From: Callipepla californica brunnescens | Taxonomy: Eukaryota > Chordata > Aves > Galliformes > Odontophoridae | NCBI GenBank assembly: GCA_023055505.1 | Contig: JALIRH010000002.1 | Coordinates: 40,342,233-40,406,232 of the forward strand | DNA: 64,000 bases | Direction of reading: 5' to 3' | Part shown: positions 1-64,000 of the stretch, piece by piece | Numbering within the stretch: position 1 is the stretch's first letter | How the letters are laid out: each line of letters starts with the position of its first letter | Notes under the pieces: model-generated | Database searches by the model: none | What the model saw: only the letters and a program-made list of their open reading frames with translations | Told to the model about the DNA's origin: nothing | Translations under genes and position numbers: made by a program

Positions 1-1010
1 CTGAATAAAGAAAATGGTTGTAAAGGTGTGCCGCATGGATGTTCATGTGCCCGAGAGTCAGGCTACTGAAGAACAACAAAATAACCAACAGGTAGATAGT
101 GCCAACAAAATTTAGGTGGCTCAAATAGACTTGAATTGACAAAACAAGGGTGAATTATTTCTAGCTTGGTGGGCCCATGATACTTCAGGCCATCAAGGAA
201 GAGCTGCAACATATAAGTGGGCTAGAGACCGAAGGGTGGACTTAACTATGGACGCTATTGCACAGGTTATTCGTGACTGTGAAATACATGCCACAATTAA
301 ACAAGCCGAGAAGATAAAACCTCTCTGGGAGGAAGGGCGATGGCAAAAGTAGAAATATGGGGAGGCGGGGCAGGTTGATTACATCACCTTGTCATAAACC
401 CATAATGGTTAAATATTATGTGCTTACCATGGTGGAAGCAAACACTGGGTGGCTTGAAGCATACGCAGTACCCAATGCTACCACCCGAAACACCATCTTA
501 GGTCTCAAGGAACAAGTCCTGTGGCAAAATGGCACTCCTGAAAGAGTTGAGTCAGATAATGGGACTCATTTCAAAAATTCCCTTGTAAAAACTTGGGCCA
601 AAGATTATGGCATTGAGTGGATTTGTCACATTTCCTATCGTGCACCAGCCTCTGGTAAAACTGAACAATACAGTAGGTGGTTAAAAACAATTTTGAAAGC
701 AATGCGTGGAGGAACATTTAAGCACTGGGAGAAGCATTTGGCAGAAGCCACCTGGTTGGTCAGTACTCAGGGATCTATCAACTGTGATGGTCCTGCCCAA
801 TCCAGCTCCCTACCTACAGCAGAGAGAGATAAGGTCCCTGTTGTTCATGTAAAGAGCTTGTTGGGAAACATGGTTTAGTCTTTCCAGTTTCCAGAAAAGC
901 CAAACATCTATATGGAACTGTTTTTGCTCAGGGACCTGTGTCCACTTGGTGATGCAGAAAAATGGGAATGTTCAATGTGCACCACAAGGGAATTTGATGT
1001 TGGGGAAGTG
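1..1010 (+). mobile_element. Endogenous retrovirus remnant: end of pol (RNase H/integrase linker, integrase)
   Basis: Translating the + strand gives a retroviral integrase in pieces. A zinc-binding-like N-terminal part lies at about 167-352, with the paired His of the HHCC motif visible but the second Cys of the CxxC replaced by His. The catalytic core follows at about 357-860, with the first Asp, an S-D-N-G Asp motif and a downstream Glu in the expected DDE spacing. A C-terminal part runs to about 1,010. The frame is broken: an in-frame TAG at 350-352 and a frame change near 385-400 separate the zinc domain and first Asp from the rest of the core, and further stops lie upstream of 167. The wording of the core resembles class III (ERV-L type) avian elements, but the class call is from recognition only. 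The element is cut by the window edge and is non-functional as it stands. Confidence 0.8.
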
Positions 1011-1024
1011 AAATCAGTAATTCC

Positions 1025-1050
1025 ATACATACATATATATATGTATGTAT
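1025..1050. repeat. Perfect 26-bp AT-rich palindrome
   Basis: ATAC/ATAT units on the left are mirrored exactly by their reverse complement on the right. It is a simple-sequence palindrome between the integrase remnant and the presumed LTR. Confidence 0.8.
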
Positions 1051-1127
1051 GTATTTCAATGTGCATGTTTAATGCATGTTAATTATTGTTTGTAAATTTA
1101 TTAAGCGTGAGGTAGTGAGGGGTCAAA

Positions 1128-1320
1128 TGTCATGGTTTTATGATTTTTTGTTACTGGTATTCCACATCAGCTCATCATGTAGTGCACTGGGAGTTAAAGA
1201 GTTAATGCTCCAGTTCCATGGACTGTCCATATTTCCGGTTACCTGGTTCTCAGAAGAGAACTACATCTCCCAGAATACTTTAACTGCTCCATTAACATTT
1301 TCTGTTTAGAGGGGAGAGTA
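1128..1320 (+). mobile_element. Probable 3' LTR (5' part) of the same endogenous retrovirus
   Basis: A purine-rich stretch at about 1,108-1,127 looks like a polypurine tract. It is followed at 1,128 by a TG start, as expected for a retroviral LTR, in the correct position downstream of the integrase. The right-hand end and any target-site duplication were not found, so the limit at 1,320 is nominal. The call rests on position and tract, not on a matched second LTR. Confidence 0.4.
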
Positions 1321-4300
1321 AAACTGCTCAGAATTCATGAGATTGTCCCTGCTCATTTACATTGTGTGTACTCCCTAGCTGTCTCACCTTCAGCACCTCA
1401 GAGAAGATAAATAGTAGAAAATAAGTTTCATGATGAAAGTTATATTACCAGAAAAATTCCAACACATTCTCTTTACAATTGCAAATTGACATTTGATTTA
1501 ATAATGGGATTATAACTGATATAATGAGGTGAGTTCACATGAGCCCAATTTTTAGTACATTACTCTAGTTCTCAGTGTGTATTAGCATGAGTGTTTATGT
1601 GTCACAGGGAGAGAAACTCACTTTCCTTGTTAGGTCACCTTGAAAAAATTTGAATTAACCTTTAAAAATCTTAATTACCCTAACCTCACATGGACTGTGA
1701 ATTTTCTTGAAGCTCTCAGACTGGTTCTCGTGCTTCTTACTCTGAGATTTTTACCCAAGGCATTTTAGCTGTTTGTTGACTGAGCAATAGAGATTACATA
1801 GCAATTATTGAAGGAAATCTTGAAATGCTGCTGCCCTACACAACAAGATTTAATTAAAAAGAAACATATCAAGCTGCTATGTCTAAGTAACTAAAAAAGC
1901 AAACAAACAACAGAGGGACTGATGAGCAATACTAAGAAAGGAACTATTCTTATGCTACGTGTCATATTAATAATGAAACCGCATTACACTCATTTATCAA
2001 TTTTTATTGCTGCAATTCGCAAATGCAGAAAAGAACAAAACCAAAGTCTGAGGAATACATGCTGAGTAGCACAGGGAACTTGCAAATGTGTGTGAAAGTG
2101 CTGTTCTTGTTGGTGGGCAATTAACTACAGCCCACATAAGTCAGTTGGACTGGCCTCACTGAAAATGAAGATAAAGTGTCAGTCTCTAGAAATATATAGA
2201 CTATATAATCTAGTCATATATCTAGAAATATATATGACTATCAGATTTTAAAAGTTGTGCATAAGGAAGAGACAAAGGTGTTGGTGCAAACGACTAAACT
2301 TGCAGAAACAATGTAGACAGAATACAAAAGCTGCAAGATTTATGTACTATGCTACTGTATTGTTGATAAAAAGTGTTTTAAACAGATACATGAAAAGAAA
2401 AAATGTGACAGTCGTGCAGTATTTCTGTCTCAGTAATAATACAGGAGAAGGAAACAGGCAGATGAAAGACAAATTAGGAAAGTATATAGGAGTGGAGAGA
2501 CAAACTAAAGAGAAATAATTACACTGAAAAGTAGAAATAGCTAGTTAATAGTTAATGATGGGAATCTGCTTGATTCAAAGAATGACAACAAGAAATAACA
2601 TGAACATAGATCAGTAAATTACCAGGAGGAAAAAAAAAAGCAAAACAAACAAAACAACAACAACAACAAAACAGATTTTAAATCAGTACTGCAGAATGTA
2701 GAACTGCATGTCATATGGGCAGCACATTTGTACATATATTGCTGTAACCCCTAACCCTAAATAATGATTTCAGCACAATACCACCTTCTACCTCTTCAGA
2801 TAGCACAAATTCTGACACAGCTCCATGATGAGTGTGTCAGGAGCAGGTTCCACACCCAGTGGGAAAGCAGTTACAATTCTTTTGCTTCCCTCAAGGTTTT
2901 CTGATACTTCTTTCTGCCTGTTGTTTCACATATAATGTCCACCATCACAAAGCCAGAACAGTTTGTGGTTGACAGTGGAATAGATTCCATGTCTGAGCAG
3001 CATATAGAAATTTCCAACCTACATAATGCAGTTTCTTGAGATAACTGAGCATTGATACCTTTTGTTGATAGCATGAGTCCACTCTGCTGGGCAGGTATTG
3101 GTTAGTTTAGCTTCACTCATGTAGCTTGCATGGCAACATTTACTGAATTGGATAAAATCTGACACTTTGGAATAGAAATGTTAAAGAAGACTTTGATTGC
3201 TGTGGCTTTGAAGACACTGATTTATTTATTTTTTTCCATTTGTTACTCTAGTAACATCTTATTTGATTTCATATTTTCTGATCAACTGAAAATTCACTTT
3301 TAGATTATAAGACTGAAAATGGCAATGAGGAATGAGAAAGTTTTTTTAAATATCTCTTCCACAGTAATTTAAATTAAGGACTTCTCTGTGTAAATTCGAT
3401 TGCAGGATGAAATATGGTAAAGAGCAACATACAGTCAGTTGAATTTCCCCTTTTTAATATAAGCAAATCTCAACAATGTGACCCATTCAAAGTGGTCTAT
3501 TTATTGCAGAGTACTTTTTACTGAATAAAGAAATGTTAAAAGAAGTTGGAGGGTGTTTCAAGAATTCTTTTCAGAGCAGGTACTTGGACTTAATCATCTA
3601 CCTCAACTATGTGTGAGTCATGCTGCTGCTCCTGCAGCACCCTGCTGCTGGAGATTCAATTTAACGTACATCTATCCCCCCAAATTCCATTTTTATGTTC
3701 TTCCAGTTGTGTCTATCAGTTTAAGGCATTATTCCTCAGGTTTTCTTGTGCTCGTCACAATAGCATTTAAAATCTTGCAAAAGTGCACCCAGCCGTCTAT
3801 ACAATTAAAAGAAAACTAATACTACCGAGCTGAAGATTTGACACTTGGTTTTAGTTATACACAGCTAGTGATCTGTATGGTACCACTTAAAATATTTCCT
3901 CCACAGGAAAGTTTGGGCAAGTACTACGAATCTGGCTCTGGTCTCTGACAAGATTCTGGATTCTTCAAGTTGCCATTGTATTGATATTCTAATGCCCTTC
4001 TGTACAGAAAAAAAATCTAAATCATTATCAAAAACATTCATGAAAGTACAGTATGAGAGAACCACAGATTCTACTTTAAAGTGACGTAGTAACAAGACAT
4101 AAGTATACAGCATATTTGTATACTTGTGCTTTGTGAAACAAAGTTCACGTCCATATGGACCCTCTGTATCTGCACCTGGAGCTTCAAATTAAAACCGTGT
4201 ATGTGTAAGATAGATCAGTGATATATTTTATGCTCCACTCAATAAAACAAATAACATAAATCAAGTCGCCCAGCTGCTACAGGCATTTCAGACAATGTGA

Positions 4301-4390
4301 ATGACACAGTCCATTCATCTATCTGTGTTGCAATAACATTCATCAAAATATGACTTGTATTAGAACTAGTGTAGCCAGAGCTGACTGTCC
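1320..4390. other. Intergenic DNA without recognised genes
   Basis: Only short, unconvincing open frames are present. Local features are an AT-rich imperfect direct repeat of a tctagaaatatata core at about 2,185-2,240, a CAA-rich stretch near 2,650-2,670, and two tandem telomere-type units (CCCTAA) at about 2,748-2,759. Confidence 0.6.
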
Positions 4391-4392
4391 CT

Positions 4393-4906
4393 CTATACTT
4401 AACAGTGGTGAGGCCACACCCTGAATACTGTGTTCGGTTTTTGGGCCCCTCACAACACGAAAGACACTGAGGCTCTGGATTGTGTCCAGAGAAGGGCAGT
4501 GAAGCTTTGAGGGGTCAGGAGCACAAGAGTGATGGGCAGCAGCTGAAGGTTCAGTCTGGAGGAGGCTCAGCGGAGATGTACAGCTCTCTACAGCCCCCTG
4601 AAAGGAGGTTATGGTAAGGTTAGGGTGTCAGCCTCTTTTCTGAGGTGAAAGATGGGAGGGAATGGCCTCAAGTTGCACCAGGGAACAAGCTGTTTCAGAT
4701 TGGACATCAGAAAAAACTTGTTTGCAGAAGGAGTGGTGAGGCAATGGCACAGGCTGCCCACGGAAGAGGTGCAGTCACCATCTGCGGAGGTGTTCAGGAT
4801 GTGGTAGTGAGGGCCGTGATTAGTGGGCACGGTGGGGATGGGCTGATGGTTGGACAAGGGCATCTTAGTGGTCTTTTCCAACCTTCCCGATTCTGTGATT
4901 GCACTG
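4393..4906 (+). mobile_element. CR1 non-LTR retrotransposon, 3' portion
   Basis: This stretch reads as the CR1 3' end in sense orientation. It has the end of the reverse-transcriptase frame (eroded), then the conserved 3' UTR phrases for excision of a short product, the rewritten 'lead to gatgggctgatggttggaca' type block, and a terminal ttcccgattctgtga tail related to the CR1 terminal octamer. It is 5'-truncated, as most CR1 copies are. Confidence 0.85.
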
Positions 4907-5361
4907 TTAGTCACAAATCTGTTCCAGAACCGTCAGAGCAGAATTCTCTCTCCTGGAAACACTTGTTAGCCAATTCCTGCGTTTCTGCTGTTCACCAAAG
5001 TGACAATCAGGAAACTCCTCAGCGGCCACAGACTGTTATGGCACGTCCGATTTCAACGTCTAGCAACACTGGGCAGCAATTCCATGTTCCCATTCTCCTC
5101 GCACTACGCCTGACGGAGCCGAGCACCTTCCAGCAGCAGACCTGGATGCTTATGCAACCCGCAGTTCCGGCTGCCCGCCACACCACTTGGCACTCGCCTC
5201 CGTCAGAGGCGGTGTTGTGGGGAGGAATGGCACTGCCCCACGTCACCTAGCAACCCGGCACGAAGAAGAGCAGCCCTGTGACACGGGGCCCAGCAGGACC
5301 CACACACGACCGCGCAGCCACCCCCTCCCCCTCAACCCCAACGGCTCTTCCCGCCCCTCCA

Positions 5362-5369
5362 TCACGTGA
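5362..5369. promoter_or_regulatory. TCACGTGA palindrome (E-box / CLEAR-type site)
   Basis: An exact TCACGTGA palindrome lies about 500 bp upstream of the B4GALT6 start codon inside the CpG island. Such sites are bound by USF and by MiT/TFE factors in vertebrates. Use here is inferred from sequence and position only. Confidence 0.45.
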
Positions 5370-5408
5370 CGCTCACGGGGACCCTCGCGGGCCCCGCCCG
5401 CGCGTCAG

Positions 5409-5451
5409 CCAATCGGGAGGGCGGGTTCGCTTCTCCCTCCTCTCCCATTGG
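5409..5451. promoter_or_regulatory. Pair of CCAAT boxes in opposite orientation
   Basis: CCAAT at 5409-5413 and ATTGG (inverted CCAAT) at 5447-5451 lie 33 bp apart in the CpG island. They are candidate NF-Y sites for the B4GALT6 promoter. Confidence 0.45.
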
Positions 5452-5628
5452 CCCGCGGCAGCAGCAGCAGCAGCAATAACACGGCGCCGGCCCCCTCCGC
5501 TGGGCGCGCGCCTGCCGCCGCAGTTCTGCAGTCCGCCGCCGCGGCTCGCGCACGCTCCAACCGCCGCAGTAGCCGCGGCTCGGCGGGGCGGGGCCGGGCG
5601 CGGAGGTGCCTGTCCGCCGGCAGCAGGG

Positions 5629-5703
5629 ATGCTGCCGCCGCCTGCGACGAGAGAGCGGGCGCCCGGCGGCGGGAGCGGCCCGCGAAGCGTCGGGCAGCGC
5701 TAG
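5629..5703 (+). other. Candidate upstream open reading frame in the B4GALT6 leader (24 codons)
   Basis: An ATG at 5,629 opens a frame that closes with TAG at 5,701-5,703. It is in the same frame as the main start 240 nt downstream but separated by that stop. It counts as a uORF only if transcription starts upstream of 5,629, which is not known. Confidence 0.35.
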
Positions 5704-5868
5704 GGGACCGCTGGGGCCGCCACGTGCCCTGCTCCGCGGGCCCTCCGCCGGGCGCTGCGAGCCGCAGCAGCGGAGCGCGGCCGCCGCCGCTCCATGGGAG
5801 GAGCCCGCCGCCGCCGCCCTGCGGGAAGCGCGGATTGAGGGAGCGGGCGGCTCTGAGACGGCGGGAGG

Positions 5869-5983
5869 ATGCCACAGTTCCGGAAGGTGCTGCGCGTCTC
5901 CAACCGCTCCATGCTCGCCTTCATATTTTTCTTCTCCTTCTCCTCCTCCTGCCTCTACTTCATCTACGTGGCCCCCGGCATAG
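5869..5983 (+). CDS. B4GALT6: B4GALT6 coding exon 1 (residues 1-38 and first base of 39)
   Basis: The start ATG lies in a gggaggATGc context. The exon encodes the cytoplasmic tail with the basic RKVLRVSNR stretch and the Phe-rich signal anchor. The donor is G|gtgagc, phase 1. Confidence 0.93.
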
Positions 5984-8900
5984 GTGAGCCGGGCGCCGGC
6001 CCGCATGGGGGGGCTGGGGGTGGGGCCCTGCAGCTTTGTTCTGCTGCCTTCCGACGCTCTAGAAGGTTCATCTGGCGTCGCGGCGTGGGTAGTGCCGTTC
6101 CTGTTTCCCAAGGCGGAAAAGTGAGGTGAAAGCGCTGCTCGGCGTGACGCCGTGCCGTGACATAATGGCAGGAGCCGGGAGCGAGCTGCCTGAACGCATC
6201 TCTTTAAGGCGACGGCAGCCGCGTTAGGAACGAAGCGCGTGAATGGGAATCGGTTGATACATCTGTGGTGTTCTTCTGTCGGTGGCGCGCCTTCACGGGC
6301 TTTACGCTTGGTTAGCTTCTTCCTCTGAAATCGCTGCTGCAGTGGGGAGGTGGGCTGTGTAAGAGGTGCTGCTGCACGTCTGGGTCCGATAGGGAAACAA
6401 ACCGCACCGCTGGTCGGGTGCTGCGTTCTCAGCTCGCTTGCCCTGTCCCAGGGCTTCCTCAGGCTCTTCCTCACTGGACGAGTCCTTCAGAACTGGTTTC
6501 TGCCACCTGAGATGAGAAGTATTGCATGTGGTGCTGTGTGGTGCGTCTATTGGCCAGGCTATGCTGCTTCTTTCTTCCAGGGGATGTTGGTGCTTTCTCC
6601 TGTGCCGCTCTGGACCTGTCAGGGCCTTCCTAAGTGTGAAAAGTATCTTTCTGTCTTTTCAGTGCCTGAAACTCCTCTCTGCAGTCGTTGCTGCAGAATG
6701 TACCCGCTGATTAGGTGGCTGGATCTTTGCAGTAATTGCATCCTGTTGACTGCTTCATTCTAGCTGTTCAGCTTAACTTTTGTTTATGGCCTAATAGTGA
6801 TAGGACCACGGGGAATGGATGTAAACTAAGAAGAGATCTAGGTTAGATGTTAGGAAGTTTTTTGCTTAGAAGGTACTGGCACAGCTGCCCAGAGAAGCTG
6901 TGTGCCCCATCGCTGAAGGTGCTCAAGGCCAGGTTGGATGGGGCCCTGGGCAGCTGAGCTGCTGGGTGGCAGCCCTGCCCATGGCAGGAGGTTGGAACTG
7001 TATGGGCTTTAAGGTCCCTTTCAACTTAAGCCATTCTGTAATTAATTTAGTCCACTTTGCATTTTGTACTAAGCAAAAGCATTAACATGCATAATGTGTG
7101 CAGCTGGAATTTTTCTTCAGCGTCACCAAAATGTTTGTTCTTAGCTGGATGTGTTAGAAGTACATCTGCTTCTTACTAAACAGCATTTGTATAGGACCAT
7201 ATTCAGATTTGTGATCTCTAGTAATTTCTTCTTGCTGCTCATCTATTAGGTTAGGTGCTTCTTCGGTTTTCCGTGTACCAGAATTGAAGTGAAATCAACA
7301 GTGCACACCAGAAGAATTCTTAGGGTAGGTTGTTTAGTCCTAATAAACATTAAAAAAAGCATAAAAAAAAAGCTATCTCAGATGTATGTGTTACAGACAT
7401 CTGTATCAAGTCTTATTTTGCAATAAAAAAAGATCTTCAGTAGTTGAATGAGTTTGGGATTGCAGCTCTTTCCAGCTGCTGTTCAGTTGTGTGCTGCTCT
7501 GCATATGTGGTTGTAGTGAACACTTATCCAACTTAAGCATATGCAAACCCTACAACTTGGAGTTGTTTTTTGTCTCTGATACTTTAAAGAGAGATCAAAA
7601 TGCTGCCATCCTGTGCTAGTCTTCCTGGGGAAGTGAATATACAAAATGTTGAAGGGAAGGGTAGTAGGAAAACTTTACACTGGTAATCCAGATCTGCCAT
7701 GTTGTGGATGTGATGATGATTTCCCAAGAATTTGCTCCCAGAAATGTTACTGCGTACAATGAAGAGAAAGAAGGTAGAATGTGGTCTTAGAATAAAGCCA
7801 GTGCCCATCCTGGCAGTACTGGATGAAATTAAAATAGTAACAGAGGAAGATCTGAGGGAAAGAAGATGTTTAAACAGGTGATTCATGTAATTAATTGCGT
7901 GTGGTACACACATGCTATTTTCAAATTGCAGTATGTGCTTTTTCTCTTCCATTATGTATAGTGGAATAGGTGTATCTAAATCAAAGTTGACTATGAATGA
8001 GGAGTTGAAGAATGCTGAAGACTTTACTGAAGTTGAGCCTGCTTACTTGTTAGCAGCATTTTATGAATAGGTAACTTCAAATGAAAAATCTTAAAATTTG
8101 TAAGACTGAAAACAAAAATGAGATCTGTAGAACTTTATTCTGCAGTTATCATAGTTATGATCTGTCATAATTTCTGCGTGCAGGTGTGTTCTAGTGAAAA
8201 TCTTCTTGGTTCACCAGAGTACTTCCTTCCTCAAGATCCAAGATGTGGCAGAAGGGAAGACAGCTGTAAAGTGCTGTAGGGACTTGGTGCTGCTCCCTTA
8301 GTGTTTTTTCTTCCTGGTGGAGGTGGGAATTGGAAAGAAGGAGAAGCTGATCCCCCAGTTGTGGGAGGCAGCAGCGTACTGGAAAGTGTGAGAAAAAGAA
8401 CACGTGCGTTATGTGCGTAGTAGCTTCCTGAGACAAAAACTGAATGAAAACTTAATTCTTAGTGGTCTAATGGAATGGAATTCCCTCCTTGCACACAGTT
8501 CATGGCTTCTCAAAAGGAGAAGGTGTCCACACTAGGAACTCCTTAGCACTGGGGGACTTCTTTTTTTGGTGAGGCCTAGCGGAATATTTGATCTTGGGGA
8601 AATAGAAGCTTTTGTTTTCCTGTATATTTCATAATATAAGGAGTAGAAAAGTTATCAAGTTAGATGTCAGCTTTTCAGACACTGCTGTGTGTTTTGAGAC
8701 TAAGACATGTAGTATTCCACACAACGTAAAAATATAGGGCTTACTGAGAGGAATTCATATACTGTTTTCAATACACTTCCTCTCCCCTCTTTTGTAAAAA
8801 CAGAAGATGGGGTGAAGATGGCTGCAACCTTACCTCAGCACTCGCTGTCTGCTTCTGATAGAAGGATTGAAACTGAAACAGTTTGGTCTTCTGAATGCTA

Positions 8901-11900
8901 ATGAGAGAAGGAAAGTGTTTTCTCTCATTTTTGTTTTCCCTTTTAAATTGGGTGGATGATTTAAAGCAATAACTAAAGGGATAGGACAGTAAGGTAAAAT
9001 AAATGGTAATAAACAAAAAAACACCTTACTCTTCAAACATTTAAAATGATTAAATGGTGAAATAATGTCTGAGTACTGTTCTCTTGTATCTGATGGAAGT
9101 AACAGGCACCATTCCTTCAAGAAGACCACTTCATCTGCTGCTCCTTCTTGGGTTCTTGAAATGGAAGCTTCTTATTTTGAGTTAATAAATGAAAATGGCA
9201 AATGATTTTGAAACTTCATTGGAAGTTCCAAATACATAAATATTTACTGCAAATATATCCTGCACACAGAGACTGAGGAAGCTTGCGGAGCGGGAGTCTT
9301 TGGCAGGAATCTCATTCACTGTTGCTGATAACAGTACTGATGACAGCAGCTTGAATAGTTGATGTCTGGTGCTGACAGCTATTCAAAACATATTTAGTTT
9401 GCATCATGGAATGTCTCCAAAGAAGAGAGAAATCAGACAAAGACGGAGGGTTGTGGTGACCAAGAAAGAATATTTACTGATTTTATTTCGTTGCCAAGCC
9501 AGTCTGAGAATTGCCAGAGATTTTTTTTTTTTCTTAGTTTGCTTTTCAACTTTTCTATCAGCGTCATAACCGAAGTCTTATACATTGTAACTGGTTTTAC
9601 ACAGCAGTTTCTTTTTTTTTTTTTTTTCCTTGAGTCCAGCGGAATACTTTTACCAGCATCTTATACCTCACAGTAGTCATCTACAGTCTTGCTTGAACAT
9701 AATGACATTGTAGTACTTGTGGGAGCTGGATATGAAGCAGTGCAGGGATTGTGGAAAATAGTTTGTTTTTGACCTCAGTAATCAGAAATCCTGAACAGTG
9801 GAAAAGAGTGAGGAAAAAACAGCTACTGTTAAACCTCCTCTGTCAATCCTAACCAAGGTGCAACTTGCTAGGTAGGCAGAGCTTTGTAACATCTCCATTG
9901 GTTTCAGCTTACAGGTTGATATTAAATGTATCTTTTATTTCTGCCCCTGTTGAGTTTTAGGAAATATTTTTTCTACTAGTAAAAGACTACAGCAGTTCTT
10001 TTCAACTTGTGCAGAAATGGAGGAAAGAACTGAAAATGTGATCAGCAAGATAAATTGTTGCCAGTGAGTGGTTCCAGGTGCTGAGCCCATAGATATGGGC
10101 ACAGCATCTGTGTTCTGGGCATCTGTGTTGTTTGTAATGTTTCCAAAGACTTGCTGTTTGGTCACAGAATAATGTAGGTTGGCAGGGACCTGTGGCAGTT
10201 ATCTGATCCAACCTCCTGCTGCAAGCAGATCATACTAGATCAGATTGCTCATGGCTGTGTCCGGTTGAGTTTTGAGTATCTCTGGGAATGGAGATTCAGT
10301 GCTTCTTTTGGACAACCTGTTCCAGTGTTTCACAATTCTTAAGGAAATTGTAACGTTATTGGAGTTTTCCTTCTTTTTATCTTGTGTTCATTGGCTTGTG
10401 TATTTTTCCTGTCTAGATCTAAGAAGCATTTAATTTCATCTTTTCTGTGTTTTTACTGTGTGACTGAAGACACAAAATTCACCTTAACCGTAGCCATTTC
10501 TACACAAGACTTGGAAAAACTCATTTATTTCAGTTTCTCTTTCTATGTTATCTGTTCCAATATGGAGATTTACCTCTGGGCTTGCTCTGATATGTTAAAA
10601 TCTTTTACTGGAGTTCCTACACTAACTGCAGTACCCTAATACGGTCTCACAAGTGGCTGTACAGAGGAGATTCAGTGCTACTGACCTGCTGTGGCTAATG
10701 GCAGTGCGCTTTTGGTTGTGCCACATTGATTTTAGGTTCAGTTGTTATCGTAAGGCTTTAGTTGGAGGAATTTGTTTCAGAACTAGCTACTAAATTACTA
10801 AACCTGCTATATCATCAACTAATTGTCTGATTATGGAGGTCAGAGCTGAGCATCCTGAGGTTGAAGGGACCTACATTGAATCCAGCTCCGTATAAATTGT
10901 TAGAAGTTGTATTGAAGGTTGTTTTAGGTATCACACCTAAAATATTTGGTTATTTTTGTTCTTCACACCTGAGTGAAGACTTGATCAGTGTGATTTCCAT
11001 TCTTACCAACTCTGATAAGCAGATAACTGACACTTATTCAGTCCTTCAGTCTTGGAGACAGAGGACTCATCCATTAGGCATATTCTTTGTGACAGCAAAT
11101 ATACAATTGTTTGGAGTACTGAAAAAACACAACCATTCTAAACAATTCTGTAGCCTTTCTGTGGTAGCTGGTAAAGATTTGTCCGTCTGCATCATATGAA
11201 TGACCTCCAGAAACTTCTGTCGTTGGTATTTCTTACAGGTTGAGGTGATGCATGCCTTTCTAATGTGTTTTACTTACAAGGATGTTTATGTATGCAAACT
11301 TGAAAACACTCTCACCATACCCATGAAATGTGTACATTTATTATTAAATTACAAACAATGAAAATTCATTTTAAATGTTCCAACAATAAATCAGGCTAAA
11401 AATAGGTTTCAGAACCTTACTTTTTTTTTTCTTGCATGTGTTTTGAAAACTCCTGATTAACGACAGATGTAACAATAAAATCCTGTAGATTTTGAACACT
11501 GCTATTGGTCTTATCTGTGTTCTTGGTAGATTGGAATTTGTGAACAGAAACTAATTTCCAGCAGTCTTATCTTAGTTTGGTTATCTTTACTGCAAAAGGG
11601 TTTATTACATCTGTTTTAAAGTCCCTGTGCTATAGTGTAAAATATTTCTCACACCTAAGTTCTTGACTTTCAAAGCCATCTCAAGGCGAGTTATACTTGC
11701 TATACATTTAGCTTAGTCTTTAGAATTTAATCTGAACACTTTTGTGTTTAACACTTGATTAATTTGCCATTCATGAAATCTGCCAGTAGTGTATTTATAT
11801 CTCTCATGTTGCTTAGAATAATGTGATATAACCTTGAGATGAGAAGAGGTCCATATGGGACTTGTTCTAGAAATGTCCCTGTGAGATTATTTCCCATTTA

Positions 11901-14900
11901 CAGTTACTAGCTGAGATCTCTCTGTTAACTAGTTTGAATGCATGTCAATTTTTATGCAGTGGGTTGAATGTGCTTTTCAGAAGTCATATGAAAATGGCTG
12001 TTTAATATCAGATATATAACTTCAGGGGAAATGGTCACTGGTAAGACCTACTTTCCACAGGCGCAGCGTTTATTGCATTTTAATTTTGCAGTGCACTGAC
12101 ATAACCTAATTTTTGAATCAAAGAATGGTTTGGGCTGGAAGGGACCTTTAACATCACCTGGTTTCAACCTCCTGCTGTAGGCAGGGACACCTCCCTCAAG
12201 GCCTGGCTGATCAAAGCCCCATGCAGCCTGGCCTTGAGCCCTCTTAGGGAGGGGGTAGCCACAACCTTGCTGGGTTGAAACACTGTTCTAGTGTTTCATC
12301 ACCCTCACAAATATTTGGCTCTAACTTCTATTGCCGATTGCTGTGGAAGGGTATGTGATATAAGGCTTCCTTTTTTCTTTTTTTAGTAAATTATTTTAAT
12401 GATAAAAATGAATTACATTTCTAATCTCCATGGTACTCTTTTCTTCTTTGGCATCTTAAAAATCATAGTTTGTAATCTCATTAGTGGCTTTGTGACTGCT
12501 TTGCTAAAATAAACAGTTCTATCTTCCACCTGTTCTTCTGGACATTAATTATTGGTTAAAAATTTAAGTAGTCCTCAAGTGGATATTTAAATGACAGGAA
12601 GCTGCCTGGTCTAAAAGACTTGAGGCTTTTTTTTTTTTTTCCTTAGATACTTTTGCATTTTAAGAAAATACAAAACTTATTTCATCTTGTTGGTCTGACA
12701 CAGAAAGCTATTAATAACCAGTGATCTTTTAAAACTTAAAAAATTGATCTATCTGAATTAGATATGAGCTTGTGCTCACACTTCAGTTGGATTAGGTAGA
12801 ACGTTTAGTACAGTACTGATTCCAAAATGTCCTGTATGGGCCTGTTTGATATCTGAACTGCACTTCTTCATGACCATGTATGTTGTGTGACAGTCTGCTT
12901 TCTACACACCGAGTTTGGAGTGCTGTATTTCTGACTTGCTGTGGACCATGTATATGAAATACGGAGAATGTGAAGCAAATTGGTTGTGAGTGGTTACTTG
13001 GAAATTTCTGGTTTGTTCATTGCCATGCAGTGTGACAGGAATGGTGATTGGTGCAAATGTAGAAAAATAATAGTGGAACGAAATGTTCATGATGGTGAAG
13101 GCAGTCTTTCCTGAAGTGTGTGCCAAGCTCAGGGAGATGATCCGTGTTGAAATACCACTGGCAATTGAAAAGGGGATTGCCACAGAAAGTTCTCAGACTG
13201 TAACCCTGAGTGTTTTACTCTCAGTCTTGATCCCTTAACACACTAGGAGGATGGATGTGTTTTTCTGTTACATTTCAGTCTGTTCAGGATTATCTTGAAT
13301 GCTTTGTTGCTGTCACTGCTGTGGTGTAACCTGTGCTCTTTTTCACAGGTTTGTGCTGAAAAACCTGTGGTAGTAGACCAGATATGTTTTTAGGAGTAAG
13401 ATTTCACATGATGCTTTTAGTTTTTAAAGTAATTGGCAACTCATGCATCTGCTCTTGCTTGAGAGGCTGTTGAATGACAATAGAATATAAACTCGATCAG
13501 GTGATGGCAAGATGCAGTGTTCTGTGAGTTTGGAGGCTGGCTACTGCTGTTTTTGTTTTTTTTTCGTACTCTGTCCTGCAGTGCATTTTTAAAGTAATGA
13601 GTGTAAGAAAGAAGACAGCTGGGATATTATGCTAAAATAAGGTGTCGTGCTCTATTGCAGACCATCTGTTCTATTCAGGAGGACCAAACTATGAAAGGTA
13701 CATCGACACAATTTTATTTTTCAACAGAAGAGCACCCTGTTGTGGGAGATTGTCAGGGAGAGGTTAATTTTATTTAAGCGTGGTTGTGGATTCTGTAGTA
13801 GAAAGTAGACCTTCCTACCTTTTTTGCAAGGGGTTCCTCTGGTGTAACGCACAACTGCTGGGGTGTCTGTAATGAGATAGAGACTATCTATCTAATTTTT
13901 GTGCTCGAGTCCCAGGTAGCTGGCACAAAGAGAATAAAAAGTGATAAGAAGGGCAGTTGATGCATTGTGTTTGTGTATTTGGGTAGAAGTGAATCAGGTG
14001 GCCTGTCAAGCAGATGGGCCAGGAATACAAGGTATTGGATTGGGCTTCACCAGTATATTGATTCAGACATGACAAGGGTAGATCTTCTTGTCAAGAGCTG
14101 ACAGCAGACTTTGATTGTTTTTATGATTCTGGCTGTATTTTCATAGAGAAATGTCTTTTATATGTTTGTCACAAAGATCTGGTGGGTTTATTTTCATTTT
14201 TCTCTCTTTTCTTAGGAGAAGCAAATTTTCCTTTAAAAAAAAAAAAAAAAGCTTATAGATGCTTTTGCAGAAAATCAGCATAATCAAGGTTTATGCTTGC
14301 ATGCTTACCTGGATTAGAATAAAGTTTCCCATAGGATTTGAAGGCAGTTTCTAAGACCCTCTTGTCTTTCCTGTGGACTTGTTTCAAGGTCTTCGTCTTA
14401 GTGCTATACTTAATACTTAGCCTCAGATTTCTAAAACTGTAATGGTAACATGTTGGAGTAGATTGTTTTAATACTCTTTTTTTGTGACTTCTGGAATAAA
14501 TCTATCCTTTCAGCCATAGCAGAAACAATTCTGGAGAATGCATTTGCTGCCTATGCAGTGTCCACAGTTTCTGTTGCTGTTTGTGTGGTATTTGTTTGTG
14601 TAACAGCAGAAGTGTTTTCAGTCTGTGTGGTTTGGTTGCAGTGAGGAAAAAAATATCCCCAAGGCTGGTAAATGTTTAAGTAATAATAATTAAAAAAAAA
14701 AAAAAAAGCATTAAGCTTTTTTATTAAGAGAGTTGAGATCATTAATAGGAAGCTTGAAGAGACACTTGCAGTGTTTCCAGTGAAAAATGAGCACAGAGGT
14801 AGTGAAATGATTTATGGCCTGTCTGAATGAGGTCTAGGCATAGAACCCAGGAGACACACAATGTTGAGTCTAACATATCTCTAAAAAAAAAAAAAAACCC

Positions 14901-17900
14901 AACTACTTGTGACTGTGTCACAGCTTACTAAACTAGTGTTAGTGTTGCATTGCCATGCCATTTATGTGTAGACTGTGATCTTTTGTAAAATCATAATCTG
15001 CCTTTCATTGCTTAGAGTTGTAAAAGCATCAACGCAGTAATGACCGTGGAGAAAAAAGTACTTTGGAAGGAATTTTCTTGAAGGTTTTTTTGTGGAGGTG
15101 ATTTTATATATAACCTCATGAGTATTACAGATTCCTCAAAATGTTTAATATAAACACCCTGAAAAACATAATTTGAATGAGGGTATTCCAATGTAAGAAA
15201 ATAATTAGAACTGGAATGTGCTACAACAGTGAATGGAGTAAATTTTTGAGGAGCTTTCATCCAAGTTTTCTGTGAGGAATGCTGAATGGTATCTGTTTCT
15301 TTGGACCTGGTTGTCTTGGATCCCAGTAAAAATCATTCTTGCTGGATCTCCTATCATCCCTTCGGAGTATCAGGCCAAGCTCCTTTCTTACTGATGTTTT
15401 CTTTTAGTGGCTGTAGGATTTTAACACAGTGCCAATAGTTGAATAATGTTTACACATGTGGATTCTCAAGAGTCAAAGCAGCTAGACATCATGATCAGGA
15501 GTTTGAGAATTTGGATCCATGCACAGCACCTGAAATGTTCTGAGCTTGACTGCTAAGTAATAGTTTCCCTTGTTGTTAATAAGGAGTTTTCTAAATGCCA
15601 ATAAAACTCCCCATAAATTCTTTGAGAATGAAAACAATAGCATTATGGTAGGATTTATGAATATTATTTCTTGAAAGATAGCGTAGGTATTTAGATCTCT
15701 GTGGATGTCAGTATTGTTTGCCAGTGTGGTGGTATTGGTCGTCATACTTTCCTTTGGAAGTGTTCTCCTGCCCTTTATAAGCAATTCTCTTGTATTGTAC
15801 TGTGAGAAGGCTTCAACTGATTCAGTGCCTCCTATTTATTTCCATGGAAACTTGAACAAATACTAAGCACACAGTAACACTATTTGGCAGAGCAAATTCT
15901 CAACTACAAAACTATATTTATTTATTTTTTTCAACATAATCACCACCATTATCCAGTTCACATGGATGAACTCTTCATTTCATGGTGTAACAGCTGTGCA
16001 TGACCATCTGGAATGTGGCTTGTCCTTGATACTGCTGTTGGTGCTGCTGAAACTCACCACCTCCCTGTGCTCACGTGCACTATTTCGTCGACATTAAAGT
16101 TGAGCGAGTGACCATGAACATCAGTGGGTGCCATTTTTTCTACATGGAAGAATTCAGTTTGCCACCTTTGCTTCATGAACACTTTGGTGTCAGACACCAT
16201 TCTGTCAGTCTGCCTCTCTGCAGTCCTCTGTCACACAGCAATGGAATGTTACTGAATATTATTAGTGGGAAGGTTCAGCCTCTGCCATACCACCAACATC
16301 CGCCTCTGGCATAGTGAGCTGTTGTGTTTGTGTCATGCCATGGGTGCTGGGTCATCTGATGAAGATGGCCGAAGTGGATTTCCTGAGATAATTTTCTAAT
16401 TTCTGTTAATCTATTTAGGTGTGATTAAGGTTAAACTTCTTCTTTTTCTGGTATGTTATTTTCTGCAGAATCTCAGAGCATTTTTTGGTTACGGTGGATC
16501 ACTAGTTTCCAGCAAGCCAAATATCTGCCAAACAAATGGGAGCTTAAAATAGTTGAAATGACTGAAATTCAAGTAGTTAAATAGATGATCATTTGATCCC
16601 TGTTGTTCCAAAGATTAAAAATCATTCTGTGAAGTGATTTTGTCATTTCTTTCACATTTTTTTGAGCCCTGTGAGTCCTGGATACACATTTGCTTACTCG
16701 GTTATAAATGCAGCCTCTTTTCCAACTTAACTTGCTCACTGTTTAATACTGAGAATTACATTGAGGTCTAATGTGGGGCTTTGAAAGCAAAGCTGGAGTA
16801 AACTAATATTTCCCATTGTTGCTATGAGTGAGTGTCACAGTTGCTTTGAATGTTGATTTACTCATGCCTAATGCCTAAAATAAGTGCTTTACATCTAATT
16901 ATCAAGCATAAATCACTGCCAATCTTAAAATATTAACATCAATTGTATAATGAAACAGCAGATAGGAGTGAATGAATAACAGTGTGTTTTGTTTGAAATC
17001 TGTGTTTATTAATGATTAAAAAGGGGAATAGTTCTGTGGGTCTAAAGAATTTTTAGACTTCTGTCCTATGATGTGTGTATTAATGCTTATCCTATTTTGT
17101 TTTTTGAGGTGAATGGATGTGTCTGCACATGAAAACTTTTTTTCAGTACATTTGATTGATTCACTGAGCTGTTGCTTTCTGTGAGCTAAAGTGAAAAGAA
17201 AATGTTATGTGAAACACATAATGACTTTTTGTAATTTTATCATTTAAACAGGCCTATTGCTGAGTTTTTGTTCTTGTTTTACTGCTTTACTCTTTCTGGA
17301 TCTTCATTTTGGATGATTAATAGTCACTGTGTATGAATTCAGACCTTAGTAGCAAATACTGAGCACATTATAAATGAATGTTAAAATAGTTTTGAAATAA
17401 CCTCATTTTAATGGAAATCAAAACTGCTTTTTGTTTTATCAGCAAATACATATCTCTTCATGGTGCAAGCTCGTGGTATTATGTTGAGAGAAAATGTAAA
17501 AACAATAGGACACATGATCAGATTGTATACTAACAAAAATACAACACTGAATGGAACAGGTAAGGATATTTCTTATTTAGTTTCATTTTTAAAAGTGCTT
17601 TTTGGGGTTAGTGGGAGGGACCTACAGAAACAAACCTTGATGATGTAGCTTGATTAGAACCACATCCTACTTTTCAGAGGCTGTGGAGAAGGCCAAAGAG
17701 TTAACGTTTATCAGTTCATTTTAACAGGGAAAATGTCATAGTTGTAACACAGATATTCTAATTGAATTACTGTTGTTGTGGTAAAATGTATTTTTTAATC
17801 ATGCTGCAAAGTCAGTGTTGTAAACTGCGTGATGATACGATACAAAAATCACTGTGTAACTTACGTTTTTACAAAAATCTTTTCTTTTTAAGATTATCCT

Positions 17901-20900
17901 GAAGGAAACAATTCTAGTGACTGTGTTGCTCAAACAACAATGTATCTTCCAGAAAACTTCACTTATTCTCCTTATCAGGCTTGTCCAGAGAAACTGCCTT
18001 ACATGAGTAAGTTTAACATAAAAATAAAAAATCTTAACACTTATGTGGTCAATTGGATTGTACTTAAAATACAACACAATAATTTTAATACAGAAGACAG
18101 AAGAATTTCATACTGGATATTGTAGTTATCCTTTTTTGGGAAAGTAATAAAAAGTTCCATCAGCATCAAATATAAATAATCAGAGAAGCAAAATGATTAT
18201 ATTGATGCAAAAATGTGTATAAGCTAGCATTCTTAAGGAAACCTTTAAGGAAGGTGTTAGGTGAATTCTGCCAATTTCATTAATTCAAAACTTTAACTTC
18301 TGCTAAGCTGTTGCCCTTGTGGGTTAGTTTATTGCCCAGGAGTGGAGAGATTAAGATGTTGATGTTTCAGCTGAATTCTACCATGTAATCTTGATCTCTA
18401 ACGTGAGTTTGTTTGCACTGATTGTATTTACAATTGCCAGAATCGGGACTTGCATTCCATTTTGCCATTCTTCCTTTCAAGCTTATTGTCTGTATGTAAT
18501 TCTACCAGAATTTATCTATAGGTCTTCTTGTGGCTTTTCTTTTTTTCTTTTCTTTTTTTTTTTTTTAACTAACATTCTCTTTATTTGTACTTACTCTGTC
18601 CTGTTGAATTTAATAAAGCATATTTTTGATAGAAAGTAATTCTCTGGATGTGTGCGATTCATCATCTGGTTTCCATACATCCTTTTTCAATATCTATCTG
18701 TGTGCTCAATTATAATCTAAATAAAACTTCAAGATTGTTACAGAAATTAACTACATTTCTTCATGTGACTGAAATCCATTTTCAAAATTTTAGTCCTGGA
18801 ATGAGTGTGGTAAAATCCCATTTTGTCCTAAGTACGTATGCTCTTGAAATATGAGAAACTAGTGCTTTCTGCATGACTCAGTCTTTCAGATTACAACACA
18901 GTGGTTGAGCACTGCTGTGCTAGTTCATAACTGGAGAAATGTATCTCTGCTTCAAGATACAAGCAGTGTGATCATCAGTATAATTTCAGCACTGACTTAA
19001 ACAATTGTTCTGCTTTTCGTTTACCCCTTCAGTTTTATTTTATATTAAGGTTATCTCAACTTCTTGTAGTTTGCAATAGTCACTGCAAGTCTAAGAACTG
19101 TCTTAGTGAGCTGTAAGGCGTATCTGGACATTTAGTATGATCACCTCCCATTTTGTGTCTGTGTTTAACTGTAGATGCTCTATCCGTGAAGTTGTTCAAT
19201 GTCAAGTTGTGTGGGATTCTGGGCAATGTGATCTGGTGTTAGGAGGGTTGGAACTGGGTAATCCTTAAGGTCCCAATGCGTGTTGCCTGTAGTATACTTT
19301 GTAGAGTTAGATCTGTTGTCTTAATTGAAATTATATTAATTTTTCTTCTACATAGGAGGCCTTATTGATGTAAATATGAGTGAAATTAGTTTTGATGAAA
19401 TTCAGCAACTATTCTCAAAAGACTTAGACATTAAACCAGGAGGACACTGGAAACCCAAAGACTGTAAGCCACGATGGAAGGTGAGATGTTTCTTTTTTCC
19501 TGTTTGCATTCAATTGCAATCACTTGGTCTTTTACTGTGACATTTTTGAATTGCATGTAGTCTATTAAAGTGTGTATTGTACTCTGTGCTCAAAGAGACT
19601 AAAGCTTGTTGAAAAACATGAAATGGATTGTTATGAGCTGTAATTACTAAGTAGACATAAACTTATCCCATGTTGTATGTTGCTTAAAGTTTAACTAGAA
19701 GTAAATTATCATAAAATAAAAATTATGTTCAGCTTAGACATCTTCTTCTCTTTTGCTTGAGCAAAATTCTGACTTGCTTTCTTAATGAAAATGACATGTT
19801 GTAGAGTGTTGAGCTAATTTAAAATAGTTTATTTGTATTAAGTAAAGCATAATAAAAGATATTAACAATAATTTCTTATAAATCATTTTTTGAAGGTGGC
19901 AATCATCATTCCTTTTCGTAATCGTCACGAGCATCTTCCAATTTTCTTCCGGCATCTGATACCTATGTTGCAGAAGCAGCGTCTGGAATTTGCCTTCTAT
20001 GTTGTTGAACAGGTAACAACATTTACTTGAAAAATGGATCTTCAGGATTCCTTACTAAAGGACATCCGACATTTTTTTTACCAAGATTTGGGTGAATCCA
20101 GAATTAAAAACTGTTACACTTGATGTTACACTTGCCTGTTTTGTATGCAATAGTTATAAAAACTTCAGATACTGTTAAAATACTTCAGCTAACTGGTAAC
20201 AGCATGCTGCATTGATCAAGTGCTATTTTGTGCGAGGTGGAGAGCCATCTTAGACTGCTAAACCACAGGGTACAGTTGAGGTTAGCCAAAGCCATTCCTC
20301 TGTTTAACTAGAGGAATAAGAAGCATTTATCTGAATACTTGTTTTTTCTTTTTGTGCAAAATATGTGTTTTTCTGGTCTTGGAAGTACATCTTTCTTCTT
20401 TGTTTTCTGTTTGAAGACAGGTACACAACCTTTTAATCGTGCAATGCTCTTTAATGTTGGCTTCAAGGAGGCTATGAAGGATGTTGTCTGGGACTGCATA
20501 ATATTTCATGATGTTGATCACTTACCTGAAAATGACAGAAATTATTATGGGTGTGGAGAAATGCCACGTCATTTTGCAGCAAAGTTGGACAAATATATGT
20601 ACATGTAAGTAATTAGCTTTATCCACATGCTTCTTGGGTCTTAAGAGACATTCTTTAAGTGTATATAATTTTTCATAGTAAATCCAGTAGATGAAACAAT
20701 ATTTGTTAGAACACTCTTCACTGTAGCAGCTGCTGAGTAAAGAATATATCTAAAAAATCTTGGAAGTTAATACTGAGGCAATATTTTGAAGACTGGAAAT
20801 CTCATTGCATAGCTCTCCTGGTGTATATATATTGCATTATATATAGGAAAAGTGGCTGTTTTGTTGGTCAGCTGCATATTAATAATTATACTGTAGTACT

Positions 20901-23900
20901 TAGTGTATGCTCACTGGAAAAGAAAAAGTGTATACATACTTTGGATTTAAAAATTTACTTTCTAAACCTGGAAGTCAAAATTTTCTTTCTTTATTAAATA
21001 GGTATTCAACTACAGTAAAATATTTACTTTTAAACTGTTACTTTATAACTTTTAACTGTTCCATAGAATACAGATGTGAATTAAAATTACTGAACTGATG
21101 TTTTACTGATTATTTATTTATTACTATTATTATTTCATTGCTATTTTATATGAAGAGGTTTTTCTTTTTGGTTGAGTAGTTCAAAAGACAATAGTTGGAA
21201 GGCTTAATTTCGTACTTCCATCAGCTTTGGATCAAAATCAGATATCTGAAGCATGTGATAGACTTGTGTTTCATGTGATGATACTAATTTGAGCTACAGT
21301 CTGAGTTCCTTTCATGCAAATCTGATGCTGCTGTAAACATTTTATGCAACTTCAATGTCTATTAGTTAATGCCAGTGACCTGTGAACCAGTTTTTCTTAG
21401 TGGACACATTCTGCTTCTGTACATGTCCTCAGTTATGGATTCTTTGTGTTTTACTGAAAGGTATTTTTCAGTAAGAGGTCTTCTTATCTAAGTCCAGTTA
21501 AGAGATTTTGTTTCTTTTTCAGTCTTCCATACAATGAGTTCTTTGGTGGTGTAAGTGGTCTAACAGTGGAACAATTCAAGAAGATAAATGGATTTCCAAA
21601 TGCCTTTTGGGGATGGGGTGGAGAAGATGATGATCTTTGGAACAGGTGAATGTTCAGTACTTATATTGTTCTGATTGTTCTGTAGTATCCAACACTTGTG
21701 AACAATTATATTTTGCTTTAAATGGGCAGATTGTGTTTCTAAAGAATAAAAGAGAGAGTATGACATTCTTTTTTTTTTTTTCTTGACCTTTTACTTTGGA
21801 AGTATGTAACAGACTTAAGAGAGAGTGCTTTTAATACATAATGGATATAACAGATGATAGTATAAAGTATATTGGCCTCATTCCTCCTAGTCCTTTGTGT
21901 GTAGCTTTTTGCTTTTAGTATGTCTCTGCTGCTAGCACTGTGGAATAATGTCTTAAAGGCTGTAGAGCAAGCATGAATTTCAAGTATTTTTAATAACTTA
22001 TGAGCTGTGTCTGAGTGGTAACCTAATTTGTGACTGCTGGTAGTCACAAATTGGATAATGGACGGCAGTGTTTGCTGTGTTACTAACTGCTCACAGTAAA
22101 CAACTGTAAATTTCAGTGGAGTTCTTAAGTGGAGTTCTTAAAACACAAGTTCATATATAGAGGGGGATATTTTAAAGTAAGAATTTGTTTGTTTTTTTTC
22201 CTTTCCTTGCTGTTCTTGTATTTTTCATCCTGTCGTGCCTTAAACATGATTGTTTTCCCACTTAATTGGTTTTTGACAGCATTATTATTTGTTGAGACAG
22301 AAGGGATTTTTTTTTAAGGGAGAGAATGTCAGTGAATGCAAAGACTGAGCTTTAAAACAGTTAATGCAGTTTCCACTTTCGTAGCTTAAAAAACAAATGT
22401 ATTTTTGATGTTTTGTTTATTGCACTGTAGGGTTCACTATGCTGGATACAATGTAACGAGACCAGAGGGAGATTTAGGGAAATACAAATCCATTCCTCAT
22501 CATCACAGAGGTGAAGTCCAATTTTTAGGAAGGTAAGAAAAACTAGTCAAACTCGGCAGCTAAAGATGTAAAGATTTTTCTTATATCTTCTACACATATA
22601 AATAAGCAGTCAGTGCTTGGAAGTGTTGTTCATTCTTCAGTGCTAAACTTCATGTCTTTTAAACATACTATGTTTTGCATTCAAGCTTCTCTTATTTAAC
22701 TGTGAGAGAGACTGAGTTTGTGTGTCAGGAGATATTATCATTCTCTTTGATGCAGAAAATTCCTTTGTAGTTTGGACACTAGTGCTGGAAGACCTTTACT
22801 AGTTCAGTGATCTAGATATTCTGCAGAAGGGAGCAGTGCAGCTGGGGATAATAACTTGTGTGAAAACAGACATTAGGACTCCTCAAGGGTTGTTTTTTTT
22901 TCCATCATATATCATTGGATTTTTAAATGAAGGTTTTCTCATTTCCTGATCATGTGGACTTAAACTTTTGTTCTGTGGTTCCTTACGCAAAACGCTTCTG
23001 TCTGTGCTAGTCTAGAGTAAAAACCAGTGTAGCAGATGAGCTACATCTACAAGGTGTAATATGAAGCACAAAATCAAGGGTTTCTGGTATATGTTTACAA
23101 ACAACTACAAATCCTGCTATTAGTGGGTGTCTTTTATTTTTCTGGGAGCATCATTATTTATTTATAATGAATAAAGCTGAAAATGGACAGATACAGTAAA
23201 TGTGAGTAAATATATGATATAAAAAAAAGTACATATCAATAACCTAGGAGGAAAAACTGCTTTTCAATAACCTACAGTTTAGATGTGTGCCAATGCAGGA
23301 ATCTGAGGCATGAAATGTAAAGAAATTTGGACATCTTAAATGTATGCTGTTGCACAGTGAAGGTGTCTAGATCTTATCCCTATAGTGAGTTTTATCACAA
23401 AAAATAGTGAAGAAACCAAATGTTCTTTAAAAAGGAGTTTAGTTTGTAATTATAAAAAGTATGTGGACTGCTGCAGAAGTAAAGCCATTATTTCCTTCGA
23501 AACAACAGCAGATACAAAGAATGCAATAGTGCTGTTTGATAGAAGAGATCCTCAACTACCAGCTGTTATTTTTAACGTAGTCACCTCTGTTACCTATGCA
23601 TTTTTGTCAGCAATGAACAAGAGCCCACGTGCCACACATAAAAATCTACGTGGCCATCTGGAACATGACTTGTCTTTGAGGTCACTGTTGGCAGTGCTGA
23701 AACGCACCACCTAACTGTGCTCACATCCTCTGCGATCTCCATAAATGTTCAGCAAGCATGAGTGAATGTCAGGGGGTGCAAATTTTTCTGCATGGAAGAA
23801 TTCCGTATGCATTTCCATGTCAGATGCCACTTTGTTAGACTGCCCTTCTACTATGTGCTGCATGGCGTAAAGTGTATTGGCATGGAAGGTTCAACCACTA

Positions 23901-24329
23901 CTGCCATACCACCAACATTCTCCTCTGATCTTGTTATGTAGTCTTAAGATTAGCTTGTATACATAAAGTCCAAGTGTTTTTTAAATTAAAAAAAAAAAAG
24001 CCGAATTGGCAGACTTTTAAACTTTAGATAGTTTAGTGCTTTCAAAGAACTGAAAGATAGTTTCAGGGTTTAAAGGTTGTAGTCTTTCAAACTGATGTGA
24101 CTGTTACTGTATCATGCCTAACATAACTTGAATGGTTTCTTGCCAATCTTTCTTGTTTTCTTCTTCCAACTCTCTCTACAGATATAAACTTCTGAGGTAT
24201 TCCAGAGAGCGTCAATATATTGATGGGTTGAACAATTTAGTATATACTCCTAAAATAATTGTCAGTAGATTGTATAAAAATGTAACTGTTAATCTTATAC
24301 CAGAACTAGCTCCTATTAGAGACTATTGA
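5869..24329 (+). CDS. B4GALT6: Beta-1,4-galactosyltransferase 6 (lactosylceramide synthase), nine exons, complete
   Basis: Nine exons (5869-5983, 17443-17559, 17893-18006, 19356-19480, 19896-20012, 20417-20604, 21523-21645, 22431-22532, 24182-24329) join in frame with GT-AG introns to 1,149 nt, a 382-residue protein, the same length as human B4GALT6. It is a type II Golgi membrane enzyme of family GT7 that moves galactose from UDP-Gal to glucosylceramide, making lactosylceramide, the branch point to complex glycosphingolipids. Visible: short cytoplasmic tail (1-15), signal-anchor (about 16-36), a stem with several N-glycosylation sequons, FRNRHEHL (164-171), FNVGF (208-212), the metal-binding DVD motif in FHDVDH (226-231), and GWGGEDDD (289-296), the acceptor and catalytic region. 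No stop or frameshift interrupts it. B4GALT5 is the close paralogue; the B4GALT6 call is supported by sequence and by the neighbouring TTR. Confidence 0.96.
6815..7042 (+). mobile_element. CR1 fragment, 3' end
   Basis: Sense-oriented CR1 3' UTR: 'cacagctgcccagagaagctgtg' type block, then 'ggttggaact...ggtccctttcaac' and a decayed ccattctgta terminus. Confidence 0.85.
10163..10345 (-). mobile_element. CR1 fragment, 3' end, reverse orientation
   Basis: It begins with a complemented CR1 terminus (cacagaataatgtaggttgg) and runs back through 'gacaacctgttccagtgtttcac', the standard reverse-strand CR1 phrase. Confidence 0.8.
12114..12318 (-). mobile_element. CR1 fragment, 3' end, reverse orientation
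   Basis: It starts with tgaatcaaagaatggtttgg followed by 'gctggaagggacc' and continues through 'tgcagcctggccttgag'. This is the complement of the CR1 3' UTR. Confidence 0.88.
15890..16312 (-). mobile_element. Degenerate DNA transposon fragment, mariner-type (copy A)
   Basis: This stretch shares many blocks with 23,530-23,930, for example 'ctcaactac', 'gaccatctggaa', 'gctgctgaaa(c)', 'tgcatggaagaattc' and 'ccataccaccaaca', so the two are diverged copies of one repeat family. Read on the - strand, the end near 15,930-15,950 resembles the C-terminus of a mariner transposase (the ...GDYV... region). Galluhop-like is the best guess; terminal inverted repeats were not identified. Confidence 0.45.
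17443..17559 (+). CDS. B4GALT6: B4GALT6 exon 2
   Basis: 117 nt between ...tttatcag and gtaagg, phase 1 to phase 1. It encodes luminal stem sequence (MVQARGIMLREN...), ending in N-glycosylation sequons NTT and NGT. Confidence 0.93.
17893..18006 (+). CDS. B4GALT6: B4GALT6 exon 3
   Basis: 114 nt between ...tttttaag and gtaagt, phase 1 to phase 1. It encodes stem with sequons in GNNSSD and ENFTYS, then CPEKLPYM at the edge of the catalytic domain. Confidence 0.93.
   Translation: MILKETILVTVLLKQQCIFQKTSLILLIRLVQRNCLT
19356..19480 (+). CDS. B4GALT6: B4GALT6 exon 4
   Basis: 125 nt between ...tacatag and gtgaga, phase 1 to phase 0. It encodes the GGHW/KDCKPRWK region that opens the GT7 catalytic domain, including a Cys conserved in the family. 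Confidence 0.93.
19896..20012 (+). CDS. B4GALT6: B4GALT6 exon 5
   Basis: 117 nt, phase 0 to phase 0. It encodes 39 residues with the UDP-binding IPFRNRHEHL motif and LIPMLQKQRLEFAFYVVEQ. Confidence 0.95.
20417..20604 (+). CDS. B4GALT6: B4GALT6 exon 6
   Basis: 188 nt, phase 0 to phase 2. It holds FNRAMLFNVGF, the manganese-binding DVD in FHDVDHLPEND and the YGCGEMPRHF segment. Confidence 0.95.
21523..21645 (+). CDS. B4GALT6: B4GALT6 exon 7
   Basis: 123 nt, phase 2 to phase 2. It encodes FFGGVSGLT and the signature WGWGGEDDDLWNR. Confidence 0.95.
22431..22532 (+). CDS. B4GALT6: B4GALT6 exon 8
   Basis: 102 nt, phase 2 to phase 2. It encodes VHYAGYNVTRPEGDLGKY and the HHHRGE segment; the His in this region is a metal ligand in GT7 enzymes. 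Confidence 0.95.
23530..23930 (-). mobile_element. Degenerate DNA transposon fragment, mariner-type (copy B)
   Basis: Second copy of the repeat at 15,890-16,312, in the same orientation, inside B4GALT6 intron 8 and ending about 250 bp before exon 9. The 'aacgtagtcacc' and 'tatgcatttttgtcagc' phrases, complemented, look like a mariner transposase C-terminus. The frame is full of stops. Confidence 0.45.
24182..24329 (+). CDS. B4GALT6: B4GALT6 exon 9 (terminal coding exon)
   Basis: 148 nt after a pyrimidine-rich ...ctctctacag acceptor. It encodes the C-terminus from YKLLRYSRERQYIDGLNNL to the ELAPIRDY end and a TGA stop at 24,327-24,329. Confidence 0.95.
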
Positions 24330-27189
24330 TGGAAATGGTGTGACAAGCTGTCCTACTGGAGTAAACTTTTAATGCACTGGAAGGTATTAATAGACACTGA
24401 AGACACTGTAAAACAAAACAAAAAAAAAAAACCCACAACAATCAACGTCTCAGAATTAGGGATTTTTGTCCATTTGGTGATGCGTATTTGGGATGAGAAG
24501 TAAAATGATTGTATGCACCATGCATTCTGTTCTGAAAGAAAAGCCAGCAGCTACCACTCAGATGTTTACAGCATGAGACTACTGTTCAAGCCTTCGTTCT
24601 CCATATTCTCTATCTTAACCACTCAGCTAAATAACTGCAGAAAACAGACTTGCTAGCTTCACTGGAAGTAGAGACATTCTTCTTCCAGGACTTTTTTTAT
24701 ACTGAACTGCTCCCACTCCACCCTCCTGTATTTAAACGAATGCTTTTTGTTCCTTTTTAAAATGTGTTTTGTAAATATGTGATGTAAATTAATGTGTGTA
24801 CATTGCTTTTAAATTGCTCGATATTTTATGCTTCAGTATGTATTTTTAGGTGTGTTCTTGTTTGAATTCTATAGGAATGTTTTTATTAGCATGAAAGAAC
24901 AAGTGTAAAATGTAAGTATCCTTAAAAAAAGGTTATACCTTATGTGAAATGAAGGAAATACTAACTGTTGGCCAGCTATGACTGTAAACTGTTATACTAG
25001 TTTTGAGCTCTAGGCCTTCTGCATATCTATATAGAAGAATCAATTGCATATATGAACTTTCTCAAAAGAAAGCTTCTAATTTTATTTATTGCCAGCAAAA
25101 TTATATAGTACCCTGCCTGCCATCTAAATCATATTTATATGCCTATTGCATGTGTATTATGGAAAATCTTGAGGTTGTTGCATACTATTATCTACAGGAA
25201 CTCTTAAATGTTTCCATGTGTGCCACTAGTGTCAGTGTCAGGGATTTTAATGCTAAAACAATGTGTCTGGGTGCATACAGTATTTTGGTATTGTCTTTTT
25301 TTTTTTTAATGCTATTTAAAAGCACTTTTATTCCTCCAAAATCAGAAGAGCCAAAAATGTGTCTTCATTGGAAGAATATTAAAGTTAGATTTCTAAGAAA
25401 ATAATAAAAAATAGTTCTAATGCTTGCAGTGTGGGATTTTCAGAAACATGGTGTAGGTCAAACCGTTCCACTTATGACTGCATAAGAGGAACTGAAATTA
25501 AGCTAAGTGCTTTTTAAAATTCCACCTATAATATATTAATCAATATAGCTATTTAAGGGCCTATTCTAGTACAGTGCTGAATGCTTTTATGATGCACTAA
25601 GTATCCTCAAGTCTATGACTTCGAATGAGATTGAGGTTGCACAGTTCCACTAAGAATTGGTCCTGTTTGTTTCTCTATTTTTGTGGTGTAAAATGTATGA
25701 ATAACTAGCCTGAAAAACATATCTTCTTATTTTCCTGTTTCCTGTTTGTTTGTAATGTTAAGCTACCTATAAGTAACTCAGTGCTAAGTATTATTTTTTC
25801 TATTTTTTTTTTACATCCTTTGTTTAACAATAAGGAAAAGGACTGAGTCATTTATTTTCTATGTTAATGCAAATATATTGACTAAGCTCCCCTGAACTGT
25901 TTTTTGTTGCAGTTATTTCACTCTTTAGAACCAAAGACTGACTTTGCTCCTGTAAAGAATGGAAAGCAGTATAGGATTGTTTATCTGTAGAGTGTTCTGT
26001 AAGAGTGTAGACAAGAAATAATAATTCATTACTATGTGTTGGTTTGCTGAATTGCTGCCACAAATAGTGTGGTGCTATGTTTATTTTTGTTTGCCATCAA
26101 GACTTCTTATTTCCTCGACATCCCAGCAACAAATTTTGCTCTTAGTCATTCTTAGTTAAAGTTAGGATTTTACTTGTAGACATCACAAATATTTTGTAGG
26201 TATGTAGTGATTTAATTGTAGTACTTGAGAACAATTGTAAGGGATAAACTTCATGGGAATTACCCTGAAATCTACTAGTTTATCTGATATACATTAGCAA
26301 TGTTGTAATGCAATGAAAATAACAAAGTATAAAGTGAACAGAACAACTTTTCAAAACTTGATAGATCACTTCCTGATATATTTTTATAACTGAGTGTATA
26401 GGATATTCTGAAGCATATGGAAAAAGGGAGATAATATATGTATCATCAACTACATCTTCAAAATAAAATTGATCTCATTTCATAACAGACTAATACACTT
26501 CTTTAAGAACTGTTGAATAAGTTTTAAATTGTTATAATTTTGAAGTTATTTCTGGTTTCCAGTACAAAGTTCACCTACAATTCCACACCTGTGATTACCA
26601 AACATCCTCTGGTACTGTAGGTCTGTACTGTTTTCTGAAGCATGCTTTTGTGCCCATTCAGTAGGCATTCTGTGAAACGTGCAATTTTTAGAAACTCAAA
26701 TGCATATCTATATGCATAGCTACATATATACATAATGTATTACACATTTGCTGTGGCAGAACTAATATAATTTTACAGCTGTAAGTGGTTAATCATGCCT
26801 GGTCTTAGGAAAAATATGATTTTAAACCAGGATTTGGGCAGATTATGACATGTAGCTGAGTCCTGGAAAAGTTTACATTTTGGTGCCCCAAAGTGATGGA
26901 TGTTACCTTATGAATCATTAACCAACACTCCTCTCTAAATAACTTTGATCACTTTGAGATGTTTTCAAAGGTGCCATCTTAAATTACATCGAAATAACGT
27001 TTGTATGCTCTCTGCTTGAGCTCAGTACTATTCTGTACTGAATTTTAACCTGGACAGTGCCTTCAAACAAAATAATTGCGATGCAGAACTAAGAGTTCTG
27101 TACATTCCTTTTGATATTTTTCATAGTTCTTGTAAAATGTAGGGAGAAGCCAAGCACACTGTTACTAGCATTGCTGATGAGGTGAATAA
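24330..27189 (+). other. B4GALT6 3' UTR and flank, end not fixed
   Basis: After the TGA the sequence is AT-rich and lacks coding potential. Candidate AATAAA signals on the + strand lie at about 26,462-26,467 and 27,184-27,189. Long 3' UTRs are usual for this gene in vertebrates, so either end is plausible. Transcription converges on the TTR-like gene, whose stop is at 28,767. Confidence 0.45.
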
Positions 27190-28560
27190 AGAGAGTTCTC
27201 TCTTCAAGGAGCTAACTTGAAGGGAGAAAAGGAATTATTTTTACAAGATTCTGACAGTATTGCAAATGAGAGTAAAAAATTTTACAGGAATATTAACAGT
27301 GTAATCTGATTCATATACTGAGATACTCTTAAGCCCATTTTCTGTAACATAAATTTAAGTAGGAGAATATAAAATATAAAATCCATATCAGAATAGAGAA
27401 TATATTGAAAAATGTCTGAAGTTTCCTTTTTTTTTTTCAGATCTTGCCAGTCTATTTTTCTATTATGTTTACTAATAACTGTGTTGAGGTGGATTACTAA
27501 TTGAGCAAGTTACTTAAAAATATTAAAAGCACCCACTGCTTATCAGCAAGAGGAAGTGTACTTAAGATTATTTTATTTGTAGAGGTATATAAGATAGTCT
27601 TAGTGAAAAATGCACTGAAACATATGTGCTGGGAATTTCCTGTGTATGATCATAATTTTGGTTGTTTTTTCTTTTTGTTGTTGTTCATGAGAATGTTTGT
27701 ACTTTTTTATCATTGTCTTTTATGAAATATAACGTTCTAAAGATTGTGTTGGTTTGTTTATTCTGAGGCTTTCTGGAGAGGTATCTCTTGTTTTGATTTA
27801 CAAAAATCAGTTTTTTGTATGCATGATTTCTCAAAAAAAAAAAAAACAAAAACCAGGAAGAGGAAGGGGGAATTGGGCAGCAGTTTGGCTAGGCTGTAGT
27901 GGGATTACTTTTGTTAATTCTCCTAATAGCTCTCCTCTGTTCTTGTTTTAAGAGTAATTTTCCTTGAACTTGAAGTACAGTGGTGTGAAAAACATGAATG
28001 AATGCTATCTCTTGGTGTTAAATAGGAGGCTGATTTTCTTAGGAACCAGCAGTTGTCCTTCGTACCTTTTCCTTTTGTCTTAAAGTTATTATTAGATAAC
28101 TGTCTGAATACTAGAGGTATGAAAGTAATTTTTTGGGAGTACTTAAACTGAAGGCAAAGGTATTTGTAGAACTCCATGAACCTTTTGAAAATGTTTGATA
28201 GCTTTAATTTTCTGCAGCAGTAGATACGGGTTCTCCTGGAAAGTGCTTCTAGTTATGTTTTGGAGTAGGAAAGTAGGCTTTTTCAGTTGGTGTAGAATCC
28301 TTGCATGCTGTTATTCACTCTTGTCACTCAAAAGATACTTTTACTACAGGTGTGACCCCATGTGATTTCATCCACTGTAGGCTTTAATAATAAGGCATAT
28401 GTGATGGCAGGTGGTGGTTTACATTTCCCATGTGCTCGCTTACCATGAGATACGTTTCAGGTCTACTTTGTTCACTTCCTTTCCAAGGAATGTAGCTTAA
28501 CTTCACGGAAAACTTTGGTCAGTATGTTCTTTATAAATGCAGTGTGTTTCTCTGAATATT

Positions 28561-28730
28561 TTTATTCAGGAGAGTAATTGAAAACAAAGTCAGTACATCT
28601 TCCTAAAGTCAACAGAGGGAATAAACAACTTGACAGTTACTGTTAGCGGTTTGCTCTGGGAAGCGCTATGCACGTTCTAAAACTGTTACCACAGTTAGAA
28701 ACTATTCTTAGAGTTTATGGAAATTTTAAT
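28561..28730 (-). terminator. Candidate poly(A) signals of the TTR-like gene
   Basis: On the - strand, ATTAAA at 28,730-28,725 lies about 37 nt after the stop and AATAAA at 28,566-28,561 about 200 nt after it. Which is used is not known. Confidence 0.4.
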
Positions 28731-28766
28731 TTACGCATCTGAATCTCTGTGCTTAATGTTATGCTT

Positions 28767-28874
28767 CTATTCCACTGGCTCGCTGACTGCTGCTGTAGTT
28801 GAGTAAGAAAAGGGACTGAGGACCGTAGTGATGGAGTAATGTCGATAACCAACATCGTTAGCTGCGAATACCAC
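28767..28874 (-). CDS. TTR-like exon 4 (terminal)
   Basis: 108 nt, the same length as TTR exon 4, with acceptor ...tttctctag. It encodes [18 protein letters not shown] and [11 protein letters not shown], with TAG at 28,769-28,767. Confidence 0.92.
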
Positions 28875-31800
28875 CTAGAGAAAGAAACAATATATACAGA
28901 ACAAATGAGAAGTGGTCTCTACATACAAGCCTACGTGTAGATGAAACCACTGTGGTTGCCTGTCTGATCTGACCCCCCAGAGAACTTTGGAAATATCTTT
29001 TGTTGCAGTGTGGTTAGTGATCTTCGAGCTCTTGTTGCACATTTCCGCTGGTTGAGAAAGTTTGGTTAAAAGCATACATGTAACTTAAAGAGTGTTATAT
29101 TTTCTTTGTCGATACTGATAAATGACAAGACTTTCCTTTTATGAGCTACACTGAACACTTCACCTGTGTTTTTTCTAGTTGTTTTTTTTTAGTATACATT
29201 CAACTATCTGAACAGTATTGTTGCTCTTACAAAGTCCTAAATATTGAGAAACAGAATTAAGCAGTGTTACAGCAAATATCTTCTGTCTAAAATATGAAAC
29301 TGCATTTTTTTTAGTACTACTTTAATTTCTAGTATATGCAGGACTGCATTGGTCCTTTGGTCACGATTAATGACCAATGACCTAATGACCTCATTTAGGA
29401 GAGTTATTTACAACATCCCTTTTAACATCTCCTCCATGACTTTGTCTTCTGTCCTTTGATTCCTCTCTCTAGATTAGTAGATTATTTTGTGCTGAGAGAA
29501 GATAGGTGTTAGAGAATGCAAACATTTAAAATAGTTCATTAACACTGTGATTCTGGTGCTCCTTTCAACATTAATTGAGAATAATGCATATGGAAATGGA
29601 AACAGCTGGTAAGAAAAATTCATACCTGTTATTTGAAAGTGAACTGAAGAAAATGCGATCCCTACAAAGATTCTTTCTTAAGAAAGGAAGTTCTTTCATG
29701 CTCTATTAAATTTATGTCTATATTCTAGACTGGAAATTAAAATTATCTTGATGCATAATCAATTCACCTGCATGTTATAGATCTTGCATCTTCTCTTTTA
29801 TTTTTTTTATCACAGAAAGCAGGATTGTCCAGCATTAGCACTTGTTGTCATCTAGAATCAGAATGTTGTCTCTTACCCTTTTTAGGGAGGCAAAAACAAA
29901 GCATGATCTGGGTGTTCGCTACCTTTTCTCCAAAGAGATGTAAAGTAGCTGATGGAGCAGCAATTGCAAACTGTACAGCTATTGGTGCTTACTGATCTGT
30001 CACAGTCCAGCAAACAACTAATACAGATCTGCTGATGTTACTGCAGTGTAGCAACACATGAATGAGCTGATATTGTGAAGGGACAAGTCTGGAAGGAGTT
30101 CCAAACACTGGGGCTGGTTGATACCTTGTTTGGGCCACTCTTACCTAATCTGTTTCTTTTTCCCATGCAGCATTTGGTTGTAAATTGAGGATCCAAGCAT
30201 CCAGGAAACAGTTCACACTGACTTATTTAGAAATATAAACTTTACATGCACCTGTACAAATATTGGGTCCAAAACGCAGAAAAATCATTTTCCCAGCAGA
30301 CTTAGTCCGCCTGTTCTCTCTCAGGTGTCTAGTCCCAGAAAGAATCATAGGCTTCAGCTCAAGGTGAAGAATGGCAAACCTCTTTGCAAGTAATGCACCA
30401 AAGAAAGAGCTCACTGAGAGTTCTGGGGATGCTGGTAACTATGTTTTGTCGTGAGCACGTTGTCAGAATGTTTTGAGGCTGCAGATTTTAAGTGTTAATG
30501 TAAAATACCTTAAAGTGGAAAGTTCAATGTATGTGATTATTAATCAAATCCTAGACGCATTATGTATCTTTATTCCTTGCAACTAACAGACATAATGAAA
30601 TAAATACTTACATCAGCATGTTGATGGAAGGGATTCAAGCCCAGTTTCTTCCAGTAAGAGGCTGTATCGAGCTCAATCTTATATATCCCTGTTACAAATT
30701 GTTCTTTAGTTGTAAGCTTGTGAAGCTCTCCGTTTTCATTGGTTTGTCTGTGTGATGGCAGAAGAATGCACTTTTATATTCTGATTAAAAGCTCAATAAA
30801 AATTCAGCTTTTAGCAATTGAACTTGAGAGATGTTGCGTAGCTTAAGTAATGTCATGAATACCTTCTTTGATCTGGAACAACTTTTGTCCATCTGTATTA
30901 TGGATATCTTACAGATCTTATCTTGGCATTTGCTGCTTCCACAATCAAAACAGTGGGTGGCTGCCTGCCATGTCACTACTCTGCATGGTTTAGGGATGAG
31001 TCAAATGTTGGCATAGTTGTTCATAAGCTCTTGGCAGTGTGCTGGAATTAATAAATGAACTCGCTCACTTTGAAACTTCATTGCTGTAAGCAATGTAAAA
31101 GCTCTGTGATACGCTTAACTGTGTACACAAGTAGGGTCAGCTCTTGTTTTTTCCATAACCATTTGTCTAATTTAAATACGTTGAGTTGTTTTATCAATAT
31201 AAATATTTCTTGTAGTCAGCAGTTTACACTTTAAGTCTGCTATTGGAAGTCATTGTAGGTCAGCTAACAGTGTAGTCTTACAGAATTCTTCGTTGACTGA
31301 TTAGTTGTTTTTCTGTCCTCAAACAACAGATATTTATTTGAGTTAAAAGTGCTATCGGCGCTACCCAAGGGCATAGAAATGGCTTGAAACTTTAGACAGT
31401 GGAACGCCAGCCAAACTGGGAAACCAGAAACAGTATTGGATGCTGTCTCTCAAACATATGTCTTGGTTGAAATCTATGTCTGTGAAATAAGTTACATGGA
31501 ATTAGATTTTTCATTCAGTAGGTTTTCACAAATAAGTTCTGTTAGTGCCTGCGTTGAGTGGTCACAAAGCACTATATAGTGTTCCAGCTGCCAAATCTTT
31601 CATTCATCTGGCGTGCAGAGAAGTCAAGATTGGAATGTTATCTGTGCCATCATCTACTATCACTTAGATTTGTACTTCAGTGTAACTTGTAACTATGAAG
31701 CCTTGCTTCTTGCAGGATGCTCTTTAGTCAGTTGATGGACTTTTTTTTTTGTCCATTCAGATGTATTTTTTCCTTTTAAATAGCTTGATTATTTTTAGAT

Positions 31801-34597
31801 AAGTGTTTAATAAGCTTTCCCAGATAAAACCTAACATGTATTTAGTTGTGAGCAGTTATTCTTGAATCCCTTCCTAGCATTCCATTATTTATAAACTACC
31901 AGGATAGGAGAAGTTGACTTAGTGTTATCACTGCTTTCCATACACCTTCATTTCAACATGAAGCGTGTTTTAAGGCTCTGATTAGCATCCAGCTCTTCAG
32001 CTCTGTGTCTTTAATTAAGCATCTGAGCTCAGACTTGAAAGAATCTGAGCTGAACATCTTCTTAAGAGAAAAATTGCATACATTTCCAGTGAGAGAACAC
32101 GTTTGAGCCTATCTTATTTGTGAAGTGGAAGGCAAATTATTTAATAAGGATGACATGAATAAATAGGGTGATTTTTTTTTTTTTTCCTCTACATGTGCAA
32201 ATATGTGCGACCTTCACTGTAGCTCTGTTTATTAAGGGCACATAGTAGAGCCCTGTTGCTTCTGCCAGCCCACTGGTCTATTATACTGAAGAGCCACTTA
32301 TGTGCAATTTCTTGTGAACTCTCTACAAACCCATCTGTGTCTGGTAAAATTCCTGCAGTATGTCAGCTTTTGCACATGTGAGCCCCATGTCACCTTTTTA
32401 AGGTTGAATATACCATTAGCAGAGTCCTGTGAAGAAAGTTTCAGGTGGGACTTGGCACATATCTTGGATTTCTCGTGAAATAAAGAAGGCTATCAATTAT
32501 GTAGTCTGCATTTAAAACTATTGCATGTTTTGTCTGTAAAGCTGTACAGTAGTAGCAAATGAAAACTCATTTGAAAAGAGGCCGAATAACCAGTAAAGGC
32601 AGAATTTCCACTCACAGTCTTAGTTCCAAATTAAACGAGTCTGCTCGTCTCCCCTGGTAATAATGTAGCACTTCATTGGTGGGCATTAAAAAGAACAACA
32701 AAAGAACAACCCTTTGTAATAAAATTGCATTATAAAACTATTTTGGTAGTTGAAGCTGCAGTACTATTAAAAGACAACCTGCAGCAAATAAAATGTAATT
32801 CTTGTCTTCTCTCTGATTAAGAAAAAAACATGTTGTTTGTTAGAAACTCTTGGCTTTCCCATTGTCTTTCCTTTTTCTCACATCATACTTTGGCAGGACT
32901 TACTTTGAATTTAACAGTTCCCAAGATCCATCTGCAGCTGTTTTATATAATTTAACTGGAACGTTTGGAGCTGGGCTTCCTCGGACTGAATCCAGAATTT
33001 TTACAACAAGAGGGTGCTCGGAACCAGAAGAGTCCTTCAGGTAGGGAGAGAGAATTGTTTATGTTGTAAGAAAGGCAAGTGGTGGAGCATAATAAAGCAG
33101 TAAGGAGTCTTATTTAGCTTTACTGAATATACCACATTCTCAACAGGATTACTGTGTGCTCAGAAATACAGCCTGAAGGCCTCTCAAGGCTGGAGACAGT
33201 GGAGCAAGGGCGGGGGATATCAGCAGCTGTAGGGAGTCAAGTAGTCATGTGCAATATAGAGACACCGTGGCTGTGTGTGAAAATGGCTTTTTGCTTTCCC
33301 TTGGGGATGGATCATATTCGCATCATTTCCAGCATAATTTTTAACCAAATTGTAACCGGAACATGAAAGAAAGAAATTATCAAAGGAAGCAGAAGTGCTT
33401 AAAAATCGGGTAACTTTTCCTCTGTGTTTCAGAGTGGTGATTTGAGCAAAACTTTCTGATTTTGATGGCTCCGGATGTAGTTGTCTTAATGAAGAATTAT
33501 CTTAATCAGCTGTGAACTTGATAACTACCACATGCAGTCTTTCTTTTTTGGATCATATTTTTCAACCCTGGTAGTTATGCATGGTTAGAAGAGAGATTTT
33601 TTTCAGCCATGGGCTGGTGATAGTTTCCCTCCCATCGCATTCATCCCCAAGGCATGATGTTTATGCCCTAATGGTTTACATTCTCTAAAGGAAAGTTGAA
33701 TCAAGGTTTTAACTTTCTATTACCTAAGTCTGTAAGTGAAAAGTGAGCTATGTAGAACGTGCTCGTTAGAGAGCAACTCAAAATAGAATTCACTCATCTC
33801 CATGTAATCATTGGAATATGAATCATGATGTAGATGGTAAAAATTGAGCCCTCTTGTACGTCCTCTCTTTCATTCTATGATGTACTGAATACCCCATGGG
33901 TCAGGAACCCCACTGTGTCAGACAAGTGTATCAGCATGTATCTGCACCACCACCCATGTGAAAAAGTTTGCAACACTGAGTGTGGAGATCCCTTCTTGCC
34001 TCCTGGGAGCAGTAAGGAAAAAAACTAGAAAATACATTACTCCAGCTTGGATTCTCCTCAGCCAATGAAGATAAAACTAATGAGGGAGGAAGTGCTGAAT
34101 ACCACAGGGACCACAGGGAATGCTAGAACTGCAAGAACTTGCCAGAACTGCCTTGAAATCCCTCATGACCGTGTTCATTGTGTTGTAAGGGCTATAGTTC
34201 CTTCTTGAGAAGCCCAAGGCTTCTGTGTAGTGGCTATGGTATTTTTTTCCCTTTCTTTTCTAATGTGTTTTTTCCTGTAGTTGCCAAGTCTGATAGCAAG
34301 TGCTACTTCTCTAATCAGAAAGCTCTCTGTTGAGGAGGAAGAAGAAGCAGAAAGAGTGCAGTAAGAGAGAACTTACTGTCAGCAATATCACAATCAAAAT
34401 AATTGCAATAAAACGGAACATTCTATTTTTCACTTACAGTAATTGTAGCATTTAAGAGAGGAGGAAAAGAAAAAAGGCTGGGATTACATCAGTCTGAAGG
34501 ACTTCAGCTTCAATCCTAAAACACTTACCTGTGGTGCAGCTTCAGGGAACAGTGCCAGGCCAGCTAAGAAAACAAGAAATACGAAGTGAAAAGCCAT
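28767..34597 (-). CDS. Transthyretin-like protein, tandem paralogue of TTR, four exons, intact
   Basis: Four exons on the - strand (34597-34529, 33034-32904, 30747-30612, 28874-28767) join in frame to 444 nt, 147 residues, the length of human TTR. Exon 2 is 131 nt and exon 3 is 136 nt, as in human TTR; all splice sites are GT-AG. The product has a secretory signal ([20 protein letters not shown]) and one transthyretin domain with [28 protein letters not shown] and the C-terminal [16 protein letters not shown]. About 65% of residues 10-127 match the neighbouring TTR. In human numbering it keeps K15, L17, E54, S117 and T119 of the hormone channel but has S106, T108, T109, V110 and A121; Cys10 is His. 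It lacks the YRGS tail of HIU hydrolase, so it is TTR family proper. Probably a secreted tetrameric carrier; the ligand is unknown. Confidence 0.92.
30612..30747 (-). CDS. TTR-like exon 3
   Basis: 136 nt, identical in length to TTR exon 3, with acceptor ...catcacacag and donor GAT|gtaagtattt. The first ten donor-side intron bases equal those of TTR. It encodes [17 protein letters not shown] and [12 protein letters not shown]. Confidence 0.92.
32904..33034 (-). CDS. TTR-like exon 2
   Basis: 131 nt from acceptor ...ccctacctgaag to donor AA|gtaagt. It is 9 nt shorter than exon 2 of the adjacent TTR and equal in length to mammalian exon 2. It carries K15, L17 and the VRGSPA turn. Confidence 0.9.
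34529..34597 (-). CDS. TTR-like exon 1 (signal peptide)
   Basis: 69 nt, 23 codons, the same length as TTR exon 1, with the shared MAFH start and FLAGL core. The donor is CAG|gtaagt, phase 0. Confidence 0.9.
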
Positions 34598-34653
34598 TGT
34601 GGCTATCACTAGGAAGTCTCAGAGGCAGCAAGTAGAACTGATGAGATCTCTGA

Positions 34654-34661
34654 TTTTTATA
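34654..34661 (-). promoter_or_regulatory. TATA box of the TTR-like gene
   Basis: TATAAAAA on the - strand, 57 bp upstream of the ATG. This closely matches the position of the TATA box in TTR, and the intervening leader (…CTGATGAGATC…) is also similar between the two genes. Confidence 0.7.
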
Positions 34662-34720
34662 TCAAGGCCTCTAAACTAAGGCTGCTTATCAATTAAAAAA
34701 GTGCATCTGACTTTGAACAT

Positions 34721-34790
34721 GCTGATTCTTACTGTTTACTTAGTAAATAATGAGAAAATAAGTAACCCATACAAACATGAACCTTGTCTG
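34721..34790 (-). promoter_or_regulatory. FOXA/HNF3-like sites and conserved upstream block of the TTR-like gene
   Basis: A gctgattct block followed by TGTTTAC (34,733-34,739) and ttagtaaa aligns with the TTR promoter at 43,773-43,801. Further out, ataagtaac and acaaacatga blocks align with 43,883-43,910. FOXA sites at this position are known to drive liver and choroid plexus expression of mammalian TTR; use here is inferred. Confidence 0.55.
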
Positions 34791-34799
34791 TGAAAATAC

Positions 34800-36390
34800 A
34801 TCTATTCAGTTAATGCCTGCGGGAGCAGTGAATGTTGCCTAGCTTAACTGCAGCAATCTGTTTTCTTGCAACCAGTGTCTACTGTTCTTGTTGAATACTA
34901 CTGACAATAGTGCTGTTGAAATCTCATGAAGTTAAGAAAAATAGGATTTTCTTGTAAACTGAATTTCCATTTCATAGAGAATATCTGTGATTATAGCGTG
35001 GCATAATCAACTTATCCATGCTGATCTAGAGCTGCAATTTCTGTGCAGTAAACATATAATATGTGACAGCATTTTAAGTTGTTACATTCATTTTTCCTTA
35101 CATTCTGTACCACTTAAGAACTTTGCCTGCACAACTGTAAGTCAGCCCTCACCAGAAGTCTCTTTTTCACTTTAGGTAAATATTATTTCCAGGAATTAGA
35201 TTTTTACACCTGTGGATGCCTACATGCACAGTGAGGACATTAACTTATTTTTTTAATGACTGCAATAGGAATATATTTACATTTTGTTCAGAAGACTGCT
35301 CACAGTCCACTGCAAAGCAAGCCTACTGGTTTTCAAGCTTCAGGAATCGCACAGTTCCATGAAATGGCAATCATGCTTTAAGACGGGCACTGTTTTGAAA
35401 CTGTTTGCACTGTCTGCTAGAATTGTGTAACTGTGGTAGAGTCCAAAAATCAGGGAGAAAAGTAATCAAATAGCAGAATGTTAAAGGCTTCTGTAACCTT
35501 GTGAATTCTCTTGGTATGGGGTCATCCCAGCGGGCTCTTATGTGGAGATTAGCTCCAAGGTCAGTAGCAGATTAGTGCTGATAATTTTTGAATGGCCGAG
35601 TTCAGTCATGTTCTACATTATTTCTGTAATCCTATTAAACAATTCTCTGCTTCTGGATATTGAAAATACAATCAGCTATCATTCTATAGAAATTACTGCC
35701 AAAGTCTTCAAAGGTTTGGGTCCATTTATCAACAATGTTATTTGAATGACAGTCACTACACAATCTACCTTGTCCTTCTAAACATTTGAAGAGAATATTA
35801 AGGTAATTCTACCATTTTAAGAATCTTTTTTTATGGACAGAAATTTGACTTACTAGGGGTAGCCAACTCTATTAAAGAACAGTTTACAATGATGGTAACT
35901 GAAATGACTTCAGAACTTCCTAGATTCAGTGAGCAGCATTCCTTCCTCATCAAATCAACAAAGTTTGCCTTGAAATTTTAAAGCTACACAGATTTTAGCT
36001 CTACATTTGTATATCATAAGAGACTTTCTATGTTGTTTGTGTTGCTGCTAGGTATTCAGTATTTCTCCTATTTACCCTGTGTTTCCTAATCAATAGTGGG
36101 ATCTTATCTTCTGTGTGTAAACAGAATAACATGAATGAGTTTCATGCTTTGAGTACACTTACCTGACTTTTTTCTAAGATAGCAGAACTCTAACCTTATT
36201 TAGAGCCAGTGCATCTGCTGATATTTTTTTTAAGACAATGGGGAAAGCTAACAGCACCAAATCAAGTGTTAATTTACTTCACTGTGCCACACACTGTTTT
36301 CAGATGTTCTTTGTACTTGAAAGCAAATCATAATTCTTTAGAACATAATAAAACTTCACCAATAGAATCAGAACTGTTTTAAAGAAGTTA
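34800..36390. other. Intergenic spacer between TTR-like promoter and TTR 3' end
   Basis: About 1.6 kb of AT-rich sequence with no recognised gene or major repeat. It must hold any regulatory sequence particular to the TTR-like copy beyond its proximal promoter. Confidence 0.5.
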
Positions 36391-36393
36391 CAT

Positions 36394-36399
36394 TTTATT
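36394..36399 (-). terminator. TTR: TTR poly(A) signal
   Basis: AATAAA on the - strand about 155 nt after the TAA stop, a 3' UTR length close to that of other vertebrate TTR mRNAs. Confidence 0.7.
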
Positions 36400-36551
36400 G
36401 ACTTGTCTGAATTTTTGCCAGGTTACAAAATGAAAAAAAAAAAATACTAATGTAGCAAAAGGATATGCATTAGCAATAGGAAAAAACCTTCCTCCTAAAA
36501 ACCTATAATAGTCCTAGCAGAGGAGGGTATTTGTCTACTGACAGTACTCCT

Positions 36552-36659
36552 TTATTCCTGGGGATCACTGACAACAGCAGTTGTTGAGTAAGAGAAAGGA
36601 CTGAGAAGAGCAGCGATGGTATAATGGCGGTGGCCAGAATCATTAGCAGTGAACACCAC
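36552..36659 (-). CDS. TTR: TTR exon 4 (terminal)
   Basis: 108 nt after ...ctcttttccag. It encodes [19 protein letters not shown] and [16 protein letters not shown] with a TAA stop. Confidence 0.96.
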
Positions 36660-39600
36660 CTGGAAAAGAGAAAACTTGTAATCATGAGGAACAACATGTA
36701 TTCAAATCTACTTTGACATTTATAATTAGGAAGTATACTTGAGTTGCTGTGAACTGCTTTGCAAGTTCTGTTCAGGGGTTTCACCCTTGTTATGCTCACC
36801 ACCCTTGTAACCCTGAAGACTGAGAAATTAGTGGGACTTGGACTTATGTATGTGAGGGGCTTACCTGCAGTGGAGCTCAGTAGAGACATCTAGCACCTGA
36901 ATCATGTACATTCTTTTTTGTGACATGGAGTAGGAGGATGAGAGGTTGGTAACTCAACCAACCAATAAAAAAAACTGAGGTGAAATGCTCTTACATCTGT
37001 GTCCAAACAAGGCAGGAGGTGATGATGAGTCAGTTCTTAATGCAAGGACTGAGTTGCAAGGCTTTCAAGAGCAGAAAGACCCTTGTCCTCAAAGAATTCA
37101 TATTTGCTCTTCTCCCAGTTACCTCCTGGAAATTGGAATACCTAGCTCCCAGGAAAATGCCATCAACTGGGTTAAGTTCCCACTTTCTTTGTCTTTCTTT
37201 AGTGTATTGCTGGAACTACCTTCAGAACCATGGTGTACTTCCTGGATGTGAGGACTAGAGAGTTCATCCGTCCTAGCCAGTCTCTAAGCTGATGGAATGT
37301 GAGGACCGTGGGTTACAGTTACCTCTTACTTATATTCATTAAACTCTGTCCACTTCCCAGGACAGTGGAGTGACTTACAGTATCAGAACTGCAGAATCAC
37401 CAAGGCTGGAAAAGATCTCCTCATCCAGTTCAACCATCCACCTACCACCAATATTTCCCCACTAAACAACGTTCCTTAGTGCATCTAAATGTTTCTTGAA
37501 CACCTCTGGGGACAGTGACTCAACCAGTTCTCTGTGCAGTCCATTCTAGCACTTGATCACACTTCAATTTCCTAATATCCAACCTGAACCTTCCTTGGCA
37601 TGACTTGAAGCCATCCCCTCAAGTCCTGTTGTTAGTTACATGGATCAAGAGGCCAACACCCACCTTGTCATAACCTCCCTTCAGCTATACTGCTACAGCT
37701 AAGGACAGCATCCTCAACAACCTATCTGGAACAATCACAACTATGTTTCTCTGAGTACCTTTTGAGGTGAAGATCTCTTAGGTCTCATCCGTATTTTCAT
37801 GATAGTCTGTTTGACCTAAATTGCTCTACTTGTGTGACCTGGTGTAGGGAACCTGCTTTGACAGGGGGGTTGGACTAGATGATCTCTTGAGGTCCCTTTC
37901 AATCCTTATGTTTCTATGATTCTACTTGCTTCTGTGGTTTCTATAGAACTGGGCCTAAGTCATTACTTTTTTTCAGCTTTCCACAGATCTTCAAGAAATT
38001 GTGATTTAGTGTGTTTTACAAAGCAGTTCTGTAGCTGTTCCAGAACACTGAGTAGAATGTTCAGAGAAATTTAAATTAAATGGCAAAGTAAATTAAATTA
38101 AATGGCAAAGTAAACCTCTAGAATGTAAACACTTTTTTTTTATATATAAAGTATGGTCTAAATGTCATACTAAGAAAATGTTGGGCTGAATGCAAAGGAA
38201 GGCATGTGACATATTTATACCACTTGGCTGATAATGGAGTTCGGATATCTGTGAAACTTTTCCTGTCCCATTATGGGTTTTTTGTTTATCTTTCAACATC
38301 TCTTTTTTTTTTTCTTCAGGACTGAGCACTGTTTAAGTGCGTACCAAAAAGAACAGTCTTTTTTCTGTAATTACCAATTCCACTAGAATTCAGGGGAGTG
38401 GTGTGATGGAAATCCTCTTGATTAAAAAAGCTCATTTTCTATAAATTGAGTCCTTCCAAGTCCCTGTATTCCTTCAGCAATTATAAAAACAGGTAACATC
38501 CTTTTTTCCTTTTTTTTTTCTTTCTTTTTTTCTTCTTTTTTTCCTTTTTTAAAAAATTATTTCTTTATTTATTTTAACGGGAATAGCTCTACTTCGGAAG
38601 AGCTGTGTGTGTTCATACTTCAAGGGAATTTGGATACTTCCTCTAGCTAGGCTGGCTGTACACTGCAATATTTACGCAATGTGATGTGACAGCGATCTGT
38701 TTTACTGCTCTTTCAGTGCATTTGTTGTGTCCAGCTGATACCACTACATGGTGTATAGGTTATTAGGTGTGTTCTCAAATACTTACATCAGCATATTCAT
38801 GGAATGGGGAAAGGCCGAGTCCCTTCCAGTAAGAGCTGGTGTCAAACTCAACCCTGTATACTCCTTCTACAAACTGTTCTTCTGTTGTGAGCTCATGGAT
38901 CTCACCATACTCTGTGGTTTTCCTGCAATGATAAAATAGCTACATAAATATTTTATGTTTTCATTTAAATGCTAGGCAGAAGCAGTCAGTGTTGAGTGTT
39001 AAGTAGCACAGATGCTACACAGCTAACTTTGACATGAGTGATTTCTTATCATGTGAAATAATTCCCTCCTGTGTAATGTGTATTCCCATATTGCAGAACC
39101 TGTCTCTGCTGTCAACTGATTCATGTACATCACAAATGAAACTTGATTGGCTTTTTTTTTTTTTTCTTTTTGGTCATTTTTATTGCTATGGCAGGATTAT
39201 ACTTGAGGTCCCAGTTTTAATATCATGTTTAAATTGTACCAAGTGCTCTCTAGAACCGAATGTCAGTGGCTTAGGAAAAGGATTGTCATGATGAAAGGCA
39301 AGATGCCAAATCTCAAATTATAATTAGAGAAAAGAGATTTTAGTGGAAAATTATTTCATTCATTAGATATTAACACTGAGACTATAGATTTTTCATCTAA
39401 ACACTGACAGTTTTTTATGTGACCCTGAATAGTAATGTCTAGGGATGGCAATTTAGCGTCACAGGATTTTGGTAATTTGAATTACAGTGCAGCGGTCAGA
39501 GAGCAGGGACCACTTCTATTGGATGCCATATAAATGAGAAATAGGAATTCCCAGCTCAGAGAGTCTATTTATTCAGTTTGTAACTAAATACCGGGTGAAT

Positions 39601-41476
39601 GAAATCCAGAAACAAAAAGAAATATAGCTGCTTTTGCACAGTACAGTCTGAAAAAGACCAAGCTTTGTATGACAGCTGTTTAAATATTTAAGTACCGAGC
39701 TACTAAACCCTTTTTATGCCTCTCCTTTCATACTTTTCACCCAATCTTTATATCTTATTTTACTTTTTCTACTAAAATATTTATACAATATGACATTTCA
39801 TGATCATTTGATGTGTTTGAAGGACAAGTAAAACCATGTCGTGAAGAACTATTTACCAAACCAATGAAAAGGAGTAACTTTCTGTGAAGAGGAATGAAGA
39901 GCATTAGGAGGGAGAGAGAGGGGGGAGAACACAGTGACCTACAGCTTCTTAACAGAGAAAGAAGCCATTATGCTATCACTGCTTTTCTTTCCCTGCCTCC
40001 TCCATCTCAGTTGTCTTCTTCAGTTACTGATAGTGAATAACAAAAAGATATGATCTTCTTAAATTAAGAATGTAGAAAATACTGTGGTAATTTTCAGATT
40101 ATCATAACATTCCAACTCTAGCACTTTGAAGACTGGCCAAAGCATCACAGTACAAGTCTAGCACAGGTGAAATCAGCTGTATCCGGGGGAGACCAAACCT
40201 GTAGAGAAGCCAAGCCCTGACTGAAACATGGCTCCAGGCAGTCTGTGAGGAAATTTTCTTTTAGTTCAATTAGTACTTCCAACCTTAGTCTATCTTGCCA
40301 TAAGAAAAGGCTGTAGGCAAAATGCTGAAGAATTCATTGATGAGAGCTCATGTGTCCTTGAACTTGTGAAACAGAATTGCTGAAATTCTGCAGAAATGTT
40401 TACAGTGCAAGTCAGCAATAAGGTATACCTGCTTAGAAGTTAGATAGTCAAGACACAAACCAATTAAAAACAAAAATGGTGTCTGACTGAAAAATATTTG
40501 GGTAACAAATTTTAGACACTGAATTTTAAAAGTGAAAATGAGACTCTCCTTCACTGCCAAGAGTTCATGGCACATTTTAGCTTATGTGGGGTAGGCGTTC
40601 AGTGCCAGTGATCTCACAAACAAAACATGTAGGGCATCACATACAACAGGACAGATGTGATCCTGGATGGGATTAGCACAAGGCAGAGGACTCGCTGCCT
40701 TTGGCCCTGCAAGCAAAATGGTTCAGGTCATTCCATCTAAGGAGCACTTGTATTTCTGTCAGAGCATTTGTATTTATGTCAAATAAGCTGCGACTTTTTT
40801 TTTACTTCAGTGATTCACAACCTGGATCACATGAAAAATGTCTGATGAATGGAACTCTTGAACTCCGCTGTAAGGCCTAGATTTCCTAAAACACGTGAGG
40901 AGTAAGAAGGTCAAAGCTAGTCATGGGAGCAGTTCATATAGAACACAGATCACATGCCTTCCACATCTCTGTGCCCTCTGGCCTTCTTCAGAGGGTGTCT
41001 CCACTGGGCTTATGCTTTTTGTGCATATTATGGTTGGACTAATTTTGAAATAGCACTCTTAATAAAATCAACTGTTGTTATGGTAAATTTCTCCTTGCTT
41101 TTTAAAAACTAATATCCACATTCATCAGTCAAAAGGTGTGTTCACTTAATTTCCTAAAACTTGTTAGAAAAACTGAGCAACAACAAAAAAACAACCAAAC
41201 CCAACCGAAATCTTATGGACAGCTGTGCAAAAGGGAACTTTTACACTTCCTAGCATATGCATGTAGAACTTCAGAATATTAACCTGTCAGCTTTAGTTAC
41301 AGATTGTGTTCCTTGATTTTCAGCATATTTATTACAGATAAACAGTGCTTTTCCAGAATAAGAACATTGCAAATAAGTGTGAAAATCTATTTGGTTAAGA
41401 TGTTATCAAGGGAGAGGTCACAATGTTTACCAGCAATAAAAATGGTGGTTTAATGTTCCTTTATTGCTTCCCCCTG

Positions 41477-41517
<41 letters not shown>

Positions 41518-43654
41518 TTTTTCTTGCCTATGGTTAATCTCCTCATTTATTTATTTAAATACTTTGAATACATAATTTGATTTTTCTCAGACTTCCTCTG
41601 TGACCTAAAGTGTCAAAAGAACTTGGCTAAGAACGACAGTTTGTCTCCTTGAGCTTCTTAAGAGCAGCCTAGCAAACTGAATGATAGTGTTACATTCAGA
41701 ATGTGATGGTTGTTAACGCTGATGTTGCATTTATCTTTCTATGGTGTAAATTGTATTTCCTGTTATATCTTCCAGACCAATTGATGAAACATGCAAAATA
41801 ATCTGGATTTCCTAACAATAGCACAAATATTCATTAAGAACAAAACAATAATGTTGTCTCCACTTCCCCTGAAAGCAACCTGTCAAGTTTTAATTAGAGT
41901 TTGTCTGGTTTTCTCCTTGATGTATATAAGTCTTTTCCAAGGGTAATTTGTTCCTATATTACCATTCAGCACTTGGGAATGAAGGTGTCTGTTTCTCTTC
42001 TACTTTCCTGTTCCTTTTCAGAGAGGAAAGTTTTCTTGTTGTGTTTTGAGGTTTATAAAATAAACCCTTCAAATGGAGAAAGGTCTATCTCTCCTTGCAG
42101 TCTTTTCCATTTCCTTCTGCAGCTTTTATGTAAATCATGCTATAAAATCCTACTAAAAGAGCTGGATTCTCTTCTGGCTGCTGAAATGCTTGTCATTCTA
42201 TACTTGAACATCCTGTTGCTGCTAGAAACTTCTCAATTAAAAACCCACTTTAGTGAGTTGCTACATTGAAACTCAAATTGATGAGGTATTCAGGCATTTT
42301 AATTTTACAAAACTGTATCTCTCTGATTTTTCTCTTTTTATAGAAAGGAAAGATGGCATTGGATTGATGCGTAAAATAAGTGTTTATTAAACCTACTCTG
42401 CTACAAAGGTACGACAAGAATCTTAAATATTTTTGTTTGCAATTTGTTTGTATGTCAGTGATAGGTATGTTCCTCTTGAATCTGATGGGTTTTAGACCAG
42501 AATTCATGTGCTGTTAATGATGGTGTGATGTGATAGAAAACTTACACAAACAAAAAGCATTAGCAGAGCTCCATTCCCTTTATTTCTCTTTTGTTTACTC
42601 AAGGCACTTTGAAAAATGTCTCAGTAGGATGACATAAATAACTCACCCAGTAGCAAAGTCCTGCCAGCTTCCATCTGCAGCCTTTTTAAAGACTTTAACA
42701 GCCACGTTAGCTGCAGGACTTCCTCTGACTGCATCCAGCACTTTCACCATGAGAGGGCATTTGGAATCAACAGAGCCATGGGAGACCTGGGGGAAAGCAG
42801 GAGAGGTTGTAAAGGAGCTGTTCACTTGCCCTGCAAAAACCTTCTTTCAAAGAGTAGATGGATTTGTATTGCAGTATTAATGCTGACTTGAAGTTCTTTG
42901 CCAAATGGTGTTCAAGGCCAGTCCCCAAGCTTTTGTTTTGTACCCCACACTTTCTTACAGAATAGTATCTTTGATGTTTATACACTTTATTTTACTCACA
43001 AACATACACACACTGTTTTATAACTATTTTGAGTTGCACATTGCCCTGGAAAAAATGTTATAGAGAAAAAAAATACTTTTTTTAATGAGATCACAAATAA
43101 TAAAGTTATATTAACGAGATAACAAATAATAAATAATAAATTTATTATAAGTGCAGGCAGAGTATGTCAGCCTAGGCAACAACGAGAAATACCTGCAACA
43201 TCTGTAAGGGTGAAAGGATGTTGTTTCCTTAACCTTTGCTGTGCTATAATACATTCTTAGTCATGCTTTAAAAATATTCTAATTTCTTTAGAGAAGCACT
43301 TGTTTGGTGAAGAAGCTGTCTCTGTTCTGAAGATACAGGATGTGAGTTGCAAGCTGACAGGAAAATGAAAGGTCGTATCTCCTATACCCCAGACCCTTTT
43401 GTAGTATCCTAAAAATAGATAGGTAAATGGTGAAAGAAAATGTAAAAAAAATGGTAGTAAAATAATTCTTCAGGACAGCTTGATGGTTGCAGAATTTCGT
43501 GGTTGAAGATGCTAGTCATCTAGAAAACACTGATCATCCTTCTAGAAATGATTGATTTGAATAATAAAATAAAAAAAAGACTCACCAGTGGTGCAGCTTC
43601 AGAGAGAAATACCAGTCCAGCTAAGAAAATAAGAAGAGTAGAGTGAAAAGCCAT
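36552..43654 (-). CDS. TTR: Transthyretin (prealbumin), four exons, complete
   Basis: Exons 43654-43586, 42786-42647, 38922-38787 and 36659-36552 join in frame to 453 nt, 150 residues. The product is the secreted homotetramer that carries thyroid hormones in blood and cerebrospinal fluid and binds retinol-binding protein. The signal peptide ([20 protein letters not shown]) is followed by an N-terminus beginning [14 protein letters not shown]. Exon 2 starts 9 nt upstream of the mammalian boundary, giving the longer, more hydrophobic N-terminus known in birds and reptiles, which favours T3 over T4. Channel residues K15, L17, E54, T106, A108, A109, L110, S117, T119 and V121 are all canonical, as is the NDS sequon at 98-100. 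The gene converges with B4GALT6, as expected from vertebrate synteny. Confidence 0.97.
37383..37690 (-). mobile_element. CR1 fragment in TTR intron 3, reverse orientation
   Basis: It reads as complemented CR1 3' UTR ('gcagaatcaccaaggctgga...', 'cctaatatccaacctgaacc', 'cttgaagccatcccctcaag'), moderately diverged. Confidence 0.8.
37838..37923 (+). mobile_element. Short CR1 3' terminus in TTR intron 3
   Basis: 'ggttggactagatgatctcttgaggtccctttcaa' followed by ttatgtttctatgattct is the sense CR1 end with its terminal repeat. It lies tail-to-tail with the previous fragment. Confidence 0.85.
38071..38114. repeat. Perfect tandem duplication of a 22-bp unit
   Basis: Positions 38,071-38,092 are repeated exactly at 38,093-38,114 in TTR intron 3. 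Confidence 0.9.
38500..38578. repeat. Polypyrimidine (T/C) low-complexity tract
   Basis: Almost uninterrupted T with scattered C, 200-300 bp from TTR exon 3 inside intron 3. No function is evident. Confidence 0.8.
38787..38922 (-). CDS. TTR: TTR exon 3
   Basis: 136 nt between ...tcattgcag and gtaagtattt. It encodes [17 protein letters not shown] and [16 protein letters not shown]. Confidence 0.96.
41479..41514 (+). repeat. 36-nt poly(A) run preceded by AATAAA
   Basis: An unbroken run of 36 A residues in TTR intron 2, with AATAAA at 41,435-41,440, 39 nt upstream on the same strand. The arrangement is like the tail of a processed retrocopy, but no source transcript is recognised. Confidence 0.6.
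42647..42786 (-). CDS. TTR: TTR exon 2
   Basis: 140 nt after ...gctttcccccag. It opens with codons for VSHGSVDS and continues through [17 protein letters not shown] to WQDFATG; the donor is GG|gtgagt. Confidence 0.96.
43586..43654 (-). CDS. TTR: TTR exon 1 (signal peptide)
   Basis: 69 nt ending CCA CTG|gtgagt, phase 0. It encodes the signal peptide and the first three mature residues. Confidence 0.95.
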
Positions 43655-43710
43655 TCTGCTTGCTGTTACTGAGTTGTGGTGCCAGCAGCTAGGAGCTGAT
43701 GGGATTTGGG

Positions 43711-43718
43711 ATTTTATA
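43711..43718 (-). promoter_or_regulatory. TTR: TTR TATA box
   Basis: TATAAAAT on the - strand 57 bp upstream of the ATG, implying a leader of roughly 25-30 nt. Confidence 0.75.
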
Positions 43719-43772
43719 CCCAACTCTACAAGAAAACAGGCTGCTTATTGGGTGCCCATATGACTACAAATC

Positions 43773-43912
43773 TGCTGATTCTGATTATTTGCTTAGTAAA
43801 CAGTCCAATCCTAGAGACAGTCCATGAATAACGCTGCCATTGCAGTCAATGGAAGAACTGCAGGATCACTAGAGTAAAGAGAATAAGTAACAGACACAAA
43901 CATGACCCTTGC
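43773..43912 (-). promoter_or_regulatory. TTR: TTR proximal promoter: FOXA/HNF3-like site and conserved distal block
   Basis: TATTTGCTTA at 43,786-43,795 matches the FOXA/HNF3 consensus. An ataagtaac...acaaacatga...ccttg block lies at about 43,883-43,914. Both recur in the same order upstream of the TTR-like gene. Confidence 0.55.
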
Positions 43913-45630
43913 CTGGGGAGATTAAACTTGTAGAAAGCCCTCCACAAAGTAATGTAAGCAGCCTTTCTTTGCCTAGAAGTCCAACCAGTTCTAGGAGATC
44001 TTCCCTTGCCCTCAGGTTGTGCACGATAGTGTCCCACTGTCTTCTTTCTATGCGCTTTGTGTTTCTTCTCACTTTATTTAATATTCTTCAAAGACTAACT
44101 CCTGAATATCGATGTGGATTAAGTATGAGTGATAGAGTTTGTTGTCTAGCGCTGGCAGCATTAATGTTTCATGCTTGGAGACAGATTCCCAGGTCTTATT
44201 CTATTTGTTTAAAAGGAGCAGTGTTTCCTTTTGAAACCTAATGTAGAAGTTCCTACGGATTCATCATGCCTAACTTTCAGTCAGACACTGAAGCTTCCTC
44301 TTAGAGAGGAGAGGAGAGGCCTAGAATGATCTGTCCCCTTGGGAAGATAGAGGTCTAAGTAAAGTGAGAGGAGTCCTCTCTTTCCCCATGGCACACCAGA
44401 ATAAGCCAAGCCAACTAGCAGATATCAGTAGCTTAAGATTTAATTGTCCAAGTCTTATCCTGGCAGATATTGTTATGCTCTGCAGTGTATATTTAGACAA
44501 GAGTAGTTTCAGGGGTGAATTTGGCCCCAGTGTAAGTTGGAAAAGAGATGGCTGGTGGAGGAATATGCATGCGATAGCTGGCTTTCTTCAGCTGCATTAC
44601 ATAAAATTTGTCTGTATTGTCTGTGCTCATTGAATGAGAAAGAAATTTTCCTTTGTCATTTCCTTATTCCCATGTCCTAAAGAACTCTGACTTTATACTT
44701 CTGCTCTTTGAAGGTGATGAGCCTAGTTCTCATTTCACAATATTGTAACAAAAAACTTCTACCTCCTAACTTCTGCAGGATTATGGCCAAGACAGAGTTT
44801 ACAGACAGTATTCTCCAGAAGCTTTCATGCTTTCAGACAGCTTTGTGTAGTTTGTTCTCTCAGCAAAGTTGTCTTTTTTTTTTTTTTTTTTGGAAAAAAA
44901 TCTATATTACAGTAATCTCCTGTACTGAGATCAAAGTGCCCTTCGGACTTGCAGCAAAGCAAGCTAATACGTAGGTAGCATTCTATGTTCAATTTGCATG
45001 CATAGAAGTTAGTGAAAGGTGACAAGCAATAACAAATCATGCTGCATCCTGGTGCTTGTGAGCTCTCTTCAGGCACTGGAGAGGTAAATACTGCTCTTAG
45101 ATCAGTGCTTTATTTGCTTACTTCACTATCTGTGGTTTGCAAGTACTTCTCTGAAGCAGTAAAACTTTGTACAACAGGAAGATAAATGATCTGTGCTTCA
45201 TTTAAAGTCGACCGTCCTCTCTTTTTTACTATCTGCTCTTCTGCAAGGAAAAAAATGTCTAGGAGCTAATGAGTCTGTTGTAACTTAGAATTGCCTTCTT
45301 ATGGGAGAATGACTTCAAAAAATAATTATTTTCACTAGTTTTTACTGCTAGATAGGAGTTTCTGAAAAATCAAGTCTACAATGACAGAATATTTCATCTG
45401 TCTGTGGTATCTATGTTAGTTTCCTCTTTCAAAACATTAACCTTTTGGTAGCCAGTTTTCAAAGCAGATGATAAGCATAAAAAACTCCACACATTATTTT
45501 TGTTTGATTTTTTTTCCTCCTCCTTCCCTTGCAGGTTTTTTTCTTTGTTTGTTTTGTAGTTGTTGGTTTGTTTTTTGTGCCCTCCCCATCCCATCCATAA
45601 TTTAAATAGGGATTCTTTGACTATTAGCTG

Positions 45631-45688
45631 GGCTACCATTCTGAAAGGAAAATAAACTCTGTGTGTTTGTGATTCTCTGTGAAAAGGT
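45631..45688. repeat. Dispersed 58-bp repeat, copy 1
   Basis: Matches 47,323-47,380 at 51 of 58 positions in the same orientation. It is not a CR1 piece I recognise. Confidence 0.6.
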
Positions 45689-47322
45689 AAACGTCTTTAA
45701 TATTTCTCCAATCTGGAATGACAGTCAGAGCTTCCTCCTTTCACTGTCAGCCTCAACGTGTTAATACAAATACTGCAAGTGAAATAGTTTTCTTAAAATC
45801 ATGGGAAGATCTGGGAATGTGGAATAGCCAGCTTATTGAAGTATTAGCTAAGAGAAAAAGGCATCGTTTGGAGTCAGAAGAAATGATGACACCATTAAAA
45901 GATAGAGATTCCTACTTGGCTGGATTTAAATGGAGAAGGGAGGGGTGTTCTTAAAAGACATGGCTGTAAAATTGCTATCAACCAGGTTGCGTGTGTGTAT
46001 GTGCTGTGTTTGACATTTGCATCCAGCTGAGCTCTAACATTGTATAGGATGCACCTACCCCAGTGAATGAAATCTTACTACTTTGGGAAGAATCAGAACA
46101 CTTGATTATAGTAGGGAGAAGGAGAAAGGAGATGAGTAACTGCTGAGCATCTGCAAGTGATGACAGTCTGTTGTCTATTGTTTCTAAACCTTCTCTCTAC
46201 AATGGGAGTCTGAAGTTTATAAGCCGAATATTTTCAGCTTATAAGGGAAATGAAAAGAAGCTAAGCATTGAGGAGCAGGCAGGGCTAAAAGCAAACTCAG
46301 ACTTCTGAAGCAGTAGGGAAAAACACAAAACTGGTCAACTCTTAGAGCCTCTGCCAGCAGGGTACGTGCCACAAAAAAAGGGGTACAACACAGAGCAGGG
46401 GGCAGTAGCATAAAAGCCCTATTGTAGGGAAAGAGTAAATGAGATCACTGAAAACACCTCAAAAAGATGTTTAGGAATCCTGGTGTGAAAGAAAAAGAAG
46501 GGTTATATAGCTAACATGGAGACAGAGAGAGGCTATTTGGGGCTGAGGGGCACCCAAAACCCAGAAGAAGGGAGTAGCATGCAGAGTGATTAGAAAGCTG
46601 AAGGAGAGGAAGGCAGAGTCCCTTGTGTACATAGTAACCATGGTCTTATGGAAGCCAAGAGGTATGAGACCCCCCAGCTGTGGAAAAAAAATAGATAATC
46701 CCCAAGTATGTAAATACTTTAAAGCTTATCTGAATTCCAAATCAACTGAAGCTCATCTCTGAAGAACTAGAACAAATGCCTATTTTTACAGAAAGCGTGT
46801 TCCCTGCCTGGAAGCTTTACAGCATTCAGTTCAAGAACAAACATGTCCCACTAATACTTTTGTTTACATCAAGGCTTTTTCCAACTGCTTTACAATATAC
46901 CTTTCTCTCACTTCTGCACAGTCTCATGCAGTTAAGTTTATTTTACTTAGATAATCTGTTTACTCTCTGCTCCGTTCTCTTCTATTTCATTTTACTTAGA
47001 AAGCTAACTGTTTCTACATGGCATAACGTTCAGGCTGGTGCCTGAACTATAAAGTACAGTAAGTTACTCCTCTGAGAGGAAATGGAGTGATAGATGGTAA
47101 TCTGGATGAATGTCCCTAGCATTTTTTCTATAAAAGTACTGATTTTCTGAGCTCCAAAAAATGCATTCTACAGTACAGAGATTTCAGTATGGCACTTTTC
47201 CCCCCCACACACACACTTTTCTGGAGTTACCCTCCATTAGTACTTAGAGGGAAAGAGCTAAGATTTACCTCTTGACTAAGTTTGCCTGAGCATTCTGAAC
47301 TAGAGTTGAGAACTATTAACAT

Positions 47323-47380
47323 GGCCACCATTCCAAAAGGCAAATAGACTCTGTGTGCTTCTGATTCTCTGTGAAAAGGT
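47323..47380. repeat. Dispersed 58-bp repeat, copy 2
   Basis: Partner of 45,631-45,688. On the - strand both place an ATG-GTx-GCC start-like triplet at the same point, but neither leads to a recognisable protein. Confidence 0.6.
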
Positions 47381-48855
47381 TTTACTCCAGGCATCTGCTG
47401 CTGAATTGCTCTGGCACATTAGGGTGCTGCTGAGGTCAGTGAGAGATTTTCCGTTGATTTTGCTATTTGCTAATGGTACACCATTTTTCCACTCTACAGA
47501 GCCAGGAACAGTACTTTTCTGATTAAAAACCATGCTCAGAGGGACTCGTGCATGAGCCTGAGTTTCAAAGAATTGCTTTAAAAATAGTGAGTACAGGGGT
47601 GTTTGGTGAGTGCATGTTTGTCAGTCTGCTATACGTTTTGATTTTGTAAAGGGAATGTGTCTGTGTTTGGAGTTTTAATGATCATTCTCAAATTGCCTTG
47701 TTCATAATGTTGGCTCTTAAAATGGGAAGTAGGGGAATACTACTGCTCTGAAATAGAAAAATAAGAAAATCATCCTTACCTTGTACAGTGTATGAAACAC
47801 TGTTAGTCTGTTAGCAAATGACTTAGATGACAGATGGGTTGGTTTAAGTTTCAGGTAAAATATCCCAGTTTTTGATCATTCCAAGGTTATATCCCAAGAT
47901 GCTCCTTGGACATAGCCCAACATCTAAAAATCTGAAACATCTGAATAGATGATGGTTGCTTTGGGGCATTTGTGATTTCTGAATTCACCTGACACCTCAT
48001 CTGAGCAGGCTTTCACTCTGAAGTGTTTCAGCTTAGAGGTGGCTGGGCATTGATCACTGTTGCTGTGTTAGTAACCCCGCAGTCCCCATGTTTCCTCCAA
48101 AATAAGCTTCCAATCCATCACTCTAGAAAAGTGATTGCAAAAATAAACCCCATATTAATTTATGCACAAAACTAAATAATTCTTCTGCCAACCCTGGTGC
48201 CTTAACCTTCTGTATTGCTGAAAAATGCTTTGAACTTGCCATGATATCAATGCTTTTTTGAAGGTCAATTTCTTTGTTAGCAAAATAGTGAGAGTAGTTC
48301 ATTTGGTTTTGTCTCCTTCTTACAGAAAGAGGTACACAGTAAATCCACAACATGAAGCAAGTGTTTTTAATAGCATAAAGGCAATAACAGAGAACATGAG
48401 TGTCACAGGACCTTTGCTAGGCGGAGTTTTTAAGGGAATCTTTACAAGTTATTGATGTATTCTCAGTGGACTGTGGATATAAAATGAATACTTAGACCAC
48501 ACACTGTTGACGATGAAAATCTTCCCCATGCCTATTCTGACTGTTAAAAAGATTCTGCAGGGTTAAATTATAATCTTTTCTGAGGTTACCTATATATTTA
48601 CTAAAGGTCCTGTGTCAGCTGTTACAGCTGTGTACTTTGCTCTGCATCTTTCTGTTTAAGATTGTAAAATGCTGAGTCCAAGGCTTTATTCCCAGACACT
48701 TCATTCTGGTACTTGAATACAAATAAGTGTGTGGAAATGACTGTTTTTCCAGCATGCAGGTCCACCTGGGTAGGCTCTTTAAAAGCTTCTTCAAATTTGC
48801 ACAGAGCCAAACTAGCCATTGGTCAATGCCTAACCATCCAGTAATGTCACTTCAT

Positions 48856-49560
48856 AGAGTCGTGGAATCATGGAATGGCCTGGGTTGAGAAGGACCTCAA
48901 AGTTCATTGTGTTTCAACCCCCACTGCCGTGGGCAGGGCTGCCACCCACTAGAGCAGGCTGCCCAGAGCCACATCCAGCCTTGCCTTGAATGCCTCCAGG
49001 GATGGGGCATCTGCAACCTCTCTGGGCAGCCTGTTCCAGTGCGTCACCACCCTGAGTGAAAAAATTCCTCCTAATATATAACCTAACTCTCCCCTGCCTT
49101 AGTTTTAAACCATTCCCTCTTGTCCTGTCACTATCAGTCCATGTAAACTATCCCCCTCCTGTTTATATGTTCCCTGTACGTACTGCCCAGCCACAATGAG
49201 GTCTTCCCGGAGCCTTCTTTTCTTCATGCTAAACAAGCCCAGTACCTCCAACCTTTCCTCACAGGAGAGGTGCTCCAGCCCTCTGATCATTTTAGTGGCC
49301 CTCCTCTGGACTCGTTCCAAGAGTTCTGCATCTTTCTTATGCTGGGGGTTGCAGGCCTGGATGCATTTCTCCAGATGAGGCTTCATAAGAGCTGAGTAGA
49401 GGGGTAAAATTCCCTCCCTCTCCCTGCTGCCCCCCCCTTTTTTCATGCAGCCCCAGGATATAGTTGGCCCTCTGGGCTGCAAGCATGCACTGCTGGCTGA
49501 TGTCCAGCTTCTTGTCCACCAGGACCCCCAAGTTTTTCACTACAGGACTGCTCAGTGAGT
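48856..49560 (-). mobile_element. CR1, about 0.7 kb, 3' UTR plus end of ORF2, reverse orientation
   Basis: It begins with a complemented CR1 end (gtggaatcatggaatggcc). The - strand at 49,540-49,105 encodes the C-terminal part of the CR1 reverse-transcriptase polyprotein, recognisable as KNLGVLVDKKLDISQQC, then the LLERVQRRATKMIRGLEHLS segment and the CEERLEVLGLFSMKKRRLR segment, split across frames. It is a dead 5'-truncated copy. Confidence 0.93.
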
Positions 49561-50466
49561 AATTTAAATTACTCAGTTTTTTCTTTAGTGGAGGTCAACA
49601 TAGAGAGATCATCACAGGGACCCATCTGGATGGAGCTTTGGAATGAACTGTAGCTGGAGTGCCTACCATGCTCTACCATGTGTACTGGGCTGCCCAGCCC
49701 CTTTTATTCTCCTGCTTCATTTTGTCTCCTAACCTGTGTAACATAACATTTGCATCAGCTTCCAAATGCATTTATTGTTCTGTTGTATGATTTATTGTTC
49801 TGGCAAAAATAGATGTATGCCATATGCAAATGGAACTGAGAGGAAGCAACCCTGTATCTCTTGGGGGAAAAAAAAAGAAAAAAAAAGGTTGCAAAGGGGC
49901 AACAACAAGGCACATTAGAGACTTTGTGTACAAAACAGGAATAACTCCTGAGTTTTTCTTTTCTTTTTTTTTTTTTTTTTTTGTACTTCCTCTATAAGAA
50001 CAAAGTGCACTACACCATTTTAAGGAGAAAAAACTCCTGAAGAAGGATGGAGAACTATTCTAGTGCTGCAGAACTGGCAGCACCATGATGAGTAAGCAGA
50101 AGAAAAGTAAAGGAAAGGAGCTGATAGCTGTTGGAGATCAGTCACTGCTCCTAGATAAGCTCACCTGAGCCCAAACTGTCCCTGGTTATATCTGCAGTAG
50201 ATGTGAAAGCTAACTCTTTGAGTAACATGGCAATTATGGGGTGAAGGAATACTGCAGAAATAATGAGTAGCTCTGGGATTCTTAGTGCTTCTTACCAAAT
50301 TGCTGGTAAATTGTGATAATTTTATACTATGCAGGACAAAACTCATTTGTACCTTATTTGTACCTACTTTGAAACATTGTGGGTTACATGAGTTAGAAGG
50401 AGGTTAAATGGCAAGCATGGCTTAATACACTGTAAGGGAAAATACAGCTTGTGTATGTCCTCATGT

Positions 50467-50765
50467 AGAATCATAGAATGGCTTGAAAGGGACCCCAAGG
50501 ATCATCATGTTCCAATCCCTTGCAACAGGCAGGGCCACCAACCTCCAGACCTGGTACTAGACCAGATTGACTAGGGCCCCATCCCACCTGGTCTTGAACA
50601 CCTCCAGGGATGGGGCATCTATAGCCTCTCTGGGCAGCCTGTTCCAACACCTCACCACTCTACATTCTCTGTAAAGATCTTCCCCCTGACATCTAATCTA
50701 AACCTTCCCTCCTTGAGCTTAAAACCATTCCCCCTTTTCGTATCACTGTCAACATATGTAAACAC
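50467..50765 (-). mobile_element. CR1 fragment, 3' end, reverse orientation
   Basis: It starts gaatcatagaatggcttg and runs through 'cctctctgggcagcctgttcc', the standard complement of CR1 3' UTR, and has the tail of the complemented ORF2 start of the UTR. Confidence 0.92.
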
Positions 50766-50769
50766 AATT

Positions 50770-53004
50770 TTTTTTTCCCTTGGGCATTCTGTATGAAGTG
50801 CTGTATACCTTACATCATTGCAAACACAGATTGCCACTTTAAATGGACCTACGTGTGCATATTTTCAGCCTGTGCTTATAACCCCTTTACCTACTGCCAG
50901 ACAAGTTGGGAGACCAAATTCTAATCCAGTAGCACATACATGCTCAGGTCTGTAGAGTGCAAGCTTTTTGGTAGTTGTATGGGAACTGTTGAATCACGAC
51001 CTGAACCACTGATTGATCACATGAGGTGAGCACTGAGTCAGCCATGGGAGCACAGGTGAAGACAATTCACCTGTGTGACCAGAAAGGGGTGGAGTCTGAC
51101 TCCACCTCTCCCAGACCCCATTTAAGGGCTGACCACCTCTGGGGAAGGATCTCTTGTTGGAGATCCCTCTCCTGTGGAGTTCCAGATGAGCTCTGACTGT
51201 CAGTGTCAGGTGAGCCTTTCTTGATTTACTGGTTGTCTTTATATTGTTTAGATAAGCCATATGAAAGTATACTGTCTACCTTCATTATTTTGTGTGGGTA
51301 TTGTTCTTTCAGAATATTCCTCCTACGGTAGTTCAGCACCACTCTTGCTAAGGACTAACCATCTCTAAACTAAATTCATAACATCTCTTGTAGCACATAA
51401 ATCAAGTGCACAGCTGCTGAGGCTTCAACTTATCTATAGGTATGGCTGTTGCACCACTGCTCTAAATTCACAATCACAGTGATTGCAAATCTGTGTTTTG
51501 CAGTTGTGTTGTGCATTTTATTCCTAGTCTATATCTGTTCTTCCTGGGGAGTGTATACTTTCTCTTTCTTGATCTGCACAGTGTATGGTACAGCCACGTA
51601 CAACTGCCAAGAAACAGATCCATTTTATTCTTCGTCTAAGCATTCTTTATCAGAAGCAGTAATGAAGTAGAGGCATGCTCTATGTTCAGAATGGAAGCAA
51701 ACAGAACTGAAGCCACCTTTCACCTTTCCTTCCCTGAGCATCATGAAGGATGTATTGCACTGGGAGTGAAGCAACTGCAGGTAGTCAGATTTCCACTAGA
51801 GATATGAAATGATGACATGTGCCCAAGTCAGAGGGACAGGCAATTTTAGTTCTAGGCTCCAACATCTTGTTTAAGAAACATGGAGTCCATGCAGTGATTT
51901 TATATATTGTATATAAAAACACAGTGCAAGTAGAGTGATCTGAAGTACTGTGTGAGCATGGAGCTATCTTGGGGTGTTTTTCCCACTGACCACTCTCACG
52001 AGACATGGAGATCTCAAGTAATTCTCTCTGAGGCCTCCTTTTCCTTGCTTGAAGCATTTTGAGCTAGCAGCAGAGCTGTCCAAAGGTCATTTGCTGTTAA
52101 ATGTTGTCTGCTGATTGCTACATGTCAGTGACTTCAGTATAAGTCCACAAATCTTTCATATTCAGACAATCAGTTGAAACTCTTTTTGCTTGACTCTAAA
52201 ATCCATAAAATCTCTAATGCAGATTGTACTATAGAACCTACCAGTGAAACATGCCAAGGTTTTGTTTTCCTTTAGGGACAGTTTTTTCTTTCAGAAGTTG
52301 AGTTTGTTCCTTTAAAATATCTGAAGAGCTCAGTGTCACTTGAGTTAAGTCATCCAAGAAGATCCTTTTTGCTTGGGCCACGGTGGTTGTACCAGCCCTT
52401 CTAACACAGACAAGACTGCAGGTCACAGACCACTCTTGCTCTGGACATCTCCAGTGTTCATGCAGAGTCCAAAGACAGCTGGCAGGTGCTGCTATTTGTC
52501 CCTGATACACAACGAAGTGCACAGCACTCCATGCTTTCCTGGAACTCCATCACAAGCACATAAAATCAGAGCCACAGGAAACTAGCTTAGGGAACTATGT
52601 GCTGGTAAACTAAATTCATTTAATCCTCTTCATCTGTGATTTTCTCCTCTGAATGTGTTTCAAAGGAATTTTAATCCTCTTTTGTGTTGACCAGAGAAAG
52701 CACTGAGGCTGAAAGCTCGTCCACACCTAGCGGAATAGTTACCATGCCTTATGTTCCCTTCCTGCCTTAAGTAACTGTCAAGTGTAGCCAAAAGTCCTTT
52801 GGATCCCTTGGATCCTGCAAAGTGTTCTGAAGTGTCAGGTTAAAATCCCTGTCCATCCTTGCCTGTTACCATTTGTCCTCAACAGAGGACAAAAGACAGT
52901 CTGGATGATGTTTGTATTCTGCTTTCCTCACACAATCTAAAACATTCCTTCAGTTCTCTATTGAAGACTTCTCTGCGCTTCTGGCTACTGCTTTGTTCTG
53001 ATGA
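50770..53004. other. Intergenic region, no gene recognised
   Basis: Apart from the hairpin cluster near 51.1 kb I see only short frames without recognisable domains. Confidence 0.5.
51051..51166. other. Cluster of three perfect inverted repeats (hairpins)
   Basis: CACAGGTGAA at 51,051-51,060 pairs with 51,066-51,075 across a 5-nt loop. GGTGGAGT at 51,088-51,095 pairs with 51,099-51,106 across 3 nt. GGATCTC at 51,147-51,153 pairs with 51,160-51,166 across 6 nt. Stems are perfect. An ATTTAAG TATA-like string lies between the second and third, so an LTR or structured-RNA origin is possible but not shown. Confidence 0.7.
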
Positions 53005-53355
53005 TTGAAGACTCTGGAGAGACCCAACAGCAGCCTTTCAGTACGTAAAGGGGAGCTATAAGAAGGGGGCACACTCTTTAGCAGGGTCTGTTATGATAGG
53101 AAAAGGGGAAATGGTTTCAAACCAAAACAGAAGGAATTTATATTGGATGTAAGGAAGAAGTTTCTCAGTAAGAGTAACAGAACAGGTTGCCCAGGGGGAT
53201 GATGGGTGCTCCATCCCTGGAAACATCCAAGGTCAGGCTGGACAGGGCTCTGAGCAACCTGTTTTAGCTGTAGGTGTCCCTGCTCATTGCTCATTGCAGG
53301 GGAGTTCGACTAGATGACCTTTAAATGTCCCCTCAAACTCAAACAATTCTATGAT
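53005..53355 (+). mobile_element. CR1 fragment, 3' end
   Basis: Sense CR1 3' UTR with 'aggaagaagtttctcagtaagag', 'aacaggttgcccag', 'gacctttaaatgtcccctcaaa' and a caattctatgatt terminus. Confidence 0.92.
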
Positions 53356-56300
53356 TTCCTTTGAGCTTGATGTTGTCAGTTATTGGGTACCAGGGGACAG
53401 GGAAGAAGCTAATTTGAGCCATTTCTTTAAGATAATACTCTGCAGGTAGGTGCCTTAGATCCTGAAATAACGAAGAAGCATGGCCTAAGATGGGGGGAAA
53501 AAAAATAGCAAATAACACCAGCACATCAGCCCACGACTGTTAGCTGGGGAATATTTGACTACAGACAGAACTGTGGATCTTTTTATTAGCATGAGCTTGA
53601 TGGGTCTATTGAACTTCCTCCACAAATTATGGAGTTGTACAAAAAAGAGGAACGTGAACTATTTTTGCTCCTTTGTACCATTACATGAGGAAGGCTGTAA
53701 ATAGCAGAAGAGAGTAATTGCTTGCCATGCTCCTTTCTTTTGAGCAATTTGTCTTTTTTGGTTTTGAAAATGTAGGGTTGGCATGCAAAGTTGGGGAAAA
53801 AATGCATGAAGGCACACATAGATATGGCTTATTTGGTTTTTTATCTTATCTTATATGGTTTTTTTTCTTCCCATCTCAAGTGGCATGCACAGAGCAGAAT
53901 TGTGGATGGCATGCTTATGACTTGTAGAAATCTCCGTGTACTCCTGTAATATCTACAGGTGCAATTGCTTTGTGAAACCATCCCCTGGGCTGTTTGAAAA
54001 GCAGAATTCCTCTGGTTGTCTCTTTTGGCCAGGCTTCTCAAAGAACAGGTGCAAAGGAGCAGAAAGCCCAGGTCTACCCTTTTCATTCACCCGTCCCTTA
54101 GCTTCTTACTAAGGGGAACCTGTGATGTTCTGTAATCCTGATGGCCAGACATATGCTTCTGTGGTTAGTTTGGCTTGTGAAATCCCCGACGCGAGACATG
54201 CTGTAGGTTAAACTGGGTGAATTTGTCTGGCATAAAAGAAGGTTTTGGCTGCTCTGTTTTGGAGCAAAACAGTACTGTAAAAATGAAAAAGAAAAAAAGC
54301 AAACATGTCCTTGACGAAAGATAAACAAACCTGGTGAAAGTTAATCCCTTTAAAATGTAAATATTAAAGGAAACTTTCATTTTAACTGTTGATTCTGTTG
54401 GCCCTTGGCTGGGATACCTCCCTACTCTCCTCTGCTGCTGGTCAGCACTGTGGGTACTATCCACAGTACATGAGGAGCACAGTGCTTAAGATGGAAAGAA
54501 ACTGTTGTTGCTGGAGCCTTGTCTCTGAGTATCAGGCCACATGTAAGAAAACAGGCATCTGAGCTGGACTAAGAGTATCTGCCTCTGGTTTGAATGGCAA
54601 ACAGGGCACGCAGTCCTACCAACTGCTCAAAAATGACTTGAGCCTGGCTGTCAGGCAGCTCATAGCGTGTCTTTTGCCTGCCTCTTTGTACAGGATTCAT
54701 AGCAACATTGTAAACGATGTCAGCTTGTGTGACTGCTCCAGGCCCATTAGCAACAAAATAGCTGAGTCCAGAAGAGGGCTGAGATAGGCTGGTACTGCTG
54801 GATGTGGGTGCCTCTCAAGGTAGGTTGATGAAGGCTAGTGGGCCTGGATAGAGTTTGAAGCCAAAGGGTGATACCCTTCTTCACCGTTCCCCTACCATCC
54901 CTGTGGCACCCTGCATCCCACAGAAGGTTTGAGGGCTGCTGTATGCCAATCAAGACAGATTTCTGGTACAAGCCCTTACTGTGTTCCTCCTGCTTACAGT
55001 ACACGACTTTAACACTTGTCCATGTATATACTTATTTGAATTAATCCTGTTTCTGTGATTAAAGTTTCCTAGTGGTTATAAACAATTATATTTGCCCAGC
55101 AGAGCTGGACTACAGGCAAGTTGGAATTCAGGTTTCTGTGTAATAGTGATGAAAGGCACAATACAGCCTGCACCTGAAAATGCTGCTCTGCCTACCAGGG
55201 GACCTTTTCTCTCCTCTTCCAAACAAAAAGAGGAATGTTAAGTCACCCTGTCTTTTTGTCCTCAATTTGCAATTCTGTTGCTAAGTGGCAGCAAAAGCAG
55301 ATTATGGGATCATAGATTAACAGAAATCTCTATTTGGTGCTCTTGTGTAATTATAAATTTCATTTGCTTGTTTGAGAACTGATTTTTAGTTGCCATGCCC
55401 CTACCCTGCCCTCACCCCTCCATAGATCTGTTGTCCTTAGGATCTGCTCAGGTCCTGAGCAGCCTCAGTATCCAAAGGTGGCTCACCCTTACAGATACTG
55501 TGGATAATCTCTGAGACCTCCTAAGAGCAGAGACCAAGTTCCTACCCTTCTGAATCACTGGGTTCAGGAGAAAACAAAAAGGAGTGAGTAAAATGGCTTA
55601 GAGAGCTCAGACCTTTCAAAGGTCTCCTGCTTGCTTCCATCATTGAGAAATTCCCTGTTTCTATTTCTCTTGTCTCAGCCAACACCGTTCCACCCTCTCA
55701 AGCAGAAGTGCTCGAGAATCTTGAGAAAGTGGAGGAAGAAACAAACCCAAGCGGCCAAGAAATTACTAAATGTTAAGGGTGAACCTCTATTGAGAATTTA
55801 CTGAGAGGGAACCAATGGAAAGTGCATGGGAAAATCAGGAAGCTGCACAACGAGTTAGTATTACTTTTGCAGATAGAAAGGGAGGCTGGGGTGGGGGTTA
55901 ATCATCAGGTGGGTCCTTTAGGCTCAAACCTCCTAGGGAAGCAGGAACTCAAGAAAGAAGAGTTGAAGTCTCTGTGTTTTAAGCTGACATTCAACATGTG
56001 CTGCACATATGCCTATACAAGGCCTTACTCTTTCCTACCTCGGAACAAGCTTTTCCTATTATGTTATGGGTCTCTTTCAGACTTGAATTAGTTTCCATTT
56101 CTCCCCGTTCTTAGCAGCCAGTTGTGGTCTGTACAGCAGCCTGGATGAGGACAGAAGGCATCTCTCCATCTTTCTTCCTGGCCAGAGTCTCTTCTGTTGC
56201 CCACTGGTGAAACACAGCTTTTTGGGATTTCAGTCTGAGTGAGTGTAACTGACTTTGTCACAGCAGTGCTCAGGGACTGCTCCAGAGTTTGCAATGTGGA

Positions 56301-56607
56301 CATGCTGAAAAGCACAGAAAGAGCAGGGAGAGAGACCAACATGTATTTCTGAGTGATGTGCAGCCTCTGCTTTTGCCTGCTGCCCACGTGAACAGTCTAC
56401 TTTTGTTTAAGAAAAAAAGAAGGTATTGGGTAGGATCCTTTGTCTGAATTTGTTCTGGAAGGAGGAAAAATAACCTTAAAAAAATAGAGCACTTTCTCTC
56501 TTCACTCCTACAGTCATCCTACAGCCTTTGTGAGTCGTCATCTGCAGTCTGAACTCCATCTTTGACCTGGGTAGTCAATATCTACATTTTTGGGATCCAA
56601 GAAATCT
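53356..56607. other. Intergenic region, no gene recognised
   Basis: About 3.2 kb with only short unsupported frames; no repeat family was recognised with confidence. Confidence 0.45.
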
Positions 56608-57055
56608 GAATCATAGGATGGTTTGGGTTGGAAGGGACGTTTAAGATCACCTAGTTCCAACCCTCTTCTATAGGCAGGGACACTTCCCTCTAGACCAGGT
56701 TGCTTGAAGCCCCATCCAGTCTGGCCTTGAGTGCTTCCAGAGAGGGGGCAGCCACAGCCTCGCTGTGCAACCTGTTCCGGTGTCTCACCACCCTCTCAGT
56801 ACAGAATTTCTTCCTAATATCTAGTCTAAGTCTACTTTCTTCCAGTTTAAAACAATTTCCCCTTGTTCTGTCTTTACCTGCCCTTATAAAAAGTCCCCTC
56901 CCAGCTTTCCTGTAGGCACCCTTCAAATACTCGAAGGCTTCTAGAAGGTCCCCTCGGTGCCTTTTATCCAGGCTGAAGAGCCCCAGTTCTCTCAGCCTGT
57001 CCTCAGAGGGGAAATGACTTGGAACACTGCAGCCCACTAATTGTCTGCATACCCA
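56608..57055 (-). mobile_element. CR1 fragment, reverse orientation
   Basis: It begins gaatcataggatggtttgg and continues through 'ggcctcgctgtgcaacctg'-type 3' UTR into the complemented end of ORF2 (LRELGLFSLDKRHRGDLLEAF on the - strand). Confidence 0.92.
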
Positions 57056-57073
57056 CTTTTGACAGGATGAGTA

Positions 57074-58745
57074 ATCATAGAATCATGGACTTGTCTGAGT
57101 TGGAAGGGACCTGTAAAGGTCATCTAGTTAAACTCTGCTGCAATGAACAGGGGCATCTACATCTAGATCTGGTTGCACAGAGCCAAATCCAGCCTGACCT
57201 TGAGCACCTCCAGGACAACACTCTGGGCAGGCAGTCTGTTCCAGTGCCTCATCACCATTATTGCAAATACTTCCTTATATACAGTTTAAATCTCCTCTCT
57301 TACAGTTTGAAACTATTTCCCCTTGTCCTATCACAACAGATCCTAAAAGGTCTGTTCCCTTCCTTCTTATATCCCCCTGTAGATAGTGAAAGGCTGCTTC
57401 CAGTTCTTTCTGGAGCCTTCTATTCTCCAGTCTGAACAGCCCAAGCTCTCAGCCTGTCCTCTTACCAGAGATTTTCTGTCCCTTGGATCCCTTTTTCAGC
57501 ACTCCCCTGGATGCACTCTGGCAGGTCCAGTTGGCATCTGGTCATGCGTAGTGTTCCCCGGGGGTTGGTATTGGAGCCCATCCTGTTTCATATCTTTATT
57601 GATGATTTGAGAGAGGGAATTGAGTGCACCCCCTGTAAGTTTGCAGATGACACCAAGATGGGAGGAAATGGCAATCTGCTTCAGGGTAGAAAGGCCCTAC
57701 AGAGGGATCTGGACAGGCTGGTTTGCTGGGCTGAGGCCAATGGGATGAAGTTCAGCAAGACCAAGTGCTGGGTTCAGCACTTCTGTCACAAAAAACACAT
57801 GCAATGCTACAGGCTTGGGGCAGAGTGGCTAGAAGATTGTGCAGAGGAAAAGGATCTGGGGGTAGTGGTGTATGCTTGACTGAACATGAGCCAGCAGTGT
57901 GTCTGGGTGGCCAAGAAGGTCAATGACATCCTGGGTTGTATCAGAATAGCCAGGTCTAGGGAGGTGATTGTCCTCCTGTCCTTAGCTTTGGTGAGTCTGC
58001 ATCTTGAGTACTGTGTTCAGTTTTTGGCTTCTCCCTGCAAGAAAGAGACTGAAGCCCTGGAGTGTGCTCAAGGAAGGACAACAAAGCTGTGAGGGGTCTA
58101 CAACGCAAGTCTTATGAGGAGCAGCTGAGAGAACTGGAATTGTTTATTCTGGAAAAGAGGAGGCTCAGGGGAGACTTTATCACTCTCTTCTACTCTGTGA
58201 AAGGAGGCTGTGGCAAGGTGGGTGTTGGCCTCTTCTCCTGGGTGACTAGCAACAGGACAAGAGGGAATGGCCTCAAGTTGTGCTGGGGAGGTTCAGGTTG
58301 AATATTAGGAAAAACTTTTTCTCCAAAAGAGTGTTTGGACACTGGAATGGGCTGCCCAAGGAGGTGGCGGAGTCAAAGTACGTGGAGCTATTCAAGAAAA
58401 ATGTAGATGTGGTGCTTAGGAATATGGTTTATTGGGCAACACTGGCAGTAGGCGGATGGTTGGACTGGATGATCTTAGAGGGCTTTTCCAACCTTATTGA
58501 TTCTATGATACTATAGGTCCATGTCTCTCCTGTATTGAGGACTCCATACCTGAACACAAGTACTCTAGGTGAGGTCTCAGAAGTGCACAGTAGAGGGGCA
58601 GGATCATCTCCCTCTCCCTGCTGGCCATATTTCTTTTGATGTTGCCCAGGAAATGGTTGGCTTCTGGGCTGTGAGGGGACAGTGCTGACTAGTGTACAGC
58701 TTGCTGTCCACCAGTGCTCCCCAGGTACCGTCCCTGACCTCATAA
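57074..58745 (-). mobile_element. Older CR1 in reverse orientation, split by a nested CR1
   Basis: The 3' part is at 57,074-57,529 and the continuation toward ORF2 at 58,515-58,745 ('gtctctcctgtattgaggactcc', 'aggtgaggtctcagaagtgc', 'cttgctgtccaccagtgc'). The two parts adjoin in a normal CR1 once the intervening + strand CR1 is removed. Confidence 0.85.
57530..58514 (+). mobile_element. Nested CR1 insertion (985 bp) with reverse-transcriptase fragment
   Basis: A sense CR1 inserted into the CR1 around it. The 5' part encodes the core of the reverse transcriptase ([28 protein letters not shown] with the catalytic ADD in the FADD box, then the [12 protein letters not shown] segment), and stops and frame changes separate it from the C-terminal part. 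It ends ttgattctatgatactat. AGGTCCA occurs on both sides (57,523-57,529 and 58,515-58,521), a candidate 7-bp target-site duplication. Confidence 0.9.
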
Positions 58746-61700
58746 TTTCTCTATATGTCTGCAATGATTAAACACAGAACTCCAGCTTAAGGCAAGTTTT
58801 CACTTGTTTATTTCAACCCAGACTGAGCTTTGCTCAGAAGAAAAAGGAATGGCCAGACTATCTTGGTGCCTTTACCTAGATACTGAGGAAAATAGGAAGT
58901 TAACCACAATGAAGTAAGCATCAGTATTCTTGTGGACCATTATAGGGCTCATTGTTAAAGGTGTCACTGCATAGTTCATTTTAAGCTAGGTGAGAATCAC
59001 AGAAACCATCACACTGTGACCTCGGATGCTGGGATGTTTTTTTTCCTTGCTGTAGCTTTGCTGATTGCCTGGATAAGCCCAGCACATTGAAGTGCTGCCT
59101 CAGTGTAAAGCCATGCAAAGACAAGGGGCAAACAGTGAAGGAAAGGGGGAAGGAGTGCTGCTACTGGAATCTTTGCTCTGGCATTACTTCATGATAGGAG
59201 CAGTAAGAACTCTTTGCTCCTCTAGGGCAGAGTTTGTTAGCTGCAATTCCATTTACCAGATTGAGACTTAGTTTTCTTTTGACTACAGAAAATCTCATTT
59301 CTGGAAGAAAAATGCTGTAAGTTCATCCTAAGTGATTTGTGCTTTCAGCACAATTATGTTCTCAAAGAAATAGTGGTGTGTTTCCAGAGAATGTCTTGTT
59401 TGAGAGATCAGTGACAAAATGAAACATGGGAAAGCAAAGGCTATATTGCAATTCAGGAGCTTGTTCTTTATCCCCTTGGGTCTTATTGAGCACCGCTAGT
59501 TCCATTTCAATGCCAGTCAAAGATTTCTTTCTGACCGAATGAAAAAATTTTTGCATATCCCTGTGGTCTGGCTGATCCTCTCCTAGCCCATTGCCACCCA
59601 GAGTTTTGCCTGCAGGGAGTTGCAGGGCATGCAGCAGCAGCAGGCTGCCACCTGCTGCTCGGAGGCCCCTCAAGCCTCCAGCTCTTACATTAGTTTTGCT
59701 CCGAGAAATGCCTGGGACCGGCGGGAGTGTGATGGGCTCTGCTGCACACCCGGAGGCTGGACACCAGCTCTGGGCTTCAGGGACTTTTCCGTTGGGTTCA
59801 GGCTTCATGCTTTTCCGTCCAGAAAGAATGATGTTAATGGTTCTGTTTCAAGAAATATGGTAAGCTGATGGTGCTTCTAAGGAAGCAGCTGTTCATCCAC
59901 TGGCAATAAATGTAATGAACCAATTGTTTTTTCAATTACACCCGGGTAAATGCCATGCATTCCTTTGTTCCTGTGATTCAGAAGCTTATCTGTTGTGTCA
60001 GACTGAGACAGCCATAAAAACTAGGAATTGTACAGTCACCACAGTGAGGGGGAAAAAAAAAAAAAAGAAAACAAAATGCTGAAGGCAGTTTCCCTTCTCT
60101 CTGAAAGCCTGGACATCTTTCCTAATGCTTCACAAACAAACCTAATGCACTCAGATATCTCAGGCTGTCAAGCTCCTCTAAACAAAGCAGCACAGAGCCT
60201 GCTGGACGAGGGGATGGAACAGGGGAGTATTGCAATTCTTCTTGATCCCTTAATCTGCTTTAGAGCACAGTGGGGAAAGGTATATGTGGGAGAGAAAGAG
60301 CTGTCTGAGCCATGGGGCCTTCCAGAGGAGGCTCTCTCCACTGTGAGCCCCATTTGCACTAAATGCTGCTATTTGTGATAGAAATTCCTCCCAGGGCAGT
60401 GCACATTCCTCACAGAATTTTTTTCTCTCTCTAACACACAGCAGATGATAATTTTGTATGCTTAGATTTAGAGGTGCATTCAGCACATTCCCTTCCAGAA
60501 ATAATTTTTGAAAGAACAGCTTGTATCCTCCTTTCATGTCATCACTTACTGTCATAGTGTCCTTTTCCATTAATCCCAAACTTCAGCTGTTGCAGTAAGT
60601 CAACCTGTAGGAGTACAAAATCATATTTACAGTGAGCATCACTACTCTGAAGCTTTCTATCCCAAATTGTTTTCTTGGCTAGTTTTTAACTTACTCCTAA
60701 CAGCAGTCACCTCAGTTGTGCTTCCATTACAGTCACATCCTTCAAATGTATTTTGTTTTGTTGTATGGCCAAATACTTTTTTTCTCAGTGAAAAGCCTGA
60801 ATTAGATACCTGGAAAATAAGGGAAGACATTGTAGCGCAGCACCATGTTCTGACCTGCCTTTTGCATTTGGCACTCTGGGATTGCCAGCCTGCACTGGTG
60901 TGTTCAGTCCCACCATTTTCACTTTCTTTGATGAGAACATGCTAAGAACTGTAAAGACTCTGTGATGTGACTCTGCTTGGACTTGTTTCACATGGAATCA
61001 AATATTTAGGTGCTCATTAATTAAAGGAATGGGATTGTCAGAGAGATTATCTAGCTCTCGCTTAGGACATGTCCTCGAGAGCTGTTCCAGTGTATTTTGT
61101 CTGCTCCAGCTACAGCTGTTTGTCCACTGCACAGGAAGCTCTGTGAGATTCCACGAGCACTGCCATTAGTGTGGTTTCTGCACTGGAGAAAGGTGAGTAA
61201 TGGGGCAGCACACTTAGCCACCTGATGTTCAGTCTGATTTGCATGTTTGTTCGATGAGATGCCTGAAAAATCTCAGTTTATGCTAAATATTTTATTCCTG
61301 CTGGCTAGAGTATGGGGAGGAGAAATAGCCCTACTCCAACTTAGCAGCAGTGTGGAAAGCTTAATATTTATAGGATTCCATACTTCAGCTTGCACATACC
61401 TTGTTCACAGCAACAAAATGAAGGTAGAATGGATAGATAACAAGAAAGTTCCTGTCTTTAACGTCCCTGTTGTTTTTGCTGTATCTGTCTGGGGCCCAGA
61501 TTCTGAGAAGCCTTCTGTCTTTCCTGTTGTTGCATAAGTCAAGCTTGCTGGCTGGAGGACAAAGTGTTGGGTGTATCACAGGATGATAAATGGCAAAAGG
61601 GTGGGTGCCCTTTCACACAGGGCAGATCTTTCCCTGTCAGCATGAGCTGTGCTGTCAGATGAGAGTTGCATCAGGTGCAATGCATCATCTGGGAGATGTA

Positions 61701-64000
61701 ATTTGGCTCCAATTAAAACCTAACACCATAAGTACAGGATTCCTTGCCCTGCTTTTTCTTCTCATGTGAGGAAAAGAAGAAAGAGGCAATGTTTGCAGAT
61801 TAAAAAAAAAAATCTGACTTATATTAGAGAGAGAATGATGGGGATTTTTATCAGGAACTGCAGAAGTCAAGGGAAGTGAGGAAGGCAGCAACCTGACTTG
61901 TGGGGGCCTCTGGAGAAGGCAGTGATGATGGAAGGCTGGACATGGAGCCCATTACCTTCAGCCCCACGTCCCAGCCCTGCTGCTTTGCATGGGCTTTTTG
62001 CTTTGCCTCTGCGTGGTGTAGGGCCCAGCCCCACCTTGCTGGCACCATGCTGCTGTCATGTGCTCCATGTTCCCCACCAGCGCACACCCCCACCCTGCTC
62101 CCAACAGGCTGGCAGCCTAAGGAAGCTGATTTCAAGGCCTGCAGGAGGCCAAAGATCTGGGATAATCATTAGCCAGAAAATCAATCATGTTTATTACTTA
62201 ATCACCAGGAGGAGATAGCTCATCTTTGAGTTTTATTTGCTAGAGATAATGGATCTAAAAGAAATAATCTGATGAAACAGTTGAATCATAGGTCAGAAAC
62301 CAGCATGGTGCTGGTGTAGGAGGGGTTATAAACTTTCCCACCCCCATCATCCTGCAGAACCAGCTCTTGGCCAGGCATTTTTCCTCTCCAGAATGGTCCC
62401 AGCCCCTTCTGGAGACATTCCCACCGTTCAGCTTAATGCTTTTTGTTATATATCCCAATGAGTTTCAGGGGAATTTTAATCCAGTGCCATCACTTGTTAA
62501 TGCATTCTTCAGTAACTAAAAGAGAGTAAATATAACATCTGGACAGTGCAAATCTCTCCCTCCTTGGGCTCCTCCAGCTAATGCAGGGTAACTGTGGCAA
62601 GTCAAAAACTTTCTTAGCTTTAAAGAAAAACACAATTTTCTGCCGTGACCCCTACCCTGACATCCCTTTCATTACAGCCTCAGTAGCTGCATAAGTGGAG
62701 ACCTATAGAAAGGAGGATAACCTCCCCACAGTCTGCGCTCATGCAGTAGGGGAGCAGAAACCCAGCCCTGTGCTGCTCCAAAATTACATTTATGTTTTTG
62801 CCTAATCTGGTCTTTTCTCTGGTTGCAGAAATATAGATGCAGTGCAATGTGGGAGATGGCATAGGCCTCTGCTACCAAACATTGGTACAGCTTTTGTCCA
62901 TACACACTGAGAGAGCAAAAACACTCTGACCTCCAGCACTTGAGTTGCCCTCCTTCTTGGCAGGGAGGCAGCAGAGAGCTGTGGATGTGGCACCACTCTG
63001 TACAGCAGCTTTGGAAGGTAAATATCCCTGCTGGGAGCAGTGGCACAACCTGTATTGTCATCTGTTCTCCTCATGGGAGAGTTTTCCTGAGTTTGACTTT
63101 CAGCTGCCAACAGGCTGAGCAATAGGACGTGCTGGGGACACCACTACCTCCACCTACTCCAGAGCCTGAAGCACCAGCCTATGTGGTGAGGCCATCTGAT
63201 GAAACTGGGAGCCTGAGACTGAAACCTCTGTGTGATTAAAGGGTGATGAGGGCTGCATTTGTGTAGCTGTTTCTTGGCAGACGCTCTCATTGGAGGGCTG
63301 GAGCATTGAGCATGGCTTATTCAGCAACATGGGCCCTACCCCAGGTTTTTAATTCAGCTTGATAGTTCTCTCTGCAGACAGCTGATCCTCCCTTTCTCCT
63401 CGCCACTTCCTTTTGCCTCAGGAGGCTGCTACCCTGTTCTCCTTTGGCATTTCACCTGGAACATCCCAGTCAGGGGGAGTAGGGGCGATCAGACCCCTGG
63501 AGGAAAGGCCTCAATCCCCCAACTCACCACCAGGCTCCTGCTGAGATGGGTGCAGACAGAGCAAGGCAAAGCTGGGGGAAGGCAGCTCAGACCAGGTCCA
63601 GGTGGACAGGCCTTCTGCCCAAGTTGGGAGACTGCTTCTCCAGTGAAGCCCTTTTATCATTCACCATGCAGGAAGAACAGATGTTTGTGACTGTGTTATG
63701 AGCACACAGCAACCACAAAGGCCAACCAGGAAGGTGAAGGGAGACAGTCAGCATCTGCAGCTCGGCTACCAGAGTGCTGCAGGAGTGATGGATTGCCTGG
63801 ATTCTTCAAGGCCATAAATGTTTCCCAGCAGGGCCAGCCTTCTGGGGAGAGCAGCTGATTATTTTTGTCCTTTAAGTGATTTACTGCTGATAACCTGAAC
63901 CAGCTTTAAGCGTTTGGTGGACAATGGTCAAACACCCAGCAAACAATGGAGGCTGGAAGAAAACACCCTGTCTTCCAAAGCTCAGTCTGACTCCAAGCAC
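58746..64000. other. Intergenic region to the end of the window, no gene recognised
   Basis: No large frame or recognisable domain on either strand. The sequence becomes more GC-rich after about 61.9 kb. A slightly CpG-richer patch lies at 59,590-59,820 with overlapping frames on both strands that I cannot assign. The desmoglein gene expected next to TTR in vertebrates is not recognised here. Confidence 0.5.

What the first reader, a model, noticed from the sequence alone, without database searches (positions are those of the whole stretch)
28767..34597. Complete second transthyretin gene in tandem with TTR
Most vertebrates are described with a single TTR gene. Here a second four-exon gene sits 2 kb downstream of TTR, on the same strand, with an open frame of 147 codons, a signal peptide, clean GT-AG sites in the same phases, exons 1, 3 and 4 of the same lengths as TTR, its own TATA box and candidate poly(A) signals. 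About 77 of 118 aligned mature residues match. No stop, frameshift or lost splice site is visible, so selection has probably kept it. I know of no established name or function for it.
Basis: partly seen in the sequence, partly recalled or inferred. Interest (0 to 1): 0.9.

Follow-up and report, generated by a model that had tools for sequence, protein, structure and literature searches.

The report
Second transthyretin with rewritten hormone pocket
Birds and turtles carry a second, long-kept copy of the thyroid-hormone carrier transthyretin beside the usual one, and its hormone-binding pocket, nearly frozen in the ordinary copy, has changed more than the rest of the protein.

Summary
Confirmed. 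On the minus strand, 2 kb downstream of TTR, lies an intact four-exon gene (69/131/136/108 nt; 147 aa; all GT-AG). Orthologues, some already auto-named "transthyretin-like", are listed for many birds and several turtles and form one clade. A duplication within birds is rejected (AU p 8e-5). The best tree with denser outgroups puts it in the turtle-bird stem, weakly. Besides the exons, only promoter blocks match between the two gene regions: TATA and a FOX-like element at similar offsets.

New here: ten thyroid-hormone-pocket sites named for human TTR average 0.8 changes in TTR but 9.5 in this paralogue (other sites 3.5 and 4.2; 0.0007 of random site sets reach that; 0.0018 in a rerun). Residues 108/109/110 are AAL in TTR and most turtle copies, ATL in ostrich and duck, TTV here, VVV in several songbirds. 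Human A108V/A108I block T4 binding and stabilise the tetramer. The N-terminus has the mammalian length.

Best reading: a functional secreted TTR-fold carrier with a re-specified ligand site. Expression and ligand are untested; no paper on it appeared in ten searches.

The parts
34529..34597 (-). TTR-like gene, exon 1 coding part (signal peptide, 23 codons)
   Evidence: donor CACAG|GTAAGT
32904..33034 (-). TTR-like gene, exon 2 (131 nt; 9 nt shorter at its 5' end than TTR exon 2)
   Evidence: acceptor CTACCTGAAG|GAC, donor TCAAA|GTAAGT
30612..30747 (-). TTR-like gene, exon 3 (136 nt)
28767..28874 (-). TTR-like gene, exon 4 coding part with TAG stop; encodes pocket residues S106 T108 T109 V110 S117 T119 A121 (human numbering)
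34656..34661 (-). TATA box of the TTR-like gene (starts 64 bases upstream of ATG, as in TTR)
34680..34689 (-). ATAAGCAGCC element shared with the TTR promoter
34733..34749 (-). FOX-like element (TATTTACTAAGTAAACA), matching TGTTTACTAAGCAAATA of TTR; label recalled, not from a tool
34753..34790 (-). upstream promoter block, 84% identical over 38 bp to 43878-43915 of TTR (HNF4-like, label recalled)
   Evidence: E 1e-5
28561..28566 (-). candidate poly(A) signal AATAAA, 200 nt after the stop
43586..43654 (-). TTR exon 1 coding part
42647..42786 (-). TTR exon 2
38787..38922 (-). TTR exon 3
36552..36659 (-). TTR exon 4 coding part

Best explanation
The gene (called TTRL below) is an ancient tandem paralogue of TTR, at least as old as the turtle-bird split. 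It makes a secreted protein with the transthyretin fold that very probably still assembles as a TTR-type tetramer. Its proximal promoter is homologous to that of TTR, so it is expected in the same places (liver, choroid plexus or yolk sac). What changed is the central ligand channel: thyroid-hormone residues that are nearly frozen in TTR have been replaced repeatedly in TTRL while the scaffold was kept. The mechanism I commit to is a carrier whose ligand site was re-specified: TTR-like in most turtles, altered at residue 109 in ostrich and ducks (ATL), and further altered at 108 and 110 in separate bird lineages. In the window's species (T108, T109, V110, A121) T4/T3 binding is probably weak or changed, and the tetramer either carries another small ligand or serves as a stable TTR-type subunit. 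Shown: gene structure, orthologues, age bound, constraint, promoter homology, pocket divergence. Inferred: expression, tetramer, loss or change of hormone binding.
For: Intact gene. Orthologues in birds and turtles, one clade: 99/91, 100/99. Bird-only duplication rejected, dlnL 40.7, AU p 8.1e-5. Both proteins are listed with contigs of equal length in Platysternon, Carettochelys, Phasianus and Ifrita, and are fused in a Falco gene model. Ten pocket sites listed in PMC5364509: 9.5 changes per site in TTRL (other sites 4.2) against 0.8 in TTR (other 3.5); 0.0007 of 20,000 random ten-site sets reach the TTRL value; 8 of 10 pocket sites never change in the 56 TTR rows. Rerun on 70 TTRL rows, P0017 included, on a tree without pocket columns and column 85: 9.9 against 4.6, 0.0018. 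Entropy: 0.005 in a hand-listed passerine set, 0.014 in the rest. Scaffold sites 87, 95 and 120 have no change within 56 TTRL rows. AlphaFold model of the Colinus orthologue: mean pLDDT 83.6, PDB TTR chains matched with TM up to 0.96 by target length. Promoter local score 90 against 33+/-5.6 in shuffles, 0 of 1000. Human A108V/A108I show no T4 binding in a competition assay and greater stability (PMC5364509, passages).
Against: No transcript, protein or binding data were available. Pocket change could be plain relaxation: with proteins only I cannot separate relaxed from positive selection. The pocket idea came from looking at these same sequences, so the test is not independent of them; only the site list is external. 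Summed side-chain volume at seven inner sites is not increased in the window's copy (-23 A3 against TTR, because V110 and A121 are smaller) although it is in 44 of 56 TTRL rows, so simple pocket-filling is not the story in this species. Most turtle copies keep AAL, so hormone binding may persist there.
Confidence: 0.6

Rival explanations
1. TTRL is still a thyroid-hormone carrier but with a mammal-like preference for T4 over T3. [quoted passage not shown]
For: Residues before P11: 30 in 50 of 61 counted TTRL rows and in the window copy, 33 in the window's own TTR, 30 in the eutherian Mandrillus. PMC4324301 section 5 (read): N-terminal length tracks T3/T4 preference; chicken TTR Kd 12.3 nM T3, 28.8 nM T4. 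PMC4347424 passages: Ala109Thr and Ala109Val listed among human variants with higher affinity for thyroid hormones. Ostrich and duck TTRL are A108 T109 L110.
Against: Position 108, whose change to V or I abolishes T4 binding in human TTR, is not alanine in the window and in 33 other of the 75 TTRL rows with a letter there; 106 is lysine in 18 rows; E54 is replaced in 36 of 79.
Confidence: 0.2
2. TTRL has no ligand of its own. It is a co-expressed partner that joins TTR in mixed tetramers, or a redundant copy kept only for secretion and fold, and its channel drifts.
For: Promoter homologous to that of TTR; residues such as F87 and A120 unchanged; the stabilising human variants in PMC5364509 act at the same site.
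Against: A gene kept since the turtle-bird split with no selected function is unlikely; changes at 109 and 110 stay mostly hydrophobic, which argues against free drift.
Confidence: 0.15
3. The gene is decaying or an annotation or assembly artefact.
For: Some lineages look rapid or odd: Coturnix TTRL has a long branch (0.32); turkey and Excalfactoria entries are hybrids with TTR exons.
Against: Intact in the window; orthologues listed from many species and contigs; GT-AG splice sites and homologous promoter.
Confidence: 0.03

Closest known systems
Transthyretin (TTR) of birds and reptiles
   Same: Fold, exon plan and phases, signal peptide, core promoter, scaffold residues; neighbour B4GALT6 (name and synteny recalled)
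   Different: 64% identical in the window (94 of 147); pocket residues 13, 106, 108, 109, 110 and 121 changed; Cys10 replaced and Ser85 replaced by Asn (I used these two residues to sort rows, so their perfect association there, with only 3 of 149 rows in neither class, is the finding, not their frequency); N-terminus three residues shorter
Mammalian TTR (T4-preferring)
   Same: Same number of residues before P11 (30 in Mandrillus) and the same 147-aa total
   Different: Not its nearest group in the best tree; pocket residues differ
Human TTR variants A108V, A108I, A109T, A109V
   Same: Same positions hit: V108 in 17, V109 in 46 and T109 in 15 of 75 TTRL rows
   Different: In TTRL they come together with changes at 13, 17, 54, 106, 110 or 121
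5-hydroxyisourate hydrolase (HIUase, transthyretin-like protein, URAH)
   Same: Same Pfam family
   Different: No C-terminal YRGS (HIUase signature, recalled); signal peptide and TTR exon plan; no sign of the enzyme tail

Membership tests
Transthyretin family (PF00576), vertebrate TTR branch | Pfam Transthyretin match above cut-off | tested here: met
   81.4 bits against cut-off 25.3
Transthyretin family (PF00576), vertebrate TTR branch | four exons, signal peptide in exon 1, phases as in TTR | tested here: met
Transthyretin family (PF00576), vertebrate TTR branch | groups with amniote TTR rather than with fish TTR | tested here: met
   amniote TTR plus TTRL against 13 fish rows 99/98
TTR as thyroid-hormone carrier | conserved hormone-pocket residues (13, 15, 17, 106, 108, 109, 110, 117, 119, 121) | tested here: not met
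   window copy differs from the window's TTR at six of ten: 13, 106, 108, 109, 110 and 121
TTR as thyroid-hormone carrier | binds T3 or T4 | not testable with these tools
   needs recombinant protein
TTR as thyroid-hormone carrier | homotetramer | not testable with these tools
   fold predicted only as a monomer; sites 87, 95, 120 unchanged
TTR as RBP4 carrier | RBP4-contact surface | not tested
   S85N and S100A/V changed in TTRL; that these contact RBP4 is recalled
HIUase (URAH) | C-terminal YRGS | tested here: not met
   the window copy ends EPVE; YRGS occurs in one fetched protein only, P0265, which is not a TTRL row

The most novel reading that the evidence does not exclude
Birds evolved a dedicated non-thyroid transthyretin: a liver/choroid-expressed TTR tetramer, kept since the turtle-bird ancestor, whose hormone channel was re-tooled lineage by lineage for other small ligands or for a filled, hyper-stable core. 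This repeats in nature the A108V and A109T changes known from rare human variants.
Probability: 0.4. Interest if true: 0.8.

Novelty: new variant of a known kind. Interest (0 to 1): 0.62.

Why it matters
TTR is one of the most studied plasma proteins, and its evolution is told as a single gene shifting from T3 to T4 carriage (PMC4324301, section 5 read). A second gene with a TTR-type promoter in birds and turtles changes that story: if it is expressed, measurements on whole bird or turtle plasma, CSF or egg may mix two proteins. It also offers a natural experiment in which the pocket, not the scaffold, varies. The substitutions coincide with positions that control T4 affinity and tetramer stability in human TTR, so the paralogue is a ready set of evolved variants.

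Tried and rejected
Recent duplication or gene conversion between the two window genes: rejected. Introns share no match better than a reversed-sequence control (both at best E 0.071); besides the four exons only promoter stretches match. Bird-only origin: rejected.

Dating to before the squamate or mammal split: not decided. A first tree with one fish outgroup put TTRL outside all amniote TTR; adding 12 fish rows and dropping 8 long-branch TTRL rows moved it to sister of turtle+bird TTR at 68/84, and the older placement is not rejected (AU p 0.24).

Pocket-filling as a general rule: not kept for galliforms, since the window's inner-site volume sum is slightly smaller than in TTR. Crocodile, squamate or mammal TTRL: none among the 120 rows listed of 346 hits or the 120 listed of 127, which is weak evidence of absence; the same holds for chicken, whose copy may sit inside a 90% cluster.

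Controls that came out less clean: in the promoter comparison, of 580 tiles of the minus strand the three best are TTR's own, the next two are the TTRL promoter (86 and 73), but a tile in TTRL intron 3 (30230-30011) scored 68. On the rerun tree without pocket and diagnostic columns the class label needed two changes, not one. The passerine set was hand-listed, partly by K106.

Literature: ten searches listed no paper that I could see to be on this paralogue, judged by titles and abstract openings; only open-licence PMC is held. Searches returned nothing; some searches were aimed at human variants and the promoter; one search listed 40 of 10,929 papers, none of them holding the key term.

Full report
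What is there. The window is bird DNA: its TTR protein is 98% identical to Pavo TTR and the paralogue is 97% identical to a Colinus virginianus protein. A beta-1,4-galactosyltransferase-type gene (B4GALT6, name recalled from the frames seen; not searched) lies on the plus strand to about 24.3 kb. TTR and the second gene lie on the minus strand. The second gene has exons 34597-34529, 33034-32904, 30747-30612 and 28874-28767, coding lengths 69/131/136/108, and 147 codons. TTR has 69/140/136/108 and 150 codons. All introns are GT-AG in matching phase. TTR and paralogue share 82 of 127 aligned residues from position 21 on, with dN 0.25 and dS 0.96-1.0.

Is it real and kept? Searches of 5.8 billion proteins list orthologues in many birds and several turtles (120 rows listed of 127 and of 346). 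Of 149 rows examined (147 proteins plus the two from the window), I sorted 82 into the paralogue class (not Cys at 10, Asn at 85), 64 into TTR (Cys at 10, not Asn at 85) and 3 into neither. By the names given, the named paralogue rows are birds or turtles. On a tree of 137 rows built without the pocket columns and column 85, this label needs two changes (shuffled mean about 46), so the sorting follows descent, with at least one row out of place. Database names are 'transthyretin-like', 'Transthyretin', 'TTHY protein' and others. In Platysternon, Carettochelys, Phasianus and Ifrita the two proteins are listed with contigs of the same length, and a Falco entry fuses TTR exons 1-3 with paralogue exons 2-3, so the tandem order looks old. 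Window against Platysternon: 95% (TTR, 142 of 150) and 69% (paralogue, 102 of 147). The paralogue evolves faster but is far from free.

Age. On 57 chosen rows (of the 149) the paralogues of birds and turtles are one side of a branch (99/91), and joining bird TTR with bird paralogue is rejected (dlnL 40.7, AU p 8.1e-5). With 13 fish outgroup rows and eight paralogue rows left out (Coturnix, Excalfactoria, Galbula, Charadrius, Apus, Colius, Tyto, Pelusios), the paralogue clade (100/99) is sister to turtle+bird TTR, support 68/84, not starred. A duplication older than the amniote TTR groups is not rejected (AU p 0.24). The simplest reading is a duplication in the common stem of turtles and archosaurs. 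No crocodilian copy was seen in the capped lists.

Regulation. In a comparison of 36300-46500 with 28000-36300, outside the exons only two stretches match at E below 1e-4: one running from exon 1 through the core promoter (43575-43800 with 34518-34747) and a 38-bp block above it (84%). TATA boxes start at -64 in both; the FOX-like double site is at -148 (TTR) and -152; ATAAGCAGCC is at -94 and -92. The local alignment score is 90 against a shuffle mean of 33.1, sd 5.6, 0 of 1000 as high; among 580 tiles of the whole minus strand the TTRL promoter tiles score 86 and 73, one unrelated tile 68, the next 49. Transcription-factor labels are recalled. A review says that hepatocyte nuclear factors control TTR in liver (PMC9405911, passages). 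Expression in liver and choroid plexus is therefore the natural prediction, not shown.

The pocket. That the pocket differs I first noticed by eye in these sequences; the ten positions counted are those listed in a passage of PMC5364509: 13, 15, 17, 106, 108, 109, 110, 117, 119, 121. Of the 82 paralogue and 64 TTR rows, 56 and 56 were used. Dropped were rows with gaps, identical rows, the fish row P0119, the fused or aberrant rows P0002 and P0056, and P0017, whose exon 4 is TTR-like and would have lowered the paralogue's contrast. On trees built without the pocket columns, mean parsimony changes per pocket site were 0.8 in TTR (other sites 3.5) and 9.5 in the paralogue (other sites 4.2). In 20,000 random ten-site sets 0.0007 reached the paralogue value. 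Eight of the ten sites never change in TTR; among the 42 TTR-invariant sites no draw of 50,000 reached the pocket value. The two fastest of 114 sites in the paralogue are 13 and 108. A rerun with 70 paralogue rows, P0017 included, and 66 others gave 9.9 against 4.6 (0.0018) and 1.0 against 3.7. Entropy gives the same picture in a hand-listed passerine set (0.005) and in the rest (0.014).

Pattern across lineages, residues 108-110: AAL in Platysternon, Emydura, Carettochelys and Chelonoidis (AVL in Pelusios); ATL in ostrich and Aythya; ATV in Penelope; TTV in Phasianus, Colinus and the window; AVL in several Neoaves; VVV in ten rows, songbirds, most of them with K106. In human TTR, A108V and A108I extend into the channel, show no T4 binding in a competition assay and stabilise the tetramer (PMC5364509, passages). 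Ala109Thr and Ala109Val are listed among variants with higher affinity for thyroid hormones (PMC4347424, passages). The window's seven inner sites taken together are slightly smaller in volume than in TTR (-23 A3), so 'filled pocket' fits songbirds better than quail.

The N-terminus. [quoted passage not shown] The paralogue shows the same kind of change: its exon 2 is nine nucleotides shorter at the 5' end than that of the window's TTR. Fifty of 61 counted paralogue rows have 30 residues before P11, as in the eutherian Mandrillus, against 33 in the window's TTR. Seven of the 61 have 32.

Fold. An AlphaFold model of the Colinus orthologue (mean pLDDT 83.6, pTM 0.73; below 50 only at residues 18-27) matches PDB transthyretins with TM up to 0.96 by target length. 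Residues 87, 95 and 120 do not change within the 56 paralogue rows.

Conclusion. A functional, ancient TTR paralogue with a conserved scaffold, a homologous promoter and a re-specified channel is the best reading (0.6). A T4-preferring second hormone carrier (0.2) and a ligand-free partner subunit (0.15) are the main rivals. All make clear binding predictions.

Noticed in passing
window 318-878 (+): Open stretch matching the retroviral integrase core (PF00665, 52.5 bits): an endogenous retroviral fragment, far from the gene.
   Followed up: partly
window 57436-57879 (+): Reverse-transcriptase fragment (PF00078, 35.1 bits), CR1-like by recall.
   Followed up: partly
P0017 (Excalfactoria chinensis) and P0063 (Meleagris gallopavo): Entries that join paralogue exons 1-3 (or 2) to TTR-like exon 4 (or 3-4), against the chromosomal order: gene conversion, an unequal-crossover hybrid, or a gene-model error.
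   Followed up: no
P0062 (Coturnix japonica): Paralogue with an unusually long branch (0.32) and pocket INI at 108-110, perhaps decaying or rapidly adapting in Old World quails.
   Followed up: no
window about 43801-43877 (-): About 75 bp in the TTR promoter that the paralogue's promoter lacks.
   Followed up: no
P0076 (listed as Clostridioides difficile, 628-bp contig): An animal TTR protein filed under a bacterium as hydroxyisourate hydrolase: probably contamination.
   Followed up: no
P0073 (Platysternon megacephalum): A plain turtle TTR protein is named 'polycomb complex protein BMI-1' in the source: annotation error.
   Followed up: no
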